DNA from: Leucobacter chromiireducens
GTDB lineage: Bacteria; Actinomycetota; Actinomycetes; Actinomycetales; Microbacteriaceae
Assembly: GCF_003917135.1 (NCBI RefSeq)
Contig: NZ_RPDI01000004.1
Location: forward strand, 62,001 to 126,000
Direction of reading: 5' to 3'
DNA length: 64,000 nucleotides
Shown one piece after another: positions 1 through 64,000 of this stretch. The notes beneath the pieces were generated by a model. That model made no database searches and was not told the DNA's origin. It saw only the letters and a program-made list of their open reading frames with translations. How positions within the stretch are numbered: position 1 is the stretch's first letter; the number at the start of each line of letters is the position of its first letter. The position numbers and the translations under genes were made by a program.

Positions 1-111
1 CGCGCGCTGAACCTGGAGGACGCGGCGAAGGCTACGGTGCTCGCGCGGCAGCTGGGGGATACCGACACGACGTTCCCCGCGGAGCACATGCCCGATCTGC
101 ATCACGCATAG
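1..111 (+). CDS. C-terminal end of an unidentified gene, cut by the window edge
   Basis: An open frame runs in from the left edge and ends at a TAG at 109-111, leaving 36 residues. They look helical and charged with a His-containing tail (ends DLHHA), but there is not enough to name a family. GC-ending codons match the surrounding genes, so it is probably the true 3' end of a coding gene on the same strand as the siderophore importer that follows. About 215 bases and a promoter separate it from the importer, so they are probably separate units. Confidence 0.45.
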   Translation, partial: RALNLEDAAKATVLARQLGDTDTTFPAEHMPDLHHA

Positions 112-189
112 CCCGCGCATCGAGCACTCAGAACCCTGCCCCGGAGCACGCGAAAACGCCGCGTTCTTCGGGGCTTTCTGCGTCAAGAC

Positions 190-219
190 TTGAACATCTG
201 ATGAATGTAAGCATAGGCT
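190..219 (+). promoter_or_regulatory. Predicted promoter of the siderophore importer operon
   Basis: TTGAAC (190-195) and TAGGCT (214-219) are spaced by 18 bases, a good match to a housekeeping actinobacterial promoter. Transcription would start near 226, giving a leader of about 100 bases before the GTG at 327. The -10 lies in an AT-richer patch that partly resembles a DtxR/IdeR iron box (about 10 of 19 positions), which would suit iron control of this operon, but the match is too weak to claim. Confidence 0.5.
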
Positions 220-326
220 GAATAGAGAGCTTGTTCGGCGGCGCGCCCGCACCGCGAACAGTGAACGCGCTGCCGCGAAGCCTCGCCGCAGCGCGTTTCC
301 ATGTCCGTTCAACCGAAGGATTCGAC

Positions 327-1331
327 GTGTCATTCCGTTCCACCCGCACCACGGCGGCCGCTGCCCTCGCGCTCGGCGCCGCGCTGCTCCTCTCCGCATG
401 CTCGACGGCCGCGCCCGCCGCGGACGCAGAGGCCGACGCCCAGGCAGCGTCCGGCACGGTGACCATCACCGACAACCACGGTGAGGTCGAGGTCCCGGTC
501 AACCCGAAGACCGTCGTCGCACTCGACAACCATGTCTTCTCCACGCTCGATGCCTGGGGCATCGAGCTCGCCGCGGCCCCGAAGGGGATCATGGGGACGG
601 TCTGGCCGAACTACCTCGAGGAATCGGTTGCAGACATCGGCTCGCACCGGGAGCCCAACCTCGAGACGATCGTCGCCGCGCAGCCCGACCTCATCATCGC
701 GGGCTACCGCTTCAGTGACTCCTACGAAGAGATCGCGAAGCAGAATCCGGACGCCGCGGTCATCGATATCGCCCCGCGCGAGGGCGAGGACCTGGTGAGC
801 GAGCTGAAGCGCGAGAGCGAGATTCTCGGCCAGATCTTCGACCGGGAGGACGAGGCAACGGAGCTGAACGAGCAGCTCGACGCCGCGATCGCGGACGCGA
901 AGGAGGCCTACAACGGCACCGACACCGTGATGGCGGTGAACACCTCGGGTGGCAAGATCGGCTACATCGCCCCGGGCGTCGGTCGTTCGGTCGGCCCCGT
1001 GTTTGACGCGCTCGGCCTGGAGCCGGCGCTCGAGGTGGAGGGCGCAACGAGCGACCACCAGGGCGACGACATCTCCGTCGAGGCGATCGCTGCGTCGAAC
1101 CCGCAGTGGATCATTGCGCTCGACCGCGACGCCGCCTTCGCTCCGGAGGACCGCGAAGAGGGCTCGCTCCCCGCGGCTGAGCTCATCGCCGACTCGGAGG
1201 CGCTGAAGAACGTTCCCGCGGTGCAGGACGGCAACATCATCTACCTCGACGCGAACTTCTACCTCACCGAAGACATTCAGGCGTACACCGCGCTCTTCGA
1301 GGAGATCACGGACGCCTTCTCGGCGGCATGA
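327..1331 (+). CDS. Iron-siderophore ABC transporter substrate-binding lipoprotein
   Basis: Extracytoplasmic binding protein that captures a ferric-siderophore complex for the permease/ATPase encoded just downstream. I start it at the GTG at 327 because AAGGA lies at 316-320 and because this start directly precedes a lipoprotein signal: hydrophobic residues 10-22, then lipobox L22-S-A-C25. Longer in-frame starts would put about 30 hydrophilic residues before the signal. The mature protein (about 310 residues) has the two-lobed type III binding-protein character (FepB/FhuD/YclQ class), including a VVALDN stretch and LIIAGYRF. It is first in a four-gene operon with two FecCD permeases and an ATPase, the usual arrangement of YclNOPQ/CeuBCDE-type importers. 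The actual siderophore cannot be read from the sequence. Confidence 0.9.
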   Translation: MSFRSTRTTAAAALALGAALLLSACSTAAPAADAEADAQAASGTVTITDNHGEVEVPVNPKTVVALDNHVFSTLDAWGIELAAAPKGIMGTVWPNYLEESVADIGSHREPNLETIVAAQPDLIIAGYRFSDSYEEIAKQNPDAAVIDIAPREGEDLVSELKRESEILGQIFDREDEATELNEQLDAAIADAKEAYNGTDTVMAVNTSGGKIGYIAPGVGRSVGPVFDALGLEPALEVEGATSDHQGDDISVEAIAASNPQWIIALDRDAAFAPEDREEGSLPAAELIADSEALKNVPAVQDGNIIYLDANFYLTEDIQAYTALFEEITDAFSAA

Positions 1332-1369
1332 TCTCCGACCATCGCGCCGCGGATTCTCGCGGCCAGGGG

Positions 1370-1393
1370 GCGCCCGCTCGGCTGAGCGGGCGC
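1370..1393 (+). terminator. Stem-loop between binding-protein and permease genes
   Basis: A perfect 10-bp stem (1370-1379 with 1384-1393) with a GGCT loop sits just after the binding-protein stop. There is no U-run. In ABC operons a stem at this place often stabilises or partly ends the binding-protein transcript, so this protein outnumbers the permeases. It also argues that this stretch is not translated. Confidence 0.5.
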
Positions 1394-1426
1394 TCTCGCG
1401 TTGCCACTGCGCCGAGCGCGGAGGAG

Positions 1427-2386
1427 ATGACGCCGGCCCGCCGCTCCTCCCCGTGGCCGCTCATCCTCGCCGTGCTCGGTGTCCTCGCGCTCCTCGTGCT
1501 CTCCGTGTTCGTCGGGGTCTACGACCTCTCGGACGGGGAGATGGGCGCGGAGATGATCTGGATCACGCGCGTGCCCCGAACGCTCGCGCTCGTGCTCGCG
1601 GGTGCCGCAATGGCGGCGAGCGGGCTGGTGATGCAGATGCTCACGCAGAACCGTTTCGTCGACGCGACCACCTCCGGCACCACGGAGTGGGCCTCCCTCG
1701 GCCTCCTGCTCACGGCGATCATCGCCCCGGGCGTCGGGCTGCTCGGGCGCATGGCGATCGCGAGCGCGTTCGCGTTCGTCGGCGCGATGGCCTTCATGCT
1801 GATCCTGCGGCGCGTAGTCATCCGCACGACGCTCGTCGTGCCCCTCATCGGCATCATGCTGGGCGCGGTCGTTGGCGCGCTCACCACCTTCCTCGCCGTG
1901 CAGTTCAACCTGCTGCAGATGGTGGGGACATGGTTCATGGGCAGCTTCACCGGTGTGGTGCGCGGGCGATACGAGGTGCTGTGGATCGTCGCGGTCGTCA
2001 CTCTGCTGGTGTTTCTGCTCGCCGACCGCATCACTGTCGCTGGCCTTGGCCGCGACGTCGCGACGAACGTCGGCATGAGCTACGACGCGATCGTGATCGC
2101 GGGCACCGCGCTCGTCGCGGTTTCCGCTGGTGTGACTGTCGTTGTCGTTGGCTTCCTCCCGTTCCTCGGGCTCGTCGTCCCGAACATCGTTGCGACGATT
2201 CGCGGTGACAACGTGCGGAGCAACCTGCCGTGGGTGTGCCTCGGCGGTGTGGCGCTCGTGATCATCTGTGACATCATCGGCCGAGTGATTCGCATGCCGT
2301 TCGAGGTGCCCGTCTCGATGGTGCTCGGCATCATCGGCACGGTCGTGTTCATCACCATCCTCCTGAGGGGGCGTGCTCGTGGCTAG
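1427..2386 (+). CDS. FecCD-family siderophore ABC permease, first subunit
   Basis: Integral membrane permease of an iron-chelate importer, about 319 residues from this start, with the many hydrophobic helices typical of FecCD/BtuC permeases. The segment around VDATTSGTTEW followed by ASLGLL resembles the YclN/CeuB branch. An in-frame ATG at 1328 overlaps the previous stop (ATGA) and would add 33 hydrophilic residues with weaker GC3; I prefer the ATG at 1427 because the family normally begins close to the first helix and a strong hairpin (1370-1393) lies in between. The spacing of GGAGG to 1427 is short, so 1328 remains possible. The gene overlaps the next permease by eight bases. Confidence 0.88.
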   Translation: MTPARRSSPWPLILAVLGVLALLVLSVFVGVYDLSDGEMGAEMIWITRVPRTLALVLAGAAMAASGLVMQMLTQNRFVDATTSGTTEWASLGLLLTAIIAPGVGLLGRMAIASAFAFVGAMAFMLILRRVVIRTTLVVPLIGIMLGAVVGALTTFLAVQFNLLQMVGTWFMGSFTGVVRGRYEVLWIVAVVTLLVFLLADRITVAGLGRDVATNVGMSYDAIVIAGTALVAVSAGVTVVVVGFLPFLGLVVPNIVATIRGDNVRSNLPWVCLGGVALVIICDIIGRVIRMPFEVPVSMVLGIIGTVVFITILLRGRARG

Positions 2387-3407
2387 CATCGTCACACTCA
2401 GCGCGGCTGGAGTGCTGCCCGACGCCCCGGAGCCTGCAGCCCCGCGCTGGCGCCGCGCGATCCCGATCGTGCTGGTCTACACAGTCGCGCTCGCGCTCGC
2501 CGTCGCCGTACTCAGCTACGGCAATCCGGCCCCGGTCGGCAGCTCCGGCTTCTGGGTGATCGTGCAGTCGCGCTTCGCCTCCCTGGGCACGATCGCCCTC
2601 GTCGCGGTGTGCCAGTCGGTCGCCACGGTGCTGTTCCACACGGCAACGTCGAACCGTATCCTCACCCCGTCGATCCTGGGCTTCGACGCGCTCTACGTTC
2701 TCACGCAGACCGCGCTCGTGTTCGTCTTCGGCACCGCGGCGTCCGGCATGGAGGGGATCCCGAAGATCCTCGCCCAGAGCGGGCTCATGGTGCTCTTCGC
2801 CACGGCCCTCTACGGCTGGCTGTTCTCAGGAAAACACGCAAACCTGCACCTCCTGCTCCTCGTTGGCGTCGTGCTGGGGATCGGCTTCGGGTCGGTGTCG
2901 ACGTTCATGCAGCGGATGCTCACGCCGAGCGAGTTCGACGTGCTGAGCGCGCGCCTCTTTGGCAGCATCGGGAAGGGCAACGTCGAATACCTCCCCGTCG
3001 CTGCCACGATCGCGGTCGGGATCCTGCTCTTCGTCTGGGCGAAGCGCCGCACCTACGACGTTGTCGCGCTCGGACGTGATGCCGCGGTGAGTCTCGGCGT
3101 GCACTACCGCAGAGAGATCGTCACGATCCTCGTCCTCGTTGCGGTGCTCGTCTCCGTGTCCGTCACGATGGTGGGTCCCATGACGTTCTACGGCTTCCTC
3201 GTCGCAACGCTCGCTTACCAGTTCGCGCGAAATGACACGCACGCCGAGGTGCTGCCGCTCGCCATCGGGATCGGCCTCGTGACCCTCATCGGGGCGACCT
3301 TCATCCTGAAGCACGTGTTCTCCGCTGGCGGTCTGGTGACCGTCATCATCGAGTTCATCGGCGGGCTCTTGTTCCTCATTGTTCTGCTCAGAAAGGGGCT
3401 GCGTTGA
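2379..3407 (+). CDS. FecCD-family siderophore ABC permease, second subunit
   Basis: Second transmembrane subunit of the importer, 342 residues, pairing with the first permease to form the membrane channel. It has a hydrophilic N-terminus of about 20 residues and then repeated 20-residue hydrophobic segments, with FecCD-like elements such as LGRDAAVSLGVHY near residue 225 and VVTILVLVAVL-type helices. I chose the GTG at 2379 because GAGGGG (2365-2370) lies eight bases upstream; an earlier GTG at 2373 is too close to it. The start overlaps the preceding stop, and its own stop overlaps the ATPase start, so the three are probably translationally coupled. Confidence 0.9.
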   Translation: MASIVTLSAAGVLPDAPEPAAPRWRRAIPIVLVYTVALALAVAVLSYGNPAPVGSSGFWVIVQSRFASLGTIALVAVCQSVATVLFHTATSNRILTPSILGFDALYVLTQTALVFVFGTAASGMEGIPKILAQSGLMVLFATALYGWLFSGKHANLHLLLLVGVVLGIGFGSVSTFMQRMLTPSEFDVLSARLFGSIGKGNVEYLPVAATIAVGILLFVWAKRRTYDVVALGRDAAVSLGVHYRREIVTILVLVAVLVSVSVTMVGPMTFYGFLVATLAYQFARNDTHAEVLPLAIGIGLVTLIGATFILKHVFSAGGLVTVIIEFIGGLLFLIVLLRKGLR

Positions 3408-4165
3408 TCCAGCTCACGAACGTGGGGAAGGAGTACGCCGGTCGCCGCGTGCTCGGCCCCATCGACCTCACCATCGAACGCGGTGGCGTGACCGCGCTCA
3501 TCGGCCCGAACGGTGCGGGGAAGTCGACCATGCTGACGATCATCGGCCGCCTGCTCGAGGCGGACAGTGGGAGCGTGACGGTCGGCGGGCTCGACGTGCG
3601 CACCTCGAAGTCCCGCGAGCTCGCGCAGGTCGTGTCGATCCTGAAGCAGGAGAACCACTTCATGGCGCGACTGACGGTGCGACAGCTCGTCACGTTCGGC
3701 CGCTTCCCGCACTCCGCCGGGCGGCTCACCGAGACGGACCACCGCGCGATCCACGCGGCGATCGCGTTCCTCGACCTCGCCGGGATGGAGGAGCGCTTCA
3801 TCGACGAGCTGTCTGGCGGTCAGCGGCAGCGCGCGTTCGTGGCCATGGTGCTGGCGCAGGACACCGACTACGTGCTGCTCGACGAGCCGCTGACCGGCCT
3901 CGACATGCGTCACGCGGTCGGCATGATGGGCCAGGTGCGCGCCGCGGCCGACGCGCTGGGCAAGACGGTGATCCTCGTGATCCACGACGTGAACTTCGCC
4001 GCCGCGTATGCCGACCGCATCGTCGCGCTCGCGGACGGCCGCGTGGTCGCGTCGGGGACGCCCGAGGAGATCATCACTCCCGAGGTGCTGGAGCGCGTCT
4101 TCGAGACTCCGGTTGAGGTGCTCGAGCACGCGGGACGCCGGGTCGCGGTCTATTACCGGCCGTAG
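3404..4165 (+). CDS. Siderophore ABC transporter ATP-binding protein
   Basis: Cytoplasmic ATPase driving the siderophore importer, 253 residues. All nucleotide-binding motifs are intact: Walker A GPNGAGKST (residues 34-42), Q-loop Gln82, signature LSGGQ (136-140), Walker B VLLDE (157-161) and switch His194. This is the FepC/FhuC/YclP type. The start is a TTG at 3404 overlapping the previous TGA, with GAAAGGGG just upstream. It is the last gene of the operon: the next gene has its own predicted promoter. Confidence 0.93.
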   Translation: MIQLTNVGKEYAGRRVLGPIDLTIERGGVTALIGPNGAGKSTMLTIIGRLLEADSGSVTVGGLDVRTSKSRELAQVVSILKQENHFMARLTVRQLVTFGRFPHSAGRLTETDHRAIHAAIAFLDLAGMEERFIDELSGGQRQRAFVAMVLAQDTDYVLLDEPLTGLDMRHAVGMMGQVRAAADALGKTVILVIHDVNFAAAYADRIVALADGRVVASGTPEEIITPEVLERVFETPVEVLEHAGRRVAVYYRP

Positions 4166-4222
4166 CGGGGGCGAAGCCCGCGGGCCGGCGCGCTCGTGGC
4201 GGCGAGGTGGGCGCTGGCCCGG

Positions 4223-4228
4223 TACCGT
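4223..4228 (+). promoter_or_regulatory. -10 element of a predicted leaderless transcript (serine hydrolase)
   Basis: TACCGT ends exactly six bases before the ATG at 4235 and no ribosome-binding site is visible, so the transcript probably begins at the start codon. Confidence 0.45.
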
Positions 4229-4234
4229 TGACGC

Positions 4235-5059
4235 ATGGAGAGTCTCACCACGATCGACACCTGGCCCGTGAAGCACGCCGCGGCGGCCGTCATTGCGCAG
4301 GACGGCCGTATTCTCGGCCAGCACGGCGATCAGCATCGCGAGTTCAAGCTCGCCTCGGTCACGAAGCTGCTGAGCGCCGCCGCGGTGCTGCTCGGCGTGG
4401 AAGAGGGCGTGCTCGAGCTCGACGACCCTGCCGGTCCGGAGGGCTCGACCGTGCGGCACCTGCTCGCGCACGCCTCGGGGTACGACTTTTCGGAGGACAT
4501 CCTTCGCGCACGTCCCGGACGGCGGCGCGTGTACTCGAACCGCGGCATCAACGTACTCGCCGAGGTATTCGCCGAGCGGGCGGAAATGCCCTTCGCTGAG
4601 TACCTTCGCGAGGGCATCCTCGAACCGCTGGGGATGACGCACACACGACTCGAGGGCCCGCCCGCCGCCGGCGGGGTCTCCACGGTTGCCGACCTCAGCC
4701 GTTTCGCCGCCGAACTGCAGAACCCGCAGCTGCTGCACCCGGACACGATCGCGCTCGCCACGCACGTGGTGTTCCCCGGTCTCGACGGCGTGCTCCCCGG
4801 GTTCGGCCGCCAGGAGCACAACGACTGGGGGCTGGGCTTCGAGATCCGCAACGGCAAGACCCCGCACTGGACGGGGAGCCTGAACAGCCCGGAGACCTAC
4901 GGGCACTTCGGTCAGGCCGGAACATTCCTGTGGGTGGACCCGGTCGCCGAGGTGGCGTGCGTGGCGCTCACCGACCGGAATTTCGGCGAGTGGTCGGCGG
5001 CCGCGTGGCCGGTCTTCTCCGACGCCGTACTCCGCGAACTCGCTCCCGCCAAGGGCTAG
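4235..5059 (+). CDS. Serine hydrolase of the beta-lactamase / DD-peptidase fold
   Basis: A 274-residue protein with the three active-site motifs of class C beta-lactamase-like proteins: S41-V-T-K44 (nucleophile and general base), Y100-S-N102, and H224-F-G226 in place of KTG. There is no signal peptide, so it probably acts in the cytoplasm as an esterase or peptidase rather than as a resistance enzyme; it is also short compared with true class C enzymes (about 360 residues). It lies downstream of the siderophore importer, but its own predicted promoter suggests independent expression. A role in releasing iron from a siderophore ester is conceivable from context alone and is speculative. Confidence 0.85.
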   Translation: MESLTTIDTWPVKHAAAAVIAQDGRILGQHGDQHREFKLASVTKLLSAAAVLLGVEEGVLELDDPAGPEGSTVRHLLAHASGYDFSEDILRARPGRRRVYSNRGINVLAEVFAERAEMPFAEYLREGILEPLGMTHTRLEGPPAAGGVSTVADLSRFAAELQNPQLLHPDTIALATHVVFPGLDGVLPGFGRQEHNDWGLGFEIRNGKTPHWTGSLNSPETYGHFGQAGTFLWVDPVAEVACVALTDRNFGEWSAAAWPVFSDAVLRELAPAKG

Positions 5060-5118
5060 GCCGGCGCTCGCGTCCAGCGCGGAGCGCAGCGGCTGAGCGG
5101 GAGTGTGCATGAGCATGT

Positions 5119-6123
5119 TCATCCGGTGACCCCGTCCTCTGCAAGGAGCTCGCCGAGTTTCCCCCGCACCGGGCTGGGCGATACGCCGAGCGCGTCCGCG
5201 ACCCGGGCGGCGGTGCCCACGGGATCCAACAGCACGTGCTTCGCGCGAAACCGGAGGACGTGAAATCCGGCCTCGCGCGCCGCGTCAAGCCGTTCGAGGT
5301 CGCGTTCGTACTGGGTGCGGCTGGTGCGGTGCTGGTCGCCGTCGTACTCCACGAGGAGTTTGCGGGCCGCGCAGACGAGGTCAAACCGTCCGATCCATTC
5401 GCCACCCGGAGCGTGCACCGACTGCTGCAACACAAAGTGGTGATCGAGCGAGTGCCGCACCAGGATGAGCCGAAGCAGAGACTCCATACGCGATTCGGCG
5501 CCCACACTGGCAACCCGCAGCGCGATCCTGACTGCCGCGATTCCGCGAACGCGCTCGGTGAGCGCCGCGCGGCGGAGCCGAGCGAGCGAGGCCAGCGGTG
5601 GACCGCCGCGCGCCGCGGGATCGCGGAGCAGGTGATCGGCTGCCACCACGAGCTCCCGAAACGGCAGCAGGGCGCCGGACTGGCAGAGCGCGAGCCACGG
5701 CGCGATCAGCGGTGCCCCCGTGCCCGGCTGCGCGCGCGTGGGAAACGGCGTCGTGCGGGTGTGTCCCACCACTCCGTGGGCCACCGAGCGGCTGTGCGGC
5801 AGCGGGGCGGTGAGGTGGATCGCAGGTGACGTGCGAATGGGACAGCCCCAGAGGTGGAGCGCTGTGGTGTGACTGAGTGCCTCCCCCTCCCGAATGCGTG
5901 GGCGCACCCGCGTAGCGGCACGCGCGAGCGCGTCATCGGGCTGCGTGCCCGCGGCGCGCCCCTGCGGGGTGCCGAGCCACGCCACATCGCGGACCCCGTG
6001 GAAGGGACGCACGAACCGGTGGTGGCTCAGCACGCGCTCGGTCATCCCGGCGGCGCGTGCCTCGCGCACGGAGAACGGTCGAGACTCGAGGGGCTCGGGG
6101 AGCGGGGCGGGTGGTTGGGGCAT
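5119..6123 (-). CDS. DUF559-domain protein with AbiEi-like N-terminal region
   Basis: A 334-residue protein of a class abundant in Actinobacteria. The N-terminus (FSVREARAAGM, then residues to about 90) resembles the winged-helix region found in AbiEi-type antitoxin-like proteins, and the C-terminal 100 residues carry a DUF559 endonuclease-like region (FDLVCAARKLLVEYDGDQHR, then a conserved ERD-LERLDAAREAGFHVLR segment). The acidic EYDGDQH motif resembles the active site of PD-(D/E)XK nucleases. These proteins often occur alone, as here, with no obvious toxin partner, and their role is not established. The start is the ATG at 6123, with GGAGG just before it. Confidence 0.75.
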   Translation of the reverse strand: MPQPPAPLPEPLESRPFSVREARAAGMTERVLSHHRFVRPFHGVRDVAWLGTPQGRAAGTQPDDALARAATRVRPRIREGEALSHTTALHLWGCPIRTSPAIHLTAPLPHSRSVAHGVVGHTRTTPFPTRAQPGTGAPLIAPWLALCQSGALLPFRELVVAADHLLRDPAARGGPPLASLARLRRAALTERVRGIAAVRIALRVASVGAESRMESLLRLILVRHSLDHHFVLQQSVHAPGGEWIGRFDLVCAARKLLVEYDGDQHRTSRTQYERDLERLDAAREAGFHVLRFRAKHVLLDPVGTAARVADALGVSPSPVRGKLGELLAEDGVTG

Positions 6124-6263
6124 GCCTCCAGGATCGGCCAGCGCGACCGCCCCGGAACCTCAGATCCCCTTTTTGTGGAGAACAAGCAATGCGAGCCCCC
6201 TGTGCGCGAGCCAAGCCCCCGCACCCCCCTGCCCCGCCCTTCGCCCCCCCGCCACCCCAATCC

Positions 6264-6315
6264 AAAAGTGGCAAACCGACCCTTCACGCGCGTGAAGGGT
6301 CGGTTTGCCACTTTT
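6264..6315. repeat. Perfect 52-bp palindrome downstream of purL
   Basis: Two 26-base arms (6264-6289 and 6290-6315) are exact reverse complements with no spacer, flanked by A- and T-runs, so the RNA from either strand forms a very long hairpin followed by U residues. It lies 31 bases past the purL stop on that strand, and 141 bases before the next gene, so it is a likely intrinsic terminator. Nothing else is apparent between 6124 and 6345. Confidence 0.8.
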
Positions 6316-6345
6316 CAAATGAGGTTAGAGGGGAGGGGGGTACTC

Positions 6346-8730
6346 CTAACCCACCACTGGGCCGAAGCGCTCGGGGAGGGTCGCACGCGACGCGGCGCCC
6401 AGCTCGGCGAGCGGCAGCGTGAAGCGATCCTGCACCTCGATCGCAGCATCCTCGCCAGCGCCATCCGTCACGCCGATGCGCAGCACCGGGTAGCCGCGGC
6501 CCTCGCACAGCCCGCGGAACTTCACGTCCTCCTCGTGGGGCACCGCGACGAGCACGCGGCCCTGCGACTCCGAGAAGAGGGCCGCCGTCGCGTCGACGCC
6601 GTCGCGCGAGATGATCTCCTCGAGCCACACGCGGGCACCCACGCCGAAGCGCAGCGCGCCGTCGGTGAGCGCCTGCGCAAGGCCACCCTCTGAGAGGTCG
6701 ACGGCGCCCGAGAGGATGCCGTTCTGCGAGGCGGCGTGCAGCAGCCCGGCGAGGCGGCGCTCGGCGTCGAGATCGGCCACCGGCGGGCGCCCGCCGAGGT
6801 GATCGTGCACGGTGCCGGCCCAGGCAGAACCGTCGAGCTCGTCGTGGGTGACGCCCAGCAGGTAGAGGTGCTCGCCCTGATCCTGCCAGCCGCTCGGCAC
6901 GCGCCGCGCAACGTCGTCGATGATGCCGAGCACGCCAACCACGGGGGTCGGGTGGATCGGGGTGTCGCCCGTCTGGTTGTAGAGGGAGACGTTGCCGCCG
7001 GTGACGGGCACCTCGAGCGCCAGGCACGCGTCGGACAGGCCCTCGACGGCCTGCGAGAACTGCCACATGACCTCGGGGTTCTCGGGGCTGCCGAAGTTCA
7101 GGCAGTCGGTCACCGCGGTGGGAACGGCGCCGGAGGTGGCGACGTTGCGGTACGCTTCGGCGAGCGCGAGCTGCGCGCCGGCGAACGGGTCGAGCTGGCA
7201 GTAGCGGCCGTTCGCGTCGGTGGAGATCGCGACGCCGAGCCCGCTCTCCTCATCCACGCGGATCATGCCTGCGCCGTCCGGGAAGGAGAGCGCGGTGTTG
7301 CCGAGCACGTACTTGTCGTACTGGTTCGTGATCCAGTCGACCGATGCCTGGTTGGGCGACGCCGCGACGTCGATCATCTGCTGGCGCAGCACCTCGGCGG
7401 AGCCGTCGCGCGCGAGGCCGGCGGCGTTCACCGAGTCGGCCTGCAGCGCGTCGATCCAGCTCGGGTACGCGACGGGGCGCTCGTAGACGGGGCCGTCGAC
7501 GGCGACCGTCGAGGGATCAACGTTGACGATCTCCTCGCCGCGCCAGTTGATGACGAGGCGGCCGGTGTCGGTGACCTCGCCGAGCACGCTCGTCTCGACG
7601 TCCCACTTCTGGGTGACCGCGAGGAACGCGTCGAGCTTCTCGGGGGCCACGATCGCCATCATGCGCTCCTGGCTCTCCGACATGAGGATCTCCTCGGCCG
7701 TCAGCGAGGGATCGCGGAGCAGCACGCTGTCGAGCTCGATGAACATGCCGCCGTCGCCGTTGGCCGCGAGCTCGGAGGTGGCGCAGGAGATGCCGGCTGC
7801 GCCGAGGTCCTGGATGCCCTCGACGAGGTCGCCCTGGAACAGCTCGAGGCAGCACTCGATGAGCACCTTCTCGGCGAACGGGTCGCCCACCTGCACGGCC
7901 GGGCGCTTCGTCGGGCCGCCCTCGTCGAACGAGTCGGAGGCGAGGATCGACGCGCCGCCGATGCCGTCGCCGCCCGTGCGCGCGCCGAAGAGCACGACCT
8001 TGTTGCCGAGGCCGGAAGCGTTCGCGAGGTGCAGGTCCTCGTGGCGGAGCACGCCGACGCCGAGCGCGTTGACGAGCGGGTTCTGCTGGTAGACCTTGTC
8101 GAACACGGTCTCGCCGCCGAGGTTCGGCAGCCCCAGGCAGTTCGCGTATGAGCTGATGCCGGAGACCACGCCGTGCACCACGCGGGCGGTGTCCGGCTCG
8201 TCGATGTCACCGAAGCGGAGCTGATCCATCACCGCGACGGGGCGCGCGCCCATGGAGATGATGTCGCGGATGATACCGCCGACACCGGTCGCCGCGCCCT
8301 GGAAGGGCTCGATGTAGGAGGGGTGGTTGTGGCTCTCCACCTTGAACGTGACGGCCCAGCCTTCGCCGATGTCGATGACACCGGCGTTCTCGCCCATGCC
8401 GACGAGCAGGCGCTCCTTCATCTTGTCGTTGACCTTCTTACCGAACTGGCGCAGGTAGATTTTCGACGACTTGTAGGAGCAGTGCTCCGACCACATGACG
8501 GAGTACATCGCCAGCTCACCCGATGTGGGGCGGCGGCCGAGGATCTCGCGGATCTGCGCGTACTCGTCGGCCTTCAGGCCGAGCGCGTCGTATGGCTGCT
8601 CTTTGTCGGGCGTCGCGATCGCGTCTGCGACGGTGTCCGGGAGGTGGATCGGGGCGGTGGGTTCAGTCACGCTGATGTGCTCCGTGGGCTCGGGGGCGGT
8701 ACGGCTACGATCGGAGCGGCCAGCGCTCAC
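6346..8730 (-). CDS. purL: Phosphoribosylformylglycinamidine synthase, PurL subunit
   Basis: Synthetase subunit that converts FGAR, glutamine-derived ammonia and ATP to FGAM in the fourth step of purine synthesis. It is the short form (794 residues) that needs separate PurQ and PurS, both encoded about 9 kb away. Family hallmarks include [20 protein letters not shown] near residue 52, the [16 protein letters not shown] region, and [11 protein letters not shown]-like and [10 protein letters not shown] segments. Homology begins near residue 32. I take the GTG at 8730 because TAGACT lies six bases upstream (leaderless); a GTG at 8670 with GGAG at about nine bases is a credible shorter start and would remove 20 residues. 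A long palindrome follows the stop. Confidence 0.96.
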
Positions 8731-8736
8731 CCGGCT

Positions 8737-8742
8737 AGTCTA
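8737..8742 (-). promoter_or_regulatory. -10 element for purL (predicted leaderless)
   Basis: TAGACT on the minus strand lies six bases before the GTG at 8730. No clear -35 hexamer is visible. Confidence 0.5.
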
Positions 8743-8836
8743 CGGCGTTTGGGCGCGCCTCGGGATCGGGCCGTAGTCGGCAAACGCGGCGGGCCCGTTT
8801 CTGGTGTTTTTCAGCGGGAACCGCGAAACTGGGTGC

Positions 8837-9799
8837 ATGAGTACCCCGAACGCTGCCCCCGACCGCGCCGCGGCCGCCGATCCCGTCGGCACCGCCCCCG
8901 AGGCGCAGGGGGGTGGGAGCCAGCCGCGCACGCTGTCCACTTTCCTGAAGATCAGCATCGTGCTGCTCGCTGCGCTCACGATCGCCTCGATCTCGCTGCT
9001 CTTTATCGGTGATTTCCAGGGCAAGTTCGAGCGCGTCTTCGCCACGTTCCTCGTGTTCGCGGTGTTCGTCGGGCTGACCGCGCTCGACACGCGCCGCGAG
9101 CTGCGTTCTGAGTGGTACGCGCCGGTGGCGTTGATCGCGAACTCGTACATCCTCGCGCTGCTGCTCATCGTCACCTGGATGACGCCGTACGACCCGTTCC
9201 TGCTCGGCTGGTCGCTGCTCTGGAAGAGCATCGTCGTGATCGGCGTCACCCGCCTCGTGCTCGGCTGCTGCCAGCTGCTGCTCGGCATGAGCGATGGCAA
9301 GCCGGAGGCGATCGGCCGCTTCGCGTTCATCACGAGCATGCTCGCGGTGCTCGCTGGCATTCTCTTCACCGCTCCGATCGCGATCGAGACGTTCAACGTG
9401 CTGATCCCTGAGCTGTACTGGAAGATCGCGGTGGCGACGCTGATCCTCACGGCGCTCGGCCTCGCGATCACGCTGCTGCTGCGCTGGTTCTACGGCGCCC
9501 CGGAGCGCGACGCTGCGCGCGCGAAGCTGCGAACCGCAGTGCCGGATCGCGGCGCGAGCGCCGTCCCGTATCGCGCCGCGCCGCCTGCCGGCGCCCTGGC
9601 CCCGCCAGCGCCGGCGAGCCCGGCCGCCCCGGCCACGCCCGCCGCGCACCCCGCGCCGGCGGCGCCGGCTGCGCCCGCGCCGGCCGCGAGTGGCCCGCTG
9701 CTGCCCTGGCCGACCTTCGCCGACGGCCGCCCGATTCCTGCGCTGCCGAACGGTCAGCCCGACTTCAGCGTGCCGGGCTCCCCGCTGCCCCCGCACTAG
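8837..9799 (+). CDS. Multi-pass membrane protein with Pro/Ala-rich tail, unknown function
   Basis: A 320-residue protein I cannot assign to a family. After about 30 polar residues there are six or so hydrophobic segments (for example FLKISIVLLAALTIASISLL, a FATFLVFAVFVGLT helix, and LILTALGLAITLLL near residue 215), then a C-terminal tail of about 100 residues that is very rich in Ala and Pro and probably disordered. The tail ends in a short conserved-looking segment rich in Pro, Leu and Gly. It diverges from purL. I start it at the ATG at 8837 (MSTPNAAPD); an upstream in-frame start would add 11 residues with no ribosome-binding site. Confidence 0.75.
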   Translation: MSTPNAAPDRAAAADPVGTAPEAQGGGSQPRTLSTFLKISIVLLAALTIASISLLFIGDFQGKFERVFATFLVFAVFVGLTALDTRRELRSEWYAPVALIANSYILALLLIVTWMTPYDPFLLGWSLLWKSIVVIGVTRLVLGCCQLLLGMSDGKPEAIGRFAFITSMLAVLAGILFTAPIAIETFNVLIPELYWKIAVATLILTALGLAITLLLRWFYGAPERDAARAKLRTAVPDRGASAVPYRAAPPAGALAPPAPASPAAPATPAAHPAPAAPAAPAPAASGPLLPWPTFADGRPIPALPNGQPDFSVPGSPLPPH

Positions 9800-10083
9800 C
9801 GCGAGTGCGCAGCGATACGCTTCGTCGCCATTCGGCTCGGTGACGCCCGCTCCTCTGCCCGCCGGGCATCGGTAGCCCCACCCCGTTCTCCCCCAGCGCG
9901 GCGAACCCTCCTCGCTCAGTGGCGATCGTGCGAAGCGCCGCTGGCGGCGCCGCACAGGTTCCGCGTGGGAATCGAGAAAGCTCTACTCGGATCTCTCCTC
10001 ACTGCGTAGCATGAGTGGTACTAGGTTGGGTGAGTTTTGGGGTGAGGGGACGCGGCTGCCGTGTCCCCGAGAAGGGGCGAACC
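9800..10083. other. Intergenic leader region before the surface-protein gene
   Basis: No gene is apparent in these 284 bases. The right half is AT-richer and has possible -10 hexamers (TAGCAT 10007-10012, TACTAG 10019-10024), without a convincing -35. A 6-bp stem (GGGGAC 10046-10051 with GTCCCC 10063-10068) lies just before the GAAGGGG ribosome-binding site. Confidence 0.4.
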
Positions 10084-13000
10084 ATGGCGTTCGGACATAT
10101 TGCACGGACGAATCGGCTGGCCCGGTTCCAAAGATCGGGTGCTTTCATTGCCGCAATCGCGGTCGTTGCGGGCGCGATCGTCGCGCTTCCGGGGATCAGT
10201 GGGGAAGCTCCGGCCCAGGCCGACTTCGCGGAAGGCGGCACCGGTGAGCATCGCAGCTCGATCGACTGGTTCACATTCCCAGCAGCGGAGCAGCCGATTG
10301 CAGATGGACAGAGGTATACGAACGAGCGTCAGATCGGCGCGGACAAAATAGTATCCACCTGCACGATCTCAGGTGTGTCCGGCGAGATCAGCACGTACCG
10401 CTCGGGATCCTTTGCTGGTGATGGATTGTCACGCCTCTACTACCAGGGCGGCCCCGGCACCCTCAACACGATGGTGACTGGCATCACGAACACGCAGTTC
10501 GGCGGTGCCGCCTCGTTCGACTTCGACTGCTCGGCGAGCTACGTGACTGCAGACGGAACCACGACGCCAATTCCGTTGCAGGGGCTCGTCGTCGCTGACG
10601 CTGAGTCGAGCAGCAGCCAGACAGGTGAGTGGCTGCAGGTCGATCCGCGGCCGCTGAACACCCCGGTGAATTGGCGGATCATCGACCGCGCGCGAAACGC
10701 GGACTGCACGGAGACAACCCTCGCCAATCCAACTCCGCAGGGCGGAATTCGCTTTGACCCGCAGGGGTACGAGTGCATCGGTTGGACGAGCGAGGGATAC
10801 GGTCCGATGGCCGTTGGCTTCATGGAGGGGGCCACGGCTGCGCACGTGTCCATGCAGGGCGGCGGGCACAGCGCCGTGGCGCTCGGCATGGTGATGAGTG
10901 TCGATTTCGGTGATGCACCCGAGTCGTTCGGGGCGGCTGGTGCGATCTTCCAGCCTGAATGGCAGGGCACGATCATTCCTGGGACGGGCGCTACTGATGT
11001 GTTCTCCGATGCTTTCGAGCTCAGTGTTCCGGGGGAGTCCCCGCTGACGCTCGGCACACACGTGGACGCGGAGACCGAGCACCTCCACAGCTGGGACGCG
11101 CTGCTCGACGACGAGACGGACTCACCGAGCGACGAGGACGCGATCCCGCTCGATCAGCTGCCACGCGCGGAGGAGGGCCACCGCTTCAACAACGGCGATC
11201 CGCTCACGGTAGCGTGCCGGGCGAACGGCACCACCGGCTTCGTCGCCGGCTGGCTGGACTGGAACCGCGACGGATCGTTCGACCCGGACACCGAGCGCTC
11301 GGAGATCGCCGAGTGCGCGGGCGGCACGGCCACGCTGAGCTGGCCGCAGCTTGCGGAGCTCGGCCCGGCCGAGGGCGCGTACGGGCCGGTGGTGTACCTC
11401 CGGCTGCGGATCGCGGCGAGCGAGGACGGGCTGAACCCGACCGGCGTGCTCGTGCCGACGGGCGTGGGATCCGCCGGCGAGGTGGAGGACTACGCGCTCG
11501 GGGTGCCGCTCATCACCGCGGTGAAGGAGTCGGACCCGCTCTCGGGCGCCCCTGTCGTGCACGGCACTGAGATCACCTACACCCTCACGTTCCACAACAC
11601 CGGCCAGGTGCCCGGCCAGATCGTCTACGACGATTTCATCGGCGGCGTGCTCGACAAGGCGGAGTTCGTGCCTGGCTCGATCTCGATCACCTCTCCCGAC
11701 GGCGACATCGGGGACGTCGCCGCGACGGAACCGGCCGGCAGCCCGGCGAGGATCTCCCTCAGTGGGGAGATGGCGCCAGGCAAGATCATCAACGTCTCGT
11801 ACACCGTGCGTGTGACGAGCGAGACCGCCGGCGATGTGCTGCAGAACTTCCTGATCCACGTTGACGACAACGGAGACCCGCTCGAGGAGATCCCGGAGAC
11901 CTGCCTCGAATCGAACCCGCGCTGCACCACGCACGAGGTGCTCGGCTCCGACCTCCAGGTGCGCAAGTCCTCCCTGCCGGGCGACGGCCAGGCCGTGAGC
12001 CCCGGGCAGCTCGTGACGTACCGACTCGACTTCCAGAACTGGGGCGCCGCCGAGGCCACCGTCGACCACGTCGACCACCTGGCCGAGGTGCTGCGCTACG
12101 GCACCTTCCTCCCGGACTCGCTGCGGATCGTCGGCGCGTCGGACCCGGCCGACCCCGGCAACCCGGAGGCGCACACGATCGCCGCGACGTTCGACGAGGC
12201 GGCGAGCACCCTGAGCGTCACGGGTACGCTGCGCGGCAACGCCGCCGGCCGCGTCGAGTATGTGGTGCGCGTCGACGACCCCGTAGTGCCAGAGGGCGAG
12301 ACGGCCCCGGTGCTGACGAACTTTGTTGTGGCAGGCGACGAGGAACCGCCGACGGTCTGTGCCACTGATCCGGAGCCAGGGTCCGAGCTCTGCACCGAGC
12401 ACCCCGTGAAGCTCCCAGACCTGCAGATTGCGAAGAGCGCCGACCCGGAGAGCGGCACGCTCGTATCCGCTGGCGATGTGCTCACGTACTCGCTGACCTT
12501 CGACAACTCGGCGGGCGCGGCCGCCGCGACCGTGGCGCACGATGACGATCTGTCCGGCGTGCTCGACGACGCGACGTTCGGGGAGGTGACCGATGACGGC
12601 GGGCTCGACGTCGCGGGCCCGGCCTCTGGCAAGCTCACGATCACCGGCCTCGTGCCGGCTGGCGCGACCAGGACGGTCACGTACACCGTGACGGTGAACG
12701 ACCCTGCCGACCGCGGCGACGACGTGCTGAGCAACTTCCTGCTGGAGGAGGGGGCGACCCCGCCGGGCGAGTGCCTCCCCGAGGACCCCTGCACCACGCA
12801 CCCGGCTGGGGATCCCAATCTGGTGCTTGCGAAGTCCGCGGACCCCGCGAGCGGCGAGCCCGTCGTCGCCGGGCAGACCGTGAGCTACTCCCTCAGCTTT
12901 GACAACACCGCTGGCACCGCGCCGGCCCCGCTCGATCACACCGACGACCTGTCCGACGTGCTCGACGACGCGACGTTCGTGGCCGGCTCGCTCACGGCGA

Positions 13001-16000
13001 GCGCTGGCGTCACCGCCACCGGCCCGGACGGCTCGGGGAAGATCAGCGTCACCGGCGCGGTCGCCGCGGGCGAGACCGCCACCGTGAGCTACCAGGTCAC
13101 CGTGAACGACCCGGTCGCCGACGGCGCGGAGCTCGCGAACTTCCTCTTCGCCGGCGACGAGGCGCCGGAGACCTGCGTGCCGGGCGATCCCTGCACGGTG
13201 CACCCGGGCACGAAGCCCGATCTGCAGGTGACGAAGCAGGCGAACCCCGAGACGGGTACGGAGGTGTTCGAGGACGACGAGCTCACGTACACGCTGCAGT
13301 TCGAGAACACCGGCAGCGCGCCGGCCGACGTCGCGTACACCGACAATCTCAGCGGCGTGCTCGATGACGCCGAGCTGATCCAGGATCCGATGGTCGCCCC
13401 GGCCGGGGCACTTACCGGTGCGATCGTCGACGGCGAACTCGCGATCACGGGGACGCTGGCGCCCGGCGCGAGCGCGACCGTGACCTACCGGGTGCGGGTG
13501 CTCCCCGAGGCGGACCGCGGCGATCACTCGCTCGGCAACTTCCTCTTCCCGACGGGAACGGAGCCGCCGACCACCTGCGCGCCGGAGTCCGAGCTGTGCA
13601 CCGAGCACCCGGCGCCGCTGCCCGACCTCGTGGTGCAGAAGCTCGTTGACGTCGGCTCGACCACGCCGGTGGAGCCGGGCGACGAGCTGCGCTACGGGCT
13701 CGAGTTCAATAACTCGAGCGGGCGCGCGCCAGCGCCGGTCTCGTACGTTGACGACCTCAGCGGCGTGCTCGACGACGCGGCGTTCGATCCGGCATCGCTT
13801 GAGGTGCCGGCCGGGCTCACCGCGGTGTACTCCGAGCCGGAGCAGACGATCACCGTCACCGGCACGGTGCCGGCCGGGCAGACGCTCACCGTGCGCTACG
13901 TCGTGACGGTGCTGGCCGACGGCGAGCGCGGCGACAACGAGCTCGTCAACTTCCTCTTCGCGGAGGGCACCGAGCCCCCGACGGTCTGCACGCCGGAGGA
14001 GCTCTGCACCACGAACCCGGTGCCGGCGCTCGAGGTGACGAAGACCGCCGACCCGGCGAGCGGTCAGCCGGTCGCGGCCGGGGATACCGTGCGCTACACG
14101 CTCACCTTCGACAACCGCGCGGGCAAGGCCCCCGCCGCGGTGGAGCACACCGACGACCTGAGCGACGTGCTCGACGACGCGACGTTCGTTGCCGACTCGC
14201 TGCAGGCCGACGCCGGACTCACCGCGGCCGGGCCGAGCGCCGGGCTGATCACCATCACCGGCACCGTGCCGGCCGGCGAGCGGCTGACGGTCAGCTATGA
14301 GGCCACCGTGAAGGATGACGGCGAGCGCGGCAACAACTCGCTCGCGAACTTCCTGTTCGCCGGTGACGAGAAGCCCGAGGTGTGCGAGCCAGGCGAACCG
14401 TGCACCGTGCACCCGGTGCCGAACCTCACGGTGCGCAAGGGCGTCGACCCCGAGTCGGGCACGACCGTGTCGGCGGGGGACACCCTGCGATACACCCTCA
14501 CGTTCGACAATTCGGCCGGCACCGCGCCGGCCACCGTCGACCACCGTGACGATCTGCGCGGCGTGCTCGATGACGCCGCGTTCGTCGCCGGCTCGCTGGA
14601 GGCCGACGCCGGGCTCACCGCGACCGGCCCGAGCGGCGATGCGCTGCAGATCAGCGGCACCGTGCCGGCGGGGGAGACCCTGACCGTGCGCTACCGGGTC
14701 GAGGTGCTCCCTGACGGGGAGCGCGGCGACAACGTGCTGGCGAACTTCCTGCTGGCGCCAGGCGTGACCGAGCCGCCGATCACCTGCGAGGAGGGCGACG
14801 AGGCGTGCACCACGAACCCGGTGCCCGAGGTCTCCTACGTGAAGGAGGTCACCGCGTCGGATGACCCGATCGTGGCGGGCGAGTCGACGCTCAGCTACAC
14901 CGTGACGATCACGAACACGGGCGCCGCCACCGGCGACGTCGCGCGCACCGACGACCTCAGCGACGTGCTCGACGACGCGACCGTGGTGAGCCAGCCGGCC
15001 TCCGACACGCCGTCGGTGACGGTCACGGAGATCGCCGACGAGGCGTTCACGATCGGCGGCACGCTCGCCGCTGGGGCGACCGCGAAGGTCACCTACACGG
15101 TGCGCGTGAAGGAGGCGGCCGCGCAGGGCAACAGCCAGGCCGCCAACTTCCTCCTGCCGCCCGGCGTCACCGAGCCGCCCGAGGTGTGCGAGCCGGGCGA
15201 CCCCGAGTGCACGGAGACCCCGCTGCCAGCGATCCGGCCGGCGAAGTCCGCCGTCACCGAGAGCGGCGAGAGCTGGGTGCGCGCCGGCGAGGCGATCACC
15301 TACACGCTCACGTTCACGAACGACGGCGCGGCAGCCGGCCCCGTTGCCTACTGGGATGGGCTGCACGACGTGCTCACCTCCGCCGACTTCGAGGGCGAGA
15401 TCACGGTGAACCAGGACGCGGGGTCGAGCGTCGCGGCGGTGTTCAACGCCGCCGATGAACGCATCGACGTGAGCGGCGTGCTCGCCGCTCGTCAGACCGC
15501 GACCGTCGTGTACACCATGCGGATGCACGCGGATCTGCCGCACGGCGCGCGGGTGACGAACTACCTCGTCGGGGAGGGCGAGTCGCTCGAGCTGCCCGGC
15601 TGCTTCCCGGACGACGACGTGATCTGCACCGACCACCCCGCCGTGATGCCCGGCCTCGACGTCTCGAAGTCCGCCGACCCCGCCTCGGGAACCGAGGTGC
15701 GCGAGGGTGACGAGGTCACGTACACGCTGTCGTTCGACGCGTGGGGCCCGGACCGCGCGGCCGTGCAGCACCGCGACATCCTGAACGATGTGGTGGACGA
15801 CGCCGAGCTGATCACGCAGCCGGTCGTCGCGATCGACGGCGATGGGACGCTGAAGGCGGTCCTCGCGCGCGGCGCGAACGGCGAGGCCAGGATCGACGTG
15901 CGCGGCTCGCTCGCCGCTGGCACACACGCTACGGTGAGCTACACCGTGCGCGTGCTGCCCGACCGGGAGCGGCCGGCCGCACCGGCGGCCGAGGGCACGA

Positions 16001-16677
16001 CGCCGCACCAGCTCGGCAACGTCGTGATCGGGGCCGGTGAGGAGCCGCCGCTCGTCTGCGAGCCGGCAGCCCCCAACTGCACGGTGCACCCGGTCGAGAC
16101 GAAGCCGGACATCGAGGTGACGAAGCAGGTCGACCCGGAGAGCGGCACCGCGGTGGCCGCCGGCGAGCAGCTGAGCTACACGCTCGGCTTCGAGAACTTC
16201 GGCACCGCGGCGGGCGCGGTCGACTTCGAGGACCGCCTCGCCGGGGTGCTCGACGACGCGGCGCTCATCTCCGGCCCCACCGTGAGCGGGGCGGGGCTCA
16301 CCGCGACGCTCGACGGCGACGTGCTGCGGATCGCGGGCGAGCTCGCGCCGAAGCAGCGCGCCACCGTGAGCTACACGGTCGAGGTGCTGCCCAGCGCGGC
16401 CGACGGCGAGGGCGTGCTCCTCAACTTCGTGGTGAAGCCAGGCGATCCGACGCCGGAGGTGTGCGATCCCGCGCAGCTGCCGTGCACGGCGAACCCGGTG
16501 ATCCCCGAGGATCCGACGAAGCCGATCCCGAAGCCGCCGCTCGCGGAGACCGGCGGGGCGAGCACGCTGCCGTGGCTGCTCGGCGGGGCCGGACTGCTCG
16601 GGGCCGGAGCCCTGCTCGTGACGCTCGCCCTCGCGCGGCGCGCACGGCGCGGGGGAGCGATCGCCACGCAGGAGTAA
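10084..16677 (+). CDS. Giant LPXTG-type surface protein with GEVED domain and twelve DUF11-like repeats
   Basis: A 2197-residue cell-wall-anchored protein. Residues 1-47 form a long signal peptide (a FIAAIAVVAGAIVALP core, then APAQA). Residues 50-340 form an unassigned N-terminal domain. A region ending in GEVEDY (465-470) is a GEVED-type domain with a DWNRDGSFDPDT calcium-loop-like stretch. From about residue 479 come twelve modules of about 139 residues, each with a lysine-containing entry strand, a YTLTF-N strand and a closing Cys pair (C-x(5-9)-CT-x-HP type), as in DUF11 stalk repeats. The C-terminus is a sortase signal: LAETG (2153-2157), a hydrophobic helix and Arg-rich tail. I start at the ATG at 10084 after GAAGGGG. 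It probably acts as an adhesin or stalk. A/T-ending codons are much commoner before about 11100 than after. Confidence 0.9.
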   Translation: MAFGHIARTNRLARFQRSGAFIAAIAVVAGAIVALPGISGEAPAQADFAEGGTGEHRSSIDWFTFPAAEQPIADGQRYTNERQIGADKIVSTCTISGVSGEISTYRSGSFAGDGLSRLYYQGGPGTLNTMVTGITNTQFGGAASFDFDCSASYVTADGTTTPIPLQGLVVADAESSSSQTGEWLQVDPRPLNTPVNWRIIDRARNADCTETTLANPTPQGGIRFDPQGYECIGWTSEGYGPMAVGFMEGATAAHVSMQGGGHSAVALGMVMSVDFGDAPESFGAAGAIFQPEWQGTIIPGTGATDVFSDAFELSVPGESPLTLGTHVDAETEHLHSWDALLDDETDSPSDEDAIPLDQLPRAEEGHRFNNGDPLTVACRANGTTGFVAGWLDWNRDGSFDPDTERSEIAECAGGTATLSWPQLAELGPAEGAYGPVVYLRLRIAASEDGLNPTGVLVPTGVGSAGEVEDYALGVPLITAVKESDPLSGAPVVHGTEITYTLTFHNTGQVPGQIVYDDFIGGVLDKAEFVPGSISITSPDGDIGDVAATEPAGSPARISLSGEMAPGKIINVSYTVRVTSETAGDVLQNFLIHVDDNGDPLEEIPETCLESNPRCTTHEVLGSDLQVRKSSLPGDGQAVSPGQLVTYRLDFQNWGAAEATVDHVDHLAEVLRYGTFLPDSLRIVGASDPADPGNPEAHTIAATFDEAASTLSVTGTLRGNAAGRVEYVVRVDDPVVPEGETAPVLTNFVVAGDEEPPTVCATDPEPGSELCTEHPVKLPDLQIAKSADPESGTLVSAGDVLTYSLTFDNSAGAAAATVAHDDDLSGVLDDATFGEVTDDGGLDVAGPASGKLTITGLVPAGATRTVTYTVTVNDPADRGDDVLSNFLLEEGATPPGECLPEDPCTTHPAGDPNLVLAKSADPASGEPVVAGQTVSYSLSFDNTAGTAPAPLDHTDDLSDVLDDATFVAGSLTASAGVTATGPDGSGKISVTGAVAAGETATVSYQVTVNDPVADGAELANFLFAGDEAPETCVPGDPCTVHPGTKPDLQVTKQANPETGTEVFEDDELTYTLQFENTGSAPADVAYTDNLSGVLDDAELIQDPMVAPAGALTGAIVDGELAITGTLAPGASATVTYRVRVLPEADRGDHSLGNFLFPTGTEPPTTCAPESELCTEHPAPLPDLVVQKLVDVGSTTPVEPGDELRYGLEFNNSSGRAPAPVSYVDDLSGVLDDAAFDPASLEVPAGLTAVYSEPEQTITVTGTVPAGQTLTVRYVVTVLADGERGDNELVNFLFAEGTEPPTVCTPEELCTTNPVPALEVTKTADPASGQPVAAGDTVRYTLTFDNRAGKAPAAVEHTDDLSDVLDDATFVADSLQADAGLTAAGPSAGLITITGTVPAGERLTVSYEATVKDDGERGNNSLANFLFAGDEKPEVCEPGEPCTVHPVPNLTVRKGVDPESGTTVSAGDTLRYTLTFDNSAGTAPATVDHRDDLRGVLDDAAFVAGSLEADAGLTATGPSGDALQISGTVPAGETLTVRYRVEVLPDGERGDNVLANFLLAPGVTEPPITCEEGDEACTTNPVPEVSYVKEVTASDDPIVAGESTLSYTVTITNTGAATGDVARTDDLSDVLDDATVVSQPASDTPSVTVTEIADEAFTIGGTLAAGATAKVTYTVRVKEAAAQGNSQAANFLLPPGVTEPPEVCEPGDPECTETPLPAIRPAKSAVTESGESWVRAGEAITYTLTFTNDGAAAGPVAYWDGLHDVLTSADFEGEITVNQDAGSSVAAVFNAADERIDVSGVLAARQTATVVYTMRMHADLPHGARVTNYLVGEGESLELPGCFPDDDVICTDHPAVMPGLDVSKSADPASGTEVREGDEVTYTLSFDAWGPDRAAVQHRDILNDVVDDAELITQPVVAIDGDGTLKAVLARGANGEARIDVRGSLAAGTHATVSYTVRVLPDRERPAAPAAEGTTPHQLGNVVIGAGEEPPLVCEPAAPNCTVHPVETKPDIEVTKQVDPESGTAVAAGEQLSYTLGFENFGTAAGAVDFEDRLAGVLDDAALISGPTVSGAGLTATLDGDVLRIAGELAPKQRATVSYTVEVLPSAADGEGVLLNFVVKPGDPTPEVCDPAQLPCTANPVIPEDPTKPIPKPPLAETGGASTLPWLLGGAGLLGAGALLVTLALARRARRGGAIATQE
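11517..16500 (+). repeat. Twelve tandem DUF11-like modules (about 417 bp each)
   Basis: Within the surface-protein gene the same module recurs twelve times at an average spacing near 417 bases. Each module begins with a K-S/T/Q-x-D-P-x-SG-like entry and ends in a Cys pair before THP/VHP/TNP. Modules 3, 4, 7 and 8 are most alike; 9 and 10 are the most divergent. The near-identical stretches (for example GVLDDATF and LTFDN codings) could allow recombination that changes repeat number. Confidence 0.85.
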
Positions 16678-16680
16678 AAT
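16675..16680 (+). promoter_or_regulatory. -10 element for the GNAT gene, built on the upstream stop codon
   Basis: TAAAAT begins with the TAA stop of the surface-protein gene and ends six bases before the GTG at 16687, predicting a leaderless GNAT transcript. Confidence 0.5.
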
Positions 16681-16686
16681 ACTCGG

Positions 16687-17787
16687 GTGCCTGAGACAGA
16701 GCTGACGCCCGAACACCACACGAACGCCGCCCCCGCGGCCCCCGACTTCGTGATCCGAGGGATCGCGGAGGGGGAGTACCCCGCGGAGGCGGCGCTCGTG
16801 CACGCGGCGTACGCGGAGAGCACCTACGGCGCGCAGCTCGCGGACGACGCCGAGTGGCTGGCGCTCGAGCGGGACACGGCTGGCCGCGACGCCGACGGCC
16901 GGATCCTCGTCGCCGCGCGCGGTGACGAGCTGATCGGCGCGGTCTCCGTGCTGCGCGGCGGCACCCGCTACGCGAAGCTCGCGGCGGCGGGCGAGGTGGA
17001 GCTGCGCCTCGTGGTCGTCGCGCCCAGCGCGCGCGGCGCGGGCGTTGGCGAGGCGCTCGTGCGTGCCGGCATCGAGGAGGCCATGCGCTGGGGCGCGCGC
17101 GAGGTGCGCCTCGACACCGGCGTGCAGAACCCCGCGGCGCGGCTCTACGCGCGCATCGGCTTCGCGCGCACGCCCGAGCTCGATCACCAGCTCGACGGCG
17201 CGAACTACGGCGCTTCGCTGAGCTTCAGCTACCCGCTGCAGGAGCGGCCCGACGTGCGCGTGCGCGAGATTCGTGACGCGGAGATCGCGGCGGTGAGCGA
17301 GCTCGTGCTCGCAGCGTACCGCGACGACTACGAGGGGCTGCCAGGCGAGTACCTCGCCGAGATCGCCGACGTCGCAGCGCGCGCGGCCGAGCACCGCGTG
17401 TGGGTGGCGGAGGACACCGCGACGGGCACGCTGCTCGCCACGATCACCACCCCGCGCCCCGGCGAGGTGCTCAGCGACGTCGCGCGCCCCGGCGAGATGG
17501 ATCTCAGGCTGCTCGGCGTGAGCGGCGCGGCCCGCGGGCGCGGCATCGGCTCACTCATGATGCGCCACGGGCTGCGGCTCGGCCGCGTCCGAGCGGTCGA
17601 CCAGGTGGTACTGAACACGAGCACGGAGATGGTCGCCGCCTACGAGATGTACGACCGGATGGGCTTCGCGCGCCTACTGGATCGCGAGCACGAGATCGTG
17701 CGCGCCGACGGGACGAGCTTCCGCCTGCTCGCGTACGGCATCGATCCCGCGCTGGCCTCGCTTACTCGGACGCCGCGCGCGGCCTGA
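16687..17787 (+). CDS. Tandem GNAT-family N-acetyltransferase
   Basis: A 366-residue protein with two GCN5-related acetyltransferase domains. The first spans roughly residues 18-175 and carries the acetyl-CoA pyrophosphate loop as LVVVAPSARGAGVGEAL; the second spans residues 185-360 with LLGVSGAARGRGIGSLM, followed by a typical C-terminal MYDRMGF strand-helix. Both CoA loops (R/Q-x-x-G-x-G/A) look intact. The substrate cannot be inferred. A GTG at 16687 is used, with a -10 hexamer six bases upstream. The gene ends head-on to purQ, separated by a strong bidirectional hairpin. Confidence 0.9.
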   Translation: MPETELTPEHHTNAAPAAPDFVIRGIAEGEYPAEAALVHAAYAESTYGAQLADDAEWLALERDTAGRDADGRILVAARGDELIGAVSVLRGGTRYAKLAAAGEVELRLVVVAPSARGAGVGEALVRAGIEEAMRWGAREVRLDTGVQNPAARLYARIGFARTPELDHQLDGANYGASLSFSYPLQERPDVRVREIRDAEIAAVSELVLAAYRDDYEGLPGEYLAEIADVAARAAEHRVWVAEDTATGTLLATITTPRPGEVLSDVARPGEMDLRLLGVSGAARGRGIGSLMMRHGLRLGRVRAVDQVVLNTSTEMVAAYEMYDRMGFARLLDREHEIVRADGTSFRLLAYGIDPALASLTRTPRAA

Positions 17788-17802
17788 TCCTCCCCAACAA
17801 AA

Positions 17803-17854
17803 TGCCGCCAGTTTGATCCGGTATGAATGCTGGATCCGGATCAAACTGGCGGCA
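17803..17854. terminator. Bidirectional terminator hairpin with GATCCGG core
   Basis: Arms 17803-17821 and 17836-17854 are perfect 19-base reverse complements with a 14-base loop, flanked by AAAA on the left and TTTT on the right, between the convergent GNAT and purQ genes. It belongs to the GATCCGG-core palindromes found at several gene ends here. Confidence 0.85.
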
Positions 17855-17875
17855 GTTTTGGTGTGGGGCGTGTGC

Positions 17876-18580
17876 CTAGACGCGCGCGGTGAGCGCCTGG
17901 ATCGCGGCCTCGAAGAAGCGCAGCCCATCAGTGCCGGATCGCATCGCGTCGGGCATATCCGGGCCGAACCCGGCCTCGACCGCGTGCTCGGGGTGCGGCA
18001 TGAGGCCGACCACGTTGCCGCGCTCGTTGCTGAGGCCGGCGATGTTGTTCAGCGAGCCGTTGGGGTTCACCTCGGCGTAGCGGAACGCGATGAGGCCCTC
18101 GCCCTCGAGCCGCCGCAGCGTCTCGTCGTTGGCGATGTAGCCTCCGTCACCGTTCTTGAGCGGGATCACGATTTCCTCGTTCTGCGCGAAGAGGTGCGTC
18201 CAGGCGGTGTCGATGTTCTCGACCACGAGGCGCTGATCGCGGCGGATGAACTGCTGGTGCGCGTTGCGGATCAGACCGCCAGGCAGCAGCTTCGCCTCGA
18301 CGAGCACCTGGAAACCGTTGCAGATGCCGAGCACGGGCATCCCGCGGTTCGCCGCAGCGACGACCTCGGTCATGATGGGGGCGATCGCGGCGATCGCGCC
18401 GGCGCGCAGGTAGTCGCCGTAGCTGAAACCGCCTGGCAGCACGATCGCGTCGACGCCCTGCAGATCGTGGTCAGCGTGCCACAGCGCGACAGGCTCGGCG
18501 CCGGCGATGCGGATCGCGCGCTGCGCGTCACGATCGTCGAGTGAGCCGGGGAACGTGACGACGCCGATACGGGTCGCCAT
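17876..18580 (-). CDS. purQ: Phosphoribosylformylglycinamidine synthase, glutaminase subunit PurQ
   Basis: Class I glutamine amidotransferase subunit that releases ammonia from glutamine for PurL in FGAM synthesis. It is 234 residues, a normal length. The nucleophile Cys87 lies in GICNGF, the triad partners His196 and Glu198 lie in MPHPEHAVE, and the [13 protein letters not shown] start motif is present. Its start overlaps the purS stop by one base, so purS and purQ are co-translated. The usual next gene, purL, is missing here and lies about 9 kb further along the same strand. Confidence 0.97.
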
Positions 18581-18849
18581 TACCGGGCCTCGCCGACCGG
18601 CTCGCCGTCGACCGAGATCGCGACGACGTCCTCGATCACCGAGTTCGAGAGGATCTCGTCGGCGACCTGACGGACCTCGGCGAGCACCTCTGCGGTGACC
18701 TCGCCGGCGACGGTGAACTCGAAGCGCTTGCCGATGCGCACGTTCTCGAACTTGCCGTGGCCCAGGCGATCCAGCGCGCCGGTAGTGGCCTTGCCCTGCG
18801 GATCGAGCAGCTCGGCCTTGGGCATGACATCAACAACAATCGTGGGCAC
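18580..18849 (-). CDS. purS: Phosphoribosylformylglycinamidine synthase, PurS subunit
   Basis: A small (89-residue) subunit that bridges PurQ and PurL and is needed for ammonia transfer. It begins with the family N-terminus [17 protein letters not shown] and has the conserved [13 protein letters not shown] segment. The GTG at 18849 is preceded by GGAG at about seven bases. It overlaps purQ by one base. purC lies 115 bases upstream on the same strand. Confidence 0.96.
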
Positions 18850-18922
18850 TGGCGACTCCGGTTTCGCGATTCGACGGTCGGTGGGTGATGCGGCACGCGT
18901 CTACGGGCCACTCCCTGGCACC

Positions 18923-18928
18923 AGTCTA
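18923..18928 (-). promoter_or_regulatory. Possible internal promoter -10 for purS-purQ
   Basis: TAGACT on the minus strand between purC and purS would start transcription near 18916, giving purS a leader of about 65 bases with a ribosome-binding site. The same hexamer precedes purL and purM. Confidence 0.4.
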
Positions 18929-18964
18929 CCTGGCGCGCGGCGCGTCGAGTGTCGGGCGTCGGGG

Positions 18965-19855
18965 CTAGCCCGTGATGCGGTCGAAGAGCTCCTGATAGCG
19001 TGCGCGGGTCTGCGACACGATCTCCGCGGGCAGCGCAGGCGGGGTGCCCGTGCGATCCCAGTTCGCGGCGAGCCAGTTGCGCACGATCTGCTTGTCGAAG
19101 GAGGCGAGGCGATCCCCCGCGGCGAGCGCGGGATCCTCGTACGTCGCCGCGTCCCAGTAGCGCGACGAGTCGCTCGTGAGCACCTCGTCGGCGAGCACGA
19201 GCTCCCCGGTCTCGGGATCGCGGCCAAACTCAAACTTGGTGTCGGCGAGGACCACGCCGCGTGCCGCTGCGAGCTCGCGAGCGCGCGTGAAGATCGCGAG
19301 CGAGGCGTCGCGCAGCGCCGTCGCCGCGTCCTCGCCCACCAGCTCGACGCTGCGCTCGAACGTGATGTTCTCGTCGTGCTCGCCGAGCGGCGCCTTGTAC
19401 GCCGGCGTGTAGATCGGGGCGTCGAGCAGGTCGCCGTCGGCGATCCCCGCCGGCAGCTCGATGCCGCACACCGCACCCGTCGCGACGTACTCCGCGTAGC
19501 CGGAGCCCGTGAGCGCCCCGCGCACCACGCACTCCACCGGGTACATCTCGAGGCGGCGGGTCAGCATGGCGCGGCCGGCGACCTCCGCGGGAACCTCGGG
19601 GATGCCCGGCGCGGGCGCGATCAGGTGGTTCGGGAGATCGATCTGCTCGAACCACCAGTTCGACAGCGCGGTGAGCAGTTCGCCCTTGCCCGGGATCGGG
19701 GGCTCGAGCACGTGATCGAACGCGCTCACGCGGTTGCTCGCGACGACGAGCAGCACGTTCCCCGGGCCGTCGGTGGGGACGTACAGGTCGCGCACCTTCC
19801 CCGAGTAGGTGTGGGTCCAACCGGGCAGCTGCAGGGGTGTGGGGAGTTCGGTCAC
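18965..19855 (-). CDS. purC: Phosphoribosylaminoimidazole-succinocarboxamide synthase
   Basis: SAICAR synthase joins aspartate to CAIR using ATP in purine synthesis. The 296-residue product has the ATP-loop motif SGKVRDLY near residue 17, DTKFEFG, and LVLADEVLTSDSSRYW. I start it at the GTG at 19855, which gives the normal N-terminus; longer in-frame starts have no support. The gene is upstream of purS and purQ on the same strand and may be cotranscribed, although a -10-like hexamer lies before purS. Confidence 0.96.
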   Translation of the reverse strand: MTELPTPLQLPGWTHTYSGKVRDLYVPTDGPGNVLLVVASNRVSAFDHVLEPPIPGKGELLTALSNWWFEQIDLPNHLIAPAPGIPEVPAEVAGRAMLTRRLEMYPVECVVRGALTGSGYAEYVATGAVCGIELPAGIADGDLLDAPIYTPAYKAPLGEHDENITFERSVELVGEDAATALRDASLAIFTRARELAAARGVVLADTKFEFGRDPETGELVLADEVLTSDSSRYWDAATYEDPALAAGDRLASFDKQIVRNWLAANWDRTGTPPALPAEIVSQTRARYQELFDRITG

Positions 19856-20058
19856 GCCCCCATTCTTCCATCTCGCGCCCGCGGGGCTCGCGCGCGCGGC
19901 TGCGGGAACGGGAATGTACGCAAAATAGCTCCCGAGAACCGCGTATTTCCGCGACATTCGCGCCGGGTGCACCGCGATGTCGGGGGCGACGGTTAAGGTC
20001 ATGTGTAGATGGGGAGCGTTGCTCCTGAATCCATCACCGACGAACGCGGAGGAAGACC

Positions 20059-20940
20059 ATGATCCCACTCGGGCCGGTTGTGGCGAGAAGCCGCGTGCGG
20101 GCGGCGCGGACTGCCGCGTGGGCGTACCTGTCCGAGCCCGAGCGGCGCGCGGAGTGGTGGCCTGAGTTGCAGCTCGAACCGCACGTTGGTGGTGCGATCT
20201 CCGAGCGCTGGTCGGAGGACACCGGTGAGACGTCCGTGAGCCGCGACGCGAGCGGCACCGTCGATGTGTGGGTCGAGGGGCACGCCGTTGGCTTCCGCTG
20301 GCGCGAGGCCGGCGACGAGCGCGAGACCGCGGTGCTCGTGACGCTGCGCACCCAGGGCGAGGACACCGGCATCACCGTGACCGAGACTGGCTTCGACGCG
20401 CTCCCGGAGGCTGCGGCGCGCGCGGCGGCCTCGCAGGACGGCTGGCAGGTGCTGCTGCGTGATCTCACCACGGCGCTCGAGACCGCGGTCGCCGAGGGGC
20501 GGGTCGCTGCCCCCGCGCCGGCCGCTGAGCCGGTCGAGGGCGAGCCCGAGGCTGAAAGCGAGCCCGAGGCTGAGCCCGAGGCGGAGGGTGCTGCTGACGC
20601 GGACGCTGACGTTGAGCTGAACGACACCATCCGGGTCGAACCGCTGACTCCCGAGGTCGCAGCGCAGCTGGCCGCGGAGCACGACGCGCAGCCGGCGCAC
20701 GCCGTCGACGCCGAGCACGATGGTTCAGTGGATGCCGCCGAGGCCGACGCCGTCGAGGTTACCGACACCGATGCGGTCGAGACCGCCGAGGGTGCCGACA
20801 CCGAAGCGGTCGAGGCCGCCGACGCCCCGAACGTCGAGGCCGAGCGCGCCGACGACGAGGACCAGGACGAGCCAACGACCGCCGAGCTCGACTTCGACGC
20901 GCTGATCCGCGGCGACCAGCCGGATGGGCCGGCGCGCTAG
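20059..20940 (+). CDS. SRPBCC-fold protein with long acidic C-terminal tail
   Basis: A 293-residue protein. Residues 1-145 look like an SRPBCC (START/AHSA1-like) ligand-binding domain: VRAARTAAWAYLSEPERRAEWW at the start, a GGAISERW turn, and a C-terminal amphipathic helix ending GWQVLLRDL. The remaining 145 residues are very rich in Glu, Asp and Ala with few hydrophobics and are probably disordered. The ligand is unknown. The ATG is preceded by GGAGGA. The tail overlaps the start of the next gene by 17 bases. Confidence 0.75.
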   Translation: MIPLGPVVARSRVRAARTAAWAYLSEPERRAEWWPELQLEPHVGGAISERWSEDTGETSVSRDASGTVDVWVEGHAVGFRWREAGDERETAVLVTLRTQGEDTGITVTETGFDALPEAAARAAASQDGWQVLLRDLTTALETAVAEGRVAAPAPAAEPVEGEPEAESEPEAEPEAEGAADADADVELNDTIRVEPLTPEVAAQLAAEHDAQPAHAVDAEHDGSVDAAEADAVEVTDTDAVETAEGADTEAVEAADAPNVEAERADDEDQDEPTTAELDFDALIRGDQPDGPAR

Positions 20941-21211
20941 CACCAGCCGCGCCAGCCGTCGCGGGGCGATCGGCGCGGCGAGCGTGACCGCGCTCGTCGG
21001 GCTCGGGGTCGCGTTCGTCTTCGTGCGCGTCATGCTCGACTGGTCAGACAGCCTGCCCTACGCCGGCGCGCGCACCGAGACCCGCTACCTGGTGCTCATC
21101 GGCGTGGCCCTCACCATCTGCGCCGCAACGGCGATCGCCGCCTGGCGCGTGGGGCGCCGCGTCGGCCGCGCCGCCCGAGAACGCGAAGAGCCGCGGGACC
21201 AGCTCAGCTGA
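20924..21211 (+). CDS. Small two-helix membrane protein, unknown function
   Basis: A 95-residue protein with an Arg-rich N-terminus, two hydrophobic helices (about residues 18-38 and 53-70) and an Arg/Glu-rich tail. It overlaps the upstream SRPBCC gene by 17 bases, suggesting coupled translation, but no family is recognisable. Confidence 0.65.
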   Translation: MGRRASTSRASRRGAIGAASVTALVGLGVAFVFVRVMLDWSDSLPYAGARTETRYLVLIGVALTICAATAIAAWRVGRRVGRAAREREEPRDQLS

Positions 21212-21222
21212 CCCCGCGGCTC
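21188..21222. terminator. Hairpin terminator between convergent genes
   Basis: A perfect 10-bp stem (21188-21197 with 21213-21222) with a 15-base loop spans the stop of the small membrane gene and lies just before the purD stop on the other strand. Confidence 0.5.
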
Positions 21223-21243
21223 CGCGAGATGCGCGACCGGGCG

Positions 21244-22497
21244 CTACGCCACGCGCGCCGCGATATCCGTGCGGTGCTGAGCGCCAGCTAGCGTGATCAG
21301 CCCGACCGACTCGTACGCGCGCTCGCGCGCCGCGGCAAACGTCTCCCCGCGCGCGACCACACCGAGCACGCGGCCGCCGGTGGCCACCCAGCCGCCGTCC
21401 GCGTCGCGCGCGGTCGCCGCGTGCACCAGGTGCACGCCGGGCACCGCTGCCGCCGCGTCGAGCCCGGTGATGGGGCGGCCCGTCACGACCTCGCCCGGGT
21501 ATCCCTCGCTCGCCACCACAACGATCACCGCAGGCTCATCCGAGAACCGCGGCTCGGGCTGCGCGGCGAGCTGCCCGGTCGCTGCCGCGAGGAGGTACTG
21601 GCTGAGCGGGGACTCCAGGCGCGCGAGCACCACCTGCGTCTCGGGGTCACCGAAGCGCGCGTTGAACTCGATCACGCGCACCCCCTTCTCGGTGACGATC
21701 AGCCCGCAGTAGAGCAGTCCGACGAACGGGGTGCCCTCGGCCTCCAGCTGGCGCACCGTCGGCAACGCCACCGTGCGAGTGATCTCGGCGACGAAGTCGT
21801 CGGCCACCCACGGCAGCGGCGAGTAGGCGCCCATGCCGCCCGTGTTCGGGCCGGCGTCGCCGTCGAAGATGCGCTTGTAGTCCTGCGCCGGGCTGAGGGG
21901 AAGCACGTCGTGACCATCCGCGAAGAAGAACAGCGACACCTCCTGCCCGTCGAGGAACTCCTCGACGAGCACATCGCCGTGCGGTGCCCAGGTCTCGACG
22001 TGCGCGATCGCGGCGTCGCGGTCCTCGGTGACGAGCACGCCCTTGCCTGCCGCGAGGCCATCGGCCTTCACCACGTACGGGGCGCCGAACTCGTCGAGCA
22101 CCGCGCCGGCCTCGGCCACCGAGGCGACCCGCGCCGCGCGCCCGGTCGGCACCTCGGCGGCGTCCATCACGCGCTTGGCGAAGGCCTTCGACCCCTCAAG
22201 CTGCGCGGCGTCCTGATCCGGCCCGAACACCGGCACCCCTGCCGCGCGCAGCGGGTTCGCCACACCGGCGACGAGCGGGGCCTCCGGCCCGATCACGACG
22301 AGGTCGAAGCCGCGCTCGGCGACGAACGCGGCAACCGCTGCCGGATCCGTGTACGCGAGCTCGGGGGTGGCCACGCCGCTCGCCGCGATCCCGGCGTTGC
22401 CGGGGGCGCAGACGACCTCGTGGTCGGCGTCCTCAGCGAGGAGCGCAAGAACGATGGCGTGTTCGCGGGCACCCGGCCCCAAGACGAGGATCTTCAC
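21244..22497 (-). CDS. purD: Phosphoribosylamine-glycine ligase
   Basis: GAR synthetase joins glycine to phosphoribosylamine with ATP, the second step of purine synthesis. The 417-residue product starts with [11 protein letters not shown] and has the ATP-grasp elements [40 protein letters not shown] and [12 protein letters not shown] use the GTG at 22497, where homology to the family begins; a TAGGCT hexamer ends seven bases upstream and no ribosome-binding site is seen, so the message is probably leaderless. It diverges from the SCP2-like gene with only 69 bases between starts. Confidence 0.97.
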
Positions 22498-22504
22498 GCC
22501 GATA

Positions 22505-22510
22505 AGCCTA
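22505..22510 (-). promoter_or_regulatory. -10 element for purD (predicted leaderless)
   Basis: TAGGCT on the minus strand ends seven bases before the purD GTG. Confidence 0.45.
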
Positions 22511-22553
22511 GTCCCCGCGCGCGGGCAGCGCCGACGGGCCGCGACCGAAACGC

Positions 22554-22559
22554 TAGGCT
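22554..22559 (+). promoter_or_regulatory. -10 element for the SCP2-like gene (predicted leaderless)
   Basis: TAGGCT ends seven bases before the ATG at 22567, mirror-imaging the purD promoter 44 bases away. Confidence 0.45.
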
Positions 22560-22566
22560 GGCTGGC

Positions 22567-22932
22567 ATGGCAAAGCGCAGGATCTCGGACGCAGACGGTC
22601 GCGCGGCGCTCGCCGCCGTGCGCGAGGCCGACGCACCGCGCACCGTGCAGGCGACCGCCGTGCGCTACCTGCTGGAGGAGCTCGCCGAGCGCGCCCCGGG
22701 GAACTCGGTGGAGGTGCGGGTGCCGCCGTTCGGCGCCGTGCAGTGCGTCGAGGGGCCGCGGCACACGCGCGGCACCCCGCCCAACGTCATCGAGACCGAC
22801 CCGGAGACCTGGCTTGCGCTCGCAACGGGGGAGCTGGCCTGGGAGGACGCGCTCGCGGCGGCGCGCGTCGCGGTGTCTGGCACCCGCGCGAACCTCACCG
22901 GGCTGCTGCCGCTCGTGCGCGTGGCCGGTTGA
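22567..22932 (+). CDS. SCP2-like sterol-carrier family protein
   Basis: A 121-residue single-domain protein of the bacterial sterol-carrier-like type known beside purine genes in Mycobacterium (Rv0807, next to purF and purM). Conserved elements include [28 protein letters not shown] and [18 protein letters not shown]. Binding of a small hydrophobic ligand is assumed from the fold; a link to purine synthesis is only contextual. Confidence 0.8.
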
Positions 22933-22967
22933 CCCGATCCCCAGTCGCAGCCTGAGAGAATGGACGC

Positions 22968-23393
22968 ATGAGTACTCCCGACGCCGCGGCCCCGCAGCCG
23001 CAGCAAGATCCCGCGCAGCCTGTCGCTCCCGAAGCGCCCGAGGCCGAAGCGCCCGTGGCCGCCGAGCCCGAGGTCGCTGCAGCTGCCGAGCCCGAGATCG
23101 CCGAACCAACGGTGGTCGAGGCCTCGCGGGAGGTGACGCTGCAGCGCTCGGTGCGCTACGGCCGCGTCCTCGTCGGCACCGCCGCGCTCGGCGCGCTCAT
23201 CGCGATGCTGCTCGTCCTCGTGTTCCCCATCGCCGAGAAGGCCGACTACACGCTCGGCCAGGCGATCGGGTTCATGGCGGTGATCGGCGCGGCGATCGGC
23301 CTGGGCGTTGGCGCCCTGCTGTCGCTCGTGCTCGGGGCAATCGCGCGACGTTCTCGCGGCAGCGGGGTCGCTATTCAGTCCGACGTGCGATAA
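22968..23393 (+). CDS. Small membrane protein with acidic Ala/Pro-rich N-terminus
   Basis: A 141-residue protein: about 65 residues rich in Ala, Pro and Glu, then two hydrophobic helices (roughly residues 68-88 and 97-123) and a short basic tail. No family is recognised. It starts at the ATG at 22968 with little sign of a ribosome-binding site and lies 35 bases after the SCP2-like gene. Confidence 0.65.
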   Translation: MSTPDAAAPQPQQDPAQPVAPEAPEAEAPVAAEPEVAAAAEPEIAEPTVVEASREVTLQRSVRYGRVLVGTAALGALIAMLLVLVFPIAEKADYTLGQAIGFMAVIGAAIGLGVGALLSLVLGAIARRSRGSGVAIQSDVR

Positions 23394-23424
23394 TCGCGTC
23401 ACCACGAACGATCGGAGCATTCAC

Positions 23425-23631
23425 ATGCTGGGCAACCTCAGTGGCTGGCACATGCTGGTCATCCTCTTTGTCATCCTGCTCTTGTTTGGTGCGCCGAAGC
23501 TTCCCGGGCTCGCGAAGAGCCTCGGACAGTCGATGCGCATCCTGAAGAAGGAAGTGCGCAGCGACGACGCGGCCGCGGCCGAGACGCCTGACGATGCGGC
23601 GAAGACGCCGCGCAGCACCGACGCCTCCTAG
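23425..23631 (+). CDS. tatA: Sec-independent protein translocase subunit TatA, copy 1
   Basis: A 68-residue pore-forming subunit of the twin-arginine export system. It has the short N-terminal helix (MLVILFVILLLFGAPKLP), the FG hinge before the amphipathic helix (LAKSLGQSMRILKKEV), and an acidic tail. The start is the ATG at 23425; a GATAAT hexamer at about 23388 may be its -10. A second, near-identical copy follows 29 bases later. No tatC or tatB is in the window. Confidence 0.93.
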   Translation: MLGNLSGWHMLVILFVILLLFGAPKLPGLAKSLGQSMRILKKEVRSDDAAAAETPDDAAKTPRSTDAS

Positions 23632-23660
23632 CCGGCAGCCGCGAAAGGGACCTGGATTCT

Positions 23661-23909
23661 ATGATCGGCAACATGGGCGGCCCAACGCTCATCATCATCC
23701 TCTTCATCGTGCTGCTCCTGTTCGGTGCGCCGAAGCTCCCCGGGCTCGCGAAGAGCCTCGGCCAGTCGATGCGCATCCTGAAGAAGGAGGTGCGGCCCGA
23801 CGGTGACGCAGAGGACGCGAAGCCGAGCGCCGCAGCTGACGAGCCCGCGCCCGACGCGAAGCCAGCCGGCGAGGCGGCACCCGGGGACGAGCCGAAGCCG
23901 GGCAGCTAG
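23661..23909 (+). CDS. tatA: Sec-independent protein translocase subunit TatA, copy 2
   Basis: An 82-residue TatA with the same helix, hinge and amphipathic segment as copy 1 but a different first ten residues and a longer Ala/Pro/Asp/Glu-rich tail. The coding sequence for about 24 residues around the hinge is nearly identical to copy 1 at DNA level, showing a tandem duplication or recent gene conversion. A strong terminator follows. Confidence 0.93.
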   Translation: MIGNMGGPTLIIILFIVLLLFGAPKLPGLAKSLGQSMRILKKEVRPDGDAEDAKPSAAADEPAPDAKPAGEAAPGDEPKPGS

Positions 23910-23938
23910 ATCCCGATCCCGCGTCTCGCACGCACCAG

Positions 23939-23990
23939 AAACGCCGCGGGCGCTGATCCCACTCGATGAGGATCAGCGCCCGCGGCGTTT
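23939..23990. terminator. Bidirectional intrinsic terminator between tatA and purF
   Basis: Arms 23939-23959 and 23970-23990 are perfect 21-base reverse complements with a 10-base loop and T-run on the right, A-run on the left, between convergent genes. Confidence 0.88.
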
Positions 23991-24001
23991 TCCGTGCCGG
24001 A

Positions 24002-25462
24002 TCAGCTCTCCTGCGTGGCCTCCACCCAGGCGAGGTACTCGGCGTCGATGTTGCCGGCAACGTACTCGCCCGTGAAGCAGCTCGCCTCGAGCTCGGTGAC
24101 GGCTGACTGCCCGGCGAGGATCCCGCGGTTCATGCCCTCGACCGTCTGGTAGACGAGCGCGTCGCTGCCGAGCGCCGCGTTGATCTGCTCGTTCGTGCGG
24201 TCGTGCGCGATGAGCTCGGTGCGGGTGGGCATGTTGATGCCGTAGACGTGCGGGAACAGCACCGGGGGAGCCGCCGACGCGAACGTGACGCTCCGCGCCC
24301 CGGCAGCGCGCGCCATCTCCACGATCTCCTTCGAGGTGGTGCCGCGCACGATCGAGTCGTCGACGAGGAGCACGTTCTTGCCGGCGAACTCGACGCTCAT
24401 GGCGTTCAGCTTCTGGCGCACGCTCCGCTTGCGCACCGCCTGACCGGGCATGATGAACGTGCGGCCGACGTAGTGGTTCTTGAAGAAGCCCTCGCGGTAG
24501 GGGATGTTCAGCTGCTGCGCCATCTGCATCGCGCTCGGTCGGCCCGAATCGGGGATCGGCATCACGACGTCGATGTCGCCGGTGGGGATCTCGCGGGCCA
24601 CCTGCTCCGCGAGGGTCTCGCCGAGACGCAGGCGGGCGTCGTACACGGAGATCCCGCTCAGCACCGAGTCGGGGCGGGCGAGGTAGATGTACTCGAACGC
24701 GCACGGCACGAGGCGCGGGTTGCGCGCGCACTGCCGCGAGGTCATCGCCCCGTCGGGGGTGATCAGGATCGCTTCGCCGGGTGCGACGTCGCGCACGATC
24801 TCGTAGCCGCCCGACTCGAGCACGAGCGACTCCGAGGCGACGACCCACTCGTCACGGCCCGTCGCGCCCGTGCGCTTGCCGAGCACCAGCGGGCGGATCC
24901 CGAACGGATCGCGGAAGGCGAGCAGGCCGTAGCCGGCGATCAGCGCGATCGTGGCGTAGGAGCCCTCGACGCGCTCGTGGACGCGCGAGACCGCGTCGAA
25001 AATCTGATCCTCGTCGAGGGAGAGGCCGGAGATGCCGGCCTGCAGCTCGTTGGCCAGCACGTTGAGGAGCAGCTCGGTGTCCGAGTGCGTGTTCAGGTGG
25101 CGGCGATCCACGTTGTAGAGCTCGGCGGTGAGCTCACGCGTGTTCGTCAGGTTGCCGTTGTGCACGAGGATGATGCCGTAGGGGGCGCCGACGTAGAACG
25201 GCTGCGCCTCCTCCTCGCGGGCCGCGTTGCCGCGGGTGGCGTAGCGCACGTGGCCGAGGCCCACCGTGCCGGCGAGGCGGCGCATGTCGCGGGTGCGGTA
25301 CGCCTCACGCACCTGCCCCTTCGCCTTCACCATGTGGAAGAAGTCGCCCTCAAGCGTCGCGATCCCGGTCGAGTCCTGGCCGCGGTGCTGCAGCAGGGTC
25401 AGGCTGTCGTAGATCTGCTGGTTGACGGGTTCGGACGAGACGATACCGACGATGCCGCACAT
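24002..25462 (-). CDS. purF: Amidophosphoribosyltransferase
   Basis: Catalyses the committed step of purine synthesis, PRPP plus glutamine to phosphoribosylamine. The 486-residue product starts MCGIVGIVSS, so Cys2 is free to act as the N-terminal nucleophile without a propeptide. LLQHRGQDSTGIAT, GLGHVRYATRG and HNGNLTN mark the glutaminase domain and NVLLVDDSIVRGTT the PRPP loop. The ATG at 25462 has GGGAG upstream at about 12 bases. It diverges from purM across 100 bases. Confidence 0.97.
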   Translation of the reverse strand: MCGIVGIVSSEPVNQQIYDSLTLLQHRGQDSTGIATLEGDFFHMVKAKGQVREAYRTRDMRRLAGTVGLGHVRYATRGNAAREEEAQPFYVGAPYGIILVHNGNLTNTRELTAELYNVDRRHLNTHSDTELLLNVLANELQAGISGLSLDEDQIFDAVSRVHERVEGSYATIALIAGYGLLAFRDPFGIRPLVLGKRTGATGRDEWVVASESLVLESGGYEIVRDVAPGEAILITPDGAMTSRQCARNPRLVPCAFEYIYLARPDSVLSGISVYDARLRLGETLAEQVAREIPTGDIDVVMPIPDSGRPSAMQMAQQLNIPYREGFFKNHYVGRTFIMPGQAVRKRSVRQKLNAMSVEFAGKNVLLVDDSIVRGTTSKEIVEMARAAGARSVTFASAAPPVLFPHVYGINMPTRTELIAHDRTNEQINAALGSDALVYQTVEGMNRGILAGQSAVTELEASCFTGEYVAGNIDAEYLAWVEATQES

Positions 25463-25549
25463 GCGTTGTGGTGCTCCCTGAGAACTGGGTGGTGCGCCAG
25501 ACCGGCGCCCGACTAGTCTCCCACACCCTGGGCGGCGCTGCAGGCACGG

Positions 25550-25555
25550 TAGACT
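25550..25555 (+). promoter_or_regulatory. -10 element for purM (predicted leaderless)
   Basis: TAGACT ends seven bases before the GTG at 25563 and no ribosome-binding site precedes that start. Confidence 0.5.
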
Positions 25556-25562
25556 CACTGCT

Positions 25563-26672
25563 GTGAGCGAAAACGCGTCGATCTATGCCCAGTCCGGAGT
25601 GGATACCGCGGCGGGTGACCTTGCCGTCGAACTGATGAAGTCTGCGGTGACCCGCACGCACGGCCCCGAGGTGCTCGGAGGCGTCGGCGGCTTCGCCGGC
25701 ATGTTCGACGCGAGCGCCCTCACCGGGTACACGCGGCCGCTGCTCGCCTCGTCGACCGACGGTGTCGGCACGAAGGTCGCGATCGCGCAGGCGATGGACA
25801 AGCACGACACCATCGGCCAGGACCTCGTCGCGATGGTCGTCGACGACATCGTCGTCGTTGGCGCGAAGCCCCTGTTCATGACCGACTACATCGCGTGCGG
25901 CAAGCTCGTTCCCGAGCGCATCGCCGACATCGTGCGCGGCATCGCCGAGGCCTGCTCTGCGACGGGCACCGCGCTCGTCGGTGGCGAGACCGCCGAGCAC
26001 CCCGGCCTGCTCGGCCCGGACGACTACGACGTCGCCGGCGCGGCAACCGGCGTGGTTGAGGCCGACAAGATGCTGCAGCCCTCGCGCGTGCAGGACGGCG
26101 ACGTGGTGCTCGCGATGGCGGCCTCCGGCCTGCACTCGAACGGCTTCTCGCTCGTGCGCCACATCCTCGCGGAGCGCGGGATCGGGTACCACGACCACAG
26201 CGCGGAGCTCGGCGCGAGCTACGGCGAGGCGCTCCTCACGCCCACCGCGCTCTACACCGGGCCGCTGCTGCGCGTGCTGGAGGATCCCGCGCTCGACGGG
26301 GCGATCCACATGCTGAGCCACGTCACGGGTGGCGGCATCGCGGCGAACCTCGCGCGCGTGCTGCCACAGGGCACCTGGGTCGAGGTGGATCGCGCCACGT
26401 GGTCCCCGCTTCCCGTGTTCCGCCACCTCGCCGAGCTCGGCGGGCACTCGCTCGAGTCGCTCGAGGGCGCCTGGAACCTCGGCGTCGGGATGTTCGCGGT
26501 GGTGGCGGCTGATCAGGCGCCGCAGGTGGCCGCCGCGCTCACCGCCGAGGGGCTCGACACCTGGGTGGCCGGCACCGTCTCGAGCGCTGCGCGCGACTTC
26601 GCCGGCTTCGAGCAGGGCGCGAAGGGCGTCGACGGCGGCGCGGTGCGCCTCGTCGGCGGCTACGCGGCGTAG
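25563..26672 (+). CDS. purM: Phosphoribosylformylglycinamidine cyclo-ligase
   Basis: AIR synthetase closes the imidazole ring of FGAM with ATP. The 369-residue product shows the family N-terminus (YAQSGVDTAAGDLAVELMK), LASSTDGVGTKVAIA, MVVDDIVVVGAKPLFMTDY, GETAEHPG and HVTGGGIAANL. The GTG at 25563 is used because the conserved N-terminus begins right after it. purF is divergent; ispF is convergent downstream. Confidence 0.97.
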   Translation: MSENASIYAQSGVDTAAGDLAVELMKSAVTRTHGPEVLGGVGGFAGMFDASALTGYTRPLLASSTDGVGTKVAIAQAMDKHDTIGQDLVAMVVDDIVVVGAKPLFMTDYIACGKLVPERIADIVRGIAEACSATGTALVGGETAEHPGLLGPDDYDVAGAATGVVEADKMLQPSRVQDGDVVLAMAASGLHSNGFSLVRHILAERGIGYHDHSAELGASYGEALLTPTALYTGPLLRVLEDPALDGAIHMLSHVTGGGIAANLARVLPQGTWVEVDRATWSPLPVFRHLAELGGHSLESLEGAWNLGVGMFAVVAADQAPQVAAALTAEGLDTWVAGTVSSAARDFAGFEQGAKGVDGGAVRLVGGYAA

Positions 26673-26679
26673 GGCCCGG

Positions 26680-26763
26680 GGGCTCCGGGGGCTCCGGTTC
26701 CGGGTGCTCCGGTCCCGGGAGCTCCGCCTCCGGTCGCTCCGCCTCCGGTCGCTCCGCCCCTTC
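26680..26763. repeat. Imperfect GC-rich tandem repeat after purM
   Basis: Short units around GGNGCTCCGG are repeated, ending with two exact 15-bp copies of GCCTCCGGTCGCTCC (26726-26740 and 26741-26755). It is non-coding, directly after the purM stop, and may be unstable. Confidence 0.6.
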
Positions 26764-26797
26764 CTGCCGCCCGGCCCTCCGCTTCACCGGATTGCTT

Positions 26798-26840
26798 CGA
26801 GTCTGATCCGGTACGGTGCGCCTGAACCGGATCAAACTCG
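26798..26840. terminator. GATCCGG-core hairpin between purM and ispF
   Basis: Arms 26798-26812 and 26826-26840 pair at 14 of 15 positions around a 13-base loop, between convergent genes. The sequence CGAGTCTGATCCGGT and the GCACTAAAT that follows recur in the 42.6 kb repeat block. Confidence 0.65.
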
Positions 26841-26874
26841 CACTAAATGGCTGGAGGCTGGGCGAGAACGGGGC

Positions 26875-27351
26875 TCAGGGGCGCTCGCGCCGCTCGATCA
26901 GCGCCGTCGCAATCGCCGCGAGGCCCTCGCCGCGGCCCGTGAAGCCCAGCCGATCGGTGGTGGTCGCCGACAGCGACACCGGGGCGCCGACCAGCTCGCT
27001 CATGACGCGCTGCGCCTCCTCCCGGCGCGCGGCGAACCGCGGCCGGTTGCCGACGATCTGCACACTCACGTTCACCGGCGCGAAGCCGGACGCCGCGAGC
27101 CGCTCGAGCGCGAGCCGCACGAAGCCGGTGCTCGCGGCGCCCTCGGTTCCCGGCTCGTCGACGCCGACCAGGCCGCCGATGTCCCCGAGGCCGGCGGCCG
27201 ACAGCAGTGCGTCGACCACCGCGTGGCACACCGCGTCGCCGTCGCTGTGCCCGGACAGCCCCGGCTCGCCCGGCCACTCCAGACCGGCCAGCCAGAGCGG
27301 CGCTGAGCTGTCGTAGGCGTGCACATCGAAGCCGTTGCCGACCCGGATCAT
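26875..27351 (-). CDS. ispF: 2-C-methyl-D-erythritol 2,4-cyclodiphosphate synthase
   Basis: MEP-pathway enzyme that cyclises CDP-ME 2-phosphate with loss of CMP. It is 158 residues, a normal trimer-subunit length. The metal ligands lie in GFDVHAY (Asp and His) and HSDGDAVCHA, and SLSATTTDRLGFTGRGEG is the conserved C-terminal substrate-binding segment. Its ATG overlaps the ispD stop (ATGA), so the two are coupled as in most Actinobacteria. Confidence 0.97.
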   Translation of the reverse strand: MIRVGNGFDVHAYDSSAPLWLAGLEWPGEPGLSGHSDGDAVCHAVVDALLSAAGLGDIGGLVGVDEPGTEGAASTGFVRLALERLAASGFAPVNVSVQIVGNRPRFAARREEAQRVMSELVGAPVSLSATTTDRLGFTGRGEGLAAIATALIERRERP

Positions 27352-28112
27352 GCGTCCGCCCCGAGGCCGAGCGCGTTCGCGGTGAGGAAGTAGTCGAGGA
27401 TCGGGAGGTCTTCCTGGGTGGTGAGCTTGTGCGCGCGCAGCTCGCCGGGGACCGTGCGCACCTGCCCGCCGAAGCGCTGTACGACTTCGGCGTCGTCGGT
27501 GGGCAGCGCGTCGCCCGCGCCGTCCGGGCGGGCCGAGTGCGCGGCAGCGAGCAGCTCGCGGGGGAACCCCTGCGGGGTCTGCACAGCGACCAGGGGCGCG
27601 CGGTCGACGGTGTCGTGTACCACCCCGTCGCTGCCGACGCGCTTGAGCGTGTCGGCGACGGGCAGCGCTGGCACCACGGAGTCGCCGGTGCGCGCAACCT
27701 CGGCGGCGACGCGCTCGAACAGTTCGGCGCTCGCGAAGGGGCGCGCGGCGTCGTGCACGAGCACCGTCTCAACGCTGCTCGGCAGGGCCTCCAGGCCGAA
27801 GCGCACGGACTCGTGGCGCTCGCGGCCGCCGGCCACCACGGAGACGCTCCACTCGGAGTCGCGCGGCAGGATCGTGTCAACGAGTTCGAGCGTTTGCGGT
27901 GCGCGCGCCTCGGGGATCACGAGCACGAGGTGTCCCGCGTGCGGGAGCGAGGTGACGACGCTGATGCCGAACTCGATCAGGGTGCGCCCGCGCAGCTCCA
28001 CAAACGCTTTCGGGATCTCGGCGCCGAGCCGGCGGCCGGCGCCGGCACCCACCAGGATCACCCCGAGCGTGGGGAGTCGGTGTGTCGCAGAGTCAGAGTG
28101 ATGCGCGCTCAT
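27348..28112 (-). CDS. ispD: 2-C-methyl-D-erythritol 4-phosphate cytidylyltransferase
   Basis: Adds CMP to MEP in isoprenoid synthesis. The 254-residue product has the nucleotide loop LVGAGAGRRLGAEIPKAF, VLVHDAARPFA and DTLKRV. The usual glycine-rich loop AAGxGxR reads VGAGAGRR here. I use the ATG at 28112: a TACGCT hexamer ends six bases upstream and a terminator for carD lies just behind it, so ispD-ispF likely has its own leaderless promoter. Confidence 0.95.
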   Translation of the reverse strand: MSAHHSDSATHRLPTLGVILVGAGAGRRLGAEIPKAFVELRGRTLIEFGISVVTSLPHAGHLVLVIPEARAPQTLELVDTILPRDSEWSVSVVAGGRERHESVRFGLEALPSSVETVLVHDAARPFASAELFERVAAEVARTGDSVVPALPVADTLKRVGSDGVVHDTVDRAPLVAVQTPQGFPRELLAAAHSARPDGAGDALPTDDAEVVQRFGGQVRTVPGELRAHKLTTQEDLPILDYFLTANALGLGADA

Positions 28113-28118
28113 AGTCCC

Positions 28119-28124
28119 AGCGTA
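28119..28124 (-). promoter_or_regulatory. -10 element for ispD-ispF (predicted leaderless)
   Basis: TACGCT on the minus strand ends six bases before the ispD ATG, between that gene and the carD terminator. Confidence 0.45.
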
Positions 28125-28135
28125 CCCGTGGCGAA

Positions 28136-28172
28136 AACACAACGCCCCGCAGCGAGTGCGGGGCGTTGTGTT
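28136..28172 (-). terminator. Intrinsic terminator after carD
   Basis: Perfect 15-base arms (28136-28150 and 28158-28172) around a 7-base loop, 16 bases past the carD stop, with an A-run on the plus strand giving U residues on the minus-strand RNA. Confidence 0.8.
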
Positions 28173-28188
28173 CCGGCGTTGCCGATGC

Positions 28189-28674
28189 TCAGGAAGCGAG
28201 CACCTCATCGAGGACGGCGCCAGCCTTTTCCTCATCAGTCTTCTCCGCGAGTGCGAGCTCCGACACGAGGATCTGCCGCGCCTTCGCGAGCATGCGCTTC
28301 TCTCCCGCGGAGAGCGAGCGAACCTCCTGATCTCGACGCCACAGGTCGCGCACGACCTCGGACACCTTGATCACGTCACCGGATGCGAGCTTCTCAAGGT
28401 TGGCCTTGTAGCGGCGGGACCAGTTCGTCGGCTCCTCGGTGAAGGGGGCGCGAAGCACCTCAAACACGCGCTCCAGGCCTTCCTTGTCGATCACGTCGCG
28501 AACGCCGACGAGATCGCAGTTCTCGGCGGGAACCTCAATGGTGAGATCGCCCTGGTTGACCTGCAGCTTCAGGAAAAGCTTTTCCTCGCCGCCCAGCTTG
28601 CGCTTCTTCACCTCGATGATCTTGGCTGCGCCGTGGTGGGGGTAGACGACGGTCTCTCCGACCTCAAATTGCAT
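28189..28674 (-). CDS. carD: CarD-family RNA polymerase-binding regulator
   Basis: Essential actinobacterial factor that binds the RNA polymerase beta subunit and stabilises open complexes, notably at rRNA promoters. The 161-residue protein matches mycobacterial CarD along its whole length: N-terminal RNAP-interaction domain ([15 protein letters not shown]), then the DNA-binding helical domain with [20 protein letters not shown] and [22 protein letters not shown] precedes the ATG. A TATCCT -10 at 28703-28708 (minus strand) is plausible, and an iron-box-like palindrome overlaps its expected -35. Confidence 0.97.
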
Positions 28675-28729
28675 CGAGTGGCTCCTTTACAGTCCAACCA
28701 CTAGGATACCACACCTCACACCTCCGGGG

Positions 28730-28743
28730 TTAGGCTTGCCTAA
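28730..28743. promoter_or_regulatory. DtxR/IdeR-like palindrome between carD and the LpqE-like gene
   Basis: TTAGGCTTGCCTAA is a palindrome with TTAGGC/GCCTAA arms around TT and agrees with most of the conserved half of the 19-bp actinobacterial iron box. It lies over the expected -35 of carD on one strand and just upstream of a TATGAT (28769-28774) on the other, where a bound repressor could act. Confidence 0.5.
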
Positions 28744-28843
28744 GCTGCAGCCCCAGCGCGGGGGCGGGTATGATGAGAGTTGACTGTGTGCGCCGGTACA
28801 GTGGAGCACACGCACAGATTCGCCCACGGCTCGGAGGACCACC

Positions 28844-29380
28844 TTGAAGATTCGGATTGCCTCGTCTATTGCGATCGCGGCGGCCCTCGCCCTGGGCGCG
28901 ACCGGATGCAGCCTGATCGCCCCGCAGGGAACGCTCAAGCCCTACGCTCCGAGCGACGGCGTCGACGTCAACGTCGAGGGTGTCGATGTGCGCAACATCA
29001 TGCTGATCGCTGACGAGAGCGGCGAGAACTTCAACGTGGTCTTCGGTGCCGTGAACCTCACGGGCGCTGAGCAGGAGCTCGCGGTGACGTTCATGAACGA
29101 GGGCACGCAGCAGGCGCGCGCCGAGTTCACCGTGCCGACCGGCAACACGCTCTTCGGCAACCCGGCGGGCGAGGAAGCCCCGGTGCTCGTGACGCTCCCC
29201 GGGGTGACCCCCGGCCAGACGGTCGACGCGTACTTCCAGCAGGCTGGCTCCGCCGAGGTTGAGCACCAGGTGCCCGTGCTCGACGGCACGCTCGCTGAGT
29301 ACCGCGACTACGTGCTCCCCGCAGACTTCGCGCAGGAGGCCGTGGCCACCGAGGACGACGCGGAGGCCGCAGGCAACTAG
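28844..29380 (+). CDS. LpqE-like lipoprotein
   Basis: A 178-residue secreted lipoprotein: basic start, a hydrophobic stretch and lipobox L-G-A-T-G-C with Cys at residue 22. The mature part is predicted to be a beta-sandwich-like domain with no catalytic motif. Position divergent to carD with ispD and ispF beyond matches Mycobacterium lpqE (Rv3584), so I call it LpqE-like from synteny. The start is TTG at 28844 after GGAGGA. The last 25 residues are rich in Ala, Glu and Asp. Confidence 0.8.
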   Translation: MKIRIASSIAIAAALALGATGCSLIAPQGTLKPYAPSDGVDVNVEGVDVRNIMLIADESGENFNVVFGAVNLTGAEQELAVTFMNEGTQQARAEFTVPTGNTLFGNPAGEEAPVLVTLPGVTPGQTVDAYFQQAGSAEVEHQVPVLDGTLAEYRDYVLPADFAQEAVATEDDAEAAGN

Positions 29381-29396
29381 CCGCAGCGCCCGCGCC

Positions 29397-29430
29397 GAAC
29401 GCCCCCGAGGAGTGATCCTCGGGGGCGTTC
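29397..29430. terminator. Intrinsic terminator after the LpqE-like gene
   Basis: Perfect 15-base arms (29397-29411 and 29416-29430) with a GTGA loop, 16 bases past the stop and 24 bases from the convergent polymerase gene. Confidence 0.85.
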
Positions 29431-29453
29431 GTGCGTTCCCCCGCGCACTGCCG

Positions 29454-31208
29454 CTACTTCGCGGAAGCGCGGGTGACGATGGCGAGGTCGAGTGGGAAGT
29501 CGATGGGGGCGCCGGGGAAGAGGAGGCGCGCCGCATCGTCGGCGGCCGCACGCACCGCACCGGCCGCGCGCTCGGCCTGCTCGTGCGGGGCATGCACGAT
29601 GACCTCGTCGTGGAGGAAGAACACCAGGTGCGCGCGGCGTGCGAAGAGCGGCCCCGATGCCGGCGCCTGCGGGGCGTCCGTGATCTCGGGCAGCTCGGCC
29701 AGGCGACCGCGGAGGCTCGCGAGCCAGGTGAGCGCCCACTCGGCCGCGGTGCCCTGCACCACGAAGTTGCGGGTGAAGCGGCCGAACTCGTGGGCCGAGC
29801 GCCGCGCGTGCGCCTCGTCCGCGCCGGTGGCGCCAGGCAGGCTCGCGCGCGCCTGCGTGTCGAACCACTCGGGTTCCGGCCGCGGGGAGGTGCGCCCGAG
29901 GCGCGTGCTCACGCTGCCGCCGCGCTCCCCGGTGGCCGCGGCCTGGTCGACGAGGGCCATCGCGGTGGGGTAGCTGCGGCGAAGGCGCGGCGCGAGCCTG
30001 CCGGACTCGCCGGTGGTCGCCCCGTACATGGCGCCGAGCATGGCGAACTTCGCCTCCTCGCGCGTAGCAACGGCGCCGGACTGCACCACGCCGGTGTAGA
30101 GGTCGGTGCCGCGCGCGGCAGCGGCAAGCGCGTGATCCCCGGCGTGCGCCGCGAGGACGCGCGGCTCCAGCTGCGACACGTCGGCGGTGATGAGTCGCCA
30201 GCCGGGATCGGCGCGGAGCGCGGGGCGGAGCTGCCTGGGGATCTGGAGGGCACCGCCGCCGCTCGACGCCCAGCGCCCGGTCGGCACGCCGCCTGGCACG
30301 TACACCGGCCGGTACCTCCCGTCGCGCACCCACTCGTCGAGCCACGCCCAGCCGTTTGCCGAGAGGAGGCGCGCGAGCTTCTTGTAGTGCAACAGCGGCG
30401 CGATCGCCGGGTGCTCGTGCTCCATCAGCTCCCACTGCGAGGTGGATGCGACGTCGATGCCGGCTCGGCGGAGCGCGCGGACGAGCTTCGGCGGGGAATC
30501 GAGGCTGGCGCTCGGGTCGCCGAGCGCCAGGCGCACCGCTTCGGCGAGTTCGAGCATGCGCGCCGGTTTCACGTGGAGCGGTGGCCGCGGGCCCAGCTGC
30601 GCTTCGAGGATGCGCTCGTGCTCCAAGGTGTCCCAGGGGAGGCCGGCGTCGCTCATCTCGGCCGCGATGAGGGCGCCGGCCGACTCGGCGGCGAGCAGCA
30701 TGCGCAGGCCACCGTCCGCCGCGCTGGCATCACGCTGCCGAAGCCACTCGGCCCGCGCGGCCTCCCAGTCGTGCGGCACCGCGGTCGCGGAGGGCGGCGG
30801 TGTCGCGGCGAGATCGAACAGGGTGGGCACCGCCGGATCGGTGGCAGGCGCCTCCGGCGGCACGAACGGCACGTCCCACGCGGTCGCCGCGCGCAGCGGT
30901 GCGGGATCAGGGACGCGCTCCGATCTCGCCAGGATCGCGTGGCAGAGCCGGAGGTCGTGGCAGCGCGCAACGCGCACGCCCGCCGCGAGGAGCCGCGGGT
31001 ACCAGTGCGCCGTGTCACTCCACACCCAGCGAACCGTGCCTGCGGCCTCGCGCTCGGCGACGAAACCGGGGAGCTCTGCCTGGCTGAGCTCTACCTGCTC
31101 ACCCGCGCCATCGAGCGGGAGCGCGGTGATCTCCGCTGCTGCGGACTCGCCGAGCACCCACGCCGTCGCCGCGCGCTGGGGCACGGGAGGAACTGGCTGC
31201 GTGGTCAC
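29454..31208 (-). CDS. DNA polymerase I-family protein (3'-5' exonuclease-like / polymerase)
   Basis: A 584-residue family A polymerase, shorter than PolA (about 900 residues) and without the 5'-3' nuclease domain. The C-terminal polymerase has motif A (DVSQLEPRVLAAHAGD), motif B region (KFAMLGAMYGATTGESG) and motif C (FLHDEVIVH); the catalytic Asp residues of A and C are present. The N-terminal 170 residues are where the exonuclease-like domain sits, but I do not see an intact DEDD set, so proofreading is doubtful. Such proteins are widespread in Actinobacteria beside the true PolA; their task is unclear, probably gap filling or repair. A TAGCCT hexamer lies six bases before the GTG start. 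Confidence 0.85.
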   Translation of the reverse strand: MTTQPVPPVPQRAATAWVLGESAAAEITALPLDGAGEQVELSQAELPGFVAEREAAGTVRWVWSDTAHWYPRLLAAGVRVARCHDLRLCHAILARSERVPDPAPLRAATAWDVPFVPPEAPATDPAVPTLFDLAATPPPSATAVPHDWEAARAEWLRQRDASAADGGLRMLLAAESAGALIAAEMSDAGLPWDTLEHERILEAQLGPRPPLHVKPARMLELAEAVRLALGDPSASLDSPPKLVRALRRAGIDVASTSQWELMEHEHPAIAPLLHYKKLARLLSANGWAWLDEWVRDGRYRPVYVPGGVPTGRWASSGGGALQIPRQLRPALRADPGWRLITADVSQLEPRVLAAHAGDHALAAAARGTDLYTGVVQSGAVATREEAKFAMLGAMYGATTGESGRLAPRLRRSYPTAMALVDQAAATGERGGSVSTRLGRTSPRPEPEWFDTQARASLPGATGADEAHARRSAHEFGRFTRNFVVQGTAAEWALTWLASLRGRLAELPEITDAPQAPASGPLFARRAHLVFFLHDEVIVHAPHEQAERAAGAVRAAADDAARLLFPGAPIDFPLDLAIVTRASAK

Positions 31209-31214
31209 GCGATC

Positions 31215-31220
31215 AGGCTA
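31215..31220 (-). promoter_or_regulatory. -10 element for the polymerase gene (predicted leaderless)
   Basis: TAGCCT on the minus strand ends six bases before the GTG at 31208. Confidence 0.45.
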
Positions 31221-31256
31221 TCGGCAGCCACCGACACGAGCGCCCGGCGCTCCGCG

Positions 31257-31292
31257 GTCCCGGTGCCGGCGGCTCCCCGCCGGCACCGGGAC
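31257..31292 (-). terminator. Strong hairpin after the MscS-CNB gene
   Basis: Perfect 16-bp stem (31257-31272 with 31277-31292) with a CTCC loop, six bases past the channel-gene stop. No U-run is visible. Confidence 0.75.
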
Positions 31293-31297
31293 GCCGA

Positions 31298-32713
31298 CTA
31301 TGCCCTCCCGGCGGAGAGCCGCAGCGTCGCGGCCGCCTCTGCCGCGAGCTTGCGCTTGAGTTCGAGCGACTCGCCAATCTCCGTCGCGAGCCGCGGCCGA
31401 TTCGCGATCAGCTCGTCGAGCGTCGCGATCGGGATCCTGAGCAGGGTGAGGATCTCGCCGGCCACCGCGACGGACTGCGAGGGCTCGCGCGTGAGCGCGG
31501 TGAGGCCGAGCAGGTCCCCCGCCGTCGCTGCGGTGAACTCGAGCCGGCCACCCTCCGCTTCGAGCGCGATCGAGGCGCGCCCCGAGATCACGATGTACAC
31601 GGCATCGGGGATGGCCCCGGTGGGGAGCACCACCTCGCCGACGCCGTAGCGCACGAGACGCGCGGTGGCGAGGAGCAGCGCGCGGCCCTCCTCGCGGAGG
31701 TGCAGCGTTGGGGCGACCGCCTCGACGGCCGCCTCGAGCCGCTCTGGCTCGGCGATCGGATCGGTCGAATCGCCGTCGAGGGCGAAGCCGCGCCGGCGTG
31801 CCGCGTACCAGAGCCAGGACAGGTACAGCGTTTGCGCGCGCTGCGCGTCCGCAGGCCCGTCGACGGGGATCGTGACCTCGAACGCGCCGTTGCCGCCGTA
31901 CTCGACGGCGACCGGCTCGTCCTGCCGCCGCTGGGGGAGCCCGTTCGCCACGTCGCGGAGCAGCGCGATCACCTCGTGCGGCGGATCGTCGGTGGTGAAC
32001 TTCACCGCGGTCGTTGCCGCGTACGGCCCGTCGGGCTCGCTGAGGTTCGTGAACGACGCGCCGGACAGCGTGGAGTTCGGCACGATCTGGATCCCGGATC
32101 CGGTATCAATGTGCACCGCGCGCCAGTTCACCTCGACGACGCGCCCGCGCACGCTGCCGGTGTCGAGCCAGTCGCCGATCTTGAACGGCTGCTCGAACAA
32201 GAGCAGCAGGCCCGAGATGACCCCGCCGACCGCGTTCTGGAGCGCGAGGCCGATCACGATGGAGGTGACGCCGAGCGCGGCGAAGAGCCCGCCAACATCC
32301 GCCTTCCACACCCAGGAGAAGAGGATCGCGAGGCCCACCACCACGAGCGCGAGCCGACCGATCTCAATGAAGATCGACGGGATGCGCTCGCGCCAGGACC
32401 CCTGCCTCGCGTTGGCGAAGAGCGCAGCGTTGAACGAGGAGAGCACCAGCAGGATCACGAGGAACCCGAAGACCGTCGCGGCGATCCTCACCCAGACGAG
32501 ATCCGCTGGGGATCGCATCGCGAAGCCGAGCAGCGCGAACACCGCGCCCGCGGGGATCACCCAGTTGCGCAGCAACCGCATCGGCCCAGCGAGCGGGTGA
32601 TTTCGGCGCGACAGCGCCGTGATGAGCTCGGTGAGGCCGACGAGCACCACCGGCACGATCACAGCGAGCGCGATGACCCACCAGGTCCAGGCCTGGCTGA
32701 AGAGCTCGGCCAT
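31298..32713 (-). CDS. MscS-type channel with C-terminal cyclic-nucleotide-binding fold
   Basis: A 471-residue inner-membrane channel of the bCNG type. Helices lie near residues 10-32, 50-66, 76-98 and 114-136; the pore helix and MscS core follow (residues 140-230, GLFAALGVTSIVIGLALQNAVGG, then FEQPFKIGD). Residues 340-435 look like a cNMP-binding domain (GEVVLPTGAIPDAVYIVISG, then AGDLLGLTAL). The phosphate-binding cassette is degenerate: the ribose-binding Glu is Leu404 and the phosphate-binding Arg position is Ser412, so classical cAMP binding is unlikely. The ATG at 32713 follows the cyclase stop by one base, so the two are cotranscribed and the cyclase protein is the presumed partner. 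Confidence 0.88.
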   Translation of the reverse strand: MAELFSQAWTWWVIALAVIVPVVLVGLTELITALSRRNHPLAGPMRLLRNWVIPAGAVFALLGFAMRSPADLVWVRIAATVFGFLVILLVLSSFNAALFANARQGSWRERIPSIFIEIGRLALVVVGLAILFSWVWKADVGGLFAALGVTSIVIGLALQNAVGGVISGLLLLFEQPFKIGDWLDTGSVRGRVVEVNWRAVHIDTGSGIQIVPNSTLSGASFTNLSEPDGPYAATTAVKFTTDDPPHEVIALLRDVANGLPQRRQDEPVAVEYGGNGAFEVTIPVDGPADAQRAQTLYLSWLWYAARRRGFALDGDSTDPIAEPERLEAAVEAVAPTLHLREEGRALLLATARLVRYGVGEVVLPTGAIPDAVYIVISGRASIALEAEGGRLEFTAATAGDLLGLTALTREPSQSVAVAGEILTLLRIPIATLDELIANRPRLATEIGESLELKRKLAAEAAATLRLSAGRA

Positions 32714-32714
32714 G

Positions 32715-34880
32715 CTAGGCGACCTTCCAGACGGTCTCGGTCTTGCCGTGCGACTCGACGGTGCCGGCCTCCGTGAACTCGAAGATCTCCTGCGTGCGCT
32801 CGTACACCGTCTGGCTGACGTAGACACCGGGATCCCCCGTGACCGAGCGCACGCGGTACGCGAGGCTCACCGCGTCGCCCCAGAGGTCGTAGGCGAGCGA
32901 GGTGCGCGCGACGAGACCGCTCGTCACCGTTCCCGTGTCGACACCGGCGCGCACCGAGATGCTCGACCGGTTCTGCGCGTTGAACCGCTCGACGACGGTG
33001 AGCAGCGAGCGGGCGAACTCGACGCTGCGGCGCACGTTGTCCACGCGTGGGACCACGAGGCCGGAGGAGACGAGGTAGCCGCCGCGGAGCGTGCGCACCT
33101 TCTCGACTCCCGCCTTCTCAGCTGCCTCGTCGAACCCTCGCATCAGCGCGTTCAGCTGGCTGACCTCCTCCTCGGGGCTGAGGCCGCGCGCGTACTCGTC
33201 GAAGCCGACGAGCTCGGCGAACACCACGGAGACCTTCTCGTGCGCCTCCGAGATCGTCTCGTCGCCCTGCTTGTAGCGCGCCGCAACGCTCTCGGGCATG
33301 AGCGTGTGGAGCAGCTTCTCGTTCTCGACGCGCTGCTCCTCGAGGAGGTCCTGCTTGAGGCGCAGGCTCGACGCCATGTCGTTGAACGCGCTGCCCAGCC
33401 CGCCGAACTCGTCGCGTGAGTGCTCGGGGACGCGCACGTCGAGGTCGCCCTCGGCGATGCGGTGCGTCGCGTCGACGAGGCGACGGATCGGCCGGGTGAA
33501 CACCTGCGCGAGGACCAGCGACAGCAGCGAGACGGCGACCATGATGCCCAGGAGCGAGAGCAGCACGTTGCGCGTGAACGTCGACACCGGCGCGAACGCT
33601 TCGTCGGTGTCGATGCGCGCGACGATCATCCAGTCCACGTCCTCGATCTCGAGCGGCGCGTACGCGGTGATGCTCTCGCCACCGATGTAGTCGCGGCCGA
33701 CGATCGCGCCCGATTCCCCGGCCTTCGAGGACTCGACGGCCTGCGTGTTCACCCGCTGCAGCATGGTGGTGCCGCCGACATCGACGATGCGCTGGGCGGT
33801 CTCCGGCGAGTTGCCGCCGTTGATCGCGCGCTGCGCGTAGGTGTCCGGATCCTCGATCAGCCGGCGCGAGTTGCTGCGCATCAGCCCGTCGCGGCCGACG
33901 AGATACACCTCGCCGGTCTTCCCGAGCCCCTGCTCGGCCCAGAGCTCATCGCCGGTCATCACATCGTTGATGCGGTCGATCGACACCTGGAATGCGATCG
34001 CGCCGGTGATCCCGCTGTCGTTGCCGACGGGGGACACGACCCACAGCGCCGGAACGTTGAGCGATGGGATCCAGCGTTCGAAGTCGGTCATCATGACCGT
34101 GTTGACGCTGTTCGTCGCGATGGCGGCCTGATACTCATCGGTGAGCGCCGACTCACGGTACGGGCCGGTGTTGATGTTGGTGCCGAGCTCCGTCCCCTTG
34201 AACGCGGAGAACACCACGTCACCGTCGAGGTTGAGCAGCAGCGCGTCCTCATACCCCGCCTGATCGATGAGGCGCGTGAAGTAGTCGCCGTAGCGCTCCG
34301 CCGTCGCGGAGTACCGGGTGCCGTCGCCGGTGTCGTTGGTGCGCAGCAGCGTGTCGTAGTCGGCGTCGAAGTCGGTGTTCTTCACCGTGTACTGCAGCTG
34401 CAGATACTTGCCAGCGGTCGATTCGGGGATGAACGCGCTGTCGCCGTACGACTGGTCGGCGCGCGCCTCCAGCTGCGGAATGAACGCGTCGGCGTAGTAC
34501 GCGGCGAGCCGCTCGTCGGCGGCCTCGTCGATCGTGACGGAGCTCGCGAGGTCGTCGAAGGCGGCGTTCATCTCGCGCGACAGCGTCTGCGCGCTGAGGT
34601 TGCGCGACTGCAGTGACGCGTCGAGCCGGAACGCCCGCACGGCATTCTCGATCTCGGTGGCGCGCATCGAACGGATCGTGGTGAGCTGGTCGACCGCCGC
34701 GCTGTGCAGCGATTGCCTGCCGTTCACGAAGCCGATCGCCCCAACGACGATGGAGGAGATCAGGCTCACGCCCAGCAGCATGACGAGCAGTTTCGATTGA
34801 ATGCTCAGCCCGCCCAGTCTGCGGCGCGGTCTCCTTCCGGTGGTCTCGGTGTTCGTACTGACGGCACCCGCGTCGCTCAT
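32715..34880 (-). CDS. Cache-HAMP-class III nucleotidyl cyclase-like protein (degenerate active site)
   Basis: A 721-residue membrane sensor: first helix at residues 28-52, a large extracellular dCache-like region (55-430, with TGEVYLVGRDG and APLEIEDVDWMIVARID), second helix 436-460, HAMP (461-515) and a class III cyclase fold (545-721). The active site is altered: the first metal Asp is Glu556, the base-selecting Lys is Arg596, the second metal Asp is Gly600, and the transition-state Asn is Ser672, although Arg676 and Asp665 remain. It is therefore probably a pseudocyclase that signals by conformation or binding. It is upstream of, and one base from, the MscS-CNB channel gene. GGGGGA lies just before the ATG. 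Confidence 0.87.
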   Translation of the reverse strand: MSDAGAVSTNTETTGRRPRRRLGGLSIQSKLLVMLLGVSLISSIVVGAIGFVNGRQSLHSAAVDQLTTIRSMRATEIENAVRAFRLDASLQSRNLSAQTLSREMNAAFDDLASSVTIDEAADERLAAYYADAFIPQLEARADQSYGDSAFIPESTAGKYLQLQYTVKNTDFDADYDTLLRTNDTGDGTRYSATAERYGDYFTRLIDQAGYEDALLLNLDGDVVFSAFKGTELGTNINTGPYRESALTDEYQAAIATNSVNTVMMTDFERWIPSLNVPALWVVSPVGNDSGITGAIAFQVSIDRINDVMTGDELWAEQGLGKTGEVYLVGRDGLMRSNSRRLIEDPDTYAQRAINGGNSPETAQRIVDVGGTTMLQRVNTQAVESSKAGESGAIVGRDYIGGESITAYAPLEIEDVDWMIVARIDTDEAFAPVSTFTRNVLLSLLGIMVAVSLLSLVLAQVFTRPIRRLVDATHRIAEGDLDVRVPEHSRDEFGGLGSAFNDMASSLRLKQDLLEEQRVENEKLLHTLMPESVAARYKQGDETISEAHEKVSVVFAELVGFDEYARGLSPEEEVSQLNALMRGFDEAAEKAGVEKVRTLRGGYLVSSGLVVPRVDNVRRSVEFARSLLTVVERFNAQNRSSISVRAGVDTGTVTSGLVARTSLAYDLWGDAVSLAYRVRSVTGDPGVYVSQTVYERTQEIFEFTEAGTVESHGKTETVWKVA

Positions 34881-35004
34881 GCATCCCCCAAGAAAACGGT
34901 GAGCCTCGACTGCTCACCCGCACCACAGCTTATGGGCGCTGGGCGGAGCTCCGCATCGGTCATTTGACCCATGACCCCGGCGAGCACGCAGGGCGGGATC
35001 CCGG

Positions 35005-35697
35005 CTATCCGAAGCGGTAGCCGACGCCGCGCACCGTGGAGATGAGCTTCGGCTGCGAGGCCTCCTCCTCGATCCGCGCGCGAATTCGCTTCACGTGCAC
35101 GTCGAGGGTCTTCGTGTCGCCGTAGTAGTTGCTGCCCCACACGCGGTCGATCAGCTGGCCGCGGGTGAGCACCCGGCCGGAGTGTCGCATCAGCATCTCG
35201 AGCAGCTCGAACTCGCGAAGCGGCATCGCGATCTCCTCACCGCGGACGGTCACCGAGTGGCGCTCGGAGTCGAGCCGGATGCCGTGCTCATCGAGGACGA
35301 ACGCGTCAACGCTCTCCCGCTCCTCCTCCTGCGTTCCGGTGCGGCGGAGCGCCGCGCGCACGCGGGCGAGGAGCTCGCGCGTCGAGTACGGCTTCGTGAT
35401 GTAGTCGTCGGCGCCGAGCTCAAGCCCGACGACGATGTCGATCTCGCTGTCCTTCGCGGTCAGCATGATGATCGGCACCTGCGAGGTGAGCCGAATCGCG
35501 CGGCACACCTCGGTGCCTGGCAGGCTCGGCAGCATCAGATCGAGGAGCACGAGGTCCGGCTGCGCGGTGCCGAACTCGGTGAGGGCCGTGGTGCCGTCGT
35601 TCACGACGGTGACGCGGTAGCCCTCCCGCTCGAGCAGAAACGCGAGTGGGCGTGAGATCGATTCCTCGTCCTCGACGAGCAGGATGTGCTGGGCCAC
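35005..35697 (-). CDS. regX3: OmpR/PhoB-family response regulator, RegX3-like
   Basis: A 230-residue two-component regulator. The receiver has the acidic pocket (VEDEES), phosphoacceptor Asp53 in LVLLDLMLP, and conserved Lys in ADDYITKPYS; the C-terminal winged helix has the GRVLTRGQLIDRVWG and LDVHVKRIRARIE recognition segments. Its GTG start shares one base with the kinase stop. With the SenX3-like kinase upstream and phoU divergent, it is the phosphate-response pair, equivalent to RegX3 of Mycobacterium and PhoP of Streptomyces. It would be expected to bind the GTTCAC direct repeats between the kinase gene and phoU. Confidence 0.92.
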   Translation of the reverse strand: MAQHILLVEDEESISRPLAFLLEREGYRVTVVNDGTTALTEFGTAQPDLVLLDLMLPSLPGTEVCRAIRLTSQVPIIMLTAKDSEIDIVVGLELGADDYITKPYSTRELLARVRAALRRTGTQEEERESVDAFVLDEHGIRLDSERHSVTVRGEEIAMPLREFELLEMLMRHSGRVLTRGQLIDRVWGSNYYGDTKTLDVHVKRIRARIEEEASQPKLISTVRGVGYRFG

Positions 35698-36971
35698 TAT
35701 CGGGATCCCTTCTGGGAGGCTGAGTTCGGTGCGGAAGACGGTTCGGTAGCGGCAGCCGCGGCGGCTGCGGCGGGAGCTGGGGCGGCTGCGCGTGCCGCGG
35801 CGCGAGCGGCGCGCTTCGCCTTCTTCATGCGCTTCGCCCCCTTCTCCGGTGCCGCCGCGTCGTGCACGGGGAACGTGAGGGTAAAGCTCGAGCCGACGCC
35901 CGGCTGCGACCACACGTCGATGTCGCCGCCGTGCGCCCGCATCGTGTGCCGCGCAATGCTCAGGCCGAGGCCCGTGCCGCCGTCGCCACGGGTGCGCGCG
36001 CCGTCGACCCGGTAGAACCGCTCGAAGATGCGCGGTAGGTGCTCGGCGGCGATGCCCTCGCCCTGGTCGGTGACGGTGACGGTGAAGCTCTGCTTGTCCG
36101 AACTCATGCCGACGCCGACGCGGCCACCCTCTGGGGAGTGCCGGATCGCGTTCGAGAGGAGATTCGCGACCGCGGAGGCGAGCGAGGTGGGGCGTCCCAT
36201 GATCGACGCGTCAGCGGCCGACGACTCATCGGTGACGACGAGCTCGACCCCGTGCTGCCCGGCGAACGAACGGTGTGAGTCCACCTCGGCACGCACGAGA
36301 TCCCGCAGCGAAACCGGCTCGCGATCCTCAGGGCGGAGCGCCGACTGCGCCTCGGAGAGTTGGATGATGTCGCGCGAGAGCTCGCCGAGGCGGCGCGACT
36401 CCTTGACGAGGCTCTTCGAGAAATCGCGCACGAGCTCGGGCTCGTCGGCCGCCTGCTGGGTGGCCTCCGCGAGCAGCCCGATCGCGGCGATCGGGGTCTT
36501 GAGCTCGTGGCTCACGTTCGCGATGAAGTCGCGGCGCATCGCGTTCACGCGCTGTTCTTCGCCCTGGTCCTCCGCGAGGATGAGCACGAAGCGGCGCTGG
36601 AAGCGAACGATGTGCATCCGCACGGTGTCTGCGGGGTTGCTGGGGTCTGGCTCGTGGGTGTCCGGGATCCCGGTCGACATGACCCGGCGCACGCGGCTCA
36701 GAAACTCCGGATCGGCGAGCTCGGCGTCGCCGATGTGCCGCTCCTCGCGCGCCGTGGGGTTCGCGTACACGGGCGCGAGAGAGGAGTCGAGAATCACCGC
36801 GAACGTGTCGATCTCGTCGAGGATTGAGGTGGCCACCTCGGGGAGTTCTGGCCGCACCGCGTCGGCGCGCTTCACTCCCGCGCGGCGGGCCATCACTATT
36901 GCTAGCGTGGTACCAACACCGACCAGCACGCCGAGTGCGGTTGAGGTGAGCACGAGCACAGCCGGGTCCAT
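35697..36971 (-). CDS. senX3: SenX3-like sensor histidine kinase (phosphate response)
   Basis: A 424-residue membrane kinase: one N-terminal helix (residues 5-28), a PAS-like domain (50-135), the H-box FIANVSHELKTPI with His155, and an ATPase domain with NLLSNAIRHS, DQGEGIAAEHLPRIFERFYR and GGTGLGLSIA. The tail after residue 375 is Lys/Ala-rich and low complexity. I prefer the ATG at 36971 since a TACGAT hexamer ends seven bases upstream of it; the ATG at 36980 lies inside that hexamer. It is head of the senX3-regX3 operon and divergent from phoU. Confidence 0.92.
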   Translation of the reverse strand: MDPAVLVLTSTALGVLVGVGTTLAIVMARRAGVKRADAVRPELPEVATSILDEIDTFAVILDSSLAPVYANPTAREERHIGDAELADPEFLSRVRRVMSTGIPDTHEPDPSNPADTVRMHIVRFQRRFVLILAEDQGEEQRVNAMRRDFIANVSHELKTPIAAIGLLAEATQQAADEPELVRDFSKSLVKESRRLGELSRDIIQLSEAQSALRPEDREPVSLRDLVRAEVDSHRSFAGQHGVELVVTDESSAADASIMGRPTSLASAVANLLSNAIRHSPEGGRVGVGMSSDKQSFTVTVTDQGEGIAAEHLPRIFERFYRVDGARTRGDGGTGLGLSIARHTMRAHGGDIDVWSQPGVGSSFTLTFPVHDAAAPEKGAKRMKKAKRAARAAARAAAPAPAAAAAAAATEPSSAPNSASQKGSR

Positions 36972-36978
36972 GTCTCTC

Positions 36979-36984
36979 ATCGTA
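36979..36984 (-). promoter_or_regulatory. -10 element for senX3-regX3 (predicted leaderless)
   Basis: TACGAT on the minus strand ends seven bases before the ATG at 36971 and lies about 28 bases from the PHO-box array. Confidence 0.45.
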
Positions 36985-37011
36985 CGGGTGAGGGTCGGGC
37001 GAACCGGCAGA

Positions 37012-37055
37012 GTTCAGCTGTTGTTCACCTCCTCGTGCGGCTCGGTTCACGGTCG
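37012..37055 (+). promoter_or_regulatory. PHO-box-like array of four 11-nt direct repeats
   Basis: Units starting at 37012, 37023, 37034 and 37045 are each exactly 11 nt. Units 1, 2 and 4 begin GTTCAGC, GTTCACC and GTTCACG; unit 3 is degenerate (CGTGCGG). Streptomyces PhoP binds 11-nt repeats with a GTTCACC core in the same phoU/phoRP divergent promoter, so this is a strong predicted site for the RegX3-like regulator. Confidence 0.8.
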
Positions 37056-37106
37056 CGCCGCACACTGGTGAGGGTGCCCGGAGGCGCGAAAGAGAGAGGA
37101 AACCGC

Positions 37107-37748
37107 ATGCGTGAAGTGTTTCAGCAGGAACTGCGCGAGGTGCAAGATCGGCTCGTGAAGATTGCCGAGCTCGTCGAGGAAGCGATCGAGAACGCGACGA
37201 GCGCGTTCGGCAACTCCGATGTTGCGGTTGCCGAGCAGGTGATCGACAGCGTTGACGAGATTGAGGAGCGCGCGGCCGAGCTGGACCAGCTTGCGATCGA
37301 CATTCTGGCCAGGCAGCAGCCGGTCGCCTCGGATCTGCGCCTCGTCGTCGGCGCGCTCCGCATGAGCGCGTCGCTCGAGCGGATGGCGGATCTCGCGCAG
37401 CACATCGCCCAGCTGGCGCGCTACCGCTACCCGGAGAGCGCCGTACCGAAGGGGCTCACGAAGACGTTCGTGCGCATGGCGGCACTGGATGTCGAGATGG
37501 CCGCCAAGCTCGTGGAGCTGCTCCGCACGCAGGATCCGCGCGTGATCGACGAGGTGCGCGACCTCGACGACGATCTGGACGAGCTGCACGCCAAGGTGTT
37601 CGAGAAGGTGCTGAGCGACAAGCTGGCGAACAACCCGACCGGTGTGGTCGACGCGACGCTCGCGAGCCGCTACCACGAGCGCTTCGGCGACCACGCGGTG
37701 AGCGTCGCGAAGCAGATGCAGTTCTTCCTCAGCGGCTCGCTCGACTGA
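37107..37748 (+). CDS. phoU: Phosphate signalling accessory protein PhoU
   Basis: A 213-residue all-helical protein that links the phosphate transporter to the sensor kinase and restrains the Pho response. It has the duplicated three-helix layout with MREVFQQELREVQDRLVKIA at the start and RQQPVASDLRLVVGALRMS in the first half, and YHERFGDHAVSVAKQM near the end, containing the metal-binding E/D-x3-D-like motifs of the family. The ATG at 37107 is preceded by GAGAGAGGA. It is divergent from senX3 with the PHO-box array between. No pst genes are in the window. Confidence 0.95.
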   Translation: MREVFQQELREVQDRLVKIAELVEEAIENATSAFGNSDVAVAEQVIDSVDEIEERAAELDQLAIDILARQQPVASDLRLVVGALRMSASLERMADLAQHIAQLARYRYPESAVPKGLTKTFVRMAALDVEMAAKLVELLRTQDPRVIDEVRDLDDDLDELHAKVFEKVLSDKLANNPTGVVDATLASRYHERFGDHAVSVAKQMQFFLSGSLD

Positions 37749-37756
37749 GCGCCTGC

Positions 37757-37797
37757 TCCGCGGCCCGCTTCTCCCACTCGGGGGAGCGGGCCGCGGA
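37757..37797 (+). terminator. Hairpin terminator after phoU
   Basis: Arms 37757-37769 and 37785-37797 are perfect 13-base reverse complements with further pairing in the loop, starting eight bases past the phoU stop. Confidence 0.75.
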
Positions 37798-37800
37798 CGT

Positions 37801-37806
37801 TAGGAT
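37801..37806 (+). promoter_or_regulatory. -10 element for cysS (predicted leaderless)
   Basis: TAGGAT lies right after the phoU terminator and ends six bases before the GTG at 37813. Confidence 0.5.
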
Positions 37807-37812
37807 TGAGGG

Positions 37813-39240
37813 GTGAAGCAACGCATCTATGACTCCCGCGCGCAGGCGGTCGTCGACTTCGAGCCCCGCGAACCGGGACGGGTCGGCCTCTACGTCTGTG
37901 GTCCGACGGTGCAGTCCTCGCCCCACATCGGGCACCTGCGGAGCGCGCTCGTGTACGACCAGATGCGCCGCTGGTTTGCGGCAACCGGCAACGACGTCAC
38001 GCTGATTCGCAACGTCACCGACATCGACGACAAGGTGCTCGACAACGCGCGCATCGGCCAGGAGGCCGGTGGCAGCGAGAGCTGGTTCGCGCTCGCGTAC
38101 CGCATTGAGCGCGAGTTCACCGCGGCGTATGACGCGCTCGGGGTGCAGGCCCCCACCTACGAGCCGCGCGCCACCGCCAACATCGCCGAGATGATCGCGC
38201 TCATCGAGCGGCTCATCGAACGCGGGCACGCCTACCCCGCCGCCGACGGCTCCGCGAGCGTGTACTTCGACACCGCGAGCTGGCCCGAGTACGGCGCGCT
38301 CACGCGGCAGCGCCGCGACCAGATGGAGGACGCCGCCGATTCGGAACCGGTCGGCAAGCGGGATCCCCGCGACTTCGCCCTCTGGAAGGCCTCGAAGGAC
38401 ACGGAGCCCGAGTCGGCATCCTGGCCGTCGCCGTGGGGCCGCGGCCGCCCCGGCTGGCACATCGAGTGCTCCGCCATGGCGCAGCGCTACCTCGGCGAGG
38501 AATTCGACATCCACGGCGGCGGCCTCGACCTCCGCTTCCCGCACCACGAGAACGAGCTCGCCCAGTCGACGGCCGCCGGCCACGGCTTCGCCCGCTACTG
38601 GGTGCACAACGGCCTCGTGAACACGGGCGGCCAGAAGATGTCGAAGTCGCTCGGCAACTCGCTGTTCGCCGCGGATCTGCTCGCCCAGGCCCGGCCGATC
38701 GTGCTGCGCTACTACCTCGGCGCCGCGCACTACCGCTCCGTGCTCGACTACTCGGAGAGCTCGCTCGCCGAGGCGGAAGCGGCGTTCTCGCGCATCGAGG
38801 GCTTCCTCGAGCGCGCGGAGGCCGCCGGGCTGCACGCCGCCGCTGCCGCCGAGCTGCCCGCCGAGTTCACGGCGGCGATGCTCGACGACTTCGCGGTGCC
38901 GCAGGCGCTCGCGGTGCTCCACGGCGCGGTCCGCGCCGGGAACACCGCCCTCGACGCCGGCGACACCGACGCGTCCGGCGCGCGGCTCGCCGACGCGATC
39001 GCCATGCTCGATGTGCTCGGCATCAACCCGCGCGACCCGAGTTGGCGTGCGGCAGCTGGCGGATCCGGATCGAACGCCGACGCCGCCCTCGACACCCTCG
39101 TTGCCGCGTTCATCGCGCAGCGCGCCGACGCGCGCGCCGCACGCGATTTCGCCGCGAGCGACGCCATCCGCGACACCCTGCAGCACGCGGGCATCGCACT
39201 TGAAGACACCCCAACTGGAACCCGCTGGAGCCTGACATGA
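37813..39240 (+). CDS. cysS: Cysteinyl-tRNA synthetase
   Basis: Class I synthetase that charges tRNA-Cys. The 475-residue product has the HIGH motif (residues 38-41) after the zinc-ligand Cys29, the second zinc-site region HIECSAMA, and KMSKS (275-279). The GTG at 37813 starts directly at the conserved N-terminus. Its stop overlaps rlmB (ATGA), the gene order also seen in Mycobacterium (cysS-rlmB next to ispF), although here the phosphate genes and others are inserted between ispF and cysS. Confidence 0.97.
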
Positions 39241-40244
39241 GTAACAAGAAGAGCCGCACCGGCGCCGTCCGGAAGAAGGGGCTCGGCAAGGCCGTCGGCT
39301 CCGGAGGACAGGGCCGCCAGGCCCTCGAGGGGCGCGGCCCAACGCCGAAGGCTGAGGACCGTGAGTACCACTCGGCGTACAAGGCGAAGAAGTCGCGCGA
39401 GCGCTTCGTCGCGGCGAAGGAGCGCCACGCCGCGCGCACCGGCCAGTCGACCGACCGCGGGCGCGGATCCGGTGCGCCACGCAAGAAGGACGAGTCGGAG
39501 CTCGTGACCGGCCGCAACGCCGTACTCGAGGCGCTGCGCGCGAAGATCCCGGCCTCCACCCTGTACATCGCCGCGCGCGTCGAGATGGACGACCGCATGC
39601 GCGAGATCCTGCGCCTCGCCACCAACCGCAACGTGCCCGTGCTCGAGGTGATGCGCCCCGAGATGGACCGCATGACCGAGCGCGACACCGTGCACCAGGG
39701 CGTCGTGCTGAAGGTGCCGCCGATGGCCTACGCGCACCCGATGGAGATGCTCGACGAGATCATCGACCGCGATGAGACGCCGCTGATCGTCGCGCTCGAC
39801 GGCGTGACCGATCCCCGCAACCTGGGCGCGATCATCCGCTCCGTAGGTGCGTTCGGCGGCCAGGGCGTCATCGTGCCGCAGCGCCGCTCCGCCGGCCTCA
39901 ACTCGGCGGCGTGGAAGACGTCGGCGGGCGCCGCGGCTCGGATCCCGGTCGCGATGGCGTCGAACCTCACACAGACGCTCAAGGAATACAAGAAGCAGGG
40001 CATCTTCGTGGTGGGCCTCGACGGCGACGGCGACGTCATGCTGCCCGGGCTGGAGCTCGCGGATCGCCCGATGGTGATCGTGATCGGCTCGGAGGGCAAG
40101 GGGCTCTCGCGCCTCGTCACCGAGACGTGCGACGCGATCGTGTCGATCCCGATCCACGCGGTCACCGAGTCGCTGAACGCCGGCATCGCGGCGAGCGTTG
40201 CGCTCTACGAGGTGTCGCGCCTGCGCGGCGGCGCGGAGGCGTAG
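39237..40244 (+). CDS. rlmB: 23S rRNA (guanosine-2'-O)-methyltransferase RlmB
   Basis: SpoU/TrmH-family enzyme that methylates G2251 in the 23S rRNA P-loop. A Lys/Arg-rich leader of about 80 residues (RNA binding, probably disordered) precedes the substrate-binding domain ([12 protein letters not shown]) and the SPOUT catalytic domain with motif 1 [15 protein letters not shown] (Asn and Arg), motif 2 [10 protein letters not shown] and motif 3 [18 protein letters not shown]. Length is 335 residues, long only because of the basic leader. Confidence 0.95.
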
Positions 40245-40311
40245 GGCGCGCTGGCGGGCTGCGGGGGCGTTTGCGTCCGCTGGTGCCCGCCCGCCCGCGT
40301 CCGCCATCCCA

Positions 40312-40370
40312 AGCGATTCGGCGTATCCAAGCCCATCTGTCGTATCCGGGCTGGGATACGCCGAATCGCT
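40312..40370. terminator. Long bidirectional hairpin after rlmB
   Basis: Arms 40312-40334 and 40348-40370 are 23 bases each and match at 22 positions, with a 13-base loop that itself repeats CGTATCC from the arms. It separates convergent rlmB and the Rv3235-like gene. The remainder of 40245-40419 is GC-rich with no gene seen. Confidence 0.8.
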
Positions 40371-40419
40371 GTGTGTGCGGGGCCCGCGCCCCACGTGCCG
40401 GCTCCGAGCGGCGCGCACC

Positions 40420-40866
40420 TCACAGCACCGTGAGATGCGTCGCGCGCCAGTGCTGCGAGCGCAGCTCGAACCGCAGCGCGACCGCGTACGCCCGCCCCGG
40501 GGTGTGCAGCACGACCGCGGCATCGACCACGCCCTCGCGCGGGGAGCTCAGGTGCGGTGGGCCCGGTGAGGCGACGATTCGCCGCGCGTCGCGGTGGAGT
40601 GTGCGACGCTCCGTGCGCAGCGCACGGAGGAATCGGAGCTGCCGCGCCACCTCAAGGGAGACCGCGCCGGCGAGCTGCGCGATGGCGCGGCTGCCCTCGA
40701 GTACCTCGAACGCGCTGAGCGCGATGCGCTGCACCGCGGCGGGGGAGAGCGGCGGCGGCTCCGCCGTTGGCACGAGCTGCAGCGAGGGCGCGGCGGCGAT
40801 GTGCGCGGTGTCGGCCGGGGGAAGCGGCGTGGCTGGATCCTGGGCAGCGCCTGAGGCGGACAGCAT
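40420..40866 (-). CDS. Rv3235-like (DUF6459-type) family protein
   Basis: A 148-residue protein: a Pro/Ala-rich first half up to about residue 40, then a compact alpha/beta domain (VQRIALSAFEVLEGSRAIAQ, then a beta-rich end closing W-R-A-T-H-L-T-V-L). This ending and length match the Rv3235 family found near secA in many Actinobacteria. Its function is unknown; secA is not in the window. AAAGGA precedes the ATG at 40866. Confidence 0.65.
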   Translation of the reverse strand: MLSASGAAQDPATPLPPADTAHIAAAPSLQLVPTAEPPPLSPAAVQRIALSAFEVLEGSRAIAQLAGAVSLEVARQLRFLRALRTERRTLHRDARRIVASPGPPHLSSPREGVVDAAVVLHTPGRAYAVALRFELRSQHWRATHLTVL

Positions 40867-40870
40867 CGAA

Positions 40871-41058
40871 GTCCTTTCACGACTCCCGTGATGTGTGCCC
40901 TGCGCGGTGTTCCCCCGGCGTCGCCCGTGTGGCCGGGAGTGCGGTCGTGTCGTCAGCCCACACTAGAAAGTCGGTGCTATCGTGCGTCAACGGTGTCCGC
41001 GCACAGGGCGTTTGCGCCGCACGCACGCGTGGCCCCGCTCGAACCGCCTCAGGTGCTC
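40871..41058. other. Divergent intergenic region, no gene seen
   Basis: This stretch between the Rv3235-like gene and the PdtaS-type kinase gene holds no supported ORF. The open frame continuing upstream of the kinase start at 41071 has no homology or ribosome-binding site and I treat it as non-coding. Confidence 0.4.
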
Positions 41059-41064
41059 TACTCT
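41059..41064 (+). promoter_or_regulatory. -10 element for the PdtaS-type kinase gene (predicted leaderless)
   Basis: TACTCT ends six bases before the GTG at 41071, which supports that start over earlier in-frame ones. Confidence 0.5.
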
Positions 41065-41070
41065 GGTGAC

Positions 41071-42582
41071 GTGGCCACACTCCGGAACCTTGCGACGAAG
41101 TACTCCTCCATCAGCGAGGAGGAGACCGACTGGCTTGAGCTGCTCACACTGGATCTGCAGCTCCTCGCGGACCTCGCACTCAGCGATGTCGTGCTCTGGG
41201 TGCCGACGACCGACGGGGACTACCTCGCCGTCGCGCACAGCCGGCCAGCTGGTTCGGTCACGCTGTTCTACCGGGACGTCATCGGTGATTTCCTGCGCCC
41301 GGACTGGCGCGGGCTCGTCGACCAGGCGATCGAGACCGGGGAGCGTGCGGCGTCGACCTCACCCGCCTGGTACGAGGAAAATCCCATGCGTCTCACGGCA
41401 TATTCAGTGAGCCGCACCGACGCGAAGGGCGTGGTGCACGGCCCGTTTGCCGTGATCACGGTGCACACGAGCGTCGCCGACACGCAGCCGGCCTCGCGCA
41501 TCAGCGCGGCCTACCGCGAGGTCGCTGGTGACCTGCTCGACATGATCCAGGAGGGGCTCTTCCCCGCGCCGGGCAACACCCGCGGTGGCGAGCAGGGATC
41601 CCCGAGGGCTTCCGACGGCCTGGTGCGCATCAACCTCGACGGTGAGGCGACGTTCGCGAGCCCGAACACGCAGACCACGTTCACGACGCTCGGCTACCGC
41701 GACGAGATCGAGGGCGAGAACTTCGCCGAGGTGCTCGCCGAGATTGTGAAGGGGCAGTTCGACACGAACGAGTCGCTGCCGCTCATCGCGCAGGGAAAGA
41801 TCGCGAAGCGCGTGGAGATCGACGCGCGCGGTCGCACCGTGACGCTCCGCTCGATCCCGGTTGTGCGCGAGGGGAAGCGTGTGGGTGGCATCGTGCTCAC
41901 CCGCGACGTGACCGAGCTGCGTCAGCAGGCGCAGGAGCTCATCACGAAGGACGCGACGATTCGCGAGATTCACCACCGCGTGAAGAACAACCTGCAGACC
42001 GTCGCCTCGCTGCTTCGCGTGCAGGCGCGTCGCGCCCGCAGCGAGGAAGCGAAGGAGGTGCTCGGCCAGGCGATGCGCCGCGTCGCAGCGATCGCCGTCG
42101 TGCACGACACCCTGTCCACGGGGCTGTCGCAGATCGTGGACTTTGATCAGGTGTTCGAGCGCGTGGTCGGCCTCGCGGCCGAGGTGGCGAGCCTGCACGG
42201 AACGACCGTGCACCCCCACAAGGAGGGCGAGTTCGGCGAGCTCCCCTCCGAGTACGCGACGCCGCTCGCGCTGGCGCTCACCGAGATCGTCACGAACGCG
42301 GTGGAGCACGGCCTTGCCGGGCGCGAGGGCTCGGTATTCGTGCGCGCTGACCGCACCGAGGAGCGGCTGTCGGTCGAGGTCGTCGACACGGGCACCGGGC
42401 TCCCCGGTGGCACCGTCGGTGATGGCCTCGGCACCCAGATCGTGCGCACCCTGGTGGAGGGGGAGCTCGGCGGCAGCATCGTGTGGGCGCCCGACGCTGG
42501 CGGCGGCACGAAGGTGTCGATCGAGGTGCCGCTGCACTGGATCTTCACGCAGACCCGCGAGATCCCGCGCGTCCGCTCCTAG
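41071..42582 (+). CDS. pdtaS: PdtaS-type soluble sensor histidine kinase
   Basis: A 503-residue cytoplasmic kinase of the HisKA_2/HWE-like class: GAF domain (residues about 5-150), PAS domain (170-290), DHp helix with IREIHHRVKNNLQTVASLL (phospho-His at 301/302), and ATPase domain (ALTEIVTNAVEHG, then DTGTGLPGG). In Mycobacterium the equivalent Rv3220c phosphorylates the antitermination regulator PdtaR; no ANTAR regulator is in this window. I chose the GTG at 41071 since homology begins there and a -10 lies six bases upstream. Ends at a block of extragenic repeats. Confidence 0.92.
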   Translation: MATLRNLATKYSSISEEETDWLELLTLDLQLLADLALSDVVLWVPTTDGDYLAVAHSRPAGSVTLFYRDVIGDFLRPDWRGLVDQAIETGERAASTSPAWYEENPMRLTAYSVSRTDAKGVVHGPFAVITVHTSVADTQPASRISAAYREVAGDLLDMIQEGLFPAPGNTRGGEQGSPRASDGLVRINLDGEATFASPNTQTTFTTLGYRDEIEGENFAEVLAEIVKGQFDTNESLPLIAQGKIAKRVEIDARGRTVTLRSIPVVREGKRVGGIVLTRDVTELRQQAQELITKDATIREIHHRVKNNLQTVASLLRVQARRARSEEAKEVLGQAMRRVAAIAVVHDTLSTGLSQIVDFDQVFERVVGLAAEVASLHGTTVHPHKEGEFGELPSEYATPLALALTEIVTNAVEHGLAGREGSVFVRADRTEERLSVEVVDTGTGLPGGTVGDGLGTQIVRTLVEGELGGSIVWAPDAGGGTKVSIEVPLHWIFTQTREIPRVRS

Positions 42583-42587
42583 CGGTA

Positions 42588-42776
42588 CTGCCCCAAACCC
42601 GCACTAAGTGTGAGTCTGATCCGATCCCGTCGCCGGAACTGCCCCAAACCCACACTTAGTGTGGGTGCGATCCGGTCCCGGGGCGGGTGTGATCCGGTGC
42701 CGTCGCCGGGCCTGCCCCAAACCCATACTTAGTGCGGGTCTGATCCGATTCCGTGTCCGGAACCGGATCAGACTCG
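42588..42776. repeat. Three tandem copies of an extragenic palindromic element
   Basis: CTGCCCCAAACCC begins at 42588, 42639 and 42712 (spacing 51 and 73 bases). Each copy continues with a 19-base palindrome of the form ACCCACACTTAGTGTGGGT (42597-42615, perfect at 42648-42666, and 42721-42739), then GATCCG and a GTCGCCGG-like end. The last copy ends in a 10-bp stem, GTCTGATCCG (42738-42747) with its complement at 42764-42773. It fills the gap between two convergent genes. Confidence 0.85.
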
Positions 42777-42825
42777 CTGCAAGTTGCCGGGGCGCCGGAG
42801 CGGGCACGGGCGCCCGCGCGGGGCA

Positions 42826-43224
42826 CTAGCGCCGCCGGTTGCGGAGCAGGACCGCCGCACCCACACCGAGCAGCAGCACACCCAGCCCGATCGTGATCGT
42901 GGCCACCCAGGTCGCCAGATCGATCCCGCCCGTGCCCAGCAGGCGCTGCGCGATGTAGCCGCAGAACGCGAGGATGAGCGCGCCCCACACAATGGGGCTC
43001 GTGCGCGGAGCTGGCCGCCGAGACGCCGGTCGCTGTGGTGCCTGCGGCACCGGCGGCGTCGGCGGGAACGGGGTCGTTGGCACTGAGGTCGCCGCGGCCG
43101 GCTGTTCGGGCGCCTGCGCCGCCGCCTCCACCTCCGCCTCCACAGCCGGCGCCGCCGCCCGCTCCGGCACGTACATGGGCGGCTGCTCGGGCGCCCCGTT
43201 CGGGGTGTGCTCGCGCTCGTTCAT
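42826..43224 (-). CDS. Small membrane protein coupled to the PspC-domain gene
   Basis: A 132-residue protein with a Pro/Ala-rich cytoplasmic region (about 75 residues, including a PPTPPVPQAPQRP stretch) followed by two hydrophobic helices and a NRRR tail. Its ATG overlaps the stop of the PspC-domain gene (ATGA), so it is cotranslated and may be an accessory part of that stress system. No known family is evident. Confidence 0.65.
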   Translation of the reverse strand: MNEREHTPNGAPEQPPMYVPERAAAPAVEAEVEAAAQAPEQPAAATSVPTTPFPPTPPVPQAPQRPASRRPAPRTSPIVWGALILAFCGYIAQRLLGTGGIDLATWVATITIGLGVLLLGVGAAVLLRNRRR

Positions 43225-45002
43225 CGGGTGACCTCCGTCTTCAGCTCACTGAGCTGGTCCTGCAGCTCGTCGCGTGCGGCTTCGAGCCGCGCGGTGTCGC
43301 GGGCGCTCAGCCCGGGCTCCGTCAACTCCCACTCGATGCGTTCGAGCTCTGATTCAACGCGCGCGATCGTCGCGCCGGCCTCGCGCTGCTGCTCCTCGAT
43401 CCGCAGCCGCTCCTCGGCGCCGCTGTCCTCGGCGACGGACCGGATCCCCGAGACCTCGACGCGCCCGGCGAGGAGGGTCACGGTGACGTGCGCAGCCTCG
43501 GCGGCCGCGCGCTCGAAGCCCGCGCTCCCCGCCGTCGGCATGTTCGCGGTGATCGTGCGCGAGAGCAGCGGTCCGCCGGCGTTGCGCGGCTCGTCGCTGT
43601 CCTCGATGATGGCCCCCGCGAGCACGCGCACCTCCACCACGGCTGGCGCGTATCGCGGCAGCTCGACCTCGACGTTGCCAGCGAGCTGCCACACCTCGAG
43701 CGATTCGCCGGTGGGGGTCCGGTCGTCGAGCACGGTGAGGTCGACCTCGCTGGTGCCGGCGAGGAGCACGGTGGCGGGCGCCTCGGCGCCGGAGATGTGC
43801 ATGGTGCCGAAGGGCTGGAACCGCGTGCCCCAGGGGAGCACCACGGTGACGAGCAGCGCGATGACGCCGCACGTCGCGAGGAAGCCGACCCAACCGGTCT
43901 GGCGGCCGCGGATCCCGGCGACGATGAGCGACAGCGCGAGCACCGCGACGGCGACCGTGAGCCCGACGATGAATGCGGTGGTGGGCGCGACCGAGTAGCC
44001 AGCGAGCGCCCACGCCGCGGCACCGCCGCCCGCGAGCAGCGCGAGCGCGAGCGTCAGGACGGACTGTGCCGCGCCCATGCGGTGCGCATCGTGGTGCTCG
44101 GCGTAGCGCGCGCTCCACTCGTCGGCCTGCTTGCCGACCTCGTCGCTCCACCGCGTCGCCTGCTCGGTGGCGCGCTTGCTCCAGTCGCTTGCCTGCTCCG
44201 AGGCGCGCTGGCTCCAGTCGCTCGCCTGCTCCGAGGCGCGCTGGGCGTAGGCCTCGGTGCGGTCGGCGAAGGCGCGGGTCTGCGCGGAAAAATCAGCTGG
44301 GGATCCGGGAGCGCCCGAAGCGCCCGAAGCGCCGGGCGCCGCACCCGCCGCACCCGCCGACGCCGCGCCCGCCGCCGAGGCGCCGTCCGCCTGCGGCGAT
44401 CCGGCACCGCGATCCGCCGCGGCCCTGCCGCGCTTCAGCATCACGGCGCGGAGCCAGAGCACGCCGCCAACGATGATGGCGATCCAGAACAGCCAGGCGA
44501 TGGTGGCACGCAGCCACTCGGGGATGCCCATCGCGTTCCACACGCCCCAGCCCCACACGCTGAACGGCGCTGCGGTCGGGGAGAGGAAGGAGAACAGCGC
44601 CGGAATCACCACGAGCGCGGCGATGACTACCGCCGCGGTGACGATCCCGGCCGACGCTCGCCCCCGGAACATGTCCTCCACGTGGATGCGTCCCGTGACA
44701 TCGGGGAGGAGGAGCCAGCCGAGGAGGTAGAGCAGGATGCCGGGGCCGCCGAGGATGGCGAGCACCACGAGGAGGCCTCGCACGATGAGCGGGTCGATCC
44801 CGGCGCGTGCCGCGATGCCGCCGGCAACGCCGGCGAACCAGCGCTCGTTGCCGCGCACGATGCCGAGTCCGCGGATCCACGCGAAGAAGCCGCTGCCGAA
44901 TGGGCGGTCGGCCGGCTGGCCGGGCTGGGGCCCGGTGGGCTGCCCGGTCGGCTGGCCCGTGGGCTGGCCGCCGGGGGAGTCGGAGGAGGGGATATCGTTC
45001 AT
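43221..45002 (-). CDS. PspC-domain membrane protein, EsrI-like envelope-stress component
   Basis: A 593-residue membrane protein. After GQPT repeats come a PspC domain (residues 45-100, RWFAGVAGGIAARAGIDPLIVRG type), several helices, a Gly/Ala-rich linker, a repeated amphipathic segment (RASEQASDWS units, residues 255-300), three more helices, and a C-terminal beta-rich domain (MHISGAEAPATVLLAG, VDLTVLD) resembling the LiaF/DUF4097-type fold, ending in a coiled coil (last 60 residues). It is divergent from a PspC-containing kinase and LuxR regulator, the same arrangement as EsrI with EsrS/EsrR of Corynebacterium glutamicum, where the membrane protein restrains the kinase. CAGACT lies six bases before the ATG. 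Confidence 0.82.
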   Translation of the reverse strand: MNDIPSSDSPGGQPTGQPTGQPTGPQPGQPADRPFGSGFFAWIRGLGIVRGNERWFAGVAGGIAARAGIDPLIVRGLLVVLAILGGPGILLYLLGWLLLPDVTGRIHVEDMFRGRASAGIVTAAVVIAALVVIPALFSFLSPTAAPFSVWGWGVWNAMGIPEWLRATIAWLFWIAIIVGGVLWLRAVMLKRGRAAADRGAGSPQADGASAAGAASAGAAGAAPGASGASGAPGSPADFSAQTRAFADRTEAYAQRASEQASDWSQRASEQASDWSKRATEQATRWSDEVGKQADEWSARYAEHHDAHRMGAAQSVLTLALALLAGGGAAAWALAGYSVAPTTAFIVGLTVAVAVLALSLIVAGIRGRQTGWVGFLATCGVIALLVTVVLPWGTRFQPFGTMHISGAEAPATVLLAGTSEVDLTVLDDRTPTGESLEVWQLAGNVEVELPRYAPAVVEVRVLAGAIIEDSDEPRNAGGPLLSRTITANMPTAGSAGFERAAAEAAHVTVTLLAGRVEVSGIRSVAEDSGAEERLRIEEQQREAGATIARVESELERIEWELTEPGLSARDTARLEAARDELQDQLSELKTEVTR

Positions 45003-45008
45003 GCTTCC

Positions 45009-45014
45009 AGTCTG
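45009..45014 (-). promoter_or_regulatory. -10 element for the EsrI-like gene (predicted leaderless)
   Basis: CAGACT on the minus strand ends six bases before the ATG at 45002. On the other strand TTGGAT (45104-45109) ends six bases before the kinase ATG. Both promoters face outward from the same 113-base gap. Confidence 0.4.
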
Positions 45015-45115
45015 GGCGAACCCTGTGAGCGTCGCTATGGGGGTTCACCCTGATCGGACCCTGAAGAACCCCGGCACACGCGCACGGGCGGCCCGGATGC
45101 TGCTTGGATGGGAGC

Positions 45116-46516
45116 ATGACACGCCCACCCCTCGTTCGCGCGAACGATGACCGCTTCCTCGCGGGAGTCTGCGCCGGCCTCGCCGCGCACCTCGGGGTGC
45201 CGGTGACCGCCGTGCGGGTGACGATGGTGGCGCTCACGGTGATGGGCGGCGCTGGCGCGCTGCTCTACGCGTGGCTGTGGGCGACGGTGCCGAAGGCGGG
45301 GGAGAGTGAGCCCGTCGTGCCGCTCCGTCGCGCGCTCACGAAGCCGGGCGCGCAGGCGCTCGCCGCAGACACCGCGGTGCCGGATCGCGGCTCCACGTCG
45401 CGGCCGGCGCCGGCAGCGTCCGTTCCGGCAACCACGCCAACCACGCCATTCGCACCGCAGGCCCAGCCGGCCGCGCCGCAGCCAGCGGACACCCAGCCGG
45501 CCACACCATCCCAGCCGGCCGCGCGCGAGCGCCGGTGGCCGATCGCCGAGCTGCTGCTCGGGGGCTGCCTGCTCGTTGCCGGGATCGGGTTCGTGCTCGT
45601 GCGGCTGGGCGTGCAGGTCAACCTCGAGGTGCTCCTCCCCACGATGGCGGTGCTCGTCGGCGTTGGCCTCACCTGGTGGCAGATCGCCGATCGGGATCGG
45701 CCCGACCGCAACCAGGTGCCGCGCGTGCTCGGGGCGGTCGCGCTCGTCGCCGCCGGGGTGCTCATGTTCTTCATCACGTCGCGCGAGCCGAACGCGTGGA
45801 CGGTCATCACCGCGGCGTTCGCGGTGCTCGCCGGCGTCGCGCTCGCGATCGCGCCGTGGTTGCTGCGCGTCAACCGCGAGCTCATCGCCGAGCGCGCGGC
45901 GCGCGCACGCGAGGCCGAGCGCTCCGACATCGCCGCGCACCTCCACGACTCCGTGCTGCAGACGCTCGCGTTGATCCAGCAGCGCTCCGCCCCGGGCAGC
46001 GAGGTTGCACGGCTCGCGCGCGGGCAAGAGCGGGAGCTGCGCGAGTGGCTGTTCCGCACGGCCGATGGCGCGCCGCCGCGCGAGCGCGAGGCCGCTGCGG
46101 AGGAGTTGCGCGCGCACGCGGTCGCGCTGGAGGATCACCACGCGGTGCGCTTCGAGGTGGTCGAGGTGGGGGCAGCCGGCGTCGCGCCGGAGGCGATCAT
46201 CGCGGCCGCGCGGGAGGCCATGCTGAACGCCGCACGGCACGCGGGCGGGGACGTCACCGTGTACCTCGAGTCGAACGGCGAGCGCGTGTCGATCGACGTC
46301 ACCGACCGCGGGCCAGGGCTCGACCCGAGTGAGCTGCCGGCCGACCGGATGGGCGTGCGCGAGTCGATCCTCGGCCGGATGGAGCGCGCTGGCGGCACGG
46401 CGCGGATCGTGCCGGGGCCGGGCGGTGGCACCTCGGTGCGCCTCGCGATGCCGCGCGCCGCGAGCGGCGACACTGGAGCGGCGCAGCAGACCACAGCACA
46501 GGAGGAGCCCCGATGA
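45116..46516 (+). CDS. PspC-domain sensor histidine kinase, EsrS-like
   Basis: A 466-residue NarL-type kinase. Residues 5-62 are a PspC domain (LVRANDDRFLAGVCAGLAAHLG), then a Pro/Ala/Thr-rich linker of about 80 residues, four hydrophobic helices (140-250), a HisKA_3 DHp helix with HLHDSVLQTLALIQ (His277), and an ATPase domain (EAMLNAARHAGG, then DRGPGLDP). The DxxQ-like HDSVLQ motif suggests kinase and phosphatase activity. I use the ATG at 45116; a TTG four codons earlier is less likely. Its stop overlaps the regulator start (ATGA). Confidence 0.88.
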   Translation: MTRPPLVRANDDRFLAGVCAGLAAHLGVPVTAVRVTMVALTVMGGAGALLYAWLWATVPKAGESEPVVPLRRALTKPGAQALAADTAVPDRGSTSRPAPAASVPATTPTTPFAPQAQPAAPQPADTQPATPSQPAARERRWPIAELLLGGCLLVAGIGFVLVRLGVQVNLEVLLPTMAVLVGVGLTWWQIADRDRPDRNQVPRVLGAVALVAAGVLMFFITSREPNAWTVITAAFAVLAGVALAIAPWLLRVNRELIAERAARAREAERSDIAAHLHDSVLQTLALIQQRSAPGSEVARLARGQERELREWLFRTADGAPPREREAAAEELRAHAVALEDHHAVRFEVVEVGAAGVAPEAIIAAAREAMLNAARHAGGDVTVYLESNGERVSIDVTDRGPGLDPSELPADRMGVRESILGRMERAGGTARIVPGPGGGTSVRLAMPRAASGDTGAAQQTTAQEEPR

Positions 46517-47238
46517 GCGCGTCAGCGGCAGACACAGGATCAGGTTCGGGATCAGGGGCGGAGTCCGCGGCGGAACCGCGCACGCCGATCCGCGTGGTGA
46601 TCGTCGACGACCACCAGATCTTTCGCACGGGACTGCGCGCCGAGCTCGGGCCCGAGCTCGAGGTGGTCGCTGAGGCCGCCACCGTTGATGAGGCGGTCAC
46701 CGTGATCGCGGACACCGCGCCCGATGTGGTGCTGCTCGACGTGCACCTCCCCGGCGGCGCTGGCGGCGGCGGGGCCGAGGTGCTGCGCCGCATCGCCTTG
46801 CTGCCCGCCGCGGCGGAGACGCGCGTGCTCGCGCTGAGCGTCTCGGACGCCGCCGACGACGTCGTGAGCGTGATCCGCGCTGGCGCGCGCGGGTACCTCA
46901 CGAAGACCGCCTCCGGCGCGGAGGTCACCGCCGCGGCCGTGCGCGTGCAGGGCGGCGACGCGGTGTTCTCCCCGCGGCTCGCCGGCTTCGTGCTCGACGC
47001 GTTCGGCGCAGGCGGCGGGGAGACCGCAGCGGCCGACGACGAGCTCGACCGGCTCACCGCGCGCGAGCAGGAAGTGATGCGGATGATCGCGCGCGGGTAC
47101 GCGTACAAGGAGGTCGCCGCAGAGCTGTTCCTGTCGGTGAAGACCGTCGAGACGCACGTGTCGAAAGTGCTGCGGAAGCTGCAGCTCTCCAACCGGCACG
47201 AGCTCACCGCGTGGGCGCTCGCCAGGCGCCTGCTCTAG
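46513..47238 (+). CDS. LuxR/NarL-family response regulator, EsrR-like
   Basis: A 241-residue regulator with a Ser/Gly/Ala-rich leader of about 20 residues, a receiver (VIVDDHQIFR, phosphoacceptor Asp76 in VVLLDVHLP, Lys in GYLTK) and a LuxR-type helix-turn-helix at about 175-235 (LTAREQEVMRMIARGYAYKE, then VKTVETHVSKVLRKL). A GGAGGG insertion follows the phosphorylation site. Coupled to the PspC kinase upstream; it probably controls the divergent EsrI-like operon. Confidence 0.92.
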   Translation: MSASAADTGSGSGSGAESAAEPRTPIRVVIVDDHQIFRTGLRAELGPELEVVAEAATVDEAVTVIADTAPDVVLLDVHLPGGAGGGGAEVLRRIALLPAAAETRVLALSVSDAADDVVSVIRAGARGYLTKTASGAEVTAAAVRVQGGDAVFSPRLAGFVLDAFGAGGGETAAADDELDRLTAREQEVMRMIARGYAYKEVAAELFLSVKTVETHVSKVLRKLQLSNRHELTAWALARRLL

Positions 47239-47260
47239 CGACCCCGCGCGGCGCGGCCGC

Positions 47261-47280
47261 GATCCCGCACAGCCGGGATC
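47261..47280. terminator. Short hairpin between convergent genes
   Basis: GATCCCG and CGGGATC (47261-47267 and 47274-47280) form a 7-bp stem with a 6-base loop between the regulator and the mannosyltransferase gene. It is weak compared with the other gene-end hairpins here. Confidence 0.35.
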
Positions 47281-47285
47281 CCGCG

Positions 47286-48848
47286 CTAGTTCCAGCCGGG
47301 CAGCCAGATGTGCGCGCGCCAGAACCACTCGGCCACCGGCTGGCCAGACCAGATCGGGAAGAAGAACAGTGCCACCGCGACCGCGACCGCGAGGAACACG
47401 CAGGCGGCGAGGCGGCGCCCGAGCAGCGCCTCGGGGGCGAGCGGGCGAAGCGCCAGCCCGGATCCCGCGCCGGGGGCGAAGCCGGGGCCGATCCGGCACA
47501 GCACGCCGATGCAGAGCGCGAGCGCGAGCGCTGAGAACGGGGTGAGCACCACCGCGTAGAACTGGAACACCGCCGAGCGGCTCACCGTTGCGACCCAGGG
47601 CAGCCACCCCGAGAGGTAGCCGACGAGCACGAAGCCAGCGGCGACGGCGAAGGGGAGGGGGAGCGCGGGCTGCGGCGCGGCGCTCGGCACCGCCCCGAGC
47701 TGTCGGCCGCGCCAGAGCGCGCGCACCGCCCACCACGCGAGCGCGCCGAGCGCGATAACCCCGCCGAGCGTCACGAGCGCGTTCGGCAGCGGCGACACCG
47801 CCGCGACGCACTCGGTGAACGGGCAGCCCTCCGTCCAGTGCTGCTCGTACATGCCCGTGGGGCGCAGCGCGAGCGGCCAGCTCAGCGGGTGCGCCTGGTA
47901 CGGGTGCGGCGCGCTCAGCGTGCTGTGCCAGGCGAGCATCTCGCGGTGGTAGGTGAGGAGCGACACCGGCCACGGCACGCCGGGCGCGCGCGTGTACCCG
48001 CCTGCGGTCACGATCCAGCCCGTCCAGCTCGCCAGGTAGGTGAGGGCCGCAGTGGGGAGCGCGATCAGCGCCGTTGCGCCGGCCTGCGCCGTCGCGCGCC
48101 AGAGCGCGCCAGGCTCGCGCAGCCGCAGCCTGGCGAGCAGGTCGCGCACGGTGATGAACACGAGGAAGCACGCGAGCGGGTACAGGCCAGACCACTTCAC
48201 GGCCGCTGCCGCGCCAAACGCCACCGCCGCCGCGATGAGCCACGGCCGCCACCACCAGATCGGGATCCGGGCCGCGCTGCCCTCGCCGCCCCCGCCGCCC
48301 CCGCCGCCCCCGCCGAGGCGCGCGGCGTGCGCGAGCTGATCGCGCCACACGAACAGCGCGCCGAGCGCGACGAAGCACGCGAGGAAGCCGTCGAGCAGCC
48401 CGACCCGGCTGAGCACCACGTGCACGCCGTCGATCGCGAGGAGCAGCCCGGCGAGGCACGCGATGACGAGGCTCCGCGACATGAGCCAGCCCAGGCGCAT
48501 CACGATGCCGACGGTCGCCACCCCGGCGAGCGCCGCCGCGCTGCGCCAGCCCCAGCCACTCTCGGGGCCGAAGACCAGGATCCCGATCCCGATCAGCCAC
48601 TTCCCGAGCGGCGGGTGCACCGCGTTCGACGGGTCGCTGGTGAACGCGGTCGCGCGCTCCCCGGCCATCGACGGGTCGTCGTCCGGCCACACCGTCGGGA
48701 AGCCGTTGGCGAGCTGGCTGATCGCGTCGCGCACGTAGTAGAGCTCGTCGAACACGAGCGTGCCCGGGCGGCCGAGCGCCCAGAACCGGAGCAGCGCCGC
48801 GAGTGCGAGCACCGCGATCGGAGCCAGCCATCTCACCCATGCGCGCAT
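47286..48848 (-). CDS. pmt: Protein O-mannosyltransferase (PMT family)
   Basis: A 520-residue multi-pass membrane enzyme that transfers mannose from polyprenyl-phosphomannose to secreted proteins. The first extracellular loop carries the catalytic Asp-Glu in VFDELYYVRD, with HPPLGKWLIG following, and later conserved elements include VKWSGLYPL and TYLASWTGW and, near the C-terminus, FQFYAVVL. About eleven helices are apparent, as in the GT39 family. An unusual run of ten glycines interrupts the loop near residue 180. A TAGGCT hexamer lies six bases before the ATG at 48848. Substrates could include lipoproteins and surface proteins, an inference. Confidence 0.93.
   Translation of the reverse strand: MRAWVRWLAPIAVLALAALLRFWALGRPGTLVFDELYYVRDAISQLANGFPTVWPDDDPSMAGERATAFTSDPSNAVHPPLGKWLIGIGILVFGPESGWGWRSAAALAGVATVGIVMRLGWLMSRSLVIACLAGLLLAIDGVHVVLSRVGLLDGFLACFVALGALFVWRDQLAHAARLGGGGGGGGGGEGSAARIPIWWWRPWLIAAAVAFGAAAAVKWSGLYPLACFLVFITVRDLLARLRLREPGALWRATAQAGATALIALPTAALTYLASWTGWIVTAGGYTRAPGVPWPVSLLTYHREMLAWHSTLSAPHPYQAHPLSWPLALRPTGMYEQHWTEGCPFTECVAAVSPLPNALVTLGGVIALGALAWWAVRALWRGRQLGAVPSAAPQPALPLPFAVAAGFVLVGYLSGWLPWVATVSRSAVFQFYAVVLTPFSALALALCIGVLCRIGPGFAPGAGSGLALRPLAPEALLGRRLAACVFLAVAVAVALFFFPIWSGQPVAEWFWRAHIWLPGWN
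48284..48315. repeat. Nine-base microsatellite coding for a Gly run in Pmt
   Basis: About 3.5 exact copies of CGCCGCCCC encode ten consecutive glycines in a loop of the mannosyltransferase. Unit gain or loss keeps the frame. Confidence 0.8.
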
Positions 48849-48854
48849 GGCCCC

Positions 48855-48860
48855 AGCCTA
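48855..48860 (-). promoter_or_regulatory. -10 element for pmt (predicted leaderless)
   Basis: TAGGCT on the minus strand ends six bases before the pmt ATG. Confidence 0.5.
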
Positions 48861-48900
48861 GGCGCTCGTCGGCGCGGGTGATGGACCGCGGTGAGAGGGC

Positions 48901-48906
48901 TACGAT
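48901..48906 (+). promoter_or_regulatory. -10 element for proS (predicted leaderless)
   Basis: TACGAT ends six bases before the GTG at 48913. The divergent pmt -10 is 40 bases away. Confidence 0.5.
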
Positions 48907-48912
48907 GGTGGG

Positions 48913-50679
48913 GTGATCACACGGCTCAGCAACTACTTTCTGAAGACTCTCCGCGAGGACCCCGCGGACGCCGAGGTCGCCAGCCACAAGCTGCTGGTGC
49001 GGGCGGGCTACATCCGGCGCCAGTCGCCAGGCGTCTTCGGCTGGCTGCCGCTCGGGCTGCGCGTGAAGGGCAAGCTTGAGCAGATCATCCGCGAGGAGAT
49101 GGCCGCAGCTGGCGCGCACGAGGTGCACTTCCCCGCGCTGCTGCCCCGCGACCCGTACGAGGCGACCGGCCGCTGGGACGAGTACGGCGAGACGATGTTC
49201 CGCCTGCAGGATCGCCACGGCGCAGACCACTTGCTCGCGCCCACGCACGAGGAAGCCTTCACGCTCATGGTGAAGGACATCGTGTCCTCCTACAAGGACC
49301 TGCCGCTGCAGCTCTTCCAGATCCAGGACAAGTACCGCGACGAGGCGCGGCCGCGCGCCGGCCTCCTCCGCGGGCGCGAGTTCACGATGAAGGACGCCTA
49401 CTCCTTCGACGTGACCGACGAGGGGCTCGCCGAGAGCTACCAGAAGCAGCGCGACGCGTACGAGCGCATCTTCACGCGGCTCGGCCTCGAGTACGTCATC
49501 GTGTCGGCCGACGCCGGCGCGATGGGCGGCTCGCGCAGCGAGGAGTTCCTGCTGCCGACGCCGATCGGTGAGGACACGTTCGTGCGCTCGGCCGGTGGTT
49601 ACGCCGCCAACGTCGAGGCGTACGAGACGCCAGTGCCCGCGGCGATCGACTTCACGAACGCGCCGGCAGCCGCCGTATTCGATTCCCCGAACACGCCCAC
49701 CATCGAGACGCTCGTCGCGCACGCGAACGCGGTGATCCCGCGCGCCGATGGCCGCCAGTGGGAGGCCGCAGACACCCTGAAGAACGTGGTGCTCGCCATC
49801 ACGCCGATCGGGGGCGAGCGCGAGCTCGTGGTCGTCGGCATGCCGGGCGACCGCGACGCCGACATGAAGCGCGCCGAGGTCGTGTTCGGCGGCGCCGACG
49901 TCGAGCCGGCCACGGCCGCAGACTTCGAGAAGCACCCCGGCCTCGTCCGCGGCTACATCGGGCCCGTGCTCGGCGGCCAGGCCGTGCTCGGCACCGAGGG
50001 CACCACCGGCGTGCGCTACCTGCTCGATCCCCGCGTGGTCGCTGGAACCGAGTGGATCACCGGGGCGAACGAGTCCGAAAAGCACATCGCGCACCTCGTC
50101 GCCGGCCGCGACTTCAGCGCCGACGGTGTCGCCGACATCGCGTCGGTGCGCGACGGCGATCCCGCGCCGGATGGATCCGGCCCGATCGAGACCGCGCGCG
50201 GCATGGAGATCGGTCACGTGTTCCAGCTCGGCCGCAAGTACGCCGAGGCGCTCGGGCTCAAGGTGCTCGACGAGAACGGCAAGCTCGTCACCGTGACCAT
50301 GGGGTCGTACGGCATCGGCGTGACCCGCATCATGGCCATCCTCGCCGAGCTGCACCACGACGATCGCGGGCTGATCTGGCCCGAGGCGATCGCGCCGTTC
50401 GACGTGCACCTCGTGGCCACCGGCCGCGACGCCGCCGTCTTCGAGATCGCGGAGACGCTCGCGGCGGACCTCGAGTCCGCCGGGGCCGACGTGCTCTTCG
50501 ACGACCGCCCGAAGGTCTCGCCGGGCGTCAAGTTCGGCGACGCCGAGCTGCTCGGCGTGCCCCGCGTCGTGGTCGTCGGTCGCGACGCCGCCGAGGGCTT
50601 CGCCGAGGTGTGGAACCGCGCCGACGGCACCAAGGAGAAGATCGCGATCGCCGAGATCCCTGCGCTCTTCTCCGCGTAG
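48913..50679 (+). CDS. proS: Prolyl-tRNA synthetase (bacterial type)
   Basis: Class II synthetase charging tRNA-Pro. The 588-residue length is that of the bacterial form with the inserted editing domain between motifs 2 and 3. Visible features are motif 1 ([20 protein letters not shown]), motif 2 ([31 protein letters not shown]), motif 3 ([16 protein letters not shown]) and the anticodon-binding domain with [17 protein letters not shown]. The GTG at 48913 places the conserved N-terminus ([17 protein letters not shown]) first. Confidence 0.97.
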
Positions 50680-50701
50680 CCCAGCACCCCGCGAGCGGGC
50701 G

Positions 50702-50749
50702 AACTGCCACCTGTCGGCGACGCACCAGCGTTGCCGGCAGGTGGCAGTT
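50702..50749 (+). terminator. Hairpin terminator between proS and nusA
   Basis: Arms 50702-50718 and 50733-50749 are 17 bases and match at 16 positions around a 14-base loop, 23 bases past the proS stop. Confidence 0.75.
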
Positions 50750-50837
50750 GTCATTGCGCTGGAGTACTCTGGTCTCTTCCGCCACGGGCTGCCCCGTGGC
50801 GACATCTGAATAGACAGTTCAATACAAGGAGGCCACG

Positions 50838-51833
50838 GTGAAGATCGAGCTGGTAACGCTGCGACAGATCGAACGCGAGAAGGAGATTCCGTTCGACGAG
50901 CTTGTCGAGATTATTGAGCAGGCCATCCAGTCCGCGTACCTGCGTCACGCGGAGAACCAGAACCTCCCGGTGCCGCGCGAGTCTGATGTGCGCGTGACGC
51001 TGGACCGCAAGAGCGGCGAGATCTCGGTGCTCGTGCCCGAGCTCGACGAGGCCGGCGCGCAGATCGGTGAGGCGTACATCACCACCGACGAGTTCGGTCG
51101 CGTCGCGTCGAGCGCCGCGAAGCAGGTCATCAACCAGCGCCTGCGCGACCTGAGCGACGACGCCGTCCTCGGCACGTTCAAGGACCGCGAGGGCCAGGTC
51201 GTTTCGGGCGTCGTGCAGCAGGGCCCCAACCCGCGCATGGTGCACGTCGACCTCGGCGAGCTCGAGGCGATCCTGCCCCCCGAGGAGCAGGTGCCAGGGG
51301 AGAAGTACCCGCACGGCATGCGCATCCGCGTGTACGTGACGAGCGTGTCGAAGGGCACGAAGGGCCCGCAGGTGGTCGTGTCGCGCACGCACCCGGGGCT
51401 CGTGCGCAAGCTGTTCGAGCGGGAGGTGCCCGAGCTCGCCGAGGGGCTCGTCGAGATCGTGTCGCTCGCGCGCGAGGCTGGGCACCGCTCGAAGGTCGCC
51501 GTGCGGGCGAAGCAGGCCGGCATCAACGCGAAGGGCACGTGCATCGGTGAGATGGGCGGCCGCGTGCGCGCCGTTATGAGCGAGCTCGGTGAGGAGAAGA
51601 TCGACATCGTCGACTACTCGCCCGAGCTGCCGAAGTTCGTCGCGAACGCGCTGTCGCCCGCGAAGGTGACCGACGTGTTCATGCTCAACGAGTCGCTCAA
51701 GCAGGTGCGCGCGCTGGTGCCTGACTTCCAGCTGTCGCTCGCCATCGGCAAGGAGGGGCAGAACGCGCGGCTCGCGGCGAAGCTCACCGGCGCGAAGATC
51801 GACATCCAGCCCGACTCGATCATGAACGACTAG
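50838..51833 (+). CDS. nusA: Transcription termination/antitermination factor NusA
   Basis: RNA polymerase-associated pausing, termination and antitermination factor. The 331-residue protein has the N-terminal polymerase-binding domain (residues 1-110), an S1 domain (about 115-185, VVSGVVQQGPNPRMVHVDLG) and two KH domains (190-331, with VAVRAKQAGINAKGTCIGEMGGR and LAIGKEGQNARLAAKLTG). It lacks the C-terminal acidic repeats, as normal in Actinobacteria. The GTG at 50838 follows AAGGAGG. A TACTCT at 50765-50770 is a plausible -10. The rimP gene that usually precedes nusA is absent here. Confidence 0.97.
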   Translation: MKIELVTLRQIEREKEIPFDELVEIIEQAIQSAYLRHAENQNLPVPRESDVRVTLDRKSGEISVLVPELDEAGAQIGEAYITTDEFGRVASSAAKQVINQRLRDLSDDAVLGTFKDREGQVVSGVVQQGPNPRMVHVDLGELEAILPPEEQVPGEKYPHGMRIRVYVTSVSKGTKGPQVVVSRTHPGLVRKLFEREVPELAEGLVEIVSLAREAGHRSKVAVRAKQAGINAKGTCIGEMGGRVRAVMSELGEEKIDIVDYSPELPKFVANALSPAKVTDVFMLNESLKQVRALVPDFQLSLAIGKEGQNARLAAKLTGAKIDIQPDSIMND

Positions 51834-51845
51834 TTCGTCGTGCGT

Positions 51846-51879
51846 GCGCGCGGTGCCGGGACGCCCCGGCACCGCGCGC
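51846..51879 (+). terminator. Strong hairpin after nusA
   Basis: Perfect 15-bp stem (51846-51860 with 51865-51879) with an ACGC loop, 12 bases after the nusA stop. It suggests that ylxR-infB is at least partly separated from nusA transcription. Confidence 0.75.
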
Positions 51880-51972
51880 TCCGCGCGGCCCCCACACCCG
51901 CGGGGGAGGTTTCCGCCTGCGGGTATGGAATCAACGGGAACTCAGTACCCTTGAGGGGAAAGCCTGCCCGCG

Positions 51973-51992
51973 GCTGACGGCACGCCGTCAGC
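51973..51992 (+). promoter_or_regulatory. Hairpin in the ylxR leader
   Basis: Nine-base arms 51973-51981 and 51984-51992 are perfect reverse complements in the leader, 28 bases before the ylxR ATG. Its role is unknown. Confidence 0.4.
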
Positions 51993-52019
51993 GCGAGGAA
52001 CAGGCGGGAAGCTGGTAAG

Positions 52020-52277
52020 ATGGATGCGGTTCGGACCTGTGTGGCGTGTCGGAAACGCGCACCACGCACGGAACTGCTTCGGGTCGTGGTGCACGATGGT
52101 CGACTGTGCGTCGACGATCGCGCGGTACTCCCCGGGCGGGGCGCCTGGGTACACCCCACGGTGCAGTGTCTGGATCAAGCTGTGAAGCGCGGGGCTTTTC
52201 CCCGCGCGCTGCGAGCATCGGGGAAGCCCGATGCCGGCCCCTTAGAGAACAGGCTGAAAACACTCATGGACAACTAA
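52020..52277 (+). CDS. ylxR: YlxR-family RNA-binding protein
   Basis: An 85-residue DUF448/YlxR protein, an RNA-binding or RNase P-related accessory factor conserved between nusA and infB. The signature RTCVACRKRAPRTELLRVV at the start and GRGAWVHPTVQCLDQAVKRGAF in the middle are present. The two outer Cys residues of the CxxC-like start are kept. It lies 75 bases upstream of infB. Confidence 0.93.
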   Translation: MDAVRTCVACRKRAPRTELLRVVVHDGRLCVDDRAVLPGRGAWVHPTVQCLDQAVKRGAFPRALRASGKPDAGPLENRLKTLMDN

Positions 52278-52320
52278 TGAGCGGCTCACGATGAGACCCG
52301 TCCAGTAATTTTGGTTCTCG

Positions 52321-52345
52321 CCTGTCTGGCGTGAACCCAGACAGG
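52321..52345 (+). promoter_or_regulatory. Hairpin that includes the infB ribosome-binding site
   Basis: CCTGTCTGG (52321-52329) and CCAGACAGG (52337-52345) form a perfect 9-bp stem with loop CGTGAAC. The 3' arm ends in AGG, part of the AGGAG ribosome-binding site (52343-52347) that precedes the infB GTG at 52352 by four bases. Folding would hide most of the site, so translation of IF2 may be regulated here. Confidence 0.65.
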
Positions 52346-52351
52346 AGAAAA

Positions 52352-55084
52352 GTGGCAAACCCACGCGTACACGAGATCGCTGCGGAGATCGGTGTTGATA
52401 GCAAGGTCGTTCTGGCCAAGCTGAAGGAAATGGGCGAGTTCGTCAAGGCGTCCTCGTCGAGCGTCGCGCCCCCGGTCGCACGCAAGGTCAAGGCTGCGCT
52501 TGCGGCCGATGGCGTTGGCGGCACGCCCGCCGAGTCCGCGGCACCCGCCGCACCCAAGAGCCCCGCGGCGCAGAAGCCCGGCCCCCGGCCCGGCCCGAAG
52601 CCTGCCGCGCGCAAGGAGGCCGAGCCGGCTGCTCCCGCCGAGGCTGCGAAGCCGGCGGCCGAGCAGCCCGCCGCGGAGAAGCCTGCGGCTGAGAAGCCCG
52701 CCGCTCCGAAGCCCGCTGCGGCGAAGCCCGGTGCGAAGCCCGCTGCGGCGACCCCGGGCGCTGGCAAGCCCGGCGCTCCGAAGCCCGGTGGCCCGCGCCC
52801 CGGCAACAACCCGTTCGCCTCGAGCCAGGGCATGGGCATTCCGCGCCCGCCGCGCCCCGGCAACAACCCGTTCAGCTCGAACCAGGGCATGCCTCGCCCC
52901 GGTGGCGGAGCTGGCCGCCCGAACCCGGGCAACATCCCGCGTCCCTCGCCGCGCCCCGCACCCGGTGGTGCTGGCGCAGGTCGTCCCGGTGGCGCCGGTC
53001 GCCCCGGCGGCGGTCGTCCCGGTGGCGGCGGCTTCAACCGCCCGGGTGGCGGTGGCGGCGCCGGTGGTGCAGGCGCACCGGGGACCGGCTTCGGCGGTCC
53101 CCGTCCCGGCGGCGGCTTCGCCGGCCGCGGTCGCGGCGGTCGTGGCGCTGGCACCGCTGGTGCGTTCGGCCGCGGTGGCTCCAAGAGCAAGGCACGCAAG
53201 TCGAAGCGGGCGAAGCGGGCAGAATTCGAGATGCGCGAGGCGCCGTCGCTCGGCGGCGTGAGCGTTCCCCGCGGCGACGGGTCGACCGCGATCCGTCTGC
53301 GCCGTGGCGCATCGCTGTCGGACTTCGCCGACAAGATCAACACGAGCGCGTCGAACCTCGTGACCGTCCTGTTCCACCTCGGTGAGATGGCGACGGCGAC
53401 GGAGTCGCTCGACGAGGCGACGTTCCAGATCCTCGGTGAGGAGCTGGGCTACAAGATCCAGGTCGTCTCGCCCGAGGACGAGGACCGCGAGCTGCTCGAG
53501 GGCTTCGACATCGACATCGAGTCGGAGCTCGAGGAGGAGGGCGACGACGTCCTGCAGCCCCGCCCGCCCGTGGTCACGGTCATGGGTCACGTCGATCACG
53601 GTAAGACCCGACTGCTCGACGCGATCCGCAAGGCGAACGTTGGCGGCGGCGAGGCCGGCGGCATCACGCAGCACATCGGTGCGTACCAGGTGCACACCGA
53701 GCACGACGGCGTCGAGCGCGCGCTGACCTTCATCGATACCCCGGGTCACGAGGCGTTCACCGCCATGCGTGCCCGTGGTGCGCAGGTCACCGACATCGCG
53801 ATCCTCGTGGTCGCGGCGGACGACGGCATCATGCCCCAGACGATTGAGGCGCTCAACCACGCGCAGTCGGCGAACGTGCCGATCGTGGTCGCGGTCAACA
53901 AGATCGATAAGGAAGACGCGAACCCGGAGAAGGTGCGCCAGCAGCTCACCGAGTTCGGCCTCGTCTCCGAGGAATGGGGCGGCGACGTCATGTTCGTCGA
54001 CGTCTCGGCGAAGAACAACATCGGTATCACCGAGCTGCTCGACGCGGTGCTCCTCACCGCCGACGCCGGTCTCGACCTCCGCGCGAACCCGGACAAGGAC
54101 GCGCGCGGTGTGGCCATCGAGGCGAAGCTCGACAAGGGCCGCGGCTCGGTGGCGACCGTGCTCATCCAGTCGGGTACCCTCCGCGTCGGCGACGCGATCG
54201 TTGCGGGCACGGCCTACGGCCGCGTGCGTGCGATGAGCGACGAGAACGGCGATCCGGTTGTCGAGGCGCTGCCCTCGCGCCCGGTGCAGGTGCAGGGCCT
54301 CTCGAGCGTTCCGCGTGCCGGTGACAACTTCATCGTGACCCCCGAGGACCGCACGGCACGCCAGATCGCTGAGAAGCGTGAGGCCGCCGAGCGCAACGCG
54401 CAGCTGGCGAAGGCCCGCAAGCGCATCAGCCTCGAAGAGTTCACGAAGGCGCTTGAGGACGGCAAGGTTGAGTCGCTCAACCTCATCATCAAGGGTGACG
54501 TGTCGGGTGCCGTTGAGGCACTCGAGGAGTCGCTCATGAAGATCGAGGTGGACGATTCGGTCCAGCTCCGGATCCTCCACCGCGGCGTCGGCGCGATCAC
54601 CGAGTCGGACGTGGATCTCGCCACGATCGACAACGCGATCGTCATCGGCTTCAACGTGCGCCCCGACGTCAAGGCCCGCGAGCGTGCTGCGCGCGAGGGC
54701 ATCGACATCCGCTTCTACAACGTCATCTACAACGCGCTCGACGACATTGAGGCATCGCTCAAGGGCATGCTCAAGCCCGAGTACGAGGAGAAGCAGTCGG
54801 GTGTCGCGGAGATCCGCGAGGTGTTCCGCTCGTCCAAGTTCGGCAACATCGCTGGTGTCATCGTCCGCTCCGGTACGATCACGCGCAACGCGAAGGCGCG
54901 CGTCATCCGCGAGGGCGTCGTCATCGCCGATGGCCTCGCCATCGAGTCGCTGCGTCGCTTCAAGGACGACGTCACCGAGGTGAAGGTGGACTTCGAGGCT
55001 GGTATCGGCCTCGGCAAGTACAACGACATCCAGATCGGCGACGAGATCGAGACCACCGAGATGGTGGAGAAGCCCCGCGACTAG
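52352..55084 (+). CDS. infB: Translation initiation factor IF-2
   Basis: GTPase that delivers initiator tRNA to the ribosome. The 910-residue product begins with the IF2 N-terminal helical domain ([21 protein letters not shown]), followed by a long Ala/Pro/Lys-rich and Gly/Pro/Arg-rich linker to about residue 290, a second N2-like domain, and the GTPase core: G1 GHVDHGKT (412-419), G3 DTPGH (462-466) and G4 NKID (516-519). The remainder includes domains II-IV with the initiator-tRNA-binding C-terminal region. I use the GTG at 52352 with AGGAG; earlier in-frame codons fall inside a hairpin. A strong terminator follows. Confidence 0.97.
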
Positions 55085-55100
55085 TCGCAAGTGGGAACGG

Positions 55101-55140
55101 AGAAGGGCCCGGGCAGCGCGTGCGCTGCCCGGGCCCTTCT
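55101..55140. terminator. Bidirectional terminator after infB
   Basis: A palindrome with 19-base perfect arms (55101-55119 and 55122-55140) and flanking AGAA/TTCT lies 16 bases after the infB stop and 15 bases before the convergent VOC gene end. Confidence 0.85.
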
Positions 55141-55155
55141 CTCTCGTCGGCCGGG

Positions 55156-55563
55156 TCAGAGCTCCTGGACGCGGACGGTGTTCCCCGCCGGGTCGCGGAA
55201 CGCGAAGTCGCGCGTGCCCCAGTCCTGGGCCATGGGCTCCTGGAGCACCTCAACGGCGGACGCCTCGACGCGCGCGAACAGCCCGTCGAGATCGTCGGTG
55301 GCGAACACCACGGAGGCGTAGGATCCCTTCGCGATGAGCTCGTGGATCACGCGCTTCTCGTCGTCGGTGAGCCCGGGATCGACCGCTGGTGGGGTGAGCA
55401 CGATGGAGGTGTCGGGCTGCGCGGGCGGGCCGACGGTCAGCCACCGCATATCGCCGTACCCGACATCGTTGCGCACCTCGAATTCGAGCACGTCGCGGTA
55501 GAACGCGAGCGAGGCTTCGGCATCGGTGTGCGGGAGGAACGTGACGTGAATGTTGATCTTCAT
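55156..55563 (-). CDS. VOC-superfamily (glyoxalase-like) protein
   Basis: A 135-residue single-domain vicinal-oxygen-chelate protein with the paired beta-alpha-beta-beta-beta layout: ASLAFYRDVLEFEVRND in the first half and FAFRDPAGNTVRVQE at the end. One metal His lies near the N-terminus (IHVTFLPH) and a late Glu in RVQE, so metal binding is possible. Whether it is an antibiotic-resistance type, an isomerase or a binding protein is unknown. It follows the AraC gene by ten bases, and a TAGCGT hexamer that includes the AraC stop codon ends seven bases before its ATG. Confidence 0.85.
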   Translation of the reverse strand: MKINIHVTFLPHTDAEASLAFYRDVLEFEVRNDVGYGDMRWLTVGPPAQPDTSIVLTPPAVDPGLTDDEKRVIHELIAKGSYASVVFATDDLDGLFARVEASAVEVLQEPMAQDWGTRDFAFRDPAGNTVRVQEL

Positions 55564-55570
55564 GCCGGTC

Positions 55571-55576
55571 ACGCTA
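55571..55576 (-). promoter_or_regulatory. -10 element for the VOC gene, overlapping the AraC stop
   Basis: TAGCGT on the minus strand starts with the TAG stop of the AraC gene and ends seven bases before the VOC ATG. Confidence 0.4.
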
Positions 55577-56014
55577 CTCTTCGCCGGCACCGGGAACTTC
55601 TCGAATCCTGACCGGTTTCGTCGCGCGCATCGTGACGATGCTCGGCAGCCCGCCGAGCGGTCCGCCGCCCTCCCTGCGGTAGCGGCCCGGCGAGACCCCG
55701 ACGAGCTCGGTGAAGCGCGTAGTGAACGTGCCGAGGGAGCCGTAGCCCACGGCGAAGCACACCTCCGTGACCGAGAGGTCGCCCCGCCGCAGCAGCGTCA
55801 TCGCGCGCTCGATGCGGCGCGTCATCAGGTAGCTGTACGGGGACTCGCCGTACGTCGCGGCGAACTCACGGCTGAGGTGGCCGGCGGACATCCCGACGCC
55901 GCGGCCCAGCTCGGCGACGTTGAGCGGCTCGGCGTACTCGCGGTCGATCCGATCCCGCACCGATCGCAGCAGCCGCAGCGCGTGGAGCCGCCGCGCATCG
56001 GGTGAGTGTGACAT
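55574..56014 (-). CDS. Short AraC-family transcriptional regulator
   Basis: A 146-residue protein that is almost only a two-HTH AraC/XylS DNA-binding domain (residues 15-115: AELGRGVGMSAGHLSREFAATYG, then VCFAVGYGSLGTFTTRFTELVGVSPG). It lacks a ligand-binding domain, so the adjacent VOC protein or another signal may be its partner. A basic Arg/Gly/Pro-rich tail closes it. It lies within two divergent/convergent units inserted between infB and rbfA. Confidence 0.9.
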   Translation of the reverse strand: MSHSPDARRLHALRLLRSVRDRIDREYAEPLNVAELGRGVGMSAGHLSREFAATYGESPYSYLMTRRIERAMTLLRRGDLSVTEVCFAVGYGSLGTFTTRFTELVGVSPGRYRREGGGPLGGLPSIVTMRATKPVRIREVPGAGEE

Positions 56015-56023
56015 CGAAGCCGC

Positions 56024-56710
56024 TCAGGATCCGGGCTGCGCCTGCGGCGGCGTGGGATCCCAGTGCCCGGTGTGCGCGCCTGGGGCGGGGACCGCGACGT
56101 CGAACCGTCGCCCCTCGGGGCGTGAGCGCATGAGGAGCAGCACGAGCACGGCGACGTCGCCGAACGGGGCAAACGTGAGGAACCAGAGCGGGCCGGGGAA
56201 GTTCGCGTCGTGGAGGCGTCGCCAGCTGCACGCGATCGCCGGCAGCGCGAGTGCGAGCGTGGCGAGGACACCGACGAAGAAGACCGCGATCGCCGCGTCC
56301 GTCGCGGTGCGCGTCGGCAGCGCCAGGACGACGGGGATCATGACCAGCCACGCGAGGAGCAGGAGCGCGGTGAACAGCCGCGAGAACCACATCTCGCTGA
56401 GCGAGGCACGCCCGTCGAACTGGGCGTAGCCGCGGAAGAACCGCGCGATTGCCTGCCCGAACGTTGCGCCGTAGAGCGGGCGGGTCATGTCGCGCGGATC
56501 GCGCGCGCCGTCGAACGGCTCGCCCGGGCCGGGGGCCGGCAAAGCCCAGGCGGGGCCGGGGTACGTGGCGTCGTACGGCGGGGCCTGTGGCGGAGCGTAC
56601 TGGGGTGCGGCGTACTGAGGCGCGGCCGGCGGGGCGTACTGGGGTGGTGCGTACTGCGGCGGTGTCGGCTGCGTGGGATCGGGGTGGGGGCCTGGCGCGT
56701 TCTCGGTCAC
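56024..56710 (-). CDS. DUF805 membrane protein with repeated Pro/Tyr/Ala leader
   Basis: A membrane protein of the DUF805 family. A low-complexity N-terminus has repeated PPQYA units, then a DUF805 domain from about residue 85: YAQFDGRASLSEMWFSRL, several helices, and CSWRRLHDANFPGPLWF, a family hallmark, followed by a last helix and short hydrophilic tail. I prefer the GTG at 56710, after GGAAG at eight bases, which gives a typical MTENAPGPHP start; an in-frame GTG at 56758 adds 16 residues without a ribosome-binding site. The function is unknown. Confidence 0.85.
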   Translation of the reverse strand: MTENAPGPHPDPTQPTPPQYAPPQYAPPAAPQYAAPQYAPPQAPPYDATYPGPAWALPAPGPGEPFDGARDPRDMTRPLYGATFGQAIARFFRGYAQFDGRASLSEMWFSRLFTALLLLAWLVMIPVVLALPTRTATDAAIAVFFVGVLATLALALPAIACSWRRLHDANFPGPLWFLTFAPFGDVAVLVLLLMRSRPEGRRFDVAVPAPGAHTGHWDPTPPQAQPGS

Positions 56711-56804
56711 GAGGTCAACTTCCAGTTGTGGGGGAATGGGGAGCTGGGGCGCTTCCACGCTACCCGCAGGAGGCGAGTCCCGGGCGGCGTCCTGCGCCCG
56801 CGGC

Positions 56805-56810
56805 TAGTAT
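56805..56810 (+). promoter_or_regulatory. -10 element for rbfA (predicted leaderless)
   Basis: TAGTAT ends six bases before the ATG at 56817. The upstream neighbour is on the other strand, so rbfA needs this promoter. Confidence 0.5.
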
Positions 56811-56816
56811 TGGAGT

Positions 56817-57254
56817 ATGACGAATCCACGTGCGGGGAAGGTAGCGGAGCGAATCCAGCAGATCATCGCTCGCCGCCTGGAGAAGGGGCTGCGCGATCCG
56901 CGGCTCGGTTTTGTGACCATCACGGATGTCCGGGTGACGGGCGATCTGCAGCAGGCGAGCGTGTTCTACACGGTGTACGGCGATGAGCAGGAGCAGGCGG
57001 ACACCGCTGCGGCGCTCAAGGCGGCGACCGGCATGCTGCGCAGCGAGGTGGGCAAGCAGCTCGGCACCCGGCTGACGCCGACGCTTGAGTTCATCCACGA
57101 TGAGCTGCCGGAGAGCGCGCAGCACCTGAGTGATCTGCTGGCCGAGGCGAAGCGCCGCGACGACGAGTCGGCGGCGCTGGCGGCGAACGCGAGCTTCGCC
57201 GGGGAGGCCGACCCGTACACGAAGCCACGCGACGCGGAGGACGAGGAGCAGTAG
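56817..57254 (+). CDS. rbfA: 30S ribosome-binding factor A
   Basis: A ribosome maturation factor for the 30S subunit. The 145-residue protein has the KH-like core (VAERIQQIIARRLEKGLRDPRLGFVTITDVRVTGDLQQASVFYTV) and TPTLEFIHDELPESAQHLSDLL. The tail is charged. In most Actinobacteria it follows infB directly; here three minus-strand genes separate them. Confidence 0.96.
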   Translation: MTNPRAGKVAERIQQIIARRLEKGLRDPRLGFVTITDVRVTGDLQQASVFYTVYGDEQEQADTAAALKAATGMLRSEVGKQLGTRLTPTLEFIHDELPESAQHLSDLLAEAKRRDDESAALAANASFAGEADPYTKPRDAEDEEQ

Positions 57255-57279
57255 GGCGCTGAGCGCCCGCTCCGCGAGC

Positions 57280-57338
57280 AATTGCTGCGAGTGCGATCCG
57301 GTATCGGCGAACCGAACCGGATCACACTCGCAGCAATT
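57280..57338. terminator. GATCCGG-core bidirectional terminator after rbfA
   Basis: Arms 57280-57302 and 57316-57338 match at 22 of 23 positions around a 13-base loop, flanked by A and T runs, between convergent rbfA and mutY. The GCGATCCGGT and ACCGGATCAC cores match the other elements of the family. A second small stem (57254-57268) lies directly after the rbfA stop. Confidence 0.85.
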
Positions 57339-57359
57339 TTGGTATTGATGGGGGGCGGG

Positions 57360-58235
57360 CTACGGGAGGGCGAGGGAGTCCGCTGGGGACTCTCGGATGA
57401 GGCCGTCGGCGAGGAGCGTTGCGACGGCTCGGGCGGCCTGATCGGGATCGCTGCTCGCCGCCCGCAGCGCATCCGCCCGCGGCACCGCGCCGTCGGCCGT
57501 TCGCAGCAGCGCGAGCACCCTGCCGCGCGCCTGCCGGTCGCTGCCCTCGAAGCGCGCCTGCCGTGGCCGCTTCGCCGGCGCGTTGTCCGGGTAGCCGGCG
57601 CCGCGCCACTCGCACAGCGCCGCGATGGGGCAGTCGTCGCAGCGCGGAGCGCGCGCGGTGCAGACGATCGCGCCGAGCTCCATCGCGGCGGCGTTGAACG
57701 TTGCCGCCGCCGCGGGGTCGGCGGGCAGCAGCGCCGCCATGTCGTCGAGGTCGCGCGCGGCCGGCATGCCCGCAGCCGCCCTGCCGTGCACCGCGCGGGC
57801 GATCACCCTGCGCGTGTTCGTGTCGACGACGGGGTGGTGATCCCCGAACGCGAACGTGGCGACCGCGCGTGCCGTGTACGGCCCGATCCCGGTGAGCGCG
57901 AGCAGCTGCTCAACGTCCGCGGGCACCGCGCCCCCGTGCTGCTCCGTGATCTCCACGGCGGCGCGGTGCAGCCAGAGTGCGCGCCGCGGGTAGCCGAGCC
58001 GATCCCACGCGCGCACCGCCTCGCCGGGTTCGGCTGCCGCGAGCGCCGCCGGCGTCGGCCACCGCTCAAGCCAGGCGGACCACCGCGGGATGACGCGGTC
58101 GACCTGGGTCTGCTGCAGCATGAACTCGGAGACGAGGATCGCCCACGGCGTCGTGTCCGGCTCGCGCCAGGGCAGCTCGCGCGCCGCCAGCCCGTACCAG
58201 GCATTGACGGCCTGCGCGATCCCCGTGGTGTCCAT
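57360..58235 (-). CDS. mutY: A/G-specific adenine DNA glycosylase
   Basis: Base-excision repair enzyme that removes adenine opposite 8-oxoguanine. The 291-residue product has catalytic Glu37 (SEFMLQQTQV), the helix-hairpin-helix with LALTGIGPYTARAV, catalytic Asp138 (HPVVDTNTRRV), and a [4Fe-4S] cluster site C192-x6-C199-x2-C202-x5-C208. It lacks the C-terminal NUDIX-like domain of E. coli MutY, as in mycobacterial homologues. I choose the ATG at 58235 since TAGACT ends seven bases upstream; a GTG at 58241 would lie one base after that hexamer. Confidence 0.95.
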   Translation of the reverse strand: MDTTGIAQAVNAWYGLAARELPWREPDTTPWAILVSEFMLQQTQVDRVIPRWSAWLERWPTPAALAAAEPGEAVRAWDRLGYPRRALWLHRAAVEITEQHGGAVPADVEQLLALTGIGPYTARAVATFAFGDHHPVVDTNTRRVIARAVHGRAAAGMPAARDLDDMAALLPADPAAAATFNAAAMELGAIVCTARAPRCDDCPIAALCEWRGAGYPDNAPAKRPRQARFEGSDRQARGRVLALLRTADGAVPRADALRAASSDPDQAARAVATLLADGLIRESPADSLALP

Positions 58236-58242
58236 CCGCACC

Positions 58243-58248
58243 AGTCTA
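58243..58248 (-). promoter_or_regulatory. -10 element for mutY (predicted leaderless)
   Basis: TAGACT on the minus strand ends seven bases before the ATG at 58235. Confidence 0.5.
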
Positions 58249-58251
58249 CGG

Positions 58252-58695
58252 TCAGGCCGGGGTGGGAGCCTCGGCGCCTCGCACGGCCGCGCGGAGCGCG
58301 ATGAAGAGGGCGATGATGCCGCCGGTGATGGCGATGTGGCCGAGACCCGCGATGCCGGAGATCGCCGCGGACGACTCGATGCCGAGCACGGTCATGCTGC
58401 CGTGCACGATGAGCATCGCCGAGGTGATGATCACGCCGGAGTGGTAGAGCCCGAGGAACCAGCCGGTCGCGCGCTTCGCGGCGGAGAACGCGAACACGCG
58501 CTCGAGGCCGAGCAGGATGAGGAACGGGAAGAAGCCGAGCGCGAGGAGGTGGGTGTGCGCGACGCTGAGCTGCGTGAACGCGCCCTCTGGGAAGTCGTTC
58601 AGCTTGGTGAACTCGCGAAAGAACACGCCGGCTGCGACGCCGAGACCGGCGTACACGAATGCGGAGGTGAGGAGGTGGCGCAGAGGATTCTTCAT
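58252..58695 (-). CDS. DUF2871-family membrane protein
   Basis: A 147-residue four-helix membrane protein. The AHTHLLALGFFPFLILLGLE segment (with two His) and GLYHSGVIITSAMLIVHG are typical of the DUF2871 family; the spaced His residues could bind a metal or heme, but nothing is established. The ATG at 58695 gives a basic MKNPLRH start; a GAGGCT hexamer lies six bases upstream. Divergent from truB. Confidence 0.85.
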   Translation of the reverse strand: MKNPLRHLLTSAFVYAGLGVAAGVFFREFTKLNDFPEGAFTQLSVAHTHLLALGFFPFLILLGLERVFAFSAAKRATGWFLGLYHSGVIITSAMLIVHGSMTVLGIESSAAISGIAGLGHIAITGGIIALFIALRAAVRGAEAPTPA

Positions 58696-58758
58696 ACTCT
58701 GAGCCTCGCCCACCGTGCGTCACCGGGCATCAGCCGAATTGATGACTTCCGCGCGCAG

Positions 58759-58764
58759 TAGGCT
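58759..58764 (+). promoter_or_regulatory. -10 element for truB (predicted leaderless)
   Basis: TAGGCT ends six bases before the GTG at 58771; the GGAGGG between them is too close to serve as a ribosome-binding site. Confidence 0.5.
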
Positions 58765-58770
58765 GGAGGG

Positions 58771-59736
58771 GTGACTTCCGCCTCCGTTTCCTTGCCCCCG
58801 CACGGTGGGATCCTGCTGCTCGACAAGTCCGAGGGGTGGACCAGCCACGACGCCGTCGCGAAGTCGCGCCGCGCGCTCGGCACACGCAAGGTCGGCCACG
58901 CAGGCACGCTCGATCCGATGGCCACCGGCTTGCTGGTGCTCGGCGCCGGCCCGGCGACCCGGCTGCTCACCCACCTGGTCGGCCTCGACAAGACGTACCG
59001 CACCACGATTCGTCTGGGGATCGCGACCGTGACGGACGACCGGGAGGGCGATACCACAGCGGTCGCGGACGCCGCCGATGTGGCAGCGGTGCTGGCGGAT
59101 CCCGAGCGGATTGGTGCCGCGGTGCGCGAGCTCACCGGCGACATCCTGCAGTCGCCGAGCGCGGTGAGCGCCATCAAGGTGGACGGGCAGCGCGCGTACG
59201 ACCGGGTGCGCGCCGGCGAGAACGTCGAGTTGAAGCAGCGCCCCGTGACGATCCACGCGTTCGATATCGAGGCGCCGCGCGCAGCGACGGCCGCCGACGG
59301 CACCGCGGTCATCGACATCGACGCAACCGTGCGGTGCTCGACCGGAACGTACATTCGCGCGCTCGCTCGGGATCTGGGCGCGGCGCTCGGGCTCGGCGGG
59401 CACCTGACCGCGCTGCGCCGCACAGCGGTGGGGCCGTTCGACGTCGCCGACGCCGGCACGATCGAGCAGCTGGTGGCCGGCGACAACGTGCGACTGCTGG
59501 AGCCGGCCGCGGTGGCGACGGAGCTGTTCCCTGCGCTCCAGCTCGACGCGCAGCAGACCCTCGACCTCGGCCACGGGAAGCGGGTTGAGGTGGGTGCCGA
59601 TCGGGATGCGAAGCTCGCCGCGGCGCTCGCGCCGGACGGGCGCCTCATCGGCCTCGTGTCGGTGCGGGCGGGCCGCACGCGCGTCGTGACGAACTTCCCA
59701 ACGCCGGATACCGCCACGACCGGGGGAGACGCATGA
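58771..59736 (+). CDS. truB: tRNA pseudouridine-55 synthase
   Basis: Makes pseudouridine 55 in the T-loop of tRNAs. The 321-residue product has the catalytic Asp48 in GHAGTLDPMATG, KTYRTTIRLGIATVTDD, and CSTGTYIRALARDLG, plus a PUA-like C-terminal end. The position after rbfA (with mutY and DUF2871 inserted) matches the nusA-infB-rbfA-truB cluster. The stop overlaps the next gene (ATGA). Confidence 0.96.
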   Translation: MTSASVSLPPHGGILLLDKSEGWTSHDAVAKSRRALGTRKVGHAGTLDPMATGLLVLGAGPATRLLTHLVGLDKTYRTTIRLGIATVTDDREGDTTAVADAADVAAVLADPERIGAAVRELTGDILQSPSAVSAIKVDGQRAYDRVRAGENVELKQRPVTIHAFDIEAPRAATAADGTAVIDIDATVRCSTGTYIRALARDLGAALGLGGHLTALRRTAVGPFDVADAGTIEQLVAGDNVRLLEPAAVATELFPALQLDAQQTLDLGHGKRVEVGADRDAKLAAALAPDGRLIGLVSVRAGRTRVVTNFPTPDTATTGGDA

Positions 59737-60089
59737 TTCTCGGCTACGCGATCGCGCTGATCGCTGTTGCGCTCATTGGCGCGGTGCTGTGCCTCGTCGA
59801 GGCGCTGCGGAAGCGCGGACCGAACGATTTCACGATGGGGGCGACGCTCGTTGTCGCCCTGCTGCTGCTCGTGCAGATCATCATCTCGATCGCCGCGCCG
59901 TTCGCGGGGAACACGGCGACGGGCGATCCGCTGGAGTTCTGGATGTACCTGATCGTGGCGTTCCTGCTGCCGATCGGCGCGGGGTTCTGGGCGCTCGTCG
60001 ATCGCACGCGATGGGCGAATCTGGTGCTCGCGGTGGTGCACCTCTCGGCCGCGGTGATGACGTACCGCATGCTCGTGATTTGGGGCTAG
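59733..60089 (+). CDS. Four-helix membrane protein coupled to truB
   Basis: A 118-residue protein with four hydrophobic helices (about residues 2-22, 36-56, 68-88, 96-114) and short polar loops (GPNDF after helix 1, GNTATGDPLEF before helix 3). Its ATG overlaps the truB stop, indicating translational coupling. No family is recognised. Confidence 0.7.
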   Translation: MILGYAIALIAVALIGAVLCLVEALRKRGPNDFTMGATLVVALLLLVQIIISIAAPFAGNTATGDPLEFWMYLIVAFLLPIGAGFWALVDRTRWANLVLAVVHLSAAVMTYRMLVIWG

Positions 60090-60193
60090 CGCTGGCGTCG
60101 CACCGCCCGCGACACGCCTGACCAGGTCGCGAGTGTGACACGTCAGCGTGTTGGTGAGCTTCAAGTCGAGCTTGAGGGTTTACACTTTCCGGC

Positions 60194-60222
60194 TTGACTT
60201 GCACGAATCACAACGGTGTAAT
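60194..60222 (+). promoter_or_regulatory. Strong predicted promoter of the WhiB gene
   Basis: TTGACT (60194-60199) and TGTAAT (60217-60222) each match five of six consensus bases at the ideal 17-base spacing, in the most AT-rich stretch of the window. The leader would be about 55 bases. Confidence 0.75.
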
Positions 60223-60282
60223 TAATGCATTGTCCCGACGAACCCGTCGCGACACGCGGGTCAAGCAGGAAAGGGGCGCAAC

Positions 60283-60591
60283 GTGAACGAAACACCGCAG
60301 ACTCCGGTCCCCGGTAATTGGTTCGTTGACCCCGTATTCCTCGGAGTCCCCGGCGTGCGCGAGGAGGACGAGGCCCTCGCCTGGCAGAGCGACGCGCTCT
60401 GCGCCCAGACGGATCCCGAGGCGTTCTTCCCCGAAAAGGGTGGCTCGACGCGCGAGGCGAAGCGCATCTGCGAGAGCTGCGAGGTGCGCTCCGAGTGCCT
60501 CGACTACGCGCTGCAGAACGATGAGCGCTTCGGCATTTGGGGCGGGCTCTCCGAGCGCGAGCGCCGCCGCCTGCGCCGCGAGGCGATCTAG
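60283..60591 (+). CDS. WhiB-family iron-sulfur transcription factor (WhiB2/WhmD-like)
   Basis: A 102-residue WhiB protein. The four cluster ligands are Cys40, Cys63, Cys66 and Cys72 (C-x22-C-x2-C-x5-C), followed by the GIWGG turn (84-88) and a basic helix (RERRRLRREAI). The partner gene order (glycosyltransferase and DUF5719-like next) is that of WhiB2/WhmD, the class linked to cell division in mycobacteria and Streptomyces; the subclass call rests on context. GAAAGGGG precedes the ATG after a long leader from the strong promoter. Confidence 0.92.
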   Translation: MNETPQTPVPGNWFVDPVFLGVPGVREEDEALAWQSDALCAQTDPEAFFPEKGGSTREAKRICESCEVRSECLDYALQNDERFGIWGGLSERERRRLRREAI

Positions 60592-60661
60592 CGGCCGGAT
60601 GCCAGGCCACACGGTGCGGCTCCATCTTTCGCGCCGCCGAGCGGCCTAGACTGGGCGCGAT

Positions 60662-63600
60662 ATGCGCACCAGAGTAACGGCCGTTCTTGTCGCCCAGCAG
60701 GGCGGCGAGTGGCTCGACCAGACCATCGCCGGCATCGCGGCGCAATCGGTTGCGCCCGCGGCCATCATCGCCGTGAACAACGGCGGCTCGGACAGCGTGG
60801 GATCGCAGCTGCTCGCGAGCGGCGCCGAGCGCGTCATCGGCCTCGGGAGCCGCGTCTCCTTCGGGCAGGCCGTTGCGCACGGCGTGCAGGCGGCCGCGCC
60901 GGCACCCGAGAGCGACGTCACCGAGTGGTTCTGGCTGCTCAGCGAGGACTCGTGCCCCGAGCCGGAGGCGCTCGCGCTCATCCTGCGCGCGGTGCAGCGC
61001 GCGCCCTCCGTCGCGGTCGCGGGCCCCAAGCTCGTCGACTGGGATCGGCCCGAGCGCATCATCGAGCTCGGGCAGAGTCTCACCCGATACGGCGCGCGCT
61101 GGACGCTGCGGCGCCAGGAGCTCGACCAGCAGCAGTACGACCACCTGCAGGACGTGCTCGGGGTTGGCCCCGTCGGCATGCTCGTGCGCCGCGACGTGTG
61201 GGAGCAGCTCGGCGGCTTTGATCCCGCGCTGCCCGTCTACGACGACGGCCTCGACTTCTGTGTGCGCGCGCGTCTCGCCGGGCACCGCGTCGAGGTGGCG
61301 CCCGAGTCCCGCGTGCGCTTCGCGCAGAGCGGCGTCGCCGGCCCCCGCATCGACCGAAAGCGCTCCGTGCTGCGCCAGGCGCACCGCCAGGCCCGCACCG
61401 CGCACCTGCACCGCAGGATCGCGTACGCGCGCGCGCCGCTCGCGCTCCTCGCCTGGCTCGGCCTCCCCGTGTTCGCCGTCCTGCGGGTGCTGTGGGCGCT
61501 CATCAGGGAACAGCCGGGCAACATGCTCGGCGAGTTCCTCGCAGCGTTCAGCGTATTCTTCCGCCCGCACGCGATCATCGCCTCGCGGAAGCGCATCAGG
61601 CAGAACAACAGCGCCGGGTGGGCGGCCATTCGCTCGCTGCGCATCGACCCGAAGAGCGTGCGCACCGCGCGCATGATCGACCGCGAGGCGATCCTCGCGA
61701 GCACCGGCATGCAGCGGCGCGAGCTGCACTTCATCTCCTCGGGCGGCCTCGCCGTGCTCGTCGCAGCGCTCGTCGCCGCGGTGGCGCTCACCTGGTGGGC
61801 CGTCCCGCAGCTCAGCCTCGCCGGCGGCGGACTCGCGCCGCTCAGCTCGCTCGACCAGCTGTGGTGGAACACCCGCTCGCTCGACGGCGTGCCGGCCGAC
61901 CCGTTCACCTGGGTGCTCGCGATCCTCGGCACCGTGACCTTCTGGAACCCGTCGCACGCGATCGTGCTGCTCATCATCGCGGCGATCCCGCTCACGGCGC
62001 TCGGCGCTTGGATCTGGGCCGCGCAGCTGACCGAGTCGAAGGCGGGTCGCGCCCTCACCGCACTGGGCTTCGCGCTCAGCCCGGTACTGCTCGGCTCGCT
62101 CGACGCCGGCCGCCTGCCGACGCTCATCCTCACCATCACCCTGCCGTGGCTGCTGCTCGCCGCCACGCGCTGCCGGGAGTCGTGGAGCTGGGCCGGCACC
62201 GCCTCGCTGCTCGCCGGCGTCGCGCTCGCTGCCGCCCCGGTGCTGATCCCCGCGGCGGCGCTGCTCCTCGTCGTTGGCCTGTTCACCACGCTCCGCGGCG
62301 CGGCGCGCGTGCTCACCACCGCGCTCGTGCCGCTCGTGCTGTTCGCCCCGAAGATCGTGGTGAGCGTCACCAGCGGCAGGCCGCTCGACGTGCTGCTCGA
62401 TCCGGGCATTGTGCTGCCGTTCGAGCCGGCAACTCCCTGGCACATGCTGCTCGGGTTCCCCGAGTTCGGCCTCGCCGGCTGGGGTGGCATCCTCGAGGCG
62501 ATCGGGCTGGGCGGCCCGCCAGCGACGCTCCTCGTCGGCATCCTCATGCTGCCGATCGCGCTCCTCGCGGTGCTCGGCCTCTTCACCGGACGTGTCGCAG
62601 TCACCCTGTTCAGTGCCCTGTTCGGCGGGCTCGGCATGGTCACCGCCCTCGGCGCGGCCCAGCTGCAGCTCACGGTCGTCGGTGACACGAGCGTCGCGCT
62701 GTGGACCGGGTCCGGTCTCGCGGTGTACTGGCTCGCCGTGCTGAGCCTCGCCGCGGTTGGCGCGTCGACGCTGCGCAAGGGCGCCGCCCCGGTCGTCGCT
62801 GTTGCCCTGGTCACGGCGATCCTCGCGGTGGTGCCGGTGAGCTCGCAGCTCTTCCTCGGACGCGTGCCCTTCGGGGCTGCCGCCTCGCAGATGCCGGCGC
62901 TCGTGCAGGCCGCTGGCGAGACGCAGCCGGGCGTCCGCACGCTCGTCATCACCGCGGAGGCGTCGCACGCGGTGCGGACGCAGGTGGTCACCGGACCAGG
63001 GGTGCGCCTCGATCAGGTGCGCAGCGTGGATCACGTGCCAGAGGTGGGCGACGCGGACCGCGAGATCGCCGGCCTCGTCGGTGGCCTCGCGAGCGCCGGC
63101 GGCCCGGACCTCACCGCGGCGCTGCGCGAGGCCGGGGTCGGCTTCGTGCTGCTGCCGAGCGCGGGCAGCGACGTGGAGCGCGCGGAGCTGCAGCGACTCT
63201 TCGATCAGCACCCGGCGCTTGTGAACGCCGGCCAGACCGAGCAGGGCCTGCTCTGGCGGGTGGCGGAGCCCGAGACCGAGCAGGTCGAGCCGGGCGACGC
63301 CGCGGAGAACGTCGGCGGGTCGACCCTGACCGGCAGCACGATCTGGGTGGTGCAGCTCATCGTGCTCCTCGGCGTGCTGCTGCTCGCCCTCCCGACTGGC
63401 GAGGTGACCTACCGGCCGGAGCGGCGCAAGCGGCCGAAGCGGAGGAAGCGCGGCGGCACCGAGGTGACCGTGACGCCGGTGCCGCAGTCAGAGGCCGAGG
63501 CGGAGGTGCCGGAGGCTGAGGCGGAGGTGCCGGAGGCTGTAGTGCCTGAGGGTGAGGCTGAGGCTGAGGCTGAGGGCGAGGCCGAGGCGCCGGAGGCCGA

Positions 63601-63841
63601 GACGGCGGCTGAGCCGGAGCCGGAGGCAGCGGCCGAACCGGTGCCCGGCGTCGATCCCGAGCCCGAGGGTGCGGACGTGGCCGAGCCTGAGCCAGGCACG
63701 GATCCCCAGCTCGACACCGACCCCGAGCCCGGCCCGGATCCCGAGCCCGGCCCGGATCCCGATCCCGAGCCAGGCACCGATCCCGATCCCGATCCCGATT
63801 CCACCCCGGGCGCCGAGCCAACGACTGGAGACGCACGATGA
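60662..63841 (+). CDS. Large membrane glycosyltransferase (GT2 domain plus transmembrane part)
   Basis: A 1059-residue protein. The N-terminus is a GT2 catalytic domain (AVNNGGSDSVG, then WFWLLSEDSCPEPEAL with the acidic donor-site motif, GPVGMLVRRDVWEQLGGFDP, YDDGLDFCVRARLAGHRV), probably using a nucleotide sugar. From residue 255 there are about a dozen hydrophobic helices. Residues from 930 onward are a low-complexity acidic tail of Glu/Ala/Pro then Asp/Pro repeats. The arrangement with WhiB and a DUF5719-like gene is conserved in Actinobacteria and points to cell-envelope polysaccharide synthesis. The ATG at 60662 lies nine bases after TAGACT. It overlaps the next gene by four bases. Confidence 0.88.
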   Translation: MRTRVTAVLVAQQGGEWLDQTIAGIAAQSVAPAAIIAVNNGGSDSVGSQLLASGAERVIGLGSRVSFGQAVAHGVQAAAPAPESDVTEWFWLLSEDSCPEPEALALILRAVQRAPSVAVAGPKLVDWDRPERIIELGQSLTRYGARWTLRRQELDQQQYDHLQDVLGVGPVGMLVRRDVWEQLGGFDPALPVYDDGLDFCVRARLAGHRVEVAPESRVRFAQSGVAGPRIDRKRSVLRQAHRQARTAHLHRRIAYARAPLALLAWLGLPVFAVLRVLWALIREQPGNMLGEFLAAFSVFFRPHAIIASRKRIRQNNSAGWAAIRSLRIDPKSVRTARMIDREAILASTGMQRRELHFISSGGLAVLVAALVAAVALTWWAVPQLSLAGGGLAPLSSLDQLWWNTRSLDGVPADPFTWVLAILGTVTFWNPSHAIVLLIIAAIPLTALGAWIWAAQLTESKAGRALTALGFALSPVLLGSLDAGRLPTLILTITLPWLLLAATRCRESWSWAGTASLLAGVALAAAPVLIPAAALLLVVGLFTTLRGAARVLTTALVPLVLFAPKIVVSVTSGRPLDVLLDPGIVLPFEPATPWHMLLGFPEFGLAGWGGILEAIGLGGPPATLLVGILMLPIALLAVLGLFTGRVAVTLFSALFGGLGMVTALGAAQLQLTVVGDTSVALWTGSGLAVYWLAVLSLAAVGASTLRKGAAPVVAVALVTAILAVVPVSSQLFLGRVPFGAAASQMPALVQAAGETQPGVRTLVITAEASHAVRTQVVTGPGVRLDQVRSVDHVPEVGDADREIAGLVGGLASAGGPDLTAALREAGVGFVLLPSAGSDVERAELQRLFDQHPALVNAGQTEQGLLWRVAEPETEQVEPGDAAENVGGSTLTGSTIWVVQLIVLLGVLLLALPTGEVTYRPERRKRPKRRKRGGTEVTVTPVPQSEAEAEVPEAEAEVPEAVVPEGEAEAEAEGEAEAPEAETAAEPEPEAAAEPVPGVDPEPEGADVAEPEPGTDPQLDTDPEPGPDPEPGPDPDPEPGTDPDPDPDSTPGAEPTTGDAR
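63497..63800 (+). repeat. Low-complexity tandem repeats in the glycosyltransferase tail
   Basis: Two exact 21-bp copies (63497-63517 and 63518-63538) coding for an EAEVPEA unit and two exact 18-bp copies (63722-63739 and 63740-63757) coding for PEPGPD. More degenerate units extend to about 63800. Confidence 0.7.
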
Positions 63842-64000
63842 GCGACCGCACACGCATGCTGCGCGGCGGCGCCCGCGCGCTCACCGGCCTACTCGTGATC
63901 GCCGCGGCCGGGGCCGCCGTCGTGGCGGTCGGCAGCCTGACGCTGCCCGAGGTGACCCGCGCGCCGCAGCCCATCGTGGTCGACACGACGCAGAACACGA
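63838..64000 (+). CDS. Start of a DUF5719-like membrane-anchored protein (cut by window edge)
   Basis: Only the first 54 codons are present. They encode a basic start (MSDRTRMLRGGARALTG) and one hydrophobic helix (LLVIAAAGAAVVAVGSLTL), then an extracellular region. The ATG overlaps the stop of the glycosyltransferase gene. The arrangement and start resemble the DUF5719 proteins that follow this glycosyltransferase in Microbacteriaceae, which is an inference. Confidence 0.6.
   Translation, partial: MSDRTRMLRGGARALTGLLVIAAAGAAVVAVGSLTLPEVTRAPQPIVVDTTQNT

Follow-up and report, generated by a model that had tools for sequence, protein, structure and literature searches.

Channels of the MscS-CNB type are usually taken to answer a diffusible messenger. 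In Leucobacter chromiireducens a gene for such a channel stands beside a gene for a receptor with a cyclase-like domain, and residues of the nucleotide sites are replaced in both proteins. How, then, could the receptor act on the channel? We addressed this question in a window of 64,000 nucleotides (the whole stretch of DNA analysed, positions 62,001 to 126,000 of contig NZ_RPDI01000004.1) and in related loci.

Architecture of the two-gene locus

The two genes and their domains are listed in Table 1. Only base 32714 separates them: the receptor stop codon ends at 32715 and the channel ATG occupies 32713–32711. Coordinates, strand and spacing thus bear out the preliminary description of two same-strand genes one base apart. 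Its assignment of a Cache-HAMP-class III cyclase-like protein followed by an MscS channel with a CNB fold also holds, since all Pfam matches exceed their cut-offs (dCache_1, HAMP and Guanylate_cyc in the receptor; MS_channel_2nd and cNMP_binding, E 1.4e-9, in the channel). The dCache domain is presumed to be an extracellular ligand sensor. The AF2 models of receptor and channel have mean pLDDT values of 86.2 and 88.4.

Table 1. Positions of the genes, domains and site residues in the window, with family counts for the residues
Feature	Coordinates	Strand	Details
Receptor gene	32715..34880	-	721 aa; TM1, extracellular dCache, TM2, HAMP, signalling helix, class III cyclase-like domain
dCache_1 match, aa 202-421	33618..34277	-	Pfam PF02743, 51.1 bits, cut-off 45
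HAMP domain, aa 457-507	33360..33512	-	Pfam PF00672, E 2.6e-18
Class III cyclase-like domain, aa 544-715	32736..33251	-	Pfam PF00211, E 1.2e-32
E556 at first metal Asp	33213..33215	-	D in 55/65 family rows
R596 at selectivity Lys	33093..33095	-	R in 65/65 family rows; Lys in 0/65
G600 at second metal Asp	33081..33083	-	D in 3/65 rows; 62/65 without Asp
S672 at transition-state Asn	32865..32867	-	N in 26/65, S in 33/65 rows
Channel gene, MscS-type with C-terminal CNB fold	31298..32713	-	471 aa
MscS beta-domain, aa 161-225	32039..32233	-	Pfam PF00924, E 2.7e-19
CNB-fold match, aa 354-438	31400..31654	-	Pfam PF00027, 38.2 bits, cut-off 27.5
L404 at ribose-binding Glu	31502..31504	-	E in 0/65 family rows
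S412 at phosphate-binding Arg	31478..31480	-	R in 0/65 family rows

The C-terminal domain of the receptor has the class III cyclase fold (PF00211, 113.4 bits against a cut-off of 21.9), and a Foldseek search places it close to the bacterial adenylyl cyclase 5o5l (TMt 0.84, 32% identity). It shares this fold with the mycobacterial transmembrane class III adenylyl cyclases (Rv1625c/Cya, 4p2f and 7yzk; 5o5l), from which the receptor differs by the dCache and HAMP domains ahead of the fold and by the loss of the Lys and the second metal Asp. The channel has the pore helix and beta-domain of the MscS superfamily (PF00924, 69.5 bits; Foldseek MscS 2oau, E 8.3e-14), and its CNB fold also finds CNB/CRP chains in Foldseek. 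MscS core and C-terminal CNB fold together give the architecture of the bacterial cyclic nucleotide-gated (bCNG) channels of the MscS family, on which Caldwell et al. reportedly worked in 2010. The present channel differs from these in that a receptor gene adjoins it, and in its pocket residues.

In Mycobacterium tuberculosis, we take the cyclase Rv2435c and the MscS-CNB protein Rv2434c to be that species' member of the pair. Our comparison covers four mycobacterial loci titled Mycobacterium or Mycolicibacterium (L158, L164, L169 and L175), which stand for the genus group here. Rv2435c is classed as a mammalian-type cyclase (PMC3961136), its expression is reported (PMC3938503), and both proteins are named by Shenoy et al. 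2004 (PMC2447327).

Residues of the cyclase-like site and the CNB pocket

Residue places were assigned by alignment to the solved AC9 for the cyclase and to SthK for the channel; we assume that the aligned places keep the roles given in Table 1. The substitutions named in the preliminary description (E556, R596, G600 and S672; L404 and S412 in the channel) are all present as written. The window receptor also retains D665 and R676, which that description did not mention, and these are the only canonical residues among the six places checked. The set of an active class III cyclase (two metal Asp, Lys, Asn, Arg) is broken by E556, R596, G600 and S672. Among 65 full-length homologues, window included, D665 and Y602 are kept in every row, the catalytic Arg in 53 and an Arg at the R599 place in 54. 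Because position 600 varies over ten different residues across the family, a second metal site is not expected there. The loss of the Lys, of the second metal Asp and of the channel Glu and Arg is family-wide, which supports the earlier interpretation, but the change of the first Asp to Glu is a clade trait, 55 rows keeping Asp. None of the 65 rows is a near relative with intact metal Asp pairs and binding-cassette Glu and Arg, and the pair is not a lone decayed copy. From these residues we infer that the receptor domain is without catalysis, and we call it the dead domain below.

The binding cassette of the channel is altered likewise: neither the Glu nor the Arg of bCNG channels occurs in the window (L404, S412) or in any family row. 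Over all unique paired channels, the phosphate Arg is present in 1 of 162 and the ribose Glu is missing in 126 of 162, whereas, of the 33 unpaired MscS-CNB channels that could be read, 32 have the Arg. For these counts, four of 179 partner channels that stop before the CNB fold (L131, L135, L165, L190) were left out, the remaining 175 rows giving 162 unique sequences; the 36 unpaired channels were reduced to 33 by removing the truncated L341 and two members of the paired subfamily (L311 and L312, both with Ser). Judged by these residues, the channel would not bind cAMP.

Actinobacterial CNB pockets share a T-R-[EQ] motif (R409 in 61/65, E or Q at 410 in 64/65), whose conservation suggests some ligand or structural role and keeps a ligand in play. 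A small ligand other than cAMP could thus operate the pair, the pseudo-site binding or modifying a nucleotide without a second metal, the T-R-[EQ] pocket binding another anion, or both. The positively charged pseudo-site, with R596, Y602, D665 and mostly R599 kept, agrees with this, as does an Arg immediately preceding the canonical position in 17 unique paired channels (15 actinobacterial). Against it stand the variability of position 600 and the cyanobacterial pockets: in 38 unique paired channels the R409 place is Arg in 5 and Gly in 29, so that one common ligand across lineages is improbable. We consider this explanation rather unlikely.

Some pairs retain more of the catalytic site. From 196 receptor matches of at least 100 bits, six early-ending pieces were dropped (L180, two of L206, and one each of L270, L279 and L280), which left 190 rows, 177 of them unique; excluding the partial L206_2 and L270_1 and 11 unique rows with no downstream channel gave 164 unique paired cyclases. 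The full six-residue set is found in six of these, all cyanobacterial, and 13 more are nearly complete (12 lack only the Arg, one the Arg and the Asn). Catalytic loss is scattered: a tree of 114 sensor sequences requires at least five changes of state in the D-K-D core, and 12, 11 and 12 at its single positions. Intact unpaired cyclases of the same architecture number three, a thin control in which L194 and L197 have in-frame stops. Beside the six intact cyclases the channel phosphate Arg is missing in all six and the Glu is kept in four, and the Glu is also kept beside wholly dead globin-type cyclases. Strict parallel loss is rejected, since the loss of channel Glu and Arg does not track the state of the cyclase. 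The degeneration proposed earlier stands insofar as both proteins are altered and the losses are conserved in the family; calling it parallel was too simple.

Residual cAMP or cGMP signalling would require low or partner-assisted cyclase activity and a channel that responds despite the missing Glu and Arg. Survival of the first Asp, D665 and the catalytic Arg in most or all family rows and the complete sets of the six cyanobacterial pairs speak for it. The Lys and, in 62 of 65 rows, the second metal Asp are absent, however, and the phosphate Arg is missing even beside intact cyclases. Moreover, the window genome contains no other class III cyclase (PF00211) or CNB (PF00027) match, which speaks against a heterodimer with a second class III cyclase; 60 of the 65 pair genomes likewise lack a second PF00211 match. 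We regard such signalling as improbable. Given this genome content, the earlier suggestion that the pair has left cyclic nucleotides behind is plausible. D665, however, is kept throughout, and the dead site could therefore still accommodate a nucleotide.

Pycsar antiphage systems combine a cyclase with a CNB effector, the same two part types as here. PADLOC gives weak matches: the receptor resembles PycC (E 0.017), and the channel both a TIR effector (E 0.0032) and PycC (E 0.036). These are marginal, the receptor match spans only aa 614–694, and the pair has an extracellular dCache receptor and Gly at the second metal Asp where a PycC-type cyclase has an active metal site. Membership is rejected on these grounds, and we give an antiphage role of this kind hardly any credence.

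Inheritance of the pair and selection on the dead domain

In all 65 family rows the receptor gene lies directly upstream of an adjoining channel gene, more than chance would produce. Measured to the codon at which the window's channel starts, the gap ranges from -8 to +32 bp, an approximate figure, since in a few rows the assumed start is not a start codon. The pair also occurs in mycobacteria, cyanobacteria, proteobacteria and others, with its gene order kept across phyla. Its surroundings are not shared: of the three genes that neighbour the pair in the window, one recurs at a single locus among the other 64 and two at none, within flanking stretches of about 4 kb. Upstream of the pair, 43 of the 65 family loci carry an ABC exporter; the window does not, and the exporter was not retained as a third conserved gene. 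Two apparent fusions with one long frame through both genes (L147 and L180) were set aside as contact evidence because the receptor end is out of frame relative to relatives in both.

Intact pairs may be under-sampled in the wider contig scan, which took the best 80 of 575 confirmed matches to degenerate queries; the cyanobacterial search used an intact query to offset this bias. At E<=1e-70 the receptor is found in 28 of 386 cyanobacterial genomes, two of which hold a sensor lacking the cyclase domain. The channel subfamily, delimited by a cut at E 1e-69 (next match 1.4e-65) chosen after viewing the match list, is present in exactly the remaining 26 genomes and in no others of the 386. In one of them (G962) the two genes lie on different contigs. 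Such counts are not independent, because the sequences are related.

These data bear on whether the two proteins are simply co-expressed, both answering one condition such as osmotic stress and neither acting on the other. A shared operon is by itself no proof of interaction, and the catalytic domain and the CNB fold show no specific co-evolution: domain-distance correlations examined for contact are weak and unspecific (partial r 0.17 between the two). Yet the same cyanobacterial genomes hold both genes, even unlinked, and the pair keeps its order across phyla whereas the window's neighbours do not persist. Mere co-expression has, in our estimate, a low probability.

Purifying selection acts more strongly on the dead domain than on the dCache sensor. 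The dN/dS of the dead domain, 0.00–0.11, is below that of dCache in all eight comparisons, three of which use the same three genomes. In mean identity, however, the dead domain (0.56) ranks below HAMP (0.59) and the helix (0.61), a point against the coupling proposed below. Simple decay of a vanishing cAMP circuit might be supposed from the missing key residues, from a full-length gene in only 3 of 54 genomes of the genus and from strain L206, in which both genes are broken. It is largely refuted by the selection on the dead domain, by the same losses in relatives and by matches free of internal stops in the 65 family rows, and is very improbable.

Proposed coupling of receptor and channel

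We see about an even chance that the pair is a self-contained two-gene receptor–channel module, in which a dimer of dead cyclases serves as protein output on an MscS-type channel and cAMP plays no part. An extracellular ligand would bind the dCache domain, and TM2, HAMP and the signalling helix would carry the signal across the membrane to the dimer of dead domains. The altered dimer would then act on the co-translated channel, whose CNB fold would no longer serve as a cAMP receptor. Coupling is probably by direct contact. The proposal builds on the observed architecture, adjacency, cyanobacterial co-occurrence, residue losses, selection on the dead domain and genome content; receptor dimer, contact, direction of signalling and the channel as the controlled party are our deductions. 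With a mean pairwise identity of 0.40 the CNB fold is the least conserved part of the channel, which fits poorly with the CNB as contact site. The weak domain-distance correlations, the complete or nearly complete catalytic sets of some paired cyclases, the T-R-[EQ] motif and the conserved D665 also weigh against the proposal.

A fuller reading, possible but doubtful, is an ancient multi-phylum two-protein ligand-gated channel in which the dCache-HAMP dimer gates the MscS heptamer by direct pseudo-cyclase contact. The cyclase fold would have been re-used as a mechanical output that docks on the CNB fold or on the MscS body, while its enzymatic activity would have become dispensable early and been lost repeatedly. 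Globin added to the same output in some cyanobacterial members would make a gas-sensitive channel.

Inherited together across several phyla, the two proteins suggest a signalling pair that no longer depends on the messenger for which its components evolved. A clean test is possible in the window genome, because neither a further class III cyclase match nor a further CNB match was found there to confuse it. For most family members, the names adenylate cyclase and cAMP-gated channel would probably be misleading. If the proposal is true, a pseudo-cyclase is a signalling output, a dead fold held under purifying selection, and MscS-type channels would gain a route to control by extracellular ligands.

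Organization of the receptor and channel genes

The preliminary description placed two adjacent genes on one strand, a dCache-HAMP-class III cyclase-like receptor and an MscS-type channel with a C-terminal CNB fold. Coordinates and strand are borne out, and a single base separates the two genes. Its residue calls are also right, with Glu556, Arg596, Gly600 and Ser672 of the receptor at the places of the first metal Asp, the selectivity Lys, the second metal Asp and the transition-state Asn, and Leu404 and Ser412 of the channel at those of the ribose Glu and the canonical phosphate Arg. Alignments to AC9 and SthK map these residues onto the catalytic and binding positions, respectively. Pfam matches above the curated cut-offs are observed for dCache_1, HAMP and Guanylate_cyc in the receptor; the channel has such matches to cNMP_binding and to the beta-domain of MscS. 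The structure models are confident (mean pLDDT 86.2 for the receptor and 88.4 for the channel) and resemble MscS, CNB and class III cyclase structures upon structure comparison. Judged from alignments and predicted models, the fold is preserved and the site is lost in both proteins. A profile search of the window's genome gives a single PF00211 match and a single PF00027 match, both within the pair; among the control genomes 5 of 14 and 10 of 14 match, respectively, Corynebacterium glutamicum in both.

The upstream two-component genes are not conserved with the pair. Neither they nor the polA-like frame are found beside the other 64 pairs, save for one response-regulator match (39% identity). 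Of the very long open frames elsewhere in the window, at most one is likely real.

Features of the window
Feature	Position	Strand	Length
Channel gene	31298-32713	-	471 aa
Receptor gene	32715-34880	-	721 aa
Two-component genes (histidine kinase, response regulator), upstream of the pair	35005-36980		
Frame with DNA polymerase A match (E 1e-18), downstream of the pair	29454-31208	-	584 aa
Very long open frames	10015-17394	both	2220 aa and 2090 aa

Conservation of the pair in Microbacteriaceae

The full-length receptor is present in 3 of 54 genomes of the window's genus, the window counted. Family-wide, 66 of 398 genomes match at 1e-20, including two (G415 and G416) with a match to the cyclase domain only. 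The other family matches and one genome from the genus search (G020) provide 64 homologues besides the window, and in all 64 the channel directly follows the receptor on the same strand, with a gap of about -8 to +32 bp. Across the 65 rows, Arg occupies the selectivity Lys place and Asp665 is kept throughout. The first metal Asp place holds D55 E10, the second E20 S11 Q10 G7 R5 A5 D3 N2 K1 H1, the Asn place S33 N26 T5 V1 and the cyclase Arg place R53 Q7 K2 A2 L1. In the channel, the Glu place holds L27 Q27 H3 I3 M3 S1 V1 and the canonical Arg place A16 T14 V11 L8 D4 S3 N3 I3 E2 Q1, and a T-R-[EQ] motif is conserved (T in 58, R in 61, E or Q in 64). A second PF00211 match is absent from 60 of the 65 pair genomes. 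No PF00027 match above the cut-off besides the pair's own is found in 43, among which G428 and G142 also have the pair's own CNB unmatched, and the other 22 encode another CNB protein.

Of the 65 family loci, 43 have an ABC exporter upstream on the same strand (L064:1741-3723 is an example, and the copies are 68-87% identical to it); it is not beside the window's pair. Decay of the pair does occur in single strains, e.g. in Curtobacterium flaccumfaciens (L206), where receptor and channel both seem broken into several frames.

Wider spread and loss of catalytic residues

The receptor is found in 17 of 396 genomes in the Actinomycetota search and, with an intact query (all six catalytic residues kept), in 28 of 386 genomes of the cyanobacterial phylum. 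The best 80 of 575 confirmed matches of a named-genome scan extend, judged by record titles, to Mycobacterium/Mycolicibacterium, Propionibacteriaceae, cyanobacteria, Planctomycetota, Poribacteria, Acidimicrobiia, and alpha- and gammaproteobacteria; an MscS match is present in 76 of these 80 loci, the exceptions being L191 (contig edge), L194, L197 and L198. Counting only matches that pass the thresholds (E about 1e-69 or better for the channel subfamily), 26 cyanobacterial receptor genomes are identical to the 26 with the channel subfamily, both searches covering the 386 genomes; in the remaining two of 28 (G931 and G1185) the match reaches only the HAMP region. Receptor (L269) and channel (L311) lie on separate contigs in G962. 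In one of the two genomes matched only as far as HAMP (locus L279), the same kind of sensor is joined by Pfam to an MCP (chemotaxis) output in place of a cyclase, and the other (L280) resembles it by sequence; neither has a channel match within the fetched stretch.

Among the titles and abstracts listed by our open-literature searches, none presents the pair as a family. Rv2434c and Rv2435c are presumably its M. tuberculosis members. Both names occur in Shenoy et al. 2004 (PMC2447327), and passages from PMC3961136, PMC3938503, PMC4560390 and PMC4284465 do not describe the pair.

Among 164 unique paired receptors, pooled across searches and including the best 80 of 575, all six residues are kept in 6, both metal Asp in 21, Lys in 34 and the second metal Asp in 34. 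In all 120 actinobacterial receptors a metal Asp or the Lys is missing. Of the cyanobacterial ones, 6 are intact, 13 lack just the Arg (12) or both Arg and Asn (1), and 19 are further degraded; those of alphaproteobacteria (2), gammaproteobacteria (2), Planctomycetota (1) and Poribacteria (1) are all degraded. On a quick tree built from only the sensor region (114 rows), where changes are counted without direction, the D-K-D core shows at least 5 state changes, and the single positions at least 12 (Asp1), 11 (Lys), 12 (Asp2), 8 (Asp665), 26 (Asn) and 19 (Arg). The dead states are unlike one another between lineages. Loss is the reasonable reading of the changes on the tree.

Eleven unique receptor rows have no downstream channel. 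Intact sites are found in L125 and L126, matched in the cyclase domain only, and in the gammaproteobacterial L194, L197 and L198 of the same architecture; as a control these are thin, since L194 and L197 carry one and two in-frame stops (L198 none). The other rows run counter to the pattern: L269 is degraded and lacks a nearby channel, its genome having one at a different locus; L191, also degraded, stops at a contig edge; and the degraded L218_1, L219_1, L220_0 and L221_1 sit downstream of an MscS gene. Three distant Actinomycetota loci (L218, L219 and L221) are receptor-channel-receptor clusters with both receptors degraded, and L220, cut at the start of its stretch, has channel then receptor.

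In cyanobacteria, a C-terminal globin (PF00042) follows the pseudo-cyclase in L273 (E 3.7e-15) and L275 (E 1.4e-12), and by sequence also in L274, L276 and L277, the last with an additional globin-like frame before the channel. The catalytic set of these proteins is wholly degraded. Such pairs may be a gas-sensing version.

The channel pocket and a proposed nucleotide-free coupling

The canonical Arg is present in only 1 (L221) of 162 unique paired channels and Glu in 36, whereas unpaired cyanobacterial MscS-CNB channels have Arg in 32 of 33 and Glu in 36 of 36 (36 loci without a receptor nearby; for Arg, two of the paired subfamily, with Ser, and one cut off were set aside). Beside the six intact cyclases Arg is absent in 6/6 and Glu kept in 4/6, thus the loss of the channel Arg does not follow from cyclase decay. 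In 17 channels (e.g. L063, L129, L132, L158, L164, L195 and L207) an Arg lies one place before the canonical one. Given the T-R-[EQ] motif of the channel, and Arg596, Arg599, Tyr602 and Asp665 retained in the receptor, it is possible that the pair uses a different ligand.

Mean pairwise identity over the 65 rows is 0.56 for the catalytic-like domain, 0.48 for dCache, 0.59 for TM2 with HAMP and 0.61 for the signalling helix, and in the channel 0.72 for pore and beta-domain and 0.40 for CNB. In 8/8 comparisons dN/dS is lower in the catalytic-like domain (0.00-0.11) than in dCache (0.06-0.20), which indicates that the dead domain is maintained; three of the eight draw on one set of three genomes and are close to synonymous saturation. 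Physical contact between receptor and channel is inferred, and domain-distance correlations give no support for it; since CNB is weakly conserved, such contact, if real, may involve the MscS body. The best reading is a nucleotide-free coupling, in which an extracellular sensor would act on the channel.
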